From the IMG/VR virus record IMGVR_UViG_3300029286_000123, positions 1 through 38,191 of that record: a stretch of DNA of 38,191 nt, one strand, 5' to 3'. The notes below the pieces were generated by a model, which ran no database searches, was not told the DNA's origin, and saw only the letters and a list, made by a program, of their open reading frames with translations. Shown in pieces: positions 1-38,191 of the stretch (positions within the stretch are counted from its first letter, which is position 1; each line of letters opens with the position of its first letter). Source of the DNA: a virus. A program made the translations under genes and the position numbers.

Positions 1-105
1 TATGTGCTGGTATAAATAAGCTACCTAGGAATCCCAGCCCGTACGACTGACCTAGCAGACTTTGTAGAGACTTACGGGCGTAGTGCTACAACACAAGGAG
101 CAGTC
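1..105 (+). promoter_or_regulatory. Leader region before the first complete gene
   Basis: No gene is supported here. One frame stays open only from base 1 to a TAA at 13-15, so an upstream gene could end there, but four codons cannot prove it. A TATAAATA run at 11-18 resembles a -10 element, but its -35 would lie outside the window. GCCCGTA at 37-43 and TACGGGC at 73-79 are perfect inverted arms of 7 bp around a 29-nt loop, so the transcript could fold. AGGAG at 96-100 is the ribosome binding site of the gene starting at 106. The promoter reading is weak; the inverted arms are directly visible. Confidence 0.3.
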
Positions 106-747
106 ATGGCTCGTACTACTTTCTCTGGTCCGGTAAAGTCGGACAATGGCTTTGAAGGTTCGTTTGTCGGTACGCTGAATAGCACCGAGACCGGCAATAC
201 AATCACTACTACGAACACCGCAACCTCGGGCGCCTTCCAGCCCCTCGTTGTTTCCACCACCATGTCTGGCGCTGGTGCTGACGGTGGACGTGCTAACTTC
301 AACATGAACACCAATGTCGCCCTTGGCAGCTTCTCAAATGCGTTGAAGGCTGATGTTACCTACGGCGCTTCTGGCCGCACCACGGGCCTTGGCTCGTCGT
401 TCGTTGCTGAAATGACTTTGTCGGCTGGCACTTCATCGGGCACCTATGCTCCGGTTGAAATCGAACTGAACGTCCCTTCGGGCGCTTCGACTGGCACGGC
501 AACCTCCCTCATCTACGCTTCGGTTAACGGCGCTGGCGCTGCTACTTTTGATACTAATGGCGCTATCCTGACACTTGCTGGCGTTACTGCTGGTGCTGCT
601 GATGCTGTTGCTACTCCGGGTGCTACGTTTGCTGCTACGGCTACTGGTACTGCCCTTGGTGGTGCAAACCTTCGTGGTTTGAAGGTAAAGATTGGCTCTA
701 GCGTTTTCTACCTTGCCGCCATTCCTGCTGCTACGTTTGAAGCCTAA
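106..747 (+). CDS. Putative capsid decoration/head protein
   Basis: This 213-residue protein is rich in Gly, Ala, Ser and Thr and almost free of Cys and charged clusters, as is common in beta-rich virion surface proteins. The start is supported by AGGAG five bases upstream. Nothing resembles a signal peptide, and short Ala-rich strands run through residues 80-200. It opens the visible part of the structural operon, ahead of connector genes, a place where decoration or capsid-associated proteins often lie after the major capsid gene. That role is inferred from position and composition; no catalytic motif is visible. It could equally be a small head fibre or an N-terminally distinctive structural protein. 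The next gene starts 12 bases downstream. Confidence 0.45.
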   Translation: MARTTFSGPVKSDNGFEGSFVGTLNSTETGNTITTTNTATSGAFQPLVVSTTMSGAGADGGRANFNMNTNVALGSFSNALKADVTYGASGRTTGLGSSFVAEMTLSAGTSSGTYAPVEIELNVPSGASTGTATSLIYASVNGAGAATFDTNGAILTLAGVTAGAADAVATPGATFAATATGTALGGANLRGLKVKIGSSVFYLAAIPAATFEA

Positions 748-759
748 TAGGGGGCTGCT

Positions 760-1047
760 ATGGCAATGCAGACTGATGTAAAAGCGCAGCATTTCACTGC
801 CAGCGGCAGTGTTGAAGGTCTAAACCGCACTCGATTTAAATCTATTTCCTACAGGGGAAACGGTAACGACGGGTATGTGCGCCTGCGCAATGGCGGTTCA
901 AGCGGCGCAATTCTTTGCGAGCTTGATGTTGGCACAAGCGATTCGTTCACTATCTATGTTTTGTTGCCCGGCGAGGGGATTTTGTACCCGAACGGTATTT
1001 ACGTAGATCTTTCAAATGTTTCTGCCTGTACGGTGTTCTATGGCTAA
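760..1047 (+). CDS. Small beta-rich virion protein, unknown
   Basis: The 95-residue product has alternating hydrophobic and polar residues suggestive of a beta sandwich, and I do not recognise a named family. The start at 760 has AGGGGG about 6 bases upstream; a second in-frame ATG lies two codons on and cannot be excluded. It follows the putative decoration gene by 12 bases and overlaps the next start by 8 bases, so the three are probably cotranslated. Small proteins of this size between capsid and connector genes are often head-completion or decoration proteins, but that is only positional inference here. Confidence 0.45.
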   Translation: MAMQTDVKAQHFTASGSVEGLNRTRFKSISYRGNGNDGYVRLRNGGSSGAILCELDVGTSDSFTIYVLLPGEGILYPNGIYVDLSNVSACTVFYG

Positions 1048-1294
1048 GTCCCCGGCTTGGACGCGTAAGGAAGGCAAGAACCCCAAAGGCGGGTTGAACG
1101 CCAAGGGCCGTGCATCTTACAACGCAGCTAATCCGGGTAAGCCTGGTCTTAAGGCTCCGCAGCCGGAAGGCGGGGCTCGTAAAAAGTCATTCTGCGCCCG
1201 GATGTCTGGAATGAAGAAGAAGCTAACCTCTTCTAAGACTGCTAACGATCCTAACTCGCGCATCAATAAAAGCCTGCGGGCATGGAAATGCTGA
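1040..1294 (+). CDS. Basic phage protein resembling DUF6321
   Basis: The start chosen is the ATG at 1040, inside the end of the previous gene; an upstream in-frame ATG at 1016 would add eight residues of unlikely sequence. The 84-residue product begins MAKSPAWTRKEGKNPKGG and contains KSFCARMSGMK and a C-terminal WKC. These match my memory of the DUF6321 family, a small conserved phage protein of unknown function. It is strongly basic, rich in Lys, Arg and Gly, with two Cys residues that might bind a metal or form a disulfide. It sits in a run of similar basic genes. A nucleic-acid-binding or virion-internal role is plausible but not shown. Confidence 0.6.
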   Translation: MAKSPAWTRKEGKNPKGGLNAKGRASYNAANPGKPGLKAPQPEGGARKKSFCARMSGMKKKLTSSKTANDPNSRINKSLRAWKC

Positions 1295-1295
1295 C

Positions 1296-1616
1296 ATGGA
1301 AAATCAAAACGCCACAATTGCAATTCTAGGGCACAAGGTTGATGCGCTACATCAGGATGTAGGCGAAATGAAGTCCGCTTTGAAAGATGTAGCTATGGCC
1401 CTAAATAAACTAACCCTCGTGGAAGAGCGTCAGTCCCATTCAAACGCCACACAAAAGCGAATGATGGAAAAGATTGACGGTTTAGAAGGTCGAGTTGATG
1501 CGCTTGAAAAAGCAGACGTTAAGCACGGACAAGCCGCAACTTGGGTGATGAATGCAGTATGGGGAGCCGCTGGCCTCCTTTGCATGTATGTAGCTAAGAT
1601 GCTTGGGTTGATTTAA
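1296..1616 (+). CDS. Coiled-coil protein with C-terminal membrane segment (holin-like?)
   Basis: This 106-residue protein has a long amphipathic N-terminal region (about residues 8-75) with heptad-like hydrophobic spacing, then one hydrophobic stretch (about 80-104, including AVWGAAGLLCMYVAKMLGLI) that should cross the inner membrane. The layout of a coiled coil followed by one C-terminal membrane helix is that of XhlA-type hemolysin/holin accessory proteins, and no other holin is evident in the window. However, it sits among structural genes about 12 kb from the endolysin, so a holin role is only a suggestion. A small membrane-anchored structural or superinfection protein is the alternative. 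It starts one base after the previous stop and ends immediately before the next ATG. Confidence 0.5.
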   Translation: MENQNATIAILGHKVDALHQDVGEMKSALKDVAMALNKLTLVEERQSHSNATQKRMMEKIDGLEGRVDALEKADVKHGQAATWVMNAVWGAAGLLCMYVAKMLGLI

Positions 1617-2045
1617 ATGCCTAGCGTAAGTAAAAAGCAGCATAACCTTATGGCGGCGGTGGTTAACAATCCCAAGTTTGCCAAGAAGGTTGGTATCTCC
1701 AAGAAGGTTGGAGAAGAATTCATGAAGGCCGATGAAGGCCGCAAATTTCAACGAGGTGGTGAAATGAAAGAATCTAAGGCAATGATGAAGAAGAGTGGTA
1801 TGGCTTGTAAGAAGATGGCTGCTGGTGGTATGCCGATGGTCGAGAAGAACGGCCAAAAGGTGCCGGCTTTTGCTGCTGACGGCAAGGGCAAGATGGCCAA
1901 GGGCGGCAAGGCTAAGTGCATGGCCAAGGGTGGTCTGGCTGCTGGTCACAAGGCAGCTGATGGTATTGCTAAAAAGGGCAAGACTAAGGCCATGATGCCC
2001 AAGATGGCCGGATCAACCGGCATGAAGCGCGGCGGCAAGTGCTAA
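1617..2045 (+). CDS. Very basic Lys/Gly/Met-rich repeat protein
   Basis: The 142-residue product opens with PSVSKKQHNLMAAVVNNPKFAKKVG, split here as PSVSKKQHNLMAAV and NPKFAKKVG, a pattern I associate with small phage proteins of unknown function. From about residue 50 it becomes a low-complexity tail with repeated KGGKA, MAKGG and KKGK blocks plus several Cys. The high positive charge suggests binding to DNA or RNA, perhaps inside the capsid, but there is no folded DNA-binding motif. It starts directly after the previous stop. An alternative-frame ORF at 1795-1995 is a by-product of the repeats. Confidence 0.5.
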   Translation: MPSVSKKQHNLMAAVVNNPKFAKKVGISKKVGEEFMKADEGRKFQRGGEMKESKAMMKKSGMACKKMAAGGMPMVEKNGQKVPAFAADGKGKMAKGGKAKCMAKGGLAAGHKAADGIAKKGKTKAMMPKMAGSTGMKRGGKC

Positions 2046-2055
2046 GGAGCTAGTA

Positions 2056-2370
2056 ATGCCAACTACTAAAGATAGTTTTCTTAGCCGCATGGCAAAAGAA
2101 TATGTTGTTGAGCCGTACAAGCGTATGCGCGATAAAAGCGAGAAAGAGCTTCGTGCAGAGCAGTACATGGGAACGACCAAAGAAGAAGCCAAAGAAATGC
2201 AAGATGCATATCAGGCAACCAAAAATCGCAAAAAGGCTCTTCCTGCAGCTCCTTCTGAAGATGGCATGAAGAAAGGCGGCAAGGTCAAAAAGTACGCTAA
2301 AGGCGGATCTGCCTCTGCACGTGCTGATGGTTGCTGCATCAAGGGCAAGACCCGTGGGAAGATGGTATGA
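2056..2370 (+). CDS. Small basic phage protein with Cys-containing tail
   Basis: AAGGAG eight bases upstream supports the ATG at 2056. The 104-residue product has a helical charged N-terminal half (residues 5-60) and a low-complexity C-terminal half with KKGGKVKKYAKGG followed by ARADGCCIKGKTRGKMV. That kind of ending recurs in small virion-region proteins of uncultured phages. Function is unknown. It shares the Lys/Gly character of its upstream neighbour, so the two may be related in role. The last four bases overlap the start of the HNH endonuclease, which appears to have been placed right at this gene boundary. Confidence 0.5.
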   Translation: MPTTKDSFLSRMAKEYVVEPYKRMRDKSEKELRAEQYMGTTKEEAKEMQDAYQATKNRKKALPAAPSEDGMKKGGKVKKYAKGGSASARADGCCIKGKTRGKMV

Positions 2371-2828
2371 AAGAGCGGTTCTGGGTCAAAGTAGACAGCA
2401 CTAAAGAAGGGTGCTGGGAATGGACGGGTGCGCTTAACAATGGATATGGGTGGTTTAATGTAGATGGCAAACCCAAACATGCGCATCGCGTAGCTGCTTT
2501 GTTATCTGGAAAAATTTCTAGTCTTTCTGAGTCACTACACGTTTTACATACATGTGATAACCCGAAATGCTGCAATCCTGACCACTTATTTTTAGGCACT
2601 AACGCTGATAATGTAGCGGATAGAGTCAAAAAAGGGCGAAGCGGGTACAAACGTTTTATAGGCCAATCTAACGGTATGTCTAAACTTGCTGATGCGCAAA
2701 TTAAAGAGATTAAAGACTTATACTTTAGCTCTTCTTATAGTCAATCTGCTTTAGCGCGTATGTATGGAGTAAAACAACCGCATATAAGTAGGATAGTTAA
2801 TGGCGTTCGTTGTGGGGGTGTAGTTTGA
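2367..2828 (+). CDS. HNH homing endonuclease with C-terminal helix-turn-helix
   Basis: The 153-residue protein begins at the ATG at 2367, overlapping the previous stop as ATGA. Residues 2-20 hold the usual N-terminal FW-V motif followed by GCWEWTGALNNGYG. The core has LHVLHTCDNPKCCNPDHLFLG, read as LHVLHTCDNP and KCCNPDHLFLG: this is the HNH_3 active site with Cys pairs for a structural zinc and the catalytic His residues. The C-terminal part contains SQSALARMYGVKQPHISRIV, a helix-turn-helix that would contact target DNA. Free-standing HNH genes like this nick or cut intron-less or cognate phage genomes and spread into them. It sits between two small structural genes without breaking either, which suggests an insertion at a tolerated site. 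Confidence 0.85.
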   Translation: MKERFWVKVDSTKEGCWEWTGALNNGYGWFNVDGKPKHAHRVAALLSGKISSLSESLHVLHTCDNPKCCNPDHLFLGTNADNVADRVKKGRSGYKRFIGQSNGMSKLADAQIKEIKDLYFSSSYSQSALARMYGVKQPHISRIVNGVRCGGVV

Positions 2829-3106
2829 GACCGAGTCGGGGTATGGGCTGTATCAATCCTTCAAAGATGCCGAAGGCTAAGACTATTCGTCGCAAAGACA
2901 ACCCCGACGAAGTTACTCAATACAAAGAAGGTGGTGTAAGTAAAGTTAATGAAGCAGGCAATTACACCAAACCCGGTATGCGTAAGTCTTTGTTTAACAG
3001 CATTAAGGCTGGCGGCAAGGGCGGCGCACCGGGGCAGTGGTCAGCGCGTAAAAGTCAAATGCTAGCCATGCAATACAAGAAGCGTGGCGGTGGGTACCGC
3101 GACTAA
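2825..3106 (+). CDS. Small basic phage protein resembling DUF5872
   Basis: The likely start is TTG at 2825, overlapping the HNH stop as TTGA, because it gives the plausible N-terminus RPSRGMGCINPSKMPKAK; ATG at 2843 or 2867 are alternatives, and a TTG at 2810 is less likely. The C-terminal half has the pattern AGNYTKPGMRKSLFNSIKAG, then GGAPGQWSARKSQMLA and a GGGYRD ending, which matches my memory of DUF5872. Function is unknown; the protein is basic and Gly-rich. Having its probable start fall inside the HNH stop suggests that translation is now coupled to the inserted endonuclease. Confidence 0.55.
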   Translation: MRPSRGMGCINPSKMPKAKTIRRKDNPDEVTQYKEGGVSKVNEAGNYTKPGMRKSLFNSIKAGGKGGAPGQWSARKSQMLAMQYKKRGGGYRD

Positions 3107-3351
3107 TGAAAAAGCCCCAACAAAGCCTTAAGAATTGGACTGATCAGAAGTGGAGAACCCGTAGTGGCAAGCCGTCAACGCAAGGATCGAAAGCAACCGG
3201 AGAGCGATACTTACCGGAAGCAGCGATTAAATCGTTATCTTCGTCAGAATATGCTGCAACGACTAGAGCGAAGAGAGCGGGAAAAAGAGCAGGGAAGCAG
3301 TTCGTAGCGCAGCCAAAAACCATTGCAAAGAAAACCGCGAGATTTAGATGA
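3106..3351 (+). CDS. Small basic phage protein, conserved type
   Basis: The 81-residue product has pI clearly basic, with Lys and Arg at about one quarter of positions. It contains SLKNWTDQKWRTRSGKPS, GERYLPEAAIKSLSSSEYAA and a tail KTIAKKTARFR. I recognise this arrangement from other environmental phage genomes but know no function. The start overlaps the previous stop by one base (TAATG) and the end overlaps the connector gene by four bases, so it belongs to the same translational chain. A DNA-binding or scaffold role would fit the charge but is not demonstrated. Confidence 0.55.
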   Translation: MKKPQQSLKNWTDQKWRTRSGKPSTQGSKATGERYLPEAAIKSLSSSEYAATTRAKRAGKRAGKQFVAQPKTIAKKTARFR

Positions 3352-4277
3352 CCACCACTGGCACTACAGCTTTTAACCTAGACATGAACGACCTTATTGA
3401 AGAGGCGTTCGAGCGTTGTGGCAAAGAGCTGAGGACCGGTTACGACTTTCGTACAGCCCGTCGTTCGTTAAATCTGCTAACGATTGAATGGGCCAATCGC
3501 GGCATTAATCTGTGGACGGTAGAGCAGGGTCAGATTCAGATGGCTACTGGTCAGGCCATTTATCCATTGCCTGTCGATACCATTGATCTGTTGGACACTG
3601 TAATTCGCCAAAACAACGGCACCTCCAATCAGACCGACATCAATATCAGCCGCATTGCTGAACCGACATATATCAGCATTCCAAACAAGCTAGCCCAAGG
3701 GCGCCCGATTCAGGTGTGGGTAAACCGCCAATCAGGGCAAGAAAATGCTACATCTGTAACCCTAGCTGCAAATATATCTGCCACAGACACGACGATTACG
3801 TTGTCTTCCGTGCAAGGTCTAGCCTCTGCAGGGTTCATCAAGATCGGTAGCGAAACTATCAGCTACCCGAACGTAGACCCAGACACTAAGCAGCTTCTCA
3901 ACTGCGCTCGCGGGCAAAACAACACAACTGCAGCTTCCCATACTAGCGGGGCTGCTATTACTGTTCAGAACCTTCCTTCTATCAACGTGTGGCCGACTCC
4001 TAGCTCGCCTGGCGATCAGTACATGTTTGTGTACTACCGTATGCGACGCATTCAAGATGCTGGTGGCGGCACGTCGGTTCAAGACATTCCTTTCCGCTTT
4101 ATTCCGTGCATGGTTGCCGGGCTGGCGTCGCAGCTAAGCATGAAGCTGGAAGGGGTTGACCCTATGCGCATTCAAGCACTAAAGATGGACTACGAACAGC
4201 AGTTCCAAATGGCAGCGGATGAGGACCGAGATAAGGCTCCGTTGCGGTTTGTGCCGAGGAATATGTTCTATGCCTAA
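3348..4277 (+). CDS. P22 gp4-like head-tail connector (tail accessory factor)
   Basis: The 309-residue protein has a helical N-terminal region with RTGYDFRTARRSLNLLTIEW and a C-terminal helical region ending near residue 300, the pattern of the P22 gp4-type tail accessory factors that assemble under the portal ring. Between them, at about residues 136-207, lies an extra Thr/Ser/Gly-rich beta segment with TTITLSSVQGLASAGFIKIG, which looks like an inserted immunoglobulin-like or similar surface domain. Gp4 proteins close the portal and receive the tail tube in short-tailed phages. The start overlaps the upstream gene as ATGA and the end overlaps the next gene by eight bases. Confidence 0.7.
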   Translation: MTTTGTTAFNLDMNDLIEEAFERCGKELRTGYDFRTARRSLNLLTIEWANRGINLWTVEQGQIQMATGQAIYPLPVDTIDLLDTVIRQNNGTSNQTDINISRIAEPTYISIPNKLAQGRPIQVWVNRQSGQENATSVTLAANISATDTTITLSSVQGLASAGFIKIGSETISYPNVDPDTKQLLNCARGQNNTTAASHTSGAAITVQNLPSINVWPTPSSPGDQYMFVYYRMRRIQDAGGGTSVQDIPFRFIPCMVAGLASQLSMKLEGVDPMRIQALKMDYEQQFQMAADEDRDKAPLRFVPRNMFYA

Positions 4278-4698
4278 TCGTTTTGCATCCGGCAAGTTTG
4301 CGATTGCTGAATGTGATCGATGCGGGCAGCGATATAAGCTGAAAGAGCTTAGGACTCAAACGGTTAAGACTAAGCCGTACAAAGTTAAAGTGTGCCGTAG
4401 TTGTTGGGATCCAGATCATCCGCAGTTACAATTGGGCATGTACCCGGTAAACGATCCACAAGCTGTTCGTGAGCCGCGCCCGGATGTAAGCTATCGAGTA
4501 TCTGGCACAAGTGGTTTACAGATTGTAGATACTAGTACAACAGATCCGGATGCATTTGGTACACCTGAAGGTGGCAGTCGTATCATTCAGTGGGGCTGGG
4601 CGCCTGTTGGTGGATCAAGAGCTAACGATGCTGGGCTTACCCCCAACAATCTAGTGCTGAATATTCAGCTGGGCACCGTAACGGTGGCCGTTACTTAA
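4270..4698 (+). CDS. Zinc-ribbon virion-region protein
   Basis: The ATG at 4270, overlapping the connector stop, was chosen; the upstream ATG at 4219 lies deep in the connector gene. Of 142 residues, the first 50 contain AIAECDRCGQRYKL and VKVCRSCWD, two CxxC pairs that form a zinc ribbon. The rest, from about residue 75, is beta-rich and ends in a hydrophobic NLVLNIQLGTVTVAVT. The combination is typical of small phage proteins coded next to gp4-like connectors, but its role is unknown. It could be a connector accessory protein stabilised by zinc. Confidence 0.6.
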   Translation: MPNRFASGKFAIAECDRCGQRYKLKELRTQTVKTKPYKVKVCRSCWDPDHPQLQLGMYPVNDPQAVREPRPDVSYRVSGTSGLQIVDTSTTDPDAFGTPEGGSRIIQWGWAPVGGSRANDAGLTPNNLVLNIQLGTVTVAVT

Positions 4699-4708
4699 GG
4701 AGCAAGAA

Positions 4709-4888
4709 ATGGACGCAAAGAAGGCTGTTCACAAGCATGAAAAGGCTATGCATCCCGGCAAGCCCATGACCAAGCTGCGCAAGGGTGGCAAAACTAACGA
4801 AGAAATGAAGAGCTTGGGCCGTGGCATGGCTAAGGTTGCCAATCAAAAGTCCCCGTCGTTTACTTATAAGAAGACCGGCCGTGGCTAA
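4709..4888 (+). CDS. 59-residue basic phage protein
   Basis: A short gene between two recognised genes. AAGGAG at 4697-4702 lies six bases before the ATG, and the frame stays open to TAA at 4886-4888. The product starts MDAKKAVHKHEKAMHPGKP and then has TKLRKGGKTNEEMKSLGRG and an ending SPSFTYKKTGRG. The MHPGKP-TKLRKGGKTNE pattern matches other small Lys/Gly-rich phage proteins. The stop overlaps the GTG start of the next gene by eight bases. Function is unknown; the composition fits the basic-protein family that fills this part of the window. Confidence 0.6.
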   Translation: MDAKKAVHKHEKAMHPGKPMTKLRKGGKTNEEMKSLGRGMAKVANQKSPSFTYKKTGRG

Positions 4889-5171
4889 GTACTCACATAA
4901 AATCAGCGGGAAAGAAGTCGGTGCTGCAGAGGTATACGCGCCGCCGCATGATATGAAAGGTAAGGCTATGACTACGCAAGATATGAAGCGCGCGGTTAGT
5001 ACTGGAGAAGATCCCAACCGCATGCGTTCGCAAGACGTTCGTCCGGAAACTCCGGCAATGCGCGTTAGTGTTGGCAATCCCGACCGCGATGACGTTAAGA
5101 CGGATGGCATCAAGATCCGTGGTACGGGTGCCGCAACCAAGGGCACTATGGCTCGGGGGCCGATGGCGTGA
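4881..5171 (+). CDS. Small conserved phage protein, unknown
   Basis: The best start is GTG at 4881, giving MAKYSHKISGKEVGAAEVY; the earlier ATG at 4821 would translate the neighbouring gene out of frame. The 96-residue product carries DMKRAVSTGEDPNRMRSQDV, VSVGNPDRDDVKTDGIKIRG and an ending GTMARGPMA. These blocks look conserved rather than low-complexity. No enzyme motif is visible. It overlaps its upstream neighbour by eight bases and its downstream neighbour by four (GTGA), so it is likely made together with both. Confidence 0.55.
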   Translation: MAKYSHKISGKEVGAAEVYAPPHDMKGKAMTTQDMKRAVSTGEDPNRMRSQDVRPETPAMRVSVGNPDRDDVKTDGIKIRGTGAATKGTMARGPMA

Positions 5172-5884
5172 ACTATACGCAGTTGTTTGATGCTATTCAG
5201 TCATACACGGAAAATAATTTTCCGGCGTTTACGCTCGCCGATTCGAGTACAGACACAACGACTGAACAGATCAACCGCTTTATTCAACAAGCGGAACAGC
5301 GCATCTATAACACTGTGCAGTTTCCCTCAATCAGAAAAAACATGGTTGGGGTTACGCAAGCAAACAACAAATACTTGTCTTGCCCTGAAGATTTTTTGGC
5401 CGTGTATTCAATGGCCGTGATAACGGACGTTACGGGCGGCAATCTCAATACTGGCACGTATGAGTATTTGCTAAACAAAGATGTGAACTACATCCGACAA
5501 GCCTACCCAACACCCAACGACACCGGGGTGCCAAAGTATTACGCTTTGTTTGGGCCAAAGGTAATGAGCGCAACCATTACAACAGAGCTGTCTTTTATTC
5601 TTGGCCCAACGCCTGATGCAATCTACAACGTAGAGTTGCACTACTACTACTATCCAGAGTCAATTGTGACCGCCGGTACTTCTTGGGTTGGTGACAATTT
5701 TGATAGCGTTTTGCTATATGGAGCTTTGGTTGAGGCATACACCTATATGAAGGGTGAGTCAGACATGCTCCAGCTTTACGAGGCCAAGTACAAAGAAGCT
5801 CTTGGGCTGGCCAAGCGTTTGGGCGACGGCATGGAGCGCCAGGACGCATATCGTTCTGGTCAATATCGGCAGCCGGTGACTTGA
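5168..5884 (+). CDS. Phage head-tail adaptor-like structural protein
   Basis: This 238-residue protein starts at GTG 5168, overlapping the previous stop as GTGA. It has a helical N-terminus (residues 1-55) with TTEQINRFIQQAEQRIYNTV, a middle beta-rich domain, and a C-terminal helical bundle with VLLYGALVEAYTYMKGESD and YEAKYKEALGLAKRLGDG. That order (helix, beta sheet, long C-terminal helices) is common in adaptor or stopper proteins of podovirus heads, and the gene lies right after the gp4-like connector block. The role is inferred from layout and position. An alternative-frame ORF at 5187-5420 is a shadow. Confidence 0.6.
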   Translation: MNYTQLFDAIQSYTENNFPAFTLADSSTDTTTEQINRFIQQAEQRIYNTVQFPSIRKNMVGVTQANNKYLSCPEDFLAVYSMAVITDVTGGNLNTGTYEYLLNKDVNYIRQAYPTPNDTGVPKYYALFGPKVMSATITTELSFILGPTPDAIYNVELHYYYYPESIVTAGTSWVGDNFDSVLLYGALVEAYTYMKGESDMLQLYEAKYKEALGLAKRLGDGMERQDAYRSGQYRQPVT

Positions 5885-5885
5885 A

Positions 5886-6311
5886 ATGCCATTTACTGGA
5901 AACTACACCTGCAATAGTTTTAAAGAAGGTCTGTTTGACGGGTCTTTTGATTTTGGATCAGGCACGTCTGATGTATACAAAATTGCTTTGTATACGAATG
6001 CAGCATCGCTAGACGAAACAACAACCGCATACACCGCCAATGGTGAAACAAGCGGCGGAAACTATGTGGCTGGTGGAAACACAATTACGCCATCTCTAGC
6101 CTCTTTGAATGGCACGTCGTATGTAGATTTTAGTAACGCAACGTGGACCGGATCAATTACAGCCCGTGGAGCGTTAATCTACAAGTTCAACGGAACTACC
6201 AATCCAGCAGTTTGTGTTTTGGATTTTGGAAACGACAAAACCTCTACGGCTACGTTTACCGTAGAATTTCCTGCAGCAACAAGTACATCGGCAATTATAA
6301 GGATTACGTAA
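5886..6311 (+). CDS. Beta-rich virion protein, paralogue A
   Basis: The 141-residue product is Thr/Ser/Gly-rich. It shares a pattern with the protein encoded at 6519-6995: a short N-terminal helix with a GLFDGSFDFGSG-type turn, DVYKIALYTNAASLD, then TTTAYTANGETSGGNYVAGG, and an ending of the form STATFTVEFP-TS-AIIRIT. The aligned features are DTFKAALYLA, TTAYTVSGEVSGSGYTAGG and TFTLTMP-NALLRLSTT in the paralogue. The fold is probably a jelly-roll-like or immunoglobulin-like virion module. A role as decoration or tail protein cannot be decided. It starts one base after the preceding stop and overlaps the next start by one base. Confidence 0.55.
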   Translation: MPFTGNYTCNSFKEGLFDGSFDFGSGTSDVYKIALYTNAASLDETTTAYTANGETSGGNYVAGGNTITPSLASLNGTSYVDFSNATWTGSITARGALIYKFNGTTNPAVCVLDFGNDKTSTATFTVEFPAATSTSAIIRIT

Positions 6312-6505
6312 TGGCTTTTATTACTACCACAAAAGGTGATATGGACGAAGCTCTGCTTGAGAAAAAAGAAGGCTTCGTAGACAATGATAACGAGTACACA
6401 ACGTGGGTTGAGTATTGGCATGAAGATGAACTTGTCCATCGGTCTGTACACGTGACTTTGAAACAAATGCCTGTTTTTGCTGGTGCAGAAGCGGCATCTT
6501 TTTAA
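6311..6505 (+). CDS. 64-residue acidic protein between two paralogues
   Basis: The ATG at 6311 overlaps the stop of paralogue A (TAATG); an earlier in-frame ATG at 6143 lies inside that gene and is rejected. The product is acidic, with DMDEALLEKKEGFVDNDNEY and TTWVEYWHEDELVHRSVHV, and looks like a small alpha/beta domain. I do not recognise it. Lying between two related beta-rich genes, it may form a complex with them, but this is inferred from position only. Confidence 0.5.
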   Translation: MAFITTTKGDMDEALLEKKEGFVDNDNEYTTWVEYWHEDELVHRSVHVTLKQMPVFAGAEAASF

Positions 6506-6518
6506 TTAGGAGCATTAG

Positions 6519-6995
6519 ATGGCTAATACTCAATCGATGTGCACCTCCTTTATGGGGGAACTTCTTACTGGTACTCATAACTTTGGTACTGGTGTTATTC
6601 GAGCATCTACTACAGCGGACACGTTTAAGGCCGCTTTGTACCTTGCCTCGGCAACTATTAATGCCAGTACAACTGCGTACACTGTAAGTGGAGAAGTTAG
6701 TGGCTCGGGCTATACCGCTGGTGGCGTATCTATTTCTTCCTGGAATGCCCCGACGGCTACCAACGCTTCGGCTACTGCCGGCGTTGCTTTTACGACGCCC
6801 ACGGCATCTTTTACTTATAGCACGGTGACTTTGACCACTGCGTTTGATACTGTGTTGATCTACAACTCGACGCAAAGTGATAAGGCTGTCAGTGTTCATA
6901 CCTTTGGTTCGCAAACCGTGACCGCTGGTACGTTTACTCTGACTATGCCGACCAACAACACTACCAACGCTCTGCTGCGCCTTTCTACGACGTAA
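6519..6995 (+). CDS. Beta-rich virion protein, paralogue B
   Basis: TTAGGAG lies about six bases before the ATG. The 158-residue product parallels the protein at 5886-6311 across its length: a short helical lead, a FKAALYLA strand, TTAYTVSGEVSGSGYTAGG, and a TFTLTMP-LLRLSTT ending. It is about 17 residues longer, the extra length being a Thr/Ala-rich insertion around residues 70-95. Tandem duplication followed by divergence is the simplest explanation. Such pairs often build alternating surface or tail structures. The next gene follows after 23 bases. Confidence 0.55.
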   Translation: MANTQSMCTSFMGELLTGTHNFGTGVIRASTTADTFKAALYLASATINASTTAYTVSGEVSGSGYTAGGVSISSWNAPTATNASATAGVAFTTPTASFTYSTVTLTTAFDTVLIYNSTQSDKAVSVHTFGSQTVTAGTFTLTMPTNNTTNALLRLSTT

Positions 6996-7018
6996 TTTAA
7001 CCCTGAAAGGTAGTAACT

Positions 7019-7900
7019 ATGGCTACCGGGTGGGGTTCGGGTGCATGGGGTGATGGTACATGGGGTGGGCTTGGTGAAACCCTAACGGGCGTTGCTGCGT
7101 CTGGATCTGTAGGTGACGTTGTTTTTGGTTTGAGTTTGTCTGGAGTTGGTTCTACTGGCGCTGTTGGTTTAGTAGCGGTTGATGAAAGGCAGTTAGCTCT
7201 TACGGGGGTATCTGCTTCGGGAAGCGCAGGAGATGTAACTGAAACTGTCTCTCCCGCTGGATTGGGCGTTACGGCTTCTGGTGCAGTAGGCGCTGTAGTA
7301 GTTGATGAAAGACAAATAGCCCTTACTGGTGTTGCTGCTGCGGGTAATGTTGGAACGCTTGTTTATGGGGCCGTTGTTAGCGGTACAGAAGCATTAGGTG
7401 TTGTTGGATCTGTAGCTGTTGATGAAAGACAGATTGCTCTTACAGGTGTTGAGGCATCAGGTAGCGCAGGGATAGTTGCAATATCAAAAGGGCTATCCGG
7501 AGCTGAGGCTACTGGAAATGTTGGTGGATCTTCCGGATGGGGAGATTATGGCTGGGGCGTAGGCACCTGGGGTGGAACAAACCTACCGCTACAGACAATA
7601 ACTTCCGTAGCTCTAGTTGGGGTTGAATCGTCTGGAGCTGTGGGTGTAGAAACACCAGCAACAGAAAAGCAGCTATCTGGCGTTGTTGCATCTGGGGTAG
7701 CGGGGACTGCAGGAACTAATACACAAATCCCCATTACAGGCGTTGTAGCAAATGGCGCTGCAGGCAATGTTCTAGGGCAGCACCTTATTGCAATAACTGG
7801 CTGTCAAGCTATGGGTAATGTGGGCACGCTGCAAGTATTTTATTGGTCTTTAATTGATGACAACCAGACACCAAACTGGCAACATGTGGTAACCGAATAG
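7019..7900 (+). CDS. Repeat-rich tail-fibre-like protein with GWG motifs
   Basis: The 293-residue product begins ATGWGSGAWGDGTWGG and repeats the motif near residue 173 as GWGDYGWGVGTWGG. Between them are three copies of VDERQ-ALTGV (first bases near 7178, 7301 and 7418, spaced 123 and 117 bases), each followed by SGSAGDV-like Gly/Ala turns. The whole has low charge and is built from short strands. A similar GWG.GAWG.GTWG motif occurs in the protein coded at 15003-17111. The order ahead of a fibre gene and the DGR target suggests a fibre, fibre-base or tail spike component. Family name unknown. Confidence 0.55.
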   Translation: MATGWGSGAWGDGTWGGLGETLTGVAASGSVGDVVFGLSLSGVGSTGAVGLVAVDERQLALTGVSASGSAGDVTETVSPAGLGVTASGAVGAVVVDERQIALTGVAAAGNVGTLVYGAVVSGTEALGVVGSVAVDERQIALTGVEASGSAGIVAISKGLSGAEATGNVGGSSGWGDYGWGVGTWGGTNLPLQTITSVALVGVESSGAVGVETPATEKQLSGVVASGVAGTAGTNTQIPITGVVANGAAGNVLGQHLIAITGCQAMGNVGTLQVFYWSLIDDNQTPNWQHVVTE

Positions 7901-7911
7901 GAGTTGAATTA

Positions 7912-9246
7912 ATGGCTACAACCAATTACACCACCCTTCTGGGCCTAGCCCTTCCCACTACAGGGGATCTATCGGGCACTTGGGGTACAGAAGTTAACAC
8001 CGCGATTACATCGTTGCTTGACACTGCCGTAGCTGGCACGACGACTCTCAGTGCGGATACAGACGTAACATTGTCTACCACCAATGGTGCGGCAAACCAG
8101 GCTCGCAGTGCAGTTATTCTGTGGACTGCTACTGGATCAACAACGCGGAACATCACCGCGCCAGCCCAAAGCAAGGCATACGTTGTTATTAATGCAACGG
8201 GCGGAAGCCAGTCAATTGTCATTCGAGGCGCCGGTCCCACTACGGGTGTGACAATCCCGGCCGGTACTAAAGCTCTTGTAGCTTGGAATGGTTCTGACTT
8301 TGTAACGGTCTCTTCTACGTTTTTTGCTTCCCCCTTGGCTGTAACGGGTAACTCTACCGCCGGCGCTGAAATTCGTTTGCCGGAAGACACCGACAATGGC
8401 AGCAACTACGTTGCGTTGAAAGCGGCAGACACACTCGCGGGAAATGTCACATTTACCCTTCCAAATGCAGATGGCACAAACGGACAGGTGCTTCAAACAA
8501 ACGGCAGTGGCGTTCTGAGTTTTGTATCGGGATCCTCACTTGCAACTCCATTGGCTGTTGTAGGGAATGCCACCGCTGGCGCAGAACTCCGCTTGCCTGA
8601 AGATACTGATAACGGGTCCAACTATGTGGCACTGAAGGCGCCAAATACATTAGCAAGCGATCTGACTTTCACCCTACCGTCGGCGGATGGGACTAATGGT
8701 CAGGTTCTGCAAACCAATGGCTCTGGTGCGCTGAGTTTTGTATCCGGTGCATCTTTGGCAACCCCCCTTGCTGTTATTGGAAATAGCAGTGCTGGTGCAG
8801 AACTGCGTTTGCCAGAAGATACCGACAACGGCAGTAACTATGTTGCGCTAAAAGCCCCTGATAGCCTTGCTGCTGACTACACATGTACGCTTCCAGACGA
8901 GACTTGCACTCTTGGGTTTAGGAATATCCCGCAGAACTCTCAATCTGCTGCATACACGCTTGTTCTAGCGGATTCCGGTAAGCATATCCTGCACCCATCT
9001 GCTGATACGACCGCACGCACGTTTACTATTCCTGCTAACAGTAGCGTGGCTTTCCCTATTGGGACTGCTATTACGTTTATCAATCAAAACGGCGCTGGTG
9101 TTGTAACTATTGCAATTACCACCGACACAATGCGATTGTCACCTGCTGGTACTACTGGTAGCCGAACTCTTGCGGCTAACGGTTCGGCAACTTGCATTAA
9201 AGTTACTAGCACTGAATGGATTATCTCAGGGAGTGGTTTGACATGA
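7912..9246 (+). CDS. Tail fibre protein with three 72-residue repeats
   Basis: The 444-residue protein starts with TTNYTTLLGLALPTTGDLSG-TWG, the N-terminal type seen in several podovirus tail-fibre genes. It carries three copies of a 72-residue module (starting at bases 8335, 8551 and 8767, each 216 bases on) with AGAE-RLPEDTDNGSNYVALK, TFTLP-ADGTNGQVLQTNG and SFVSG. The third copy breaks off near base 8900, where CTLPDETCTLGF replaces the usual end. The rest, residues 340-444, is beta-rich. It overlaps the lectin gene as ATGA, so the fibre and its probable tip are made together. Confidence 0.7.
   Translation: MATTNYTTLLGLALPTTGDLSGTWGTEVNTAITSLLDTAVAGTTTLSADTDVTLSTTNGAANQARSAVILWTATGSTTRNITAPAQSKAYVVINATGGSQSIVIRGAGPTTGVTIPAGTKALVAWNGSDFVTVSSTFFASPLAVTGNSTAGAEIRLPEDTDNGSNYVALKAADTLAGNVTFTLPNADGTNGQVLQTNGSGVLSFVSGSSLATPLAVVGNATAGAELRLPEDTDNGSNYVALKAPNTLASDLTFTLPSADGTNGQVLQTNGSGALSFVSGASLATPLAVIGNSSAGAELRLPEDTDNGSNYVALKAPDSLAADYTCTLPDETCTLGFRNIPQNSQSAAYTLVLADSGKHILHPSADTTARTFTIPANSSVAFPIGTAITFINQNGAGVVTIAITTDTMRLSPAGTTGSRTLAANGSATCIKVTSTEWIISGSGLT
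8335..8910 (+). repeat. Three tandem 216-bp repeats inside the fibre gene
   Basis: Copies begin at 8335, 8551 and 8767. Shared features are GCTGGCGC/GCAGAA-type starts and repeated ADGTNGQVLQTNGSG in the first two. Copy 1 and 2 are close over their full length; copy 3 keeps the first two thirds and then diverges. The bases differ at many third positions, so the repeats are not recent exact duplications. Confidence 0.8.
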
Positions 9247-9887
9247 GCGGCGTATCTCAAGCTGTATTTATGAACCAGAGGTCGTTTGGCCCGCCACCGC
9301 CGGGTGCGATTGGTTCTGCGTATGAGGGCGGGTATTACGCAGGTCAGATTTCAACCGCTGGCAATGGGGTTGCAGATTTTTATTTAGTTGTTGCCCCAAA
9401 ATCTTCTGGCGAAAATTCATCTAAACAATGGAAAACCACAAATACGTCCACAGCGGGAACATCTTCGGTTATTGACGGCCCAACCAATAGCGCTAACATG
9501 AACAATGCAAGCCATCCAGCGGCGCAGTTCTGTAAAGGCTTGACCATTGGCGGCTTTACTGACTGGTACATGCCCGCAAAAAACGAACTTGAAGTGTGTT
9601 ATTACAACCTAAAACCCACTACAGCGGGCAATGACACCGGCGCAGGCGTTAACGCCAACGCTGTGCCCAGAAGGGATAGTAGTTACACTTCGGGAACACC
9701 TGCGCAAACTTCGGCGGCGGCGTTTGTAACTGGTGGTGCAGAAGAGTTTGCGGCTGGCAGTTACTGGTCTAGTACTGAGCCTTCTGCGACGGGCGCATGG
9801 AGACAGTTCTTCGGTGGCGGCAACCAGAACTACGACAATAAGGACTATTCGACCCGGGTTCGAGCAGTTCGGAGATTGCCCGTTTAA
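9243..9887 (+). CDS. DGR variable protein, C-type-lectin-like fibre tip
   Basis: The ATG at 9243 overlaps the fibre stop (ATGA); the earlier in-frame ATG at 9216 lies in the fibre gene and is rejected. The 214-residue product has a linker (residues 1-55), then a domain with GGFTDWYMPAKNELEVCYYN and a C-terminal SYWSSTEPSATGAWRQF and RVRAVRRLPV. The DWY-P-K-EL and YWSSTE...VRAVR signatures belong to DUF1566/C-type-lectin-like domains, the commonest DGR target fold. The last 45 residues are written by the retroelement (VR 9746-9876). The product would sit at the tail or fibre tip and contact the host receptor; that location is inferred from its coupling to the fibre gene. Confidence 0.85.
   Translation: MSGVSQAVFMNQRSFGPPPPGAIGSAYEGGYYAGQISTAGNGVADFYLVVAPKSSGENSSKQWKTTNTSTAGTSSVIDGPTNSANMNNASHPAAQFCKGLTIGGFTDWYMPAKNELEVCYYNLKPTTAGNDTGAGVNANAVPRRDSSYTSGTPAQTSAAAFVTGGAEEFAAGSYWSSTEPSATGAWRQFFGGGNQNYDNKDYSTRVRAVRRLPV
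9746..9876 (+). repeat. DGR variable region (VR)
   Basis: This 131-bp 3' end of the lectin gene aligns without gaps to the TR at 10398-10528 (constant offset of 652). In the first 127 positions there are 20 mismatches and every one is an adenine in TR: 13 became G, 4 T and 3... by my alignment G is most frequent, followed by T and C. The only mismatch not at an adenine is 9873 (A) against 10525 (C), at the 3' border. The unchanged stretch at 9854-9872 marks the end where homing would begin (IMH-like). Confidence 0.92.
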
Positions 9888-9908
9888 TTCTTTAATTCTT
9901 TTCTTTGC

Positions 9909-10268
9909 ATGGCACAGTACAAACACTTACCAATATACAAGACAACCTACCAGTTGCTTGAAATGGTAACGCGCAAAACTAAAGATTTTCCCCGTGATTT
10001 TAAATACTCACTAGGGGACAAGATTAGAAATGAGTGCATTGAATTGGTTGTGTTTATTTATAAAGCCAACACACTGCGCCAGCAAAGAAAAGAGCACTTA
10101 CAGCAAATACTTGAAAGAGTGCAGGTCATTGAATTAATGCTTCGGCTTGCCAAAGACTTGCGTTTGCTTAATGTTACCGTTTTTTCCGAAATCGTCTTGT
10201 TGACTGACTCGCTTGCGCGTCAGGCACAAGGATGGATTACACATACACCAGACTTGAGGGCGGAATAA
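9909..10268 (+). CDS. avd: DGR accessory variability determinant (Avd)
   Basis: This 119-residue protein is all alpha helix by composition and contains YKTTYQLLEMVTRKTKDFPR followed by DFKYSLGDKIRNECIELVVF, the signature of the bacterial accessory variability determinant/S23 four-helix bundle family. Avd forms a pentamer that binds the DGR RNA and the reverse transcriptase and is needed for cDNA synthesis. It lies between VR and TR, as in the Bordetella phage BPP-1 layout. The first ATG has no recognisable Shine-Dalgarno sequence upstream, only a pyrimidine-rich tract with two TTTAATTC copies at 9883-9898, so the translation start is the least certain point. High positive charge (many Arg and Lys) fits RNA binding. 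Confidence 0.9.
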   Translation: MAQYKHLPIYKTTYQLLEMVTRKTKDFPRDFKYSLGDKIRNECIELVVFIYKANTLRQQRKEHLQQILERVQVIELMLRLAKDLRLLNVTVFSEIVLLTDSLARQAQGWITHTPDLRAE

Positions 10269-10538
10269 CGATGATTACGGTGATCGTTAGCGACCCATCT
10301 ATCTCGGGCCATGCCCGTTGGGAAACCAACGAAAGGGCGCAAGCCAATCTCAGTGTGGAAAAATCTGCATTGCGTTGTGTGAGTGCATGGCCTTTGCGTT
10401 TGCGGCTGACAATTACTGGTCTAGTACTGAGAATTCTGCAACGAACGCATGGAAACAGAACTTCAATAACGGCAACCAGAACAACAACAATAAGAACAAT
10501 TCAAACCGGGTTCGAGCAGTTCGGCGATGGAGCCAAGT
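10269..10538 (+). ncRNA. DGR template RNA region (leader, TR and RT leader)
   Basis: No protein gene is convincing between avd and the reverse transcriptase. The stretch should be transcribed as the DGR RNA. Its 5' part carries CGTTGG (10316-10321), GAAA (10322-10325) and CCAACG (10326-10331): a perfect 6-bp stem with a GNRA tetraloop. CGGGC at 10305-10309 and GCCCG at 10313-10317 form a competing stem around CAT. The TR itself runs 10398-10528. Its 3' end merges with the Shine-Dalgarno sequence (GGAG at 10529-10532) of the RT gene. Extent of the RNA is inferred from the layout of known DGRs. Confidence 0.7.
10398..10528 (+). repeat. DGR template repeat (TR)
   Basis: The TR pairs with VR (9746-9876) and is very rich in adenine, with 46 adenines in the 127-bp core by direct count; 20 of them are changed in VR. 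In the frame homologous to VR it reads ADNYWSSTENSATNAWKQN, then NGNQNNNNKNNSNRVRAVRR. The many AAY codons are typical, since changing the two As lets an Asn codon become many other residues without making a stop. TR differs from VR at 10525 (C against A), the sort of difference that sets TR apart from VR near the homing initiation site. Confidence 0.92.
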
Positions 10539-11657
10539 ATGCAGTGTGATCTGTCAATTTCGGAAGTTTTTCAGGCGTATTACGACTGCCGAAAGGCAAA
10601 GCGCAATACATGGAATGCAATTGAGTTTGAAAGTCAACTTGAGCGCAACCTGATGGACTTGTACTACGAGCTGGTGGCTGGCAATTACCAACCGGGGCGA
10701 TCCATCATGTTTGTCGTCACCAGACCTAAGGCGCGTGAAGTTTGGGCTGCAAATTTTAAGGACAGGGTTGTACACCACATTTTGTACAACCGCTACTCGG
10801 GCCACTTTTACCGGCGATTTATTCATGACAGCTACGCCTGCATCCCTGAAAAGGGCACACTCCGCGCAGCCAATCGTGTGCAACATTTCATTCGGTCGGC
10901 CACTCAAAATCACACTCGTCCGGCGTGGTTCTTAAAGGCTGACGTAGCAAATTTTTTTGTGTCTATTGACAAGTCAATTTTGGACGCCATGCTGGCGCGG
11001 CACATCACCGACCCGTGGTGGATGGCCTTGACACGGACAATCTTGCACAAAGACCCAAAAGAAAATGTTTACATCAAGAGCGATGCGTCGTTACTTTCTA
11101 AAGTACCCGCTCACAAAAGTTTGCTCAACGCCACAGCTGGTTTTGGTCTGCCGATTGGCAATCTGTCCAGTCAGTTCTTTGCCAACGTCTATCTGGATGC
11201 GCTAGATCAGTACGCCAAGAACACGCTAAAGCTGCGGCATTACGCCCGTTATGTCGATGACATCGTGGTGATCGGCGGAAGCGGAACCGATTTGAACGAG
11301 GCTTATGAAAAAATGTCGGTTTTTGCCGAGACACATCTTGCCGTCAAGTTTCACCCTAACAAAAAAGAAATTAATCGGGTTGAGGTGGGAATAAACTTTG
11401 TAGGCTATATTATTAAACCTTGGTGTAAATACATTCGCCGATCCACGATTGCCAATATGTACAAGCGCACTGCACTGCATTCTGAATTTGAGCCTCTGCG
11501 TGCAACGGTCAACAGTTATTTTGGTATGTTACGGCACGCTAACGCTTTTAAAGAACGCAAGCGTGCAGCAACACACCTTGGTAAATCCGGCTGCTGGTTT
11601 GATGGCCAGCTTACAAAACTTGTCAGATTAGGAGCATCACAATGCACATCGTCGTAA
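10539..11657 (+). CDS. DGR reverse transcriptase
   Basis: Start at ATG 10539 is chosen since GGAG lies six bases upstream; the earlier in-frame ATG at 10527 sits inside the TR end. The 372-residue protein has the DGR-type fingers/palm: catalytic Asp135 in LKADVANFF, GLPIGNLSSQ at 203-212 (motif 4, with the NLSSQ form specific to the DGR/group II-like branch), and YVDD at 238-241 with both catalytic Asp residues. It lacks RNase H, maturase and endonuclease domains, as DGR enzymes do. It copies the TR RNA while misincorporating at adenines, together with Avd, and the cDNA replaces VR. Its last 16 bases overlap the next gene. Confidence 0.93.
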   Translation: MQCDLSISEVFQAYYDCRKAKRNTWNAIEFESQLERNLMDLYYELVAGNYQPGRSIMFVVTRPKAREVWAANFKDRVVHHILYNRYSGHFYRRFIHDSYACIPEKGTLRAANRVQHFIRSATQNHTRPAWFLKADVANFFVSIDKSILDAMLARHITDPWWMALTRTILHKDPKENVYIKSDASLLSKVPAHKSLLNATAGFGLPIGNLSSQFFANVYLDALDQYAKNTLKLRHYARYVDDIVVIGGSGTDLNEAYEKMSVFAETHLAVKFHPNKKEINRVEVGINFVGYIIKPWCKYIRRSTIANMYKRTALHSEFEPLRATVNSYFGMLRHANAFKERKRAATHLGKSGCWFDGQLTKLVRLGASQCTSS

Positions 11658-12076
11658 CCGAAGTTGACCACAACACCCGCATCCCTTGCACTGTCGAGCC
11701 ACAGCGCACAGGGCCATCCATGCCAGCCGTCAAAGGCTTGCGCATCATCTGGCAAGACAAGTCCACATGGCCTGTCCCAACAGATTCCACAGGCACATAC
11801 CTGCGTGCGCCCAAGTACTACGGCACCTGTGATGACGACGCCGATACAAACATTCCCGGCGTGTTGGAAGTCCTGACCGAGACCGAGTGGAACGAGCGCC
11901 GTGTTGCAGAGCACGAAGCTACACGCCCGTACCCATCGTGGATCGGCTACTTGGACACCATGAGCTGGGGCGCTCCAGTACCCCGTCCTATTGATGCCAT
12001 CATGAACGGTGGCAACGTGCGTTACCAGTGGGACGAGGCCACAGTCAACTGGGTGCCAATGGAACCACAGGCATGA
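11642..12076 (+). CDS. Unknown protein downstream of the DGR
   Basis: GGAG at 11631-11634 is seven bases upstream of the ATG, and the gene overlaps the RT gene by 16 bases. The 144-residue product is acidic and Trp-rich. It has PAVKGLRIIWQDKSTWPVP, a DDDADTN stretch, WNERRVAEHEATRPYP and an ending YQWDEATVNWVPMEPQA. The last pattern resembles C-terminal tails of small proteins coded after tail-fibre genes, which can be fibre assembly factors; I do not recognise a defined family. Position between the DGR and the sulfotransferase is the chief reason for interest. Confidence 0.45.
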   Translation: MHIVVTEVDHNTRIPCTVEPQRTGPSMPAVKGLRIIWQDKSTWPVPTDSTGTYLRAPKYYGTCDDDADTNIPGVLEVLTETEWNERRVAEHEATRPYPSWIGYLDTMSWGAPVPRPIDAIMNGGNVRYQWDEATVNWVPMEPQA

Positions 12077-12891
12077 AAGAGTTCTTCTTCATCTCGGGAC
12101 TGCCACGGTCAGGCTCAACCCTGCTGTCGGCCATCTTGCGCCAGAACCCTGAGTTCTACGCAGACATCTCCTCGCCCGTGCAAGGCTTGGTGGCATCGAC
12201 CATCAACGTCATCACGGGCAGTGAGAGCAACCACCTGATTGATGAAGATCGCCGCAAGAGCATCCTGCGGGCCATGTTCAACGCCTACTACGACGCTGTT
12301 GAGCCGCCCATCGTGTTCGACACCAGCCGGGGCTGGACATCCAAGACATCTCTCCTGAAGACCCTGTACCCACAGACCAAGATCATCTGCTGCGTGCGGG
12401 ACTTGCCGTGGATACTGGACAGCTTTGAGCGGATCGCGGCCAAGAACACTTTGTGGAACGCCAGCCTGACGGATGACGAATCTAGCCAAACAGTCACCAC
12501 CCGGTGCGATGCGCTGATGGATGTGAAAAAGCAAGGTCAGGTGGTCAAGCCCTACTACTTCTTGGAAGAGGGTCTGCTCTTAAACCCCGACATGATCATG
12601 CTGGTGGAGTACGAGATGCTGTGCAAGCAGCCCGAGAGCGTGATGCGGGAGTTGTATGGCTTCATTGGCAAACCGTATTTCGACCACGATTACATGAACG
12701 TCGAGTACGATAACGAGGTGTACGACAAGGCGCTGAACATGAAGAGCTTGCACACAGTCCGCAAGCAAGTGTCGTGGCAAGAGCGCCCCACCATCCTGCC
12801 CAAGTCGGTGTGGGAGAAGTACTCAGGCAAGGAGTTCTGGCGCAAACCCGCCGAAGTGGAAGGGTTTAAGGTTCGCTGGGAACAAGCATGA
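12073..12891 (+). CDS. PAPS-dependent sulfotransferase
   Basis: The start at 12073 overlaps the previous stop as ATGA. The 272-residue protein begins MKEFFFISGLPRSGSTLLSA: Gly9-Leu-Pro-Arg-Ser-Gly-Ser-Thr16 is the 5'-phosphosulfate-binding loop. VRDLPWILDSFER, starting at Val108, is the 3'-phosphate-binding region. Later Tyr/Trp-rich segments end with FWRKPAEVEGFKVRWEQA. These features place it in the sulfotransferase family that moves sulfate from PAPS to an acceptor hydroxyl or amine. The acceptor is unknown; candidates are the host surface glycan, or the phage fibre. One line of the gene (12121-12180) is 37 of 60 G+C against 23 of 60 in the next gene (12961-13020), so the two may have different origins. 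Confidence 0.88.
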   Translation: MKEFFFISGLPRSGSTLLSAILRQNPEFYADISSPVQGLVASTINVITGSESNHLIDEDRRKSILRAMFNAYYDAVEPPIVFDTSRGWTSKTSLLKTLYPQTKIICCVRDLPWILDSFERIAAKNTLWNASLTDDESSQTVTTRCDALMDVKKQGQVVKPYYFLEEGLLLNPDMIMLVEYEMLCKQPESVMRELYGFIGKPYFDHDYMNVEYDNEVYDKALNMKSLHTVRKQVSWQERPTILPKSVWEKYSGKEFWRKPAEVEGFKVRWEQA

Positions 12892-13274
12892 GAGTGCTTG
12901 TCATGGGCCTACCGGGTTCCGGTAAGACCACACTCGCTGATTCTTTACCGTTGCCGTTTGTAAGATTGAATGCAGACCAAATAAGGCAAGAAGCAAACGA
13001 TTGGGATTTCACCATTGAAGGCAGGCTGAGGCAGGCCAGACGCATGAGAGAGTTAGCTGGTGACAAAGATGTGATTGCTGACTTTGTGTGCCCTCTGCCA
13101 GAGATGCGTGAGATTTTTGATGCTGACTATGTTGTATGGATGGACACTGTTGTTGAATCAAAGCATCTTGATACGAACAGACTTTTTGTACCGCCGGAGC
13201 ATTTTGATTGCAAGGTAACAAGTTGGGATGCAAAATGGATTCAACAAATTACAACTGAGATTCTTGTTAGATAA
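12888..13274 (+). CDS. APS-kinase-like P-loop kinase
   Basis: The ATG at 12888 overlaps the sulfotransferase stop (ATGA). The 128-residue product has Walker A GLPGSGKTT (residues 8-16), then VRLNADQIRQE (a D-x-x-R motif as in adenylylsulfate kinases), RLRQARRMRELA, and ADFVCPLPEMRE, which resembles the ISPFRADR segment of APS kinase. It is short (APS kinases are about 170-200 residues), missing part of the C-terminal lid. It may phosphorylate APS to supply PAPS for the upstream sulfotransferase, which its coupling suggests. A polynucleotide-kinase-like or other P-loop kinase is the main alternative, since specificity cannot be read. Confidence 0.65.
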   Translation: MRVLVMGLPGSGKTTLADSLPLPFVRLNADQIRQEANDWDFTIEGRLRQARRMRELAGDKDVIADFVCPLPEMREIFDADYVVWMDTVVESKHLDTNRLFVPPEHFDCKVTSWDAKWIQQITTEILVR

Positions 13275-13275
13275 A

Positions 13276-13731
13276 ATGCCTCGCCTTAGCCCCGCTCTTC
13301 TCGCCCTCAGTGCTTCCGCGCTGGTGGGTATTGCTGTACATGAAGGGTATCGAGGTGAGGCATACGAGCCGGTAAAAGGTGACGTACCGACCATAGGCTT
13401 TGGCACCACAGAAGATGTAGAGATAGGGGATCGCATTACTCCAGAGCGCGCCCTGGTCCGTTTACTTAATGATGCCAATAAATTTCAAAACGCTGTACGT
13501 CGCTGTGCACCGGTGCCGATGCATCAATATGAATTTGATGCCTACGTTTCTCTAACTTATAACATCGGCGAAAACGCATTCTGTAAAAGCTCTCTGGTCA
13601 AACTACTTAACCAACAAAAGTATGAAGAAGCCTGCCAGCAGATTCTTCGTTGGGATAAATTTAAAGGGCGAGCTCTACCTGGCCTAACAAAACGCAGGCA
13701 AGAGGAGTTTAAAAAATGCTTGGGTTACTAA
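13276..13731 (+). CDS. Endolysin (lysozyme, glycoside hydrolase 24 type)
   Basis: The ATG at 13276 lies one base after the kinase stop; an earlier in-frame ATG at 13228 would run through the kinase gene. The 151-residue product has a hydrophobic N-terminus (residues 4-21) that could act as a signal-arrest-release sequence. Then HEGYRGEAYEPVKGDVPTIG, with Glu23 as catalytic acid, Asp36 and Thr39-type residues, matches phage GH24 lysozymes. SLTYNIGENAFCKSSLVKLL and ILRWDKFKGRALPGL are also typical. It would hydrolyse the peptidoglycan glycan backbone at the end of infection. It overlaps the i-spanin by 16 bases. Confidence 0.92.
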   Translation: MPRLSPALLALSASALVGIAVHEGYRGEAYEPVKGDVPTIGFGTTEDVEIGDRITPERALVRLLNDANKFQNAVRRCAPVPMHQYEFDAYVSLTYNIGENAFCKSSLVKLLNQQKYEEACQQILRWDKFKGRALPGLTKRRQEEFKKCLGY

Positions 13732-14189
13732 TGAATCGATGGGTGTTGGGCGGATTGGCCGGGCTAGTTATGCTCGGCTTTTCGTATTGGAAGGGTTACA
13801 CTTATGGTAAGGAAAACGTCCAAGAAAAGTGGGACGCTGAAAAGGTAGTGCAAGAACGCGAAATGCTAGCCAAGGCCAATGAGGCAATTGAGAAAGAGCG
13901 CCGAATGCAAGCCAAAGCCGACAAGATCCAGAAGGAGCGTATTCGTGAAAGCCAAATTGTTAATCGTCGCTACAACGCTCTTGTTGACAGCCTGCGCGAC
14001 CGCCCCGAAGCCCGTCAAGACTCAGTGCCCGCAGATTCCACAAATGCTGTGGGATGCACCGGAGAGGGATTGGCAAAGCCAGATGCAGAATTTCTTGCAG
14101 GGTACGCTGCCGACGCAGCCCGACTCCAAGCCCAATACAACGCCTGCAAAGCAGGATACGAAGCACTAAGAAATGGCGCTGTGGAATAA
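13716..14189 (+). CDS. i-spanin (Rz-like inner-membrane lysis protein)
   Basis: AGAGGAG at 13701-13707 lies eight bases before the ATG. The 157-residue protein has an N-terminal membrane segment (about residues 7-26: RWVLGGLAGLVMLGFSYW), then a long charged coiled coil (35-100, repeated KAxxAxxKER patterns) and a C-terminal periplasmic region with two Cys. This is the Rz topology: anchored in the inner membrane with its body in the periplasm. Together with the o-spanin it fuses the inner and outer membranes after peptidoglycan is cut. The o-spanin gene lies inside it in the third frame. Sequence identity to a named family is not claimed. Confidence 0.82.
   Translation: MLGLLMNRWVLGGLAGLVMLGFSYWKGYTYGKENVQEKWDAEKVVQEREMLAKANEAIEKERRMQAKADKIQKERIRESQIVNRRYNALVDSLRDRPEARQDSVPADSTNAVGCTGEGLAKPDAEFLAGYAADAARLQAQYNACKAGYEALRNGAVE
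13945..14169 (+). CDS. o-spanin (Rz1-like lipoprotein), nested in the i-spanin gene
   Basis: GTG at 13945 is preferred over the ATG at 13879: GAAGGAG (13931-13937) sits seven bases upstream and the product starts directly with a signal peptide. The 74-residue protein reads MKAKLLIVATTLLLTACATA, with lipobox LTAC and Cys17 as the lipidation site. The mature part is Pro-rich (PKPVKTQCPQIPQM, LPTQPDSKPNTTP), as in Rz1. It lies wholly inside the i-spanin gene in another frame, a layout known from lambda Rz/Rz1. It would be in the outer membrane with its tail in the periplasm and bind the i-spanin. Confidence 0.85.
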   Translation: MKAKLLIVATTLLLTACATAPKPVKTQCPQIPQMLWDAPERDWQSQMQNFLQGTLPTQPDSKPNTTPAKQDTKH

Positions 14190-14238
14190 TTCTTTTACGC
14201 AATGCGTGGTTGCTTTAATGCGGGAGGTGAACGGTGCG

Positions 14239-14988
14239 CTACGTTGTTTGTAATTTCTTCCGAGCCCAATACGCCTTCATTGCATCAGATTGTCGTTTGC
14301 GCTGTTCTGGCAACCGCAATGTAGCAGCACGCTTGGCAGCTATTTCTGGATCTGTGTTTAATACTTTGTGGTACTGGCGCAATGGGTTGTTTGGATCCAT
14401 TAGCTTCAAGCGCCTGACTTCTTTATCTTCTTCAGAATGTATGGGTTTGCCAACTTTTTTGGCAGACATCGCTGCGCGGTACTCCGGGTCAGCCCACCTA
14501 GCTTTGATCTTCTCTCGCACTTCTGGGCGCTTGGCAGGGTTGGCGTCACCAAGGAAAAGCGCCTGTACATCAGGTGACTTCATGCGTTTGGAAATTTTGG
14601 CCCTAGCCTCCGGGCTTCGCGCGGGGTGCCTTGGATCAAGCATTGCTTGTCGCAGAATTTCTCGGTGTTTAGGAGTTGGCGAATGAGCACCGTCTCCACC
14701 AGAGGTAAGGTTGGTCAGCGGCCCAGTGCCGGTCTGTATGCGGCCAATTTCCGCAATAAGTTTGCACTCAAGTGCGGTGCCTTCTTCGATGGAGGTAACA
14801 GGCCTCAGTTCGATGATAACTTTTTCAGCGCCAACTTCGGCCAACTTTTGTTTACACAGCCAATTGCGTCCGCCGGCATTCAGCGGGTTGGTGCGATGGC
14901 GGGTTCTTGTAAAACCAACATAGAAAGGAGTTCCGTCAGTGGTCTTCCAGATGTAGACATACATGGTGTGTTCTTGGTTAATTGCCAT
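14239..14988 (-). CDS. GIY-YIG homing endonuclease with NUMOD3-like repeats
   Basis: The 249-residue protein runs against the surrounding genes. Residues 9-80 have MYVYIWKTTDGTPFYVGFTR (a GIY-YIG variant), LNAGGRNWLCKQKL, and later GTALECKLIAEIGR with the metal-binding Glu. The C-terminal half has repeated helical elements such as SPEARAKISKRM, RPEVREKIKARW and NTDPEIAAKRAATLR, as in NUMOD3-type DNA-binding repeats of homing nucleases. An internal ATG (Met9) is an alternative start, since no Shine-Dalgarno sequence is clear. It sits between the spanin genes and the next structural gene, a typical place for a mobile insertion, and its first codon lies eight bases from the 5' flank of the plus-strand gene at 15003. 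Confidence 0.85.
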   Translation of the reverse strand: MAINQEHTMYVYIWKTTDGTPFYVGFTRTRHRTNPLNAGGRNWLCKQKLAEVGAEKVIIELRPVTSIEEGTALECKLIAEIGRIQTGTGPLTNLTSGGDGAHSPTPKHREILRQAMLDPRHPARSPEARAKISKRMKSPDVQALFLGDANPAKRPEVREKIKARWADPEYRAAMSAKKVGKPIHSEEDKEVRRLKLMDPNNPLRQYHKVLNTDPEIAAKRAATLRLPEQRKRQSDAMKAYWARKKLQTT

Positions 14989-15002
14989 CTGGAGAGTGTA
15001 GC

Positions 15003-17111
15003 ATGAGCCTGCAAAAAGTGCTGATGAAGCCAGGCGTTAACAAAGAGAACACTCGATATACCAATGAAGGTGGCTGGTACGAGTGTGACAAGGTGCGCTT
15101 TCGCCAAGGGACTCCAGAAAAAATTGGAGGCTGGGTTCAGTTTTCGCCACAAACGTATCTGGGCACGTGCCGTTCTTTGTGGAACTGGGTGACGCTAGAC
15201 AATGTGAGCCTGGTTGGTGTTGGCACCAATCTTAAGTTTTACATCAATCAAGGCAGTGTCTACAACGACGTTACGCCCATTCGCAGCACGGTTACTCTAA
15301 CCAATCCTTTCACTGCAACCCTTAGTTCTTCTACCATTTCTGTTGCAGACAATGCTCACGGCTGCGTTACTGGAGATTTTGTCACCTTCAGTGGTTCGGG
15401 AATTACAAGTCTTGGCGGCAACATAACTGCAGCTGTGCTTACGGGCGAGTTTCAGGTAACCGTTGTAAACGCCAACACCTACACAATCACAGTTTCAGCT
15501 ACGGCAAACGCAACAGACGTATCCGGCTCCCCGGGTGGCGGCTCAGTTGTAACCCAATACCAAGTCAACACTGGGACAGCGCAGCAAATTCCTTTGACCG
15601 GCTGGGGCGCTGGTGCATGGGGGTCTGGGACTTGGGGGGTAGGATCAACCAGCGCTACATCGTTGCAGCTTTGGAGCCAAATTAACTTTGGCCAAGATCT
15701 CATCTTTGGCGTGCGCGGCGGTGGGGTGTACTACTGGTACGCTTCGGTTGGCACAAGTCCTATCCAAGTCACTATAAGCGTAGCGTCGCCGGCCGTTATT
15801 ACGTTGCCTGCTAGTTTTGAAATACGAGACGGCACTGCGATTACATTTACTACTACAGGAGCGCTACCTACTGGCCTTACTGTAGGCAATATCTACTATG
15901 TGGTTAATTCTTCAGCCAATACGTTTGAGGTGTCCAACACATACGATGGGCCTTCAATAACAACGTCTGGCGCAGGGTCTGGTACGCATCGCGTTTCTTC
16001 TAGAGGGCTGGATCTGTTTGATTTGTCAGATGCAGACTGCCCGCTATTCCAGCTAACTACCACAGTGTCGGCCAGCTCACGATTTGTGATTGTGTTTGGC
16101 ACTAATGACTATGGCAGCACGGTGCTTGACCCAATGCTTATTAGGTGGTCCGACCAAGAAGATCCATTCACCTGGTCTCCATCTATTACAAACCAAGCCG
16201 GAAGCCTGCGTTTGTCTCATGGGTCAGAAATTGTTGCGGCAATACAAACCAGACAAGAAATCAACGTCTTTACTGACTCTGCGCTTTACTCGATGCAATA
16301 CCTGGGTGCACCGCTGGTATGGGGTGTCCAGCTTTTGGGTGACAACGTATCCATCATTGGTCCCAACGCGGCTGTAATTGCCTCTGGGGTTATCTACTGG
16401 ATGGGCGTAGATAAGTTCTACAAATATGATGGCCGCGTACAAACACTAAGATGTGACCTACGGCGCCATGTGTTTGCTGATTTCAATATGAGTCAGGCGC
16501 AGCAAGTCTACGCAGGGACCAACGAAGGTTTCAACGAAGTATGGTGGTTCTATCCGTCTGCCAACAGTAGCAATACGGATCGATATGTGGTTTACAACTA
16601 CCTTGAGGATATCTGGTACTACGGCACCATTGGCCGTTCTGCATGGCTTGATTCTGGACTACTGCCGCACCCTATTGCTGCTACATACAACAATTTGTTA
16701 GTGCAGCACGAAGACGGTGTAGATGATAACGAGACGGGCACGCCAGCCGCTATTAATGCATACATTTCTTCATCTGAGTTCGACATAAATGACGGTCATA
16801 ATTTTGGTTATGTTTGGAGAATCCTTCCAGACATTACTTTTGAAAGCTCAAGCAATGCGCCGAACGGTGATGCACCAAAAGTAACGATGACGCTCTACCC
16901 GATGCAAAACTCGGGTTCTGGTACAGGGAATTCGGCCGCCGCCAACGTAACAAAGGGCAGCACATATGTTATTACCGAAGAGTTCACTGGGCAGATCTAT
17001 ACCCGTGCCCGTGGGCGTCAGTTGATCTTTGAAATTGAATCTGATCAAGTGGGGACTACTTGGCAGCTGGGTGCGCCCCGAATCGATATCAGACCTGACG
17101 GCAGACGCTGA
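15003..17111 (+). CDS. Large beta-rich virion protein, possibly gp10-like
   Basis: GGAG at 14991-14994 is eight bases before the ATG at 15003; an ATG at 14982 is a weaker alternative. The 702-residue product starts SLQKVLMKPGVNKENTRYTN and has EGGWYECDKVRFRQGTPEKI. This opening and the order of beta strands recall podovirus DNA-stabilisation/tail-hub proteins (P22 gp10 type), but I am not certain. Around residue 200 is GWGAGAWGSGTWG, which resembles the motif in the 7019-7900 protein. Residues 70-190 and 245-330 look like beta-sandwich insertions. Remaining regions have TNEGFNEVWWFYP and NYLEDIWYYG. The end overlaps the next gene by one base. Confidence 0.5.
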   Translation: MSLQKVLMKPGVNKENTRYTNEGGWYECDKVRFRQGTPEKIGGWVQFSPQTYLGTCRSLWNWVTLDNVSLVGVGTNLKFYINQGSVYNDVTPIRSTVTLTNPFTATLSSSTISVADNAHGCVTGDFVTFSGSGITSLGGNITAAVLTGEFQVTVVNANTYTITVSATANATDVSGSPGGGSVVTQYQVNTGTAQQIPLTGWGAGAWGSGTWGVGSTSATSLQLWSQINFGQDLIFGVRGGGVYYWYASVGTSPIQVTISVASPAVITLPASFEIRDGTAITFTTTGALPTGLTVGNIYYVVNSSANTFEVSNTYDGPSITTSGAGSGTHRVSSRGLDLFDLSDADCPLFQLTTTVSASSRFVIVFGTNDYGSTVLDPMLIRWSDQEDPFTWSPSITNQAGSLRLSHGSEIVAAIQTRQEINVFTDSALYSMQYLGAPLVWGVQLLGDNVSIIGPNAAVIASGVIYWMGVDKFYKYDGRVQTLRCDLRRHVFADFNMSQAQQVYAGTNEGFNEVWWFYPSANSSNTDRYVVYNYLEDIWYYGTIGRSAWLDSGLLPHPIAATYNNLLVQHEDGVDDNETGTPAAINAYISSSEFDINDGHNFGYVWRILPDITFESSSNAPNGDAPKVTMTLYPMQNSGSGTGNSAAANVTKGSTYVITEEFTGQIYTRARGRQLIFEIESDQVGTTWQLGAPRIDIRPDGRR

Positions 17112-17443
17112 TGCCCCTCTTCAAAAATCAAACCGTCCCCAATCTTGCCCTGGCGCCAAAAGAATACAGCCAGCAGTATCAAGATCAGCTTAACAACCTT
17201 CTGCGTTTGTTTTTTACTGGAATTAACGCAGTACAGCAGATTGACATAGCAAGATTAAATATTGATCTCAATACTTTGCCAACAGAAGCAGACTTTAATA
17301 CTCTTAGACTGGGTGATGTATACAGAGATACGCAAGACGGCGTGCAGGCTGGAAGCCAGATGCTAAGAATCAAGACGGCAACAAATGTGGTTTATCTTAC
17401 AGGCGTTACAAGTAGTGGCAGTTCGGGAACAGTTACGCCATAG
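17111..17443 (+). CDS. Small virion-region protein, unknown
   Basis: The ATG at 17111 overlaps the previous stop (TGATG). The 110-residue product has an N-terminal helix with NLALAPKEYSQQYQDQLNNL and LLRLFFTGINAVQQID, a middle with TLPTEADFNTLRLGDVYRD, and a Ser/Gly-rich end with LRIKTATNVVYLTGVTSSG. It looks like a small fibre-anchor or trimeric base domain, as it could form helix then strands, but the function is unknown. The next gene follows after 49 bases, with a clear GGAGG before its ATG; nothing else is seen in that gap. Confidence 0.5.
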   Translation: MPLFKNQTVPNLALAPKEYSQQYQDQLNNLLRLFFTGINAVQQIDIARLNIDLNTLPTEADFNTLRLGDVYRDTQDGVQAGSQMLRIKTATNVVYLTGVTSSGSSGTVTP

Positions 17444-17492
17444 ACTATAAGCGGAAACAACGCTAAGATTTAGGCACTTACAGGAGGTTGTT

Positions 17493-18488
17493 ATGGCTGG
17501 TGGCGGAATTGGAGAAGCAGCACTAATTGGGGCAGCCGTCGGTGGTGGCAGCGCTCTTCTTACTGGTAAAGATCCACTACAAGGCGCGCTACTTGGCGGA
17601 GCTCTTGGTGGCGTTGGCGGTGCCTTTGGCGGTGCCGCAGGTGCTGGGGGTGGAGCAGGTGCTGGTGCTGGTGCTGGTTCTGGTGCTGGTGCTGGTGCTG
17701 CAGTTAATACTGTAGGCACTGCTGGAGCTAATGTAGCTGGGAGCGTGGGCGCTAATGCGGCTGGGTCTGGGTTAGGCACGCTTGGCTCTGGACTCGGAAC
17801 TGGCGCCCCCAGTCTTGTGCAAAGTGTGGCCCCCGGCGTTACTCCCAGCCTTACTGGTGCCGGGGCAAACGTGGTCGGACAAACAGCGGGTGCTGCTGCG
17901 CAGCCCAATTTTCTTAAGGGGCTGATGGATAAATATGCAGCTCTTGGTACTGGAGAAAAGATTGGGGTAGGTATTGCGGGCAGTACCGCTCTATCCAAAA
18001 TGTTTGAGCCAGGAAAGATTGATGGGCCGCCCGTTTCCCCCGAAATGCGGCGTGCTATGGATAATATTGCCTACTACAAGTTTGACCCTCGCATCTACCG
18101 TCCGGCCTATAACAACGGAGGGGGTATCACTGATCTGGATGTGGGCAACACCAGTCGTATGCCTGGCAACCCGGTCATTATGATGCGCAGTGGTGGCATC
18201 TCGGATCTAGGGTCTTATTCTGATGGTGGGCGCTTGCTGAAAGGTCCGGGCGATGGGGTGTCGGACAGCATCCCCGCACAGATTGGTCGTAGACAGCCGG
18301 CTCGCCTTGCAGATGGCGAATTTGTTGTGCCGGCACGTATTGTGTCTGAATTGGGCAACGGTTCTACTGATGCTGGCGCTCGCCAACTCTACGCCATGAT
18401 GAACCGGGTTCAGTCTCGTCGCAACAAAACCACCGGCAAGAATCGCGTTGCTGTAGACAGCAAAGCCCGCAAGCTCTTGCCAGCGTAA
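17493..18488 (+). CDS. Gly/Ala-rich structural protein with conserved C-terminal module
   Basis: CAGGAGG precedes the ATG by about five bases. The 331-residue product has an N-terminal Gly/Ala zipper, about residues 1-110, with GAGAGAGSGAGAGAAVN-like runs that could be membrane-inserting, then a linker and a C-terminal module including RQPARLADGEFVVPARIVSE, LGNGSTDAGARQLYAMMNRV and a basic tail KARKLLPA. The DGEFVVPA...LGNGSTDAGA pattern recurs in phage structural proteins. Gly-zipper N-termini can interact with membranes, so an ejected or internal virion role is possible. It starts the second structural block. Confidence 0.5.
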   Translation: MAGGGIGEAALIGAAVGGGSALLTGKDPLQGALLGGALGGVGGAFGGAAGAGGGAGAGAGAGSGAGAGAAVNTVGTAGANVAGSVGANAAGSGLGTLGSGLGTGAPSLVQSVAPGVTPSLTGAGANVVGQTAGAAAQPNFLKGLMDKYAALGTGEKIGVGIAGSTALSKMFEPGKIDGPPVSPEMRRAMDNIAYYKFDPRIYRPAYNNGGGITDLDVGNTSRMPGNPVIMMRSGGISDLGSYSDGGRLLKGPGDGVSDSIPAQIGRRQPARLADGEFVVPARIVSELGNGSTDAGARQLYAMMNRVQSRRNKTTGKNRVAVDSKARKLLPA

Positions 18489-18498
18489 GGAGATAAAT

Positions 18499-19482
18499 AT
18501 GGCTGGTGGAGGCTCTTCATCTCAAGGAATGGGAACCGGGCAGACTATGTCTCAGCCCACGCCAGCGCAATATTCTGGTCGTGGTTTAGGTGGGTTTACT
18601 AATTCTATTATTCAAAACTCACTGGGCGGCATGTTTGGTGGAATGCGCGCAACAGGCACTGGCCCTTTTCAAACACAACCGTTTCAACAGATGCCGGCTT
18701 CGCCCCCCGATACACGAGGTATTCCTGGTGATGTAGTCAATCTTGTTGGCGATGCGTATTCTCGTATTCTTGGTCGCCCAGCTGATGATGTTGGCGCAGC
18801 AGGATGGCAAGATCAGATGGCCAATCGAGGGCTTACCGGTCAACAGCTTGTTTCTGGTTTTGTTGGCTCTCCTGAATTTCAGCGTCAGCAACAGTACGAG
18901 CAGGCGTACACCCAACAATTCCGTCCCGGCCCTACTGGTCGCCCTTTTAATCCTAGCCAAGCGGTTGCATCGGTGGCTGCGCCCACGACTGGCCCTCAAG
19001 GTCAGGAGCTTGTTACTGTGGATGGCAAACAGGGTTACTATCGAGAAGCAACTGGAGACGAGGTTAGGCGCTCCGGTGGTTCCAGCGGCGGCTATGGGGC
19101 AGCAATAAATGCAGCCTACGGAATTAATAATCAAGAAGTAGAGGGGTATGACCCCCGCACTCGTCAGGTATTTGTGCCCTACTCTCCGCAGGCGGGAGGG
19201 AATGGTCAAAACATTCAGTCGCAACAGTTTTTTCAGCCAATTTATTTGAGCCGCTATCAAAACTACCAGCCTCAAGGATTCCAAGGCCCGTTTGGTGGTC
19301 AGATGAACCCGTATGGTGGGTTTAATCCGTTCATGGGTTTTGGTGGAATGGGCGGCATGCCACGCGTTCTTCCGCCTAGGTTTGGCGGGCGTATTGGTAT
19401 TAATCCCCCGCGCGAGCCAGTGTATGCATACGCTAAAGGTGGTGATGTAGATACGGGAATTGCCGGGCTGCTGGATGGCTAA
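18499..19482 (+). CDS. Virion-region protein with DUF4214-like segment
   Basis: AAGGAG lies seven bases before the ATG. The 327-residue product is Gly/Pro/Gln-rich, with one folded segment near residues 70-125: VNLVGDAYSRILGRPADDVG, then AGWQDQMANRGLTGQQLV and GFVGSPEFQ. That pattern (YxxLLGRxxDxxGxxxW, SxEF) is DUF4214-like, a helical repeat seen in surface or adhesion-associated proteins. A flexible Phe/Gly/Gln-rich stretch follows and the end is YAKGGDVDTGIAGLLDG. It is probably a structural or internal virion protein. Its end overlaps the acetyltransferase gene by eight bases. Confidence 0.55.
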   Translation: MAGGGSSSQGMGTGQTMSQPTPAQYSGRGLGGFTNSIIQNSLGGMFGGMRATGTGPFQTQPFQQMPASPPDTRGIPGDVVNLVGDAYSRILGRPADDVGAAGWQDQMANRGLTGQQLVSGFVGSPEFQRQQQYEQAYTQQFRPGPTGRPFNPSQAVASVAAPTTGPQGQELVTVDGKQGYYREATGDEVRRSGGSSGGYGAAINAAYGINNQEVEGYDPRTRQVFVPYSPQAGGNGQNIQSQQFFQPIYLSRYQNYQPQGFQGPFGGQMNPYGGFNPFMGFGGMGGMPRVLPPRFGGRIGINPPREPVYAYAKGGDVDTGIAGLLDG

Positions 19483-19915
19483 CAAATTGCAAGCAATAGA
19501 TCCTAATTACTTGGCTGTAATATGGCCAGAAGTAAGGGACTACTTGGAGCAAAGCTTGCTTGAAGGTGAAGAGCAAGTTGAAGAAGTACCAAACTGGAAT
19601 GGTTGCTACAACATCTACCATGTGCAAAGTTTTATTTCTAATGGCACTTGGCTGTTGGTAGTGGCAGTAGAAGATGGGATAATTAAAGGAGCTGCAACAG
19701 TCTCGTTTATGAATTATCCGATGAGTAGGGTTGCAGTTATAACCTTGACTGGTGGGAAGTTAGTCACGGGAGAAAATGAGTTTTACCAACTCACTGCGTT
19801 GTTAAAGACCTACGGGGCGACAAAAGTCCAAGCGTATTGTCGAGAATCTGTGGCGCGTATGCTAAAGCGCCGAGGATTTGAACCTGTATCCACTTTAGTG
19901 GAAGTGCAAATATGA
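19475..19915 (+). CDS. Possible GNAT-fold protein
   Basis: The ATG at 19475 overlaps the previous stop; the ATG at 19460 is in the upstream gene's zone and unlikely. The 146-residue product has an alpha/beta order that fits a small GNAT acetyltransferase: LLVVAVEDGIIKGAATVSFM, VAVITLTGGKLVTGENEFYQ, LTALLKTYGATKVQAYCRES, then VARMLKRRGFEPVSTLVEV. The end LKRRGFEPVS is like the last GNAT beta strand with its preceding helix. The acetyl-CoA loop (Q/RxxGxG/A) is not clearly present, so catalytic activity is uncertain and the fold may serve a structural purpose. It overlaps the next gene as ATGA. Confidence 0.5.
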   Translation: MANKLQAIDPNYLAVIWPEVRDYLEQSLLEGEEQVEEVPNWNGCYNIYHVQSFISNGTWLLVVAVEDGIIKGAATVSFMNYPMSRVAVITLTGGKLVTGENEFYQLTALLKTYGATKVQAYCRESVARMLKRRGFEPVSTLVEVQI

Positions 19916-22221
19916 GATATGACCATCTAGACATGTTGCCCGAACGGGCATTTCAACCCCATAGCAAGTATGGCATGACCCTTGAAGGGGGCGGCGGTGG
20001 GCCGTCTAGCACGACTACTTACACAAGTAATCTTAATGCGGCCCTTGAGCCTGCCGCTCTAAATCTTATTGCCGGTGCTATTCCTGAGTTTTTTAGCGTT
20101 AATAGCGAAGGCAACATCACGGGTGTTAAGCCGTACACCCCATACAGCACCCGTGCTCAAGATTACGTAGCTGGGTTTTCTCCGCAACAAGAGGCTGTTT
20201 TCCGTGAGGCTGCTGGTATGCAGCGGCCGGGGCAGTTTCAAGACGCAACTCAACTTGCTGGCTTGGCGGGTATGGGTGGTTTGCGTAGTGCTCAAGATGC
20301 CAATATGTATGGTGGCGCCGGGTTCCAATCTGGCATGGCAGGCCAAAACCTCGGCATGAGCGCGGCTGATGTAGCTGCAATGCAGGCAGCACAAGCGCAA
20401 AACGCATCATATGGGTATGGAGCGCAAGGTCAAGAGGCCGGTATGCGTGGTGAAAATATTGGCAGAATGGGGGCACAACAAGCCTCCTCACGGGCCAATC
20501 TAGCAACCGACATAGCGATGCAGTCGGCCATGATGGGGCAGGGCGCTGGAGCGCTAGGGCAGCAGGTTGGCCTTCAGGCTGCACAGCGAGCGGCTGAGCG
20601 TGCCCAGCAAGCGGAACAGGCAGCCTATGGATATGGGAATGCTGGATTCCAGTCGGGAATGATGGGGCAGCAACTTGGTATTCAAGGTGGTCAGCGATTC
20701 GGAGAAATGGGTGCTGGATATGGCGCTCAAGGCGCCGGCTACGGAGCGCAAGCTGCTGCTCTCGCCAATCAAGCACAAATGTATGGCGGCATGGGCGCGG
20801 GGTATGGTGGACGTGCGGCCAATATTGGCGAAATGGCACTTGCTGCTCAAGACTATGGCCGTGACGTAGGCGAAGAAGCCCGGCAGTTTGCTCGCCAGGC
20901 TGCACTAACTGGTCAAGGTTATGCAGCTCAAGCCACAGATCCTTTTTCTGTACAGCGCTACATGTCTCCGTACATGGAGTCGGTGGTTCAAAATCAAGAA
21001 GAAGCGGCACGCCGAAACGCTGCAATTCAGCGCACTCAGCTTCAATCCCAAGCCACCCGCGCCGGAGCTTTTGGTGGTGGTCGGGAAGCCGTTCAAAGAG
21101 CCGAAGCAGATCGCGCGCTTAACACACAACTTGATACTATTCGTGCGCAAGGGCTGCAGTCGGCGTACAACCAGGCCATACAATCTATGCAATACGGTAC
21201 TGGCCAAGGTTTGGCTGGATTGCAGGCAGCACAATCGGGACTTGGTACTGCCCTTCAAGGTGGTCAACTGGGTCTGTCCGGTATTGGACAGGCTATTGCA
21301 GGTCAACAGGCCGGTATCTCTGGTGCTGGAATGGGCCTTCAAGGGCTTGGCCAAGCCGGCCAGTTGTATGGTGTGGGTATCCAGGGTGCACAAACAGGCA
21401 TCCAGGGTGCACAAGCCGGATTGGCTGGCATCGATCGTCAACTTGCTGGCACCGCTCAGGGTATGCAGGGCGCTCAGGTTGGACTGTCTGGCGTTGATAG
21501 AGCGCTTGCCTCTGGGCAGCTTGACCTGTCTGGTGCTGACCGTGGGTTGGCTGGTACCGCTCAGGGTATGCAGGGTGCCCAATTTGGATTATCAGCGGCT
21601 GATAGGGCTTTGGCCGCAGGACAATTGGAACAACAAGGCATTCAATCCGCTTTGGCTGGTACTGGGCAAAGCATGCAGGGTGCTGGACTCGGGCTTCAGG
21701 GGGTCGGACAAGCCATCAATGCCGGGCAGCTCGGTCTTCAAGGAGCCGGAGTTGGTCTTCAAGGCACCGCTCAAGGTATGCAGGGCGCTCAGGTTGGACT
21801 GCAGGGAGTCACTGGTGCGCAGGCTGGATATGGATTGGCAGGTCAAGCAGGCACAAACTTGGCAAACATTGGTACCGCACAGCAGGCGGCTGACTTGTCG
21901 CGCATGGGCTTCCAGTCACAGATGGGTGCAGCACAGCAAGACCGCGAACAGCAGATCATCAATCAAGCGGTCCAGAACTACGCGATGGCGCAAGAGAACC
22001 CGTTCCAGCGTATGTCCCAATACAGTGGTTTGATCCGTGGCTACATGACGCCTACGACTACTGTTTCTCAGTATTCTGCGTCGCCTAGTATTGGCGGTCA
22101 GTTAGCCGGTCTTGGTTCTATTGCATATGGCGCTAGTCAGAAAAAGAAAGGCGGCAAGATTAAAGAGCGCGGGATTGAAGCGTTGGCGCTACGACGCGCT
22201 ATGAAGGGAGGCCGGGCATGA
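19912..22221 (+). CDS. Gln/Gly/Ala-rich repetitive virion protein
   Basis: The 769-residue protein starts at 19912, overlapping the previous stop. The first 100 residues seem folded. From about residue 100 onward it is made of Gly/Ala/Gln-rich units such as YGYGAQGQEAGMRGENIGRM, and from about residue 430 a regular series QGMQGAQVGL, DRALASGQL, TAQGMQGAQ and so on. The periodic pattern suggests long helical bundles. A short helical stretch (about 345-420) contains EAARRNAAIQRTQLQSQATR, and the basic end has KKKGGKIKERGIEALALRRA. Size and composition suit an internal (ejection-type) virion protein or long structural rod. It is paired as ATGA with the next gene. Shadows in other frames (for example 20921-22033) are repeat-driven. 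Confidence 0.5.
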   Translation: MRYDHLDMLPERAFQPHSKYGMTLEGGGGGPSSTTTYTSNLNAALEPAALNLIAGAIPEFFSVNSEGNITGVKPYTPYSTRAQDYVAGFSPQQEAVFREAAGMQRPGQFQDATQLAGLAGMGGLRSAQDANMYGGAGFQSGMAGQNLGMSAADVAAMQAAQAQNASYGYGAQGQEAGMRGENIGRMGAQQASSRANLATDIAMQSAMMGQGAGALGQQVGLQAAQRAAERAQQAEQAAYGYGNAGFQSGMMGQQLGIQGGQRFGEMGAGYGAQGAGYGAQAAALANQAQMYGGMGAGYGGRAANIGEMALAAQDYGRDVGEEARQFARQAALTGQGYAAQATDPFSVQRYMSPYMESVVQNQEEAARRNAAIQRTQLQSQATRAGAFGGGREAVQRAEADRALNTQLDTIRAQGLQSAYNQAIQSMQYGTGQGLAGLQAAQSGLGTALQGGQLGLSGIGQAIAGQQAGISGAGMGLQGLGQAGQLYGVGIQGAQTGIQGAQAGLAGIDRQLAGTAQGMQGAQVGLSGVDRALASGQLDLSGADRGLAGTAQGMQGAQFGLSAADRALAAGQLEQQGIQSALAGTGQSMQGAGLGLQGVGQAINAGQLGLQGAGVGLQGTAQGMQGAQVGLQGVTGAQAGYGLAGQAGTNLANIGTAQQAADLSRMGFQSQMGAAQQDREQQIINQAVQNYAMAQENPFQRMSQYSGLIRGYMTPTTTVSQYSASPSIGGQLAGLGSIAYGASQKKKGGKIKERGIEALALRRAMKGGRA
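21440..21830 (+). repeat. Degenerate repeats coding (A/G)xxQGMQGAQxGLxx
   Basis: The blocks around 21451, 21556 and 21769 all encode a TAQGMQGAQ-like unit (first bases near ACCGCTCAGGGTATGCAGGG). Spacing between the first two is about 105 bases; the third is about twice that distance on. Base sequences are near-identical in the TAQGMQGAQ core, which suggests repeat exchange inside the gene. Confidence 0.6.
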
Positions 22222-23699
22222 GCATTGCACAACAGATCATGGCTAACCCTGGGCGCTATAGCATCCAGCAATTGCAAAGCGCTTTGAACGATGGATTGAT
22301 TCCGGCATACATAGCCATTCCGCTTATTGAGCAAAAAACCAAAGAGGCTGGCTCGCTCAAGCTGAATGAGCTTGCAGCAAATGCCCCTCAAGATGACTCT
22401 CCTACCATCGCTGAGCAGGTGCTTGCTCAGGCAGATCAGGGGCTTGATCAATTGCCGTCTAACCTTCCAGTAGAGGGATATGCACCTGGCGGAATTGTGG
22501 CGTTTGCAGACGAAGGCTTGGTGCAGGACGAAGACAAAGAAGAGGAGTTTGATACCACCCCGGCAGGGCTGATGAAGCTGTTTAGATCCACAATGCCAAC
22601 ACAAACACCAGAAGAACAAATTGCGTCTGGCATTAACGCGATTCGTGGTATGCGCACGGCTGGTGATGACGTAACGGGCGACATTAGAAGCTATATTCAG
22701 CAGCAAAAAGACACCGCCGCAGAAAGAGCAAGAAGCGCAAGAGCCAACAGGTTTATTGAGCTGGGCGCTAACATTCTGGCTAGCAAAGACCGCTATGCAA
22801 CTGGTGCTATTGGGCAAGGTCTTGCCAAGACAATGCCAAGCTTTATCTCAGATGAAAAGGCCGCCGAAGAGGAGGGTCTTAAGTATTTGCAGATGCGTAA
22901 TGAGCTAGAAAAACAACGCCGCGCAGAAGAGTCTGCAGACATTACCGGCGGTATAAATTTGTATGGTCACATGGGAACCGAGGGTGCCAAGCGGTCGGCG
23001 GCTGCTGCTCGCATGGCTGGCGCCATATCAAAGCTAAGTCAAGGCCAAACGCCCAAAGGGTTTGATAACTTGGCCAATGCCAACTTCAACCAGTACATGG
23101 TTGAAATTAAAACAGGCCAACGTCCACCACCATTGGGTGCTGATAAAAAGTCACTTGAAGGCGCAGACCTTGAAGCTGTTGTTCGTGGCCAGGCAACACA
23201 AGATGCAGCCAAGACATGGAAGGAATTTGGTCCTACGATGGGATTCCAAGGAATTATGGCAAACGTAGAGGAGCGCAGAAGAACGGCAGATGAGGATCGA
23301 AAGTTGCGCACAGAAAGACAAATTGCTTCAATAACTGGAAGAGTATCGGATGATGTTCTTGCGGAATCTGAGAATATAAGGAGCCCCCTGTTCAAAAAAA
23401 TCAGAAAAATTCGCACTGATTACGGTAACGATGCAGCAGCTACGGCTCTAGAAAACGAACGTATACGGCGTTTCAATAACGATCCATCGGTTCCCAAAGA
23501 ACGTCACATGCCGTTGCTGCCGGAGCCTTGGAAAAAAGCTGCACAGCCAGCAGCGCAATCCCCCGCCACACCAGAAAAACCAATGGTTGCGCCTTCGGCT
23601 GCGGTGAATTTTTTAAAGCAAAATGATTCTCCGGCTATGCGGCAAATGTTTGATGCAAAATATGGTCAAGGGGCAGCCGCTCGTGCATTAGGTAAATAA
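22218..23699 (+). CDS. Probable internal virion protein, helical
   Basis: The 493-residue protein starts at 22218 (ATGA with the previous stop). The N-terminal 60 residues are helical (YSIQQLQSALNDGLIPAYIA), then there is a YAPGGIVAFADEGLV segment at about residue 87-101, a kind of Gly-Gly/Ile/Val motif that recurs in neighbouring proteins. Most of the rest is charged helix with EKAAEEEGLKYLQMRNELEK and RRTADEDRKLRTERQIASIT. No transmembrane segment or enzyme motif is visible. The place before the giant protein suggests it is ejected or forms part of the internal core. Family unknown. Confidence 0.5.
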   Translation: MSIAQQIMANPGRYSIQQLQSALNDGLIPAYIAIPLIEQKTKEAGSLKLNELAANAPQDDSPTIAEQVLAQADQGLDQLPSNLPVEGYAPGGIVAFADEGLVQDEDKEEEFDTTPAGLMKLFRSTMPTQTPEEQIASGINAIRGMRTAGDDVTGDIRSYIQQQKDTAAERARSARANRFIELGANILASKDRYATGAIGQGLAKTMPSFISDEKAAEEEGLKYLQMRNELEKQRRAEESADITGGINLYGHMGTEGAKRSAAAARMAGAISKLSQGQTPKGFDNLANANFNQYMVEIKTGQRPPPLGADKKSLEGADLEAVVRGQATQDAAKTWKEFGPTMGFQGIMANVEERRRTADEDRKLRTERQIASITGRVSDDVLAESENIRSPLFKKIRKIRTDYGNDAAATALENERIRRFNNDPSVPKERHMPLLPEPWKKAAQPAAQSPATPEKPMVAPSAAVNFLKQNDSPAMRQMFDAKYGQGAAARALGK

Positions 23700-23700
23700 C

Positions 23701-26700
23701 ATGGATCGGAAAGAAAATCCGTTTGACCAGTTTGACCAAGAGCCAGCCAATCAATTTGACCAGTTTGAAGTAACACAAAGCGCCAACCCGTTTGATCAGT
23801 TTGATCAAATGGATAAAGTTGCCGCACCAGTTGCGCGTGGTCCAATCAAGGGGCCAGCGCAGCGTACAGTGGTGCCCCCAGCGGCAGCCCCTGTGGCGCC
23901 AGTAACAGCAGAAGATTACTTGGAGCCAGCGACTTCTGCGCCGCCACCTTTAAGTGAGGCTGTGCGATCGCAATTAGATCGCAAGTATGACGCCCTGTCT
24001 CCACAGGACCGGGATGCAATCATTCGTGGTCGCACCAAAGATGGCCGCCAGACCTTGGAAGGAATGTACTTTGCCTACAGGGACAAGCAGTTTGCTGCGC
24101 GTGATGCTGATACGGCAGCATTTGCCAAGCAGCTCGGTCCAATGGCATATCGCCTTTCTGACCTGACAGACCCCCGGAAAGAGTCGCGTGCTCGTATGGC
24201 GCGTGAGCAGGGCGCATCGGACAAGACAGCAGAGAATATTGCAGCGCAAGCAGCTATCGAGGGTCTGCCAGCAGAAGAGGTGGTGCCGCAGGCCAAAGAA
24301 TCAAAGTTTGATTTTGACTTGGCTGCTCGCTACAAAGATCTTAATCCCGTGGTGCGCGGGGCTGTAAAGGGTTACTACGGCTACAAGCAAAGTGTGCTTG
24401 GCCTTAACCAAGCGCTTGGTGACTTGGTTGGTGCAACAGACTTTGCGGATACGCAAAGGGCTGGCGCAGAAACTGCCGGCGGTCGTGTTGAATCTATTGG
24501 TGAGCGTCCTGATTACCTGTCGCGTAACTTTGAAGGCGCGGTGAGCAGTGTTGTTCAAAATATTCCCGGCATTCTTGGCGGAATTGCAACGGGCGGTGCG
24601 CTAGTCCCATTGTCTGTGCTGGGCGTACAGTCTTTTGGCCAGAACTACACAGAGGGCGTGAGTCGTGGGTTGACCCGCGACTTGGCGGCGCAACGCGCAG
24701 GCGTGTTTGCAGCAGCAGAAATCTTGGGCGAGCGCTTTGGCTTGGCCGGTCTAACAAACGGCATCCGCAAAGCCTTTGGCAAGAAAAGCTTTGAGGAGGC
24801 TTCCGATGCGGTCTCGCGGTACATCGTTAGCCAGATTCCCGGTGAGCAACTGACTACTGCTACGCAGTTCCTTGCAGACAAGTACCCGAGTTTTGCCTTG
24901 AATCCACAGGCAGGTATCAAAGAGTATCTGCAGCAAGCTGGCGATACGTTGACTCAAACCATCATGCAGGGCGGTCTGATGATGGGTGGCGTTAAGGGCG
25001 CTCAGTTCTTGGCTACCGGGCGGTTTGGCGCAGAGCCCGGAGAACAGCCACCGATTGCCGGCCGTCCTCCAGAAGAGCCGCCGATGGCACCAACCGAAGA
25101 GCCCCCTATTGCTCCGTCTGGCGCTCCGGGTGGTGAACGCATAGAACCAACGGTTACCGCAGAGCCCACCATCACTCCGGAGCGTGTAGAGCCTGCGTTT
25201 GGTGCAGAACCCACTATAGAGCCTGCTGTAGAACCGGAAGAGCCCGGCGTTCCCGGCATGGTCACCACGGAGATGCTGGCACCCGAAGCGGTGGAGCAGC
25301 CAGAAGGCCAGGTTGCCCCAGCAGAACCGCCGGTTCCGTCGCCTATCAAGCCAGCTGTTGCGCCTCCACAAGAACCATCCAATGAAACCACTGTAGACGG
25401 AATGTTGCCGGTCAATGTGCCGCTCAAGGATCTGACGCTCTCCAAGGATGTGCCGCAGTTCAAGATGGGCGCAGATGCCAAGGGCGTTGTAGAGCCGCTA
25501 GGCGGAAAGTTTGAGCGCACTGGCGTCGCCCCCATTCAAGTCTGGCGCCGGCTTGATGGCAGCCTAGAGGTTATCTCCGGGCGTCACCGTTTGGATTTGG
25601 CTCGCCGTAGTGGCGAGAAAACCATCCCTGCACAGATTCACGACGAGTCGCAGGGCTTTACTCCCACGATGGCGGCCATTCTAGATGCGGAGCTGAACAT
25701 CCGCGATGGCCAAGGAAAGGTGAAGGACTATGTCAATTACTTCAAAGCGGCCGGCATCACCCCGGAAGATGCAGAGTCAAGAGGACTTCTGGCAAGGTCA
25801 ACGGGCAAGCGGGCTTACACAATCGCAACTACGGGCAGCGATGAACTCGTTGCCGCAGTTCGTAACGACCAAATCGGTGATGAAGCGGCGTACTACGTCG
25901 CGCTAAACGCGCCGAATGACCCGCGTCTGCAAAGCGTGGGTCTGCAAGCCATTCAGGATGGCAAGTCGGCCAATCTAGCAGTCAACACCATGCTGGCCAT
26001 GAAGGCGCTTGGCATGGAGCAAGACACCACGACCGACATGTTTGGCTTTGACGACAGCGCCATGAAAGAAGCGGCTGCTATGGCACAGGTCGCTAACAAG
26101 AAGCAGCGTGAGATCCAGACCCGGCTTGCTGCTATTACTGGCGCAGCCAAGAACCCGGCTGTTGCCAAAGCAGAAGGCATCGACATCCGCGACCCAGAGG
26201 CGGTCAATCGCCGTATTGGTGAGCTGCGTCAGATGAAGAATGCTTGGGACAACTGGGCTACCAGTCCTGAATTGATTGGCGAAATTCGCCAAGCACGTGG
26301 CGTTGAAGCACCTGGTCTGACTCTGCGTGGCGAGACGGAAGAAGAAATCCGTGCCCGCGAGGAAGCGGCGGCAGCAGAGGAGCAGCGTCTCCGTAGCGAG
26401 GCGGAGGCAGCCAGACGTGCAGAGCAGGCGGAGATAGAGCGCAAGCGTGCAGAAGAAACTACCGACCTATTCCAGCTTGGCCAGACTGCAGAGCAGCAGA
26501 TGTCTGGCATGGGTGATTTGTTTGCGGAACCGGCAGCCCCAGCAAAAGCGCCGAGGGAAGCGCCAGAATTTCCGTTTGAAGAAGGCGCTCGTGTTCGTTT
26601 TTTGCCAACCGACACATCGCCTTTGGGTGGCGGTGTTGCAGAAGGCCAAATCATTGGTTTGGACAAAACCAGTGGAAAAAACTACCGAGTTCGTTTGCGC

Positions 26701-29700
26701 TTAGATAAAGATGCCCCGCAGGGTAGCGGCAAGATGGAGCGCGTTGTTTACAGCAATGCCGGTACTTTTGAGGCGGCAGAAGCGCCCGCAGCAGCCCCAG
26801 CAGCAAAACCTGTTATTGAAAGAACTACCCAGCCCGATGGCGGTGTTCGCACAGTTGTAACCAGAGATGGAAAAGTCATTAAAGATGTGACTCGCTGGAA
26901 ATACGAAGCGATTGTTGCTGACGAACCGCAAGGGTTTGTTGTCGAACAAGATAACATCACTGGTGAAAAAGAAGCATTTTGGGCCGTAGATGGCAGGGTT
27001 ATTGGCTCCGGCATTGGTGCCACAAAGCTTTTTGAACAAGGCATGTCTAACGAAGACGCCATCCGTCGATTGATGCAGGATGTAGAAAGTCTGACGCTTA
27101 AAGGCAAGGCAGAAGCGCCCGCAGCAGCACCAGAAGCAGCCGACATGGAGCAACTCAACCGCCTGATGGGCGAGTTGCAAAAGGCGCGCAGTGAACAAGA
27201 GTTCACCGACGCTGCTGTTGCGCTGGGTGAGTCGGTGCCCAAGCAACCGTTCTTGGGAGTGCAGCTGAAGGAGCTGTCGAGCGGTGTGCGGTTCAATATC
27301 GCTCGCTCTTCGGATGGCAACCGTATTGTCTTTAATGCTGGCTACGATGACCCCGATGGTTTTGAGATAGCCCGCAAGCCCAATCAAGCGTGGAAGCTTA
27401 CAAAGACACCGCGCTTTGCCAAGCAGATCATTGAGCGCAACCAAGCAGCGCCGGTGGTTGAGAAGCCAGAAGCTAAGCCCGCTCTGCAGAAGCCGGCTGC
27501 CGAGAAAGCAGAACCACGCGCAGATTTTGACAAGCGCGCGAAGAACGCGATTGATAGCTTTGTAGACAGCATTGTTGAGCAGTTTGACATGACGCCGGAA
27601 ACGGCCCTGGCTGCATTCAACTGGCTGCGCAGCGAGAAGCTGGCTGAAGTGGATCCGGTTCTGGGCAAGGTCAATCTTAAGGATGGTCGCTTCTGGGATG
27701 GCGAAATCCTACGTCGAGCGGCGCTGGAGACGGAGGCCAGGGGCCGTGAGCCAGGGGCAACGGACGAGGACGTTAAGGCAGTCGGCGAAGTTTTTGAAGG
27801 CGCACGCGCCGGTCAAGAAGAAGAGCTTCATCGTCTGTTCGACAAGCCTAAAGAGGTGGTGCGCCTCACCCAGAAGGGTGACTTCATCACTCCTGCAGAA
27901 GCAAAGAAGCGTATTGCTGAGTGGAAAAAGAATGCAGAAGACCAAGGCAAGACCAACGCTAATTCAGACAAGATCGTTCTGTCATTGTTTGATTTGACTG
28001 GCGCATGGAGTGAGCCGTGGCTTGAGGCTGGGTATCAGGTCTATCGCTTTGACATCCAAGATCAATGGACAATGACCGATGAGCGCACAGGCGAAGAACT
28101 AAACCTTGGCGACATCAACAACTTCAGCGTCGAATACTTTGAAGATCTGTTTGGTAACTTTGAGGGCAACGATGTCCACGCCATCCTAGCTGCCTGCCCT
28201 TGTACCGACTTTGCATCTAGTGGTGCGCGTCACTTCAAGGCTAAAGATGCAAGTGGTCAAACGATGGACTCGGTGCAGTTGGTGCAGCAAACGCTGGCCA
28301 CCATTGAGTACTTCCGTCCTGCTATTTGGGCTATTGAGAACCCTGTTGGTCGTATTGAAAAGCTGACTGGCTTGCCACCGTGGAGCCTGTCGTTTGACCC
28401 GTACATGTTTGGTGACCCGTACACCAAGAAGACATTGTTGTGGGGTCGGTTCAACGCCAATCTGCCGACCGCTCCTGTTGACCCTGTAGAGGGCAGCAAG
28501 ATGCACCGCATGTATGGCGGCAAGTCTCTGGCCACCAAGAACGCCCGGAGCGTCACGCCGGAAGGTTTTGCCTATGCGTTCTTCCAAGCCAACAACGCTA
28601 TTGACCATCCTGTCATGGCCCTGGCCAACATCTACGACCGACTAAACCCCAAGCTGTTTGAGCGTGCAATGAAGCTTGGCGTGTCTGAGCAAGACATCCG
28701 TTACGCTATAGATGACGCGTACTACAGCGAGTTGGACGATGCGGCAGCAGAAGCTGAGCTCGTTCGACTGGCCAATGAAGCGCAAGCGGCTAAGGCTCCT
28801 AAGCCGAAGGCGGAGAAGCCTGCTGAAAAACCAATTGCCGCCAAACCAGCGGAAAAACTTCCGTACACCAAAGAGCAGCGCGAAGATGCCGAGATCCATG
28901 CCAAAGAAGTGGGCGGGGAGATTGTATGGCAGCGTGGTGAATACGCACTGATTCGCGGCTACTCCGATCGTACCGGAGACCCGATGTATGCGCCCACCAT
29001 TGGTAGCTCACGAGCCCGTGTTGATATCTCTGCTTTTATTGGCAAGCAGATCCCGGATGATGTGAAGAAGGAAATGCTGGAGACCAAGGAGCGCCTTGAA
29101 AAAGAAGCTGCCGAGGCTCATGCAGCCAATCCGTTCATCAAGTTCAAGGATGGCATTGCTCTGTCGGAAGACATCCCGGCAGATTTGGCGGGGGTTATCC
29201 GTGAGTGGAAAAACCTTCTCAATATAAATGTTCCGGTCTATGTATCTACCATTGAAGATGCCAAGCGGAATATTGATAACTTTACTGGGCCGCACCGTCG
29301 CATTGGATCTGGAACGCTTGATGAGAATGAAGCGGGGTCGATGCGCCGGATGACAGATGATAGCTATTACATTCTGTTTAAGAAATCTACCAGCTACACA
29401 AAAATGTTGGAGACGTTGGCCCACGAAATTGGCCACCTTCACATGACTGTTCACTATAAACGAGCAAGTCAAGAAGACAAAAAAGCCCTAGAAGCCGCGC
29501 ACATTAAATGGATGGAGTCGCAGAAAGACAAAAGCGCAAAAGAATGGGTAGATGCTATGCGCGCTCGATCTACGGGCCGCATGGTTAAAGAAGTCCCTGG
29601 CATGAAAGCCAGTGAAATGGACTTTTATTGGCGCAAGTTTGGCGAGTGGTACGCCGATCAGACTGCACGGTGGGCGATGTCCGCAGAAGCTCCGGTATCG

Positions 29701-32700
29701 GTGGTGGAGAAGTTCTTCAAACGGCTGGGCAATCAGCTGCGCCGTTTCTACCAAAGCCTGCGTGGCCAGAAGTATCTGCCGGATGAGACGTTCCGTGAGT
29801 TTATTGAACGTGCCATCAGCCCAACCTACATGGGACCGACTGACACGACTCTGCCACCCTCAGATGAGGCAGAACGGCAACTGCGCGATGCAGAACGCGA
29901 GAGTGCAACGTGGTCGCCTAAGCGTATCAAGATGCTGGTGCGTGAGTTTGTATATCGCCAAGAAGGTAGAGAGAACGACACCAAGGCATACGCTGCCTTT
30001 ATCAATCCGACTGAGTTTGTGCGTGCAACCACCGAGCCTGGTGAGTTCCGCAAAGAATTGCTCCGCGCAGAAGAAGGCTTGGACATGGATCGTCTGCGTG
30101 AGGAAGACCAGACGCCGTTCTTGAAGGTGGATTACGTGCCCGGCGACCGGGTGATGTGGTCTATCGTCAATCATGAGGGCCGTCACCGCATGGCTGCTTT
30201 GGCAGCTGCTGGCGTGGAGCGCGTGCCCGTATTGATTCGCATGACTGGCGAAGCGCAAGCATGGCCCGCTATTGAGTCGCAGTGGTTGAGCGGCCAAAGA
30301 TTTGGCACTGGGATTAGGGAGAAAGGTGATGCAGTCGAGATCACCGACTTGACGCCAATCTCGTGGGCCAACCGCGATGATCTGCAACAGAAGTTTGGTG
30401 GCGAGGGTATAGCGTTCAGTATCGAACAGCCAGAAGCAAAGCCCACGAAGCGGATGAGCGATGAAGACATTCGCGACGAACAGATTCGTGAGTACTCTGC
30501 ACTGCGTCAACGCTTAGCTGCTGTTCCCCGGAGAATCGCGACTGGCAAAAGCGCGCTCCCTGATGGCCCAGCTAAAGGCATGACCGAGCTTGAGCGCGTC
30601 TACCTGAAGTCTCTTGTGGATAGGGCGCAGTATCTTAAGGCTGCCATCAAGATCAGTGCTCCGCGTCTTGATAGCCCTGAGCAGTTCCTGGCTCGCGCTC
30701 TCAAGGAGTACGACGCCGGCAACATCAGCAAGGAAGTGTTAGATGTCATTCAGGCTGCGTATAAACAACAGCCCAGACTTCTCAATGGACTAAAGCTCAG
30801 CATCAAGCAAGCCCCTGAAGGGGAGGGGCGCTTTGCCGGTGCGTTCCTAAACATGTCGCGCATCGTTCGCCTCTACAAGGGGTCGAGCGGTGTGGACGAT
30901 CCAAAGACCATCCGCCATGAGCTGACGCACTCTTTGGAGCAGATGATGACGCCCGAGCAGCGCGGCGTGATTATCGACAAGTGGCAAGACGATCTGGCCA
31001 GGGCAATCCGCAAGCACAAGGATGCCGCCCATCAGAAGTACTTTGAGGCGCTGCTGAAGTTCTTGGATAAGCCCACGATGGAAAACTACAAAGCTGCCAT
31101 CGCGGCGCTGCCATCGTATGACATGTACCAGTTCATCACTCCCTCTGAGTACTGGGCAGTCAACGCAGAGAACCTTATGGCCAGCCAGCTTGGCGGTCCT
31201 TGGCAACGCTTCAAGGCAGCCATGAAGCGGATGTTTGAGGCGCTGAAGGATGTCTTTGGATTCGATAACAAGTACGTTGTCCAGCGTGTCTTCAAAGACA
31301 TCATGACTGGCAGCAAGGAACGCGTGACCACCGAGATGCTGGCTGACCGGGCGGGCATTGCTGTCTATCCTGCGCAGAACATCGAAGAAGACAAAACGCT
31401 GATTGAAAAGTACAAGCGTCCCAAGACGCCGATGCTGGACAAGAAGCCGCTGGCTACCTTTTTGCTTGACCAGTTTAAGAACGGCAAGGATCTGTTTAAA
31501 GACTTTGTAGAGAACCCCAAAGAGGCTGCTGCTGACGCTGGCAACTCATTAATTGATGGGGCGCTCAGGGCGCGCATGGCAACTGTCTGGTACGGGGCCG
31601 GTTTGGAGTCACGCGACTTTGCCAAGTATGGTGGTCAGCTGCGCACTAGCGAAGACTTGGCCACAGCATCTGTTGCTTTGGATAACGCCATCCGCAGCGG
31701 CAATATTGGCGTGGAAGTCATCTTCCGTGGTGGCCTAAAGTTTGATAAGGACAAGCTGCAACTCGTAGCCGTAGAGACCAAGAAAGGTATGCGCGGTGTC
31801 TACGATGCAGAGCGCCGCCTGAAGGACAAGCTGGGCAATCAGCTTGGCACTGACATTATCCAAGGCTATCTGGAAGCCAAACGTTCTATAAGCATCATGA
31901 ACGAGTTTTACGATCGCCAGGCTGCATACGAGGGCGCCAAGGAAAACCTCAAGATGCTGCGCGAGCAGGGCGCTTCGGAGAAAAAGATTAAGGAAGCAGT
32001 GGCGCTCATGGAGAGCGCAGAGCGCAGCCTTGAATCGGTTAAGAAAGCCGTCTCATCGGTGACCATGACCGAAGAGGAAATGTACGATTTTGCCGCTAGG
32101 GACAAGGTTCATCCAGAGCTCCGCGAAATTATGGACAACTGGACGGCTGTAAATCAGAACCTGTTGCGTATCTGGCGAGATGTTGGCCTGTTGTCTCCGG
32201 AGCGTTACGAGGCGCTTGCCTCTATCCCGGACTACGTACCGTGGTATCGCATCATGCAGGACGAAGAGGATCCGCATACGCCTCTTATGTCTACCACCCG
32301 TGGGCTCACCAACATTGGCCGGGAGAAGCTGTTCAAGCGGACCAAGCCGACCGATGTGCTGGACTTCAAGGGCAAGGAAGGCAAGAAGGTTCTGGACGAG
32401 AGCGGCAACTTGATTGGCATGTCTTTCAAAGTGCCGCCGTCCACTGTGCTACGCGTTGAGGTAGATGGCGAAAAGATCAAAGCCCAGGACTTGTCTGTGA
32501 CCGATGACGGCCGGGTAATGGTCAAGGCACCGATTGATGACGCCTCTCTGGTGGTCTTCAAGGTGACCCGCCCGATTCAAAACATTGTTGATAACATGAC
32601 TCAGAACGTCATGCGCATGACGATGAACGCCATCCGTCAGTATGCGGCTGGACGGATTGTTTCTGAGTACGCAACCCGTGACCCCCAGGGAAGAGTTATG

Positions 32701-34404
32701 ACGTTCCCGAAGGAAGATCTTGCCAAAGGTCGATTCTCCTTTGTGATCAACGGTCAACGCAAGGTCGTAGAAATTTCAGACCCGCTACCGCTGGGCGCTA
32801 TTTATGGCATGGATAGCTTGAACTTGAAGATGTTTGCACTGCCTGCTGCATTCGCCAACTTCTTCCGTCGCACCATTACTCTGTCGTTTGTGTTCCAGCT
32901 GAAGCAGGTATTCAAGGATGCGCCCACGGCGGCTGCCGTTACCGGCGTTCGCAATCCAGCAGCTCTTATCCTGGGGACTTACAAAGGACTCATTACCGCG
33001 TTGCTGCAACCTGTCGGCAAGAAGGTGGGCATAGACATCGAGCCAGCGGTGGATATCTTGAAGGCTGCCGGCATCGGCGGCTTCCAGAATCCGTCACGTA
33101 CTCCAGAGGCAGAAGTAAAGCGTCGGCTGGGCATCATGAACCGCAACGTCTTCGACTTTGTGATCAAGGCGCTAGACCACATTGGTGACTCGGCTGACAT
33201 GGCGCAACGGATTGCAGTTTACAAGCGCGTCATGGCAGAGACTGGCAATGAAACGCAGGCGCTCTATCAGGCTGCCAATGTCATTAACTTCCTACACCAC
33301 GGCTCCTCCGGCACAGCTCAGGCTTTGGTTAAGACCGTTCCCTTTATGGGCGCATATGCCAACGCAATGGATGTATTGGTTAACTCATTGATTGGCGGCG
33401 GCCTTAAGGGCATGAGTCGCAGGAAGGCCATTGCCCGTTTGAGTGTGACCACGGGGATGCTGATTGGCATCACGCTGCTTTACACCATGTTGGTCAGTGG
33501 TGATGACGACTACGAAGAGCTGGACGATCAGACTAAGCTGCGCAACTTCATCATCCCTGGCACCGACATCATGCTGCCGATGAACACGTCGTATGCGTTC
33601 TTCTGGAAGGCAATCACGGAGATGCTTTACAACGAGGCAATCAAGAAGGCTACGCCGAATGAGATTGACCAAACACGCCTGAAGAAAGCGTTGAGTACTG
33701 CCGCCAGAGACATGCTGCTTGGTCCGGAGCCGGTGCCGCAGATAATCAAAGGTCCGGCTGAGATTGCCATCGGCTACAACTTCTTCACCGGACGGGACAT
33801 CATTCCTGAAGGTCTGAAGAACGTTGAAACGTTCCAGCAGTACACCGCTGCCACTTCAGAACTTGGCAAGTGGTTTAGCAGCTACACCGAAGTCCCCGGT
33901 ACTGATGGCAAGCGCATCCTAAGCCCCATCGAGGCAGATCATCTAATCCGTTCCACGTTTGGTACGGCCGGGGCTCTTGGTCAATGGGTCACCAATCGCA
34001 TTGCCGTAGAGGCTGGCACAAGACCGGAGCTCACGGAAAAGGAAGCGCCTATCACTGGCGCGTTCCTGCGACCGGAAGTAGATCGTGGCAGAGAAGATCT
34101 GTTCTACGACCTACGCAATCGCGTGAACCAAAAGTACAACACGCTGCGTGAGCTGGAGCGTGATGATGAGAAGAAAGCCGAGGCTTACGACGAAAAGTAT
34201 GAAGACCTTCTTGATATGCACAAAGACGTAAACAAGATAGCCGCAGACCTATCCGACATCAACGCAGAAATTCGCGAGCTCAGCACATCTAAAGATATCA
34301 AGATGACCCCCGCCGAACGTCGCGCCGAAATCCGCGCTCTTCAGCAGGAAAAGAAAGAAGTCCTTGATGACATATACGAGCTTCGCAAGGAGGCGGGGCT
34401 CTAG
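23701..34404 (+). CDS. Giant polyvalent virion protein (3567 residues)
   Basis: One intact 3567-residue frame. Order: N-terminal NPFDQFDQ repeats (6-37); a hydrophobic/Gly-rich region (200-445); a Pro/Glu-rich linker (445-565); a ParB/DdrB-like domain (570-690) with SGRHRLDLARR (Gly627-Arg-His-Arg630); an Ala/Glu-rich linker; a C5-methyltransferase-like domain (1421-1620) with CPCTDFASSG (Cys1501 would be the catalytic Cys) and IENP at 1545-1548; a metallopeptidase-like HEIGH at 1908-1912; NHEGRHRMAAL near 2157-2167, a second ParB-type element; HELTH at 2406-2410; and a C-terminal LPD38-like region (about 2810-3400) with a membrane segment near 3250. Large polyvalent proteins like this are packed in virions and injected, and may protect phage DNA from restriction or act on host targets. 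Each domain's activity is unverified. Confidence 0.75.
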   Translation: MDRKENPFDQFDQEPANQFDQFEVTQSANPFDQFDQMDKVAAPVARGPIKGPAQRTVVPPAAAPVAPVTAEDYLEPATSAPPPLSEAVRSQLDRKYDALSPQDRDAIIRGRTKDGRQTLEGMYFAYRDKQFAARDADTAAFAKQLGPMAYRLSDLTDPRKESRARMAREQGASDKTAENIAAQAAIEGLPAEEVVPQAKESKFDFDLAARYKDLNPVVRGAVKGYYGYKQSVLGLNQALGDLVGATDFADTQRAGAETAGGRVESIGERPDYLSRNFEGAVSSVVQNIPGILGGIATGGALVPLSVLGVQSFGQNYTEGVSRGLTRDLAAQRAGVFAAAEILGERFGLAGLTNGIRKAFGKKSFEEASDAVSRYIVSQIPGEQLTTATQFLADKYPSFALNPQAGIKEYLQQAGDTLTQTIMQGGLMMGGVKGAQFLATGRFGAEPGEQPPIAGRPPEEPPMAPTEEPPIAPSGAPGGERIEPTVTAEPTITPERVEPAFGAEPTIEPAVEPEEPGVPGMVTTEMLAPEAVEQPEGQVAPAEPPVPSPIKPAVAPPQEPSNETTVDGMLPVNVPLKDLTLSKDVPQFKMGADAKGVVEPLGGKFERTGVAPIQVWRRLDGSLEVISGRHRLDLARRSGEKTIPAQIHDESQGFTPTMAAILDAELNIRDGQGKVKDYVNYFKAAGITPEDAESRGLLARSTGKRAYTIATTGSDELVAAVRNDQIGDEAAYYVALNAPNDPRLQSVGLQAIQDGKSANLAVNTMLAMKALGMEQDTTTDMFGFDDSAMKEAAAMAQVANKKQREIQTRLAAITGAAKNPAVAKAEGIDIRDPEAVNRRIGELRQMKNAWDNWATSPELIGEIRQARGVEAPGLTLRGETEEEIRAREEAAAAEEQRLRSEAEAARRAEQAEIERKRAEETTDLFQLGQTAEQQMSGMGDLFAEPAAPAKAPREAPEFPFEEGARVRFLPTDTSPLGGGVAEGQIIGLDKTSGKNYRVRLRLDKDAPQGSGKMERVVYSNAGTFEAAEAPAAAPAAKPVIERTTQPDGGVRTVVTRDGKVIKDVTRWKYEAIVADEPQGFVVEQDNITGEKEAFWAVDGRVIGSGIGATKLFEQGMSNEDAIRRLMQDVESLTLKGKAEAPAAAPEAADMEQLNRLMGELQKARSEQEFTDAAVALGESVPKQPFLGVQLKELSSGVRFNIARSSDGNRIVFNAGYDDPDGFEIARKPNQAWKLTKTPRFAKQIIERNQAAPVVEKPEAKPALQKPAAEKAEPRADFDKRAKNAIDSFVDSIVEQFDMTPETALAAFNWLRSEKLAEVDPVLGKVNLKDGRFWDGEILRRAALETEARGREPGATDEDVKAVGEVFEGARAGQEEELHRLFDKPKEVVRLTQKGDFITPAEAKKRIAEWKKNAEDQGKTNANSDKIVLSLFDLTGAWSEPWLEAGYQVYRFDIQDQWTMTDERTGEELNLGDINNFSVEYFEDLFGNFEGNDVHAILAACPCTDFASSGARHFKAKDASGQTMDSVQLVQQTLATIEYFRPAIWAIENPVGRIEKLTGLPPWSLSFDPYMFGDPYTKKTLLWGRFNANLPTAPVDPVEGSKMHRMYGGKSLATKNARSVTPEGFAYAFFQANNAIDHPVMALANIYDRLNPKLFERAMKLGVSEQDIRYAIDDAYYSELDDAAAEAELVRLANEAQAAKAPKPKAEKPAEKPIAAKPAEKLPYTKEQREDAEIHAKEVGGEIVWQRGEYALIRGYSDRTGDPMYAPTIGSSRARVDISAFIGKQIPDDVKKEMLETKERLEKEAAEAHAANPFIKFKDGIALSEDIPADLAGVIREWKNLLNINVPVYVSTIEDAKRNIDNFTGPHRRIGSGTLDENEAGSMRRMTDDSYYILFKKSTSYTKMLETLAHEIGHLHMTVHYKRASQEDKKALEAAHIKWMESQKDKSAKEWVDAMRARSTGRMVKEVPGMKASEMDFYWRKFGEWYADQTARWAMSAEAPVSVVEKFFKRLGNQLRRFYQSLRGQKYLPDETFREFIERAISPTYMGPTDTTLPPSDEAERQLRDAERESATWSPKRIKMLVREFVYRQEGRENDTKAYAAFINPTEFVRATTEPGEFRKELLRAEEGLDMDRLREEDQTPFLKVDYVPGDRVMWSIVNHEGRHRMAALAAAGVERVPVLIRMTGEAQAWPAIESQWLSGQRFGTGIREKGDAVEITDLTPISWANRDDLQQKFGGEGIAFSIEQPEAKPTKRMSDEDIRDEQIREYSALRQRLAAVPRRIATGKSALPDGPAKGMTELERVYLKSLVDRAQYLKAAIKISAPRLDSPEQFLARALKEYDAGNISKEVLDVIQAAYKQQPRLLNGLKLSIKQAPEGEGRFAGAFLNMSRIVRLYKGSSGVDDPKTIRHELTHSLEQMMTPEQRGVIIDKWQDDLARAIRKHKDAAHQKYFEALLKFLDKPTMENYKAAIAALPSYDMYQFITPSEYWAVNAENLMASQLGGPWQRFKAAMKRMFEALKDVFGFDNKYVVQRVFKDIMTGSKERVTTEMLADRAGIAVYPAQNIEEDKTLIEKYKRPKTPMLDKKPLATFLLDQFKNGKDLFKDFVENPKEAAADAGNSLIDGALRARMATVWYGAGLESRDFAKYGGQLRTSEDLATASVALDNAIRSGNIGVEVIFRGGLKFDKDKLQLVAVETKKGMRGVYDAERRLKDKLGNQLGTDIIQGYLEAKRSISIMNEFYDRQAAYEGAKENLKMLREQGASEKKIKEAVALMESAERSLESVKKAVSSVTMTEEEMYDFAARDKVHPELREIMDNWTAVNQNLLRIWRDVGLLSPERYEALASIPDYVPWYRIMQDEEDPHTPLMSTTRGLTNIGREKLFKRTKPTDVLDFKGKEGKKVLDESGNLIGMSFKVPPSTVLRVEVDGEKIKAQDLSVTDDGRVMVKAPIDDASLVVFKVTRPIQNIVDNMTQNVMRMTMNAIRQYAAGRIVSEYATRDPQGRVMTFPKEDLAKGRFSFVINGQRKVVEISDPLPLGAIYGMDSLNLKMFALPAAFANFFRRTITLSFVFQLKQVFKDAPTAAAVTGVRNPAALILGTYKGLITALLQPVGKKVGIDIEPAVDILKAAGIGGFQNPSRTPEAEVKRRLGIMNRNVFDFVIKALDHIGDSADMAQRIAVYKRVMAETGNETQALYQAANVINFLHHGSSGTAQALVKTVPFMGAYANAMDVLVNSLIGGGLKGMSRRKAIARLSVTTGMLIGITLLYTMLVSGDDDYEELDDQTKLRNFIIPGTDIMLPMNTSYAFFWKAITEMLYNEAIKKATPNEIDQTRLKKALSTAARDMLLGPEPVPQIIKGPAEIAIGYNFFTGRDIIPEGLKNVETFQQYTAATSELGKWFSSYTEVPGTDGKRILSPIEADHLIRSTFGTAGALGQWVTNRIAVEAGTRPELTEKEAPITGAFLRPEVDRGREDLFYDLRNRVNQKYNTLRELERDDEKKAEAYDEKYEDLLDMHKDVNKIAADLSDINAEIRELSTSKDIKMTPAERRAEIRALQQEKKEVLDDIYELRKEAGL

Positions 34405-34754
34405 TCTAGGGTGTGTATCAGAATAGAACACGCTCCACCCTTCCTGATCTCTTGACGGATGAGGTGGAGCTCATCTATCTGGCTATCTGATTCATAGCAG
34501 CCAGCGTGCTCACAGGCGTCCAAAAGCGCCTTGCAAACGTTATCTAGGTCACGAGCCCTCCGGTCAGGAGGAAAGAGCGCGACATGCACAGCAAGCCTCC
34601 CTTCCAAAGCCTGGACATTGCTGTCTACGCACGCTTCCGCCACCGCAACACGGAAGTCTTTGCCACGCTTAGAGATGAAACGATGTTTGCCTGACTGCCC
34701 CCAGTAATGGTTTACAGAAGGCGGAAATGGCAACAGCAGCTGTATGTGTTTCAT
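34401..34754 (-). CDS. rusA: RusA-type Holliday junction resolvase
   Basis: The 117-residue protein starts with an ATG read on the minus strand at 34754-34752; AAAGGA lies upstream on that strand. It opens KHIQLLLPFPPSVNHYWGQS, then has RDLDNVCKALLDAC with Asp69 and Asp71, and ESDSQIDEL with Asp90. In E. coli RusA the catalytic Asp residues are 70, 72 and 91, with a nearby Lys (here Lys75). It resolves Holliday junctions and branched DNA during recombination-dependent replication or before packaging. Its stop overlaps that of the giant gene from the other side, and it shares the divergent control region with the nuclease operon. Confidence 0.93.
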   Translation of the reverse strand: MKHIQLLLPFPPSVNHYWGQSGKHRFISKRGKDFRVAVAEACVDSNVQALEGRLAVHVALFPPDRRARDLDNVCKALLDACEHAGCYESDSQIDELHLIRQEIRKGGACSILIHTLD

Positions 34755-34761
34755 GGTTGTT

Positions 34762-34780
34762 CCTTTAACAATGTTAAAGG
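34762..34780. promoter_or_regulatory. Perfect 19-bp palindrome before rusA (operator candidate)
   Basis: CCTTTAACA (34762-34770), one A, then TGTTAAAGG (34772-34780) are exact inverted arms of 9 bp. On the minus strand the inner arm includes the AAAGGA of the rusA ribosome binding site. A dimeric repressor could bind it in the DNA, or the stem could block ribosome access in the mRNA; the 1-nt spacer makes an RNA hairpin less stable, so the operator reading is slightly preferred. Confidence 0.55.
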
Positions 34781-34844
34781 GAGGCCGAATTTTTCAATGA
34801 AATCAATGGGGGTGTCTTTGCAAAAATGTTGCACATGAAAAAAA

Positions 34845-34900
34845 GTTGACGCACCTGTTGACACGGGGCGACATGGGTATAAGAATACCCGTTAAGGAGG
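34845..34900 (+). promoter_or_regulatory. Early-operon promoter and hairpin
   Basis: Two GTTGAC repeats at 34845-34850 and 34857-34862 start a promoter-like block. TTGACA at 34858-34863 is a perfect -35; TATAAG at 34878-34883 (spacer 14) or TAAGAA/AAGAAT (spacers 16 and 17) could be the -10. GGGTAT (34875-34880), AAGA, ATACCC (34885-34890) form a perfect 6-bp inverted repeat over the -10, a likely operator. AAGGAGG at 34894-34900 is the ribosome binding site of the nuclease gene. Rest of the 34755-34904 gap shows no gene. Confidence 0.55.
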
Positions 34901-34904
34901 CAAC

Positions 34905-35789
34905 ATGAAACTGACTAACAAGCACGGTATCCCCCAAACTTTCATCAATGTGTTGGAGCGCCCTACCTACAGCAAGGGCAAGGCCAACCTATCCGTGACT
35001 CAACTGATCAACAGTCCGAAGATTGTTGCGCTGACACAGAAGTTTCAGGAAGAGATTGAGCAGGATGTGTCGGAGATGGTGTGGAGCTTGTTTGGCTCCG
35101 CTATTCACAAAGTGCTTGAGCACGGCGCCGATGAGAACCACTTAATTGAGGAGCGCCTTCACGCCCATGTGGACGGTTGGAACATTTCCGGCGCTATCGA
35201 TCTGCAAATTGTCAACGATGACGGTAGCTTGTCGATTCGTGACTACAAGACCACATCGGCCTGGGCGGTAATGAACGACAAGGCCGAATGGGAGCAGCAA
35301 CTGAACATCTACGCATGGCTGGTTGAGACGGTCAAAGACAAGCCGGTCAAAGACCTTGGCATCGTTGCTATCATCCGCGATTGGAGCCGGCGTGATGCAG
35401 CCAATCGAGAGGGTTATCCTAGCGCCCCCGTCAAGGAGCTGCCCATTAACTTGTGGACGTATGGGGAGCGCGAGCAGTTTGTGCGCAATCGTATTGAGCT
35501 GCACTCTGCGGCTGATTTTGCGATGGAAACGGATCAGCTTTTGCCGCCGTGCACTCCCGAGGAGATGTGGGAAAAGCCCACCGTGTATGCGGTGAAGAAG
35601 AAGGGTGCAGCACGAGCAAAGTCTTTGCACGAGACCGAGCAAGAGGCAAACGTCATTCGCTTGCAGTTGGGCAATGACTACGAGGTGGAGACGAGGCTGG
35701 GGGAGCGCACCCGTTGCGCTAACTTTTGCTCCGTCAACGCATGGTGCCAGCAATGGCGCGACTATCAAGATGGCTGGAGGGCTGAATGA
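34905..35789 (+). CDS. PD-(D/E)XK nuclease (Cas4/RecB-like)
   Basis: A strong AAGGAGG precedes ATG 34905. The 294-residue protein has SVTQLINSPKIVALTQ, the early helices, then SGAIDLQIVNDDG with Asp99 and IRDYKTTSAW with Asp113 and Lys115: the PD-(D/E)XK core seen in RecB-type and Cas4-like exonucleases. The C-terminal part has Cys271, Cys275 and Cys281 in RCANFCSVNAWCQQW, plus Cys216 upstream, which could carry an iron-sulfur cluster as in Cas4/AddB. It is coded just before an ERF annealing protein, so it likely makes 3' single strands for annealing. Catalysis and the cluster are inferred. Confidence 0.8.
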   Translation: MKLTNKHGIPQTFINVLERPTYSKGKANLSVTQLINSPKIVALTQKFQEEIEQDVSEMVWSLFGSAIHKVLEHGADENHLIEERLHAHVDGWNISGAIDLQIVNDDGSLSIRDYKTTSAWAVMNDKAEWEQQLNIYAWLVETVKDKPVKDLGIVAIIRDWSRRDAANREGYPSAPVKELPINLWTYGEREQFVRNRIELHSAADFAMETDQLLPPCTPEEMWEKPTVYAVKKKGAARAKSLHETEQEANVIRLQLGNDYEVETRLGERTRCANFCSVNAWCQQWRDYQDGWRAE

Positions 35790-36466
35790 GTATTTACAAG
35801 AAGTTGATGGATGCTCGGGTCAAGCTTCATGGTATGGAGCTGAAGAAGTCTGGCGAGAACAAGTTTGCCGGGTATAGGTACTTTGAGTTGGGAGACTTTC
35901 TCCCGCAGACCATGAGAATCTTTTCTGATCTTGGTCTGTGCAGCGTTGTGAGTTTTGAGTCGGACTATGCATCCCTGACTATCACAGATGCAGAGAGTGG
36001 CAACTACATCACTATCAAGAGTCCGATGGCAGATGCCAATCTCAAAGGCGCTCACCCCATCCAGAACCTGGGCGCAGTAGAGTCCTATCAGCGCCGTTAT
36101 CTTTGGATGGCGGCGATGGAGATTGTGGAGAACGACATCATTGATGCCGCTCCGCAGGTTAAGCCGGAGGCTAAGCCCGAAGTCAAGCCTGCGGCCAAGA
36201 AGCCGTCTCCTGAGATTAAGGGTGAGTCGGGCGATTGGAGCATCAAGGTTTCTTTGAAGCCGGATGGCAACGTGGATGATTGGCTGGTGGTTGTTAATGA
36301 TGCCGTCATGGCCGGCCTGGAGATGGCAACCAAAGAAGATGATGTCATGCAGATCTTTAAGAAGAACAAGCAGCTGTTTGACGCCGTGAAAGAGGCGGAT
36401 GCTGTGTTTTTCAAGGATTTGATGGCTGCGTTTACTGATACCAAGAACAAACTGAAAGGGAATTAA
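35786..36466 (+). CDS. erf: ERF-family single-strand annealing protein
   Basis: The start overlaps the nuclease stop (ATGA). The 226-residue product opens SIYKKLMDARVKLHGMELKK and includes NKFAGYRYFELGDFLPQTMR, MADANLKGAHPIQNLGAVES and YQRRYLWMAAM, the ERF pattern (helical, with a conserved Tyr-Arg-Arg near the domain end). A Lys/Pro/Glu linker at about 135-155 joins a C-terminal domain, a layout usual for ERF proteins. It anneals complementary single strands in recombination or genome circularisation and works with the nuclease and RusA. The next gene starts directly after its stop. Confidence 0.85.
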   Translation: MSIYKKLMDARVKLHGMELKKSGENKFAGYRYFELGDFLPQTMRIFSDLGLCSVVSFESDYASLTITDAESGNYITIKSPMADANLKGAHPIQNLGAVESYQRRYLWMAAMEIVENDIIDAAPQVKPEAKPEVKPAAKKPSPEIKGESGDWSIKVSLKPDGNVDDWLVVVNDAVMAGLEMATKEDDVMQIFKKNKQLFDAVKEADAVFFKDLMAAFTDTKNKLKGN

Positions 36467-36748
36467 ATGAGCAATTATGTTCCGCGTCCTAACTCTGGAA
36501 CCTTGTGGCCCAACAACAAGCGAGCCGACAATCACCCTGATGTCAGGGGCGATGCGTTTCTTGATCGCAAGTTGCTTCAGAGCATGTTGCGCAATTCCGA
36601 CGACGACCTAATTAAGATTCAGGTGTCCGGATGGGCAAAGACTATCGCCGGCAAGGACTGTATTTCTTTGTCGTTCTCGGAGCCATACGAAAAGCCTCAG
36701 TCCAAGCCTGTCGCCAAGTCGGCGTCAGATGAGGATCTTCCATTCTGA
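36467..36748 (+). CDS. Small protein with SSB-like acidic C-terminus
   Basis: The 93-residue product begins SNYVPRPNSGTLWPNNKR and has DDDLIKIQVSGWAKTIAGKD and SLSFSEPYEKP, a beta-rich core, then a Lys/Ser/Pro linker and the tip SDEDLPF. That tip closely resembles the DDDIPF end of bacterial single-stranded DNA-binding proteins, which recruits partner proteins. It is shorter than a normal SSB (about 150-180 residues) and its OB fold is not certain. In this recombination operon a role with ERF in handling single strands is plausible. Starts one base after the ERF stop. Confidence 0.5.
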   Translation: MSNYVPRPNSGTLWPNNKRADNHPDVRGDAFLDRKLLQSMLRNSDDDLIKIQVSGWAKTIAGKDCISLSFSEPYEKPQSKPVAKSASDEDLPF

Positions 36749-37167
36749 TGAAGACGCTTCAATTTGAGGCCGTCAAGGTTGAGATGAAGCAGAACGTTAA
36801 AGGCTACATCTTGACCTTGTGCCTTCATCCAGATGAGGTTCCAGAGGATTTGTTCAGGGACTATGTAGGTGCCCGCTATCAGGTGGTGATGGTTCGCATA
36901 AATGCGAACGAAGAACCGATTGATAGGCAAGATGAATTTGAGTCTGACAAGTCGGTGAAGCTTGCTGGCATGTTGTGCAGAGACCCAAAGTTTTGGCAGT
37001 TTCTGCACGATGACACTCAGATCATTCAGCCCAATGAGGCCGAAGCAACTGACTGGCTCAGGGATTTCTTGAACATCAAGTCCAGAACAGAGCTAAAGAA
37101 AAACATAGAGGCCAGGAACCAGCTGGACTCGTTGCACAGGGAGTTTGTTGCATGGACAAGAAAATGA
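36748..37167 (+). CDS. Unknown early-operon protein
   Basis: The ATG at 36748 overlaps the previous stop by one base (TGATG). The 139-residue product has a beta-rich start (QFEAVKVEMKQNVKGYILTL), a charged middle with VRINANEEPIDRQDEF and KSVKLAGMLCRDPKFWQFLH, and a helical end with WLRDFLNIKSRTELKKNIEA and LHREFVAWTRK. I do not recognise the family; similar small proteins occur in phage recombination operons. It overlaps the next gene by 16 bases. Confidence 0.5.
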   Translation: MKTLQFEAVKVEMKQNVKGYILTLCLHPDEVPEDLFRDYVGARYQVVMVRINANEEPIDRQDEFESDKSVKLAGMLCRDPKFWQFLHDDTQIIQPNEAEATDWLRDFLNIKSRTELKKNIEARNQLDSLHREFVAWTRK

Positions 37168-37430
37168 TTCCGTTTTCGGTGTATCTGCCGGCGGAATATC
37201 ACGAGCGAATGAAGCAAGCCGCTCAAGGGCGTCGAGCGTCTGCCTTGGTTCGCGATGCCATCACGATGATCATGGATGGCGACGATGCGTTCAAGGCTGG
37301 CTACAACAAGGCCGTGCGCGATGCATCAAAGGTTGTGTATGACTGCAAAGAGGCTCAGATGGTTGCAGTCAATAAGCGTGACCTTGGGGCAATTCTGACC
37401 GAATTGATTGAGAAGCTGGAGATGAAATGA
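37152..37430 (+). CDS. Ribbon-helix-helix-like regulator
   Basis: The 92-residue product starts at 37152, overlapping its neighbour by 16 bases. Residues 6-45 read PFSVYLPAEYHERMKQAA then GRRASALVRDAITMI, which matches a ribbon-helix-helix (MetJ/Arc type) DNA-binding fold: a short beta strand and two helices. The C-terminal half has another helix with KRDLGAILTELIEKLEMK and may dimerise. It may repress the early promoter at 34858-34890; the inverted repeat there suits a dimeric binder. This is inferred from fold and location. An alternative-frame ORF starting at 37145 is a shadow. Confidence 0.6.
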   Translation: MDKKMIPFSVYLPAEYHERMKQAAQGRRASALVRDAITMIMDGDDAFKAGYNKAVRDASKVVYDCKEAQMVAVNKRDLGAILTELIEKLEMK

Positions 37431-37672
37431 TCCATATTCTTGAGACCGAGATTGGTGATGTTCCTTGTGTAGTAAGGCTACTCAATTGGGAGCCTTACAA
37501 GCCAGCCTACATCAGCGGTGCACCTGAGAATTGTTACGAAGCTTCTGGCGGTCATGGCGATTGGGAGGTGTGGGTTGATGACGAGCGCGCCAAGTGGCTA
37601 GAGGATGATATGTCCGCGAAAGACATTGAGAAGCTGGAGGATCAACTTTTCTACATGATGGAGGGGCGATGA
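37427..37672 (+). CDS. Small acidic protein, unknown
   Basis: Starts at 37427, overlapping the previous stop (ATGA). The 81-residue product has IHILETEIGDVPCVVRLLNW, GGHGDWEVWVDDERAKWLE and DIEKLEDQLFYMMEGR. The order is two to three strands then a charged helix. No family is recognised. It overlaps the MazG-like gene by four bases, so it belongs to the same early operon; small acidic proteins in this setting can inhibit host enzymes, but there is no direct evidence. Confidence 0.45.
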   Translation: MIHILETEIGDVPCVVRLLNWEPYKPAYISGAPENCYEASGGHGDWEVWVDDERAKWLEDDMSAKDIEKLEDQLFYMMEGR

Positions 37673-37974
37673 ACTTTGAACAGCTGAACCTTTTGGTTCG
37701 TGAGTGGGCGGAGGTTCGCGGGATCTACGCGCATAGCAACGCCCGTGCGCAGCTTCTGAAAGCGATGGCTGAGTTCGGCGAGCTTGCTGACGCGGAAGGC
37801 AAGGAGGACATGGCTGGCATCATTGATGGGATTGGAGACACCCTGGTGTGCCTTATCAACTACGCCGCCATGCACAAGCTAGATATTGTTGGTTGTTTGG
37901 AATGTGCTTACGATCAAATTAAAAACCGCAAGGGCTACATGATTCAAGGCGGTTTGTTCATAAAGGAAGAATGA
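37669..37974 (+). CDS. MazG-like nucleotide pyrophosphohydrolase
   Basis: The 101-residue product starts at 37669 (ATGA with the previous stop). Residues 25-60 have ARAQLLKAMAEFGELADA and DGIGDTLVCLINYA: Glu35 and Glu38 of the ExxE motif, then Asp53 and Asp57 at the second metal-binding helix. The usual DELGD has become DGIGD, so one conserved Glu is replaced by Gly54, while Asp57 stays. Phage MazG-like proteins hydrolyse dNTPs or ppGpp-like nucleotides to alter the host pool. The loss of that Glu may weaken activity. Overlaps the next start as ATGA. Confidence 0.7.
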   Translation: MNFEQLNLLVREWAEVRGIYAHSNARAQLLKAMAEFGELADAEGKEDMAGIIDGIGDTLVCLINYAAMHKLDIVGCLECAYDQIKNRKGYMIQGGLFIKEE

Positions 37975-38191
37975 TGTTTACAGATTATTCGACATATCTT
38001 CAGACCATTGTGATGCTGGAAAAGCAGGCACATGAATTGTGCAATCTTAAAAAATACAGCGAAGCCAAGAAAAAAGCCGAGGAGATTCACAAAGTTGCTT
38101 ACGAGCTTTCCAGTTGGTTGGAAAAGCAGCAGCCCGGCAAAGCAAAGTCTGTTGAAGACGCTGCCAGGCTAGCGCTGGAAGCAATCGAGCT
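37971..38191 (+). CDS. Partial helical protein running off the window
   Basis: ATG at 37971 overlaps the MazG-like stop (ATGA); a second ATG follows at 37974. The frame is open to the window edge. The visible 73 residues include TDYSTYLQTIVMLEKQAHEL, KKYSEAKKKAEEIHKVAYEL and EDAARLALEAIEL, a charged helical, probably coiled-coil sequence. The gene is cut and no function can be given. Confidence 0.6.
   Translation, partial: MMFTDYSTYLQTIVMLEKQAHELCNLKKYSEAKKKAEEIHKVAYELSSWLEKQQPGKAKSVEDAARLALEAIE

Follow-up and report, generated by a model that had tools for sequence, protein, structure and literature searches.

A phage diversity-generating retroelement with an Lcl_C-type lectin target and a conserved structured RNA on the 5' side of its template repeat

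In diversity-generating retroelements (DGRs), a reverse transcriptase (RT) and an accessory protein, Avd, copy the RNA of a template repeat (TR) with errors at adenines, and the resulting cDNA replaces a variable repeat (VR). The mechanism of initiation rests on the element of phage BPP-1, whose recruiting and priming RNA lies 3' of the TR. In that element, the TR-brt spacer is reported both to recruit bRT-Avd and to provide the adenine used for priming, and a motif at the 3' end of avd terminates reverse transcription (PMC12875486). DUF1566 has been described as the most common Pfam domain among DGR targets (PMC6642488), annotated VR regions systematically adopt C-type-lectin folds (PMC8144416), and DGRs with DUF1566 targets are already known from phages (PMC8143477). 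Here, we describe a complete DGR, comprising a target gene with VR, avd, TR and RT, on the plus strand of a 38,191-nucleotide phage sequence (IMG/VR record IMGVR_UViG_3300029286_000123, positions 1-38,191), which we refer to as the window. It is one further phage in a well-known class. Its structured RNA, however, is located on the side of the TR opposite to that in BPP-1, prompting one to ask how copying starts.

All parts of the DGR lie in order on one strand, as the earlier note on this DNA had stated: the target gene with the VR at its 3' end (9243-9887), avd (9909-10268), the TR (10398-10524) and an RT gene ending at 11657. The profile check proposed in that note places both RT and Avd in DGR families. 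The 119-residue Avd matches PF22296 (bAvd; E 1.4e-12) and phrog_3206, 'Avd protein of DGR' (E 2.7e-29), as well as NF033474 at E 1.7e-13, which is under the cut-off of that model. The RT (10539-11657) carries YVDD and IGNLSSQ motifs and matches PF00078 (RVT_1) and phrog_1423 (E 9.6e-100); the RTs closest to it in sequence belong to DGRs with TR/VR pairs. The RT probably starts at the ATG at 10539 rather than the one at 10527, as an ATG is lacking at the latter position in two related loci (L006 and L008), which share ATGCAGTGTGA at the former.

Alignment of the VR core (9746-9872) with the TR core (10398-10524), over 127 bp at an offset of 652, reveals 20 substitutions, consisting of 13 A>G, 4 A>T and 3 A>C changes. 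All 20 are opposite TR adenines and 0 fall at other TR bases. With 46 adenines in the 127-nt TR, the chance of such a distribution is P = 5.6e-11. The adenine-only pattern claimed at first reading is thereby borne out, and the accompanying count of 13 amino-acid changes and two synonymous codons is exact. Read in the VR frame, the TR contains 14 AAY codons, of which 11 are altered in the VR. Beyond the core, the first non-A mismatch pairs TR C10525 with VR A9873 and is the discrepancy expected between IMH* and IMH. The probable IMH is the VR 3' end (9854-9876), a boundary kept in relatives. The VR core ends four codons upstream of the target stop. No GC-rich hairpin or stem-loop was seen after the IMH when 9873-9908 was read by eye, and a search for a second VR, covering the window and three overlapping records, found none.

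Comparison with relatives offers a view of how the VR has changed over time. In three related loci with RTs 72-81% identical to that of the window (L006, L008 and L009), the VR matches its own TR at 6/6, 5/5 and 6/6, respectively, of the non-A sites at which the TRs differ. The agreement of each VR with the TR of its own locus at all of these sites shows that retrohoming is recurrent. The VRs of the window and these loci agree at 70/71, 73/74 and 73/73 shared non-A sites, and at 14/42, 23/43 and 18/41 shared A sites. Judged from these alignments, adenine-mutagenic overwriting of the VR has been repeated since the relatives diverged. A TR/VR pair with adenine mismatches is present in 119 of the 132 loci scanned.

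The target (214 aa) had been described as a lectin of the DUF1566 rather than the Mtd type, and both profile and model agree. Residues 63-210 match PF07603 (Lcl_C, formerly DUF1566) with E 1.6e-11 and 44.9 bits, passing the gathering cut-off of 34.9, and the PHROG match is phrog_4245. A sequence search against the PDB returned a single weak match, so a fold search was needed. The AlphaFold2 model, built with 46 relatives (mean pLDDT 95.3), displays a C-type-lectin fold, and the gene carries its VR at the 3' end. Among solved structures, the best match is the C-terminal domain of Legionella Lcl (PDB 8q4e; Z 13.2 over 126 residues), with which it shares 26% identity, although the phage protein has added segments. 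A Bacteroides fimbrial protein (4eps, Z 11.5) and a Bdellovibrio domain (Z 9.5) follow, and many C-type lectins match at about Z 8 and lower.

Directly upstream lies a fibre-like gene (7912-9246, 444 aa), to which the target is translationally coupled: the lectin ATG (9243-9245) overlaps the fibre TGA (9244-9246), which is the ATGA coupling reported before. The three 72-residue repeats attributed to the fibre fared less evenly; the period and two full copies stand (self-comparison at offset 72 gives 117 identities), whereas the third copy is partial, being alike over about the first 46 residues. The fibre-like gene has no match in Pfam or PHROG searches and shares 51% identity, over parts of its length, with a protein from the fibre region of phage DSL-LC04, where the next gene is annotated 'putative lectin'. 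DSL-LC04 is absent from the best 30 of 126 RT matches. The lectin domain is probably placed on the tail fibre, with the putative variable domain plausibly at the fibre tip, and we infer a role of the lectin in host binding. For the two structural genes that we tested, the resemblance is to phage DSL-LC04 and others; a phage body akin to that of BPP-1 was considered and rejected, with BPP-1 absent among the best listed matches of both genes.

A feature absent from the earlier note is a structured RNA of 130 nt that occupies the gap between avd and TR (10264-10393) and comprises 36 pairs in five helices. The 5' arm of helix P0 (10266-10289) starts at the avd stop codon, and compensatory changes occur in 9/9 of its pairs. 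A closing stem (10306-10314/10385-10393; compensatory changes in 8/9 pairs) encloses three hairpins, and its 3' arm stops 4 nt short of the TR core. Two of the enclosed hairpins are nearly or fully paired throughout the alignment, namely P1 (10316-10331; CGTTGG-GAAA-CCAACG, 99.1% of cells paired) and P2 (10336-10345; GGC-GCAA-GCC, 100%). Hairpin P3 (10351-10372) shows compensatory changes in 8/9 pairs and is the positional counterpart of the 3' hairpin of RT-15.

Covariation was counted over 19 sequences for these 36 pairs and five helices. Overall, 95.1% of cells are paired, against 28-45% when the 3' partners are slid, and 30/36 pairs display changes on both sides. Cells with changes on both sides number 173 versus 47.5 in shuffles, with 0/500 shuffles as high; as the relatives are not independent, these shuffle counts are not to be read as probabilities. 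RNAalifold, unaided, arrives at nearly the same fold 5' of the TR (37 pairs), and structure prediction from the window sequence alone yields the same main helices (z -1.98). Conservation of an RNA fold at this site is as good as certain.

The identity of this RNA becomes clearer upon comparison with known families. An Rfam search of the window gave nothing relevant up to E 10; RT-15 (RF03018) likewise gave no match up to E 10 there and does not reach the family cut-off. At the same place in 9/15 other loci, the more distant relatives, RT-15 is found. We built a profile, R1, from the RNA group of the window, in which no source sequence reaches the RT-15 cut-off where tested. R1 recovers two loci left out of model building (L040 and L041) at 96 bits, and it matches RT-15 loci at the right spot, with E-values of 2e-8 (L086), 1.4e-7 (L044) and 1.4e-4 (L069) that are rough because calibration was short; elsewhere in these three loci, R1 has no other match. 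One further locus, L075, is matched by both models, its RT-15 score of 51.6 bits being under the cut-off. Of 48 related viral records, 34 exceed the RT-15 cut-off and the other 14, L040 and L041 among them, are matched by R1, such that RT-15 or the window-type variant is present in all 48 checked. Since R1 finds RT-15 loci and L075 matches both models, the RNA of the window is best read as a shorter, distant RT-15 variant beyond the reach of the RT-15 model. In the literature accessible to our search, we found no paper linking RT-15 and DGRs.

The spacing around the TR is consistent among relatives. In 117 loci, avd and TR are separated by a median of 168 nt, at least 121 nt in every case, and the TR is followed by the first aligned RT residue after a median of 16 nt. 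Hence, in the window and these loci, space between TR and RT is nearly absent, and the long gap lies 5' of the TR, with covarying RNA wherever tested. The structured RNA of BPP-1, Phage_DGR (RF03022), resides in its spacer (2810-2942 of locus L165) and is above cut-off in BPP-1 only, and in 0/45 of the records searched from the window's group; the window itself gave no match, and no RNA of the BPP-1 spacer type was encountered between its TR and RT. From the TR end into the RT, RNAalifold finds no conserved fold in what is a gappy alignment. We also considered whether the RT coding sequence conceals a spacer like that of BPP-1 and rejected this, as the region has no consensus fold, only raised early codon conservation. 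This amounts to 0.65 in the first 15 RT codons versus about 0.44, and therefore some 3' signal may lie there.

These features can be combined into a proposed mechanism. An avd-TR-RT transcript would supply an RNA with the compact multi-helix RNA (10264-10393) adjoining the TR on the 5' side. RT and Avd would copy the TR, inaccurately at adenines, and the cDNA would be substituted for the VR in the 3'-terminal part of the lectin gene, so that as many as about 20 codons of the C-type-lectin domain would change. The 5' RNA would take over the job of the BPP-1 3' spacer, that is, RT-Avd recruitment and perhaps priming and/or ending of the cDNA. A complete DGR with such a 5' RNA and a putative host-binding lectin is, taken as a whole, probably the best explanation of the locus. 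For the specific role of the 5' RNA as a platform for RT-Avd, our analysis leans in favor rather than against. Copying by RT begins at the 3' end of the TR, which a 5' platform would have to reach via folding or protein. Pairing of the 5' RNA with the TR 3' end or the RT start is no better than for permuted sequences.

The main rival to this platform role is that the DGR is ordinary in its initiation, with the 5' RNA only stopping the cDNA at the 5' end of the TR and priming starting from a short signal in the 3' flank and early RT codons. The termination of reverse transcription by the avd 3'-end motif of BPP-1 (PMC12875486) provides a precedent, and both the position of the closing stem, which terminates 4 nt ahead of the TR core, and the raised codon identity over the first 15 RT codons agree with it. 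However, a stop hardly calls for 130-190 nt with five covarying helices, and the search 3' of the TR yielded no conserved fold, which makes this reading unlikely, if still one to be reckoned with. Considerably less probable is a cis-regulator of RT expression, either an attenuator or a translational switch, with no connection to cDNA synthesis. The RNA does sit between avd and RT in an apparent single transcript, with its helix P0 extending over the avd stop codon; yet the TR intervenes between the RNA and the RT start, and in the relatives examined the RNA abuts the TR, with the avd-TR spacing of at least 121 nt in the 117 loci again pointing away from such a role.

A separate alternative concerns activity rather than the role of the RNA, namely that the DGR was formerly active and is now silent in this phage. 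Four IMG/VR assemblies of this phage do not differ at any of 11,128 bases, those of the VR among them, so we make no claim of current VR variation. This sameness would agree with a silent element, but identical VRs are also expected if the samples share one source. Furthermore, the cassette genes are all open and well conserved, and the VR core is free of non-A changes. We regard silencing as very improbable.

Returning to the 5' RNA as RT-Avd platform, a broader proposal is that a large Avd-type DGR branch starts mutagenic cDNA from RNA 5' of the TR, the reverse of BPP-1, with RT-15 as the initiation RNA of the branch and the window carrying a compact, divergent form missed by current models. 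We put this forward tentatively, as a possibility that we would doubt slightly more readily than accept. If 5' initiation were true, priming would need a fold in which the 5' RNA meets the TR 3' end, a geometry unlike that of BPP-1; if the 5' RNA does the same job as the BPP-1 spacer, a common DGR branch would thus use a different initiation geometry. The short 130-nt form would be a convenient object for biochemistry or for targeted-diversity tools.

Compared with the mtd-avd-TR-brt element of BPP-1, the window shares gene order, strand, adenine-only VR changes, Avd and the position of the target beside a tail-fibre gene. The BPP-1 layout assigned to it in the earlier note thus applies to the genes, but not to the RNA, the layout of which is reversed: avd and TR are 127-129 nt apart and TR and RT 14 nt, whereas in BPP-1 the avd-TR gap is 0 nt and the TR-brt spacer 144 nt. 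Correspondingly, the Phage_DGR RNA of BPP-1 is 3' of the TR and the RT-15-like RNA of the window 5' of it. The RTs are about 36% identical, the targets differ (Mtd versus Lcl_C), and reading the window by eye revealed no hairpin after the VR, where BPP-1-type elements have a stem-loop 3' of the IMH. A likeness is also found in the RT-15 RNA of DGRs from Pseudomonas, other Proteobacteria and phages, which is likewise directly 5' of the TR and has the same helix order, although it measures about 192 nt rather than 130 nt. In each of the Pseudomonas phages LPPA56, Cruim01 and Haboob, as here, a DGR RT occurs together with a target of the Lcl_C type; their targets are 30-37% and their RTs 46-52% identical to those of the window, and the phage backbone is different. 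The same combination is carried by the Bacteroides phages Bacuni F1/F4 (PMC8143477).

Four IMG/VR records with differing dataset numbers, the window together with L003, L004 and L005, are identical over 11,128 bases, and this shared stretch includes the VR (window 9746-9876). Such an identical variable repeat is unexpected for an active DGR, unless the records stem from a common source.

Further matches to RNA models were obtained in related loci. The related phage contig L026 harbors two type II hammerhead ribozymes upstream of its DGR, at positions 1507-1587 and 2320-2385, both matching Rfam RF02276 above the cut-off. The RNA model R1, built from the window's group, matches the minus strand of another compared locus, L106, at 6335-6463 with an E value of 0.016. 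This match lies past the RT, on its downstream side, rather than ahead of a TR, and scanning of the L106 locus for a TR revealed none; it represents either a chance match or a displaced RNA.

Elsewhere in the window, two proteins match the SU10 adaptor family PF24175 (3348-4277 and 5168-5884) and two match phrog_644 (5886-6311 and 6519-6995), forming possible paralogous pairs. At 34905-36466, an Erf-type annealing protein adjoins a PD-(D/E)XK exonuclease, and the two constitute a recombination module. The giant ORF at 23701-34404 encodes 3567 aa and is probably a multi-domain polyvalent protein, since its residues ~524-863 share 54-58% identity with phage proteins, several of which are annotated as N6-adenine or DNA methylases. 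Just past the DGR, at 12028-13274, a sulfotransferase-family protein (PF13469) is followed by a small kinase/AAA protein, a pair that is unusual cargo for a phage.

Follow-up and report, generated by a model that had tools for sequence, protein, structure and literature searches.

Sulfotransferases have been reported from cyanophages and OM43 phages, where their function has been called unclear (PMC10580990). Those of S-SKS1, S-SRM01 and AG-345-O18 have the PF13469 domain in common with the sulfotransferase (ST) studied here and are 28-33% identical to it over 88-95% of the length. However, in the stretches read, sulfotransferases of the S-SKS1/S-SRM01 type adjoin no kinase and no profile match to P1 or Lcl_C, the partners of ST described below; that of S-SRM01 adjoins a glycosyltransferase and a nucleotide-sugar epimerase. 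The APS kinases (CysC, or the APSK domain of PAPS synthetase) share with the kinase encoded beside ST (KIN) the P-loop, the positions of the Asp, Arg, Phe and Arg motif residues and the overall fold, whereas the KIN family is shorter (122-150 aa), has a shortened lid and a Gln in place of a conserved Asn, and falls below the equivalog cut-off. In the animal PAPS synthetase an APS kinase is fused to an ATP sulfurylase. Many relatives of KIN also consist of a kinase followed by a nucleotidyltransferase with a HIGH motif, either within a single polypeptide or encoded by neighbouring genes (L101 and L102), but this second domain is NMN-adenylyltransferase-like, unlike that of the animal enzyme.

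Two further systems bear on the neighbourhood of these genes. The diversity-generating retroelement (DGR) of the Bordetella phage BPP-1 type has in common with the one found here a reverse transcriptase (RT; 35.6% identical), the accessory protein Avd, adenine-specific change between TR and VR, and a target with a lectin-like fold; here, however, P1 and cargo enzymes follow, and the target is of the Lcl_C type and not Mtd. The Legionella adhesin Lcl carries in its C-terminal region the same domain (PF07603) as the fibre tip of our phage, and binds sulphated glycosaminoglycans through that region (PMC11162425). None of the literature searched brought a sulfotransferase together with a diversity-generating retroelement, in phage tail fibres or otherwise, and none described a fibre-linked sulfation cassette of the P1-ST-KIN kind.

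Organisation of the locus

The window, meaning the whole stretch of DNA analysed, is the entire IMG/VR virus record IMGVR_UViG_3300029286_000123 (38,191 bases, positions 1 to 38,191). Its tail-fibre region reads, 5' to 3', a 444-aa fibre-like protein, an Lcl_C adhesin, Avd, TR, RT, P1, ST, KIN, an endolysin and a spanin (Table 1). An initial annotation had placed three genes with short overlaps directly after the RT, and the open reading frames are indeed found at those positions, RT and P1 overlapping by 16 nt and both P1/ST and ST/KIN by 4 nt (ATGA). Elsewhere in the window, a GIY-YIG/homing-endonuclease-like gene (14239-14988, minus strand; phrog_314, E 1.5e-8) lies on the opposite strand inside the late region, and the largest open reading frame (23701-34404) encodes 3567 aa.

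Table 1. Positions of the features of the fibre and sulfation region within the window.
Feature	Position	Strand	Basis
Lcl_C (PF07603, DUF1566, C-type-lectin-like) adhesin / tail-fibre tip gene, DGR target	9216..9887	+	PF07603 44.6 bits
DGR VR	9746..9876	+	131-nt direct repeat of TR
DGR accessory protein Avd	9909..10268	+	PF22296 48.5 bits, phrog_3206
DGR TR	10398..10528	+	repeat pair with VR
DGR reverse transcriptase (RT)	10527..11657	+	PF00078 56 bits, phrog_1423 E 1e-99
P1, fibre companion, slot marker for ST or other cargo	11642..12076	+	AF2 model pLDDT 94
PAPS-dependent-type sulfotransferase (ST), most likely	12073..12891	+	PF13469 67.1 bits (cut-off 27), PF00685 39.9 bits (cut-off 22), phrog_27463 E 5e-48
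ST 5'-phosphosulfate-binding loop GLPRSGST	12097..12120	+	G9 L10 P11 R12 G14 T16 invariant in alignment
ST 3'-phosphate-binding motif R109-x7-S117	12397..12423	+	both residues invariant in alignment
KIN, APS-kinase-like P-loop kinase of the short type (128 aa)	12888..13274	+	AF2 pLDDT 92.2; Z 16.8 to 5cb6
KIN Walker A loop GLPGSGKTT	12906..12932	+	KIN-family alignment
Block at 88.9% nucleotide identity with L004 (P1 RBS, P1, nearly all ST)	11630..12852	+	blastn

Conservation of the gene order

A scan of viral contigs with ST returned 159 relatives, of which the best 80 were kept; together with those of a kinase scan, the sequences collapse to 66 distinct ST proteins. The contigs are fragmentary, and the best 80 hits form a biased set in which related samples are repeated. 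Among the loci with enough room on the contig, KIN lies directly downstream of ST in 75 of 75 (61 by the script rule, and 14 where ORF-start artefacts had masked it), which upholds the pairing of sulfotransferase and kinase that had been proposed, and P1 lies directly upstream of ST in 76 of 77. When P1 was used as the anchor, ST came next in nearly all of 73 further loci. The closeness to a receptor-binding protein, also noted initially, is equally constant, with an Lcl_C homologue no more than 3.5 kb upstream of P1 in all 75 ST loci with room. Dozens of distinct viral contigs thus repeat the order fibre-P1-ST-KIN, which for this reason is not a matter of chance. What forms the unit is "Lcl_C fibre - P1 - ST - kinase", and sulfation is linked to the fibre, not to the RT.

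The Lcl_C genes are often in tandem, in two or three copies, the last of which is separated from P1 by a median of 18 nt. As many as three Lcl_C adhesin genes in tandem precede P1 in several loci that have no DGR (L031, L033, L056, L069 and others), where fibre diversity is stored as multiple gene copies. The fibre gave no match by sequence to solved structures in the PDB. No tyrosine of the fibre was clearly specific to loci bearing ST, the difference at Y130 (77% versus 31%) being weak.

P1 itself has no Pfam match and only a weak one to phrog_7759; no relative was found in 50,697 records of cultured phages, and neither Foldseek against BFVD and PDB nor VIA structure comparison gave its predicted fold a convincing match, an absence that proves nothing. 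What follows P1 is not always ST. In L085, which has no DGR, a putative glycosyltransferase-like protein with only a sub-threshold Anp1 match stands between P1 and ST, and in relatives of the DGR the position after P1 holds other sugar or sulfate enzymes. P1 marks a cargo slot behind the fibre. Sulfation genes are what this slot most often carries in the present group, whereas the DGR, where there is one, is an optional insertion on the opposite side of P1.

Relationship to the retroelement

The DGR of the window is genuine. Of the 21 positions at which its TR and VR disagree, 20 are adenines in TR, so that substitution is adenine-specific; a DGR-type RT and Avd are both present (phrog_1423, phrog_3206, PF22296); and the RT is 52% identical to those of Pseudomonas phages Cruim01 and SC_8. 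Where a DGR is present, it is the Lcl_C adhesin that it diversifies.

The initial annotation had gone further and suggested a unit of DGR and sulfation, in which the RT system and the sulfation genes would form one functional system. Repeated co-occurrence of RT and ST does exist. DGR and an ST of the window family are found together in at least three divergent cassettes (the window, L015/L118 and L084/L119), and in the DGR locus L129 the slot after P1 is filled by another kind of ST. Most ST cassettes are nevertheless without RT or Avd. Among the loci anchored on ST, these genes were found only in copies from the window phage and in L015, the kinase scan adding L084. Of 17 whole records bearing ST, 16 have no RVT_1 and the one positive carries the window's own cassette, so that co-occurrence of RT and sulfation genes as a rule was not observed. 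Conversely, the majority of DGR relatives have no ST, and L004 shares P1 and ST with the window without having a DGR. On this distribution an obligate DGR linkage was rejected, and a true DGR-sulfation unit, which it largely refutes, is in our view very improbable.

The association of RT and P1 is closer. In the search anchored on RT, P1 follows all 20 of the RTs of at least 58% identity but just 2 of 60 more distant ones. The gene after P1 varies among these loci, being ST with KIN in the window, L118 and L119, and elsewhere a GT2 glycosyltransferase (L120), a different sulfotransferase of 584 aa (L129) or no related enzyme. The L129 protein (L129:6562-8316) has a sulfotransferase domain and a long C-terminal part that is TPR-like by eye, and appears to be an independent acquisition. 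In L116 (2386-2616) and L117 (3529-3759), one reading frame (MKELFRIKESRFKDTNKLF...) runs from the opening codons of ST straight into the C-terminal portion of KIN; this lineage of DGR phages has apparently lost ST and the greater part of the kinase by deletion, and their function is therefore dispensable. The DGR is an occasional, independent insertion between fibre and P1, and its occurrence with ST seems incidental, each of the two being attached to the same fibre/P1 slot.

The sulfotransferase

The reading of ST as a PAPS-type sulfotransferase is borne out, with PF13469 and PF00685 both matched above their cut-offs and the PAPS motifs invariant. All 11 aligned members of the family match PF13469, and the 5'-PSB loop and the 3'-PB Arg and Ser are conserved without exception across these divergent sequences, identities among which go down to 27-33%. 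ST is most likely a PAPS-dependent-type sulfotransferase, predicted to carry out sulfuryl transfer from PAPS. The top PDB matches of the family profile are the tyrosylprotein sulfotransferases TPST1/2 (E 2.7e-14), a resemblance that may serve as a lead towards a protein acceptor but is no test of one. Close relatives of ST were found only in uncultured viral contigs; the genome contigs searched held none of ST or P1 in bacterial genomes or prophages, and a cellular source of the cassette was rejected on these grounds.

The kinase and its fused nucleotidyltransferase

KIN matches AAA_33 (31.1 bits, cut-off 27) and phrog_10255 'kinase' (E 1e-26) but misses the cut-off of PF01583 (APS_kinase) with 16.8 against 21.1 bits, and is filed here as APS-kinase-like and not as a member. 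The relatives scanned pass that cut-off at 29.9-60.2 bits, among them, in the same slot, L035 (60.2), L078 (56.6) and L011 (42.2). The apsK equivalog cut-off of TIGR00455 (138.7 bits) was not reached by any of three relatives, the best at 54 bits (E 1.6e-14), and the window KIN had no match to this model listed at E <= 0.1. In the PDB, APS kinases are the best real matches of the family profile, since adenylate kinase 9 (two chains) and a cilia protein match near the P-loop only. The predicted structure agrees: in the VIA comparison rows 1-26 are all APS kinase domains, before gluconate kinase appears at Z 14.4, and the model superimposes on APS kinase 5cb6 with an rmsd of 1.8 over 128 residues, fold and P-loop both corresponding. 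Invariant in the family alignment are the P-loop, D30, R33, F41, R46, P69 and R74, which align with the LDGD..R, GF, DR and ISP..R motifs of APS kinases. By profile and by fold, then, the APS-kinase-like nature first ascribed to KIN is supported, and KIN is probably an enzyme of this kind, with PAPS synthesis as its predicted activity.

Substrate specificity is a separate matter. Against APS as the predicted substrate stand the scores below cut-off, a sequence match to APS kinase that stops near residue 84, and a structural alignment in which about 40 APS kinase residues, probably those of the lid, are passed over. Caution over the substrate comes mainly from the pair of kinase and nucleotidyltransferase, which occurs also in phages without ST. 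Fusion of the kinase to a nucleotidyltransferase domain with HIGH/ISxTxxR motifs was seen in 40 of 58 testable loci (e.g. L011:6819-7604). An ATP sulfurylase identity of this domain is not supported, as the domain resembles NMN adenylyltransferase (PDB 1f9a, E 6e-9; NadM-type matches in NCBIfam); ATP sulfurylase PF01747 was found in 0 of 17 records bearing ST. Kinase and nucleotidyltransferase (phrog_10255) are also fused or adjacent in phages with no ST over the cut-off, including several of L086-L102 and Stenotrophomonas phages, which gives the KIN family some role beyond ST; in L101 (6001-6869) they are split into two genes. It is possible that kinase and nucleotidyltransferase together represent a new bifunctional enzyme.

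These observations could also mean that the substrate of KIN is a small molecule other than APS, such as the riboside of a NadR-type kinase paired with NMN adenylyltransferase, and that KIN merely shares the cargo slot with an ST that uses PAPS from the host. The NMN-adenylyltransferase-like character of the second domain would fit, as would the presence of the kinase among DNA-metabolism genes in Stenotrophomonas phage DLP6, which has no ST, and the Gln of KIN in place of the Asn of the 'DR.EN' motif together with its shorter lid. We nevertheless consider it unlikely, given that APS kinases come out on top by profile as well as by structure, and that the members which consist of a kinase only and stand beside ST are the most APS-kinase-like (60 bits) and have the canonical 'NKDLGFS..DR' motif. 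In addition, on an ST tree with weakly supported forks, about 10 changes of the kinase type behind ST (short, APSK-like or fused) can be counted, all of them within the KIN family, a member of which is retained every time.

Mosaicism and selection

The tail regions are mosaic, and clustering of the backbone gave no clear count of independent phages; independence was judged by the contrast in identity between ST and the structural protein g709, and by the boundaries of the block shared with L004. Across relatives ST is mostly 86-90% identical, as against 27-73% for g709. L004, which has a fused kinase, shares the P1-ST block of Table 1, whereas identity to the window is 67.7% in the upstream fibre and nil over the kinase. 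GC3 is 0.68 in P1 and 0.80 in ST, compared with 0.41-0.53 in their neighbours on either side, DGR and fibre genes upstream and kinase and lysis genes downstream. From these patterns P1 and ST appear to move as a block. Median dN/dS is 0.047 for ST, 0.033 for KIN, 0.114 for P1 and 0.258 for the fibre. Both enzyme genes, ST and KIN, thus show strong purifying selection. The substrates of the two enzymes have probably stayed constant, in contrast to the variable fibre.

Possible function of the cassette

We propose that P1, ST and KIN form a late-gene sulfation cassette of Lcl_C receptor-binding fibres in which KIN is the source of PAPS and some virion component is the target that ST sulfates, an interpretation to which we give an even chance. 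APS would come from the host or, in many relatives, might be prepared by the fused nucleotidyltransferase domain. KIN would phosphorylate APS to PAPS, from which ST would transfer sulfate to an acceptor, and the DGR would separately diversify the tip of the same fibre. The likeliest acceptor would be a virion component, perhaps the fibre itself or an attached glycan, that is modified as the particle is assembled, because the cassette lies between fibre and lysis genes and always after the fibre; naming the acceptor in this way is speculative. It is this position in the stretch from fibre to lysis genes that points to both late expression and a virion target. The modification of surface or fibre put forward initially is, in this sense, something that we too infer.

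The nearest rival of a virion target is modification of the receptor glycan. ST and KIN might sulfate a polysaccharide of the host surface and so alter the receptor of the fibre, with the result that infected cells and debris would no longer bind progeny or competitors, as in serotype conversion by Gtr/Oac. Such an activity would suit the far greater conservation of ST and KIN than of the fibre, as if phages with differing tips had the same acceptor, and a relative of KIN in L101 lies near a NodU-type carbamoyltransferase. Exclusion genes, however, are usually early-acting or prophage-encoded, while these genes lie in the structural and lysis region, with fibre and endolysin as neighbours, a setting in which genes should be expressed late, and the bacterial genomes and prophages searched hold no close relative of ST or P1. 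The binding of sulphated glycosaminoglycans by Lcl, which has the domain of the fibre, can be cited for receptor modification (PMC11162425) but would be equally compatible with a virion target. Overall, we look on receptor modification as possible but rather improbable.

If the virion is the target, the cassette might have a wider meaning, which we offer tentatively. Phages may sulfate their own receptor-binding fibre, on tyrosines or sugars, by means of a horizontally mobile ST with a built-in PAPS-making enzyme, a form of enzymatic fibre tuning available with or without a DGR, and the fusion of kinase and nucleotidyltransferase may be a second, independently built PAPS synthetase.

The locus illustrates how a gene can appear to be linked to a DGR merely because gene and DGR both attach to the same fibre. 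When phages carry sulfotransferases or 'cysC-like' genes, these are commonly assigned to auxiliary sulfur metabolism. A fixed site behind a receptor-binding adhesin in many phage contigs, together with strong purifying selection, suggests a role in host recognition, and the cassette offers a concrete and testable role for phage sulfotransferases.
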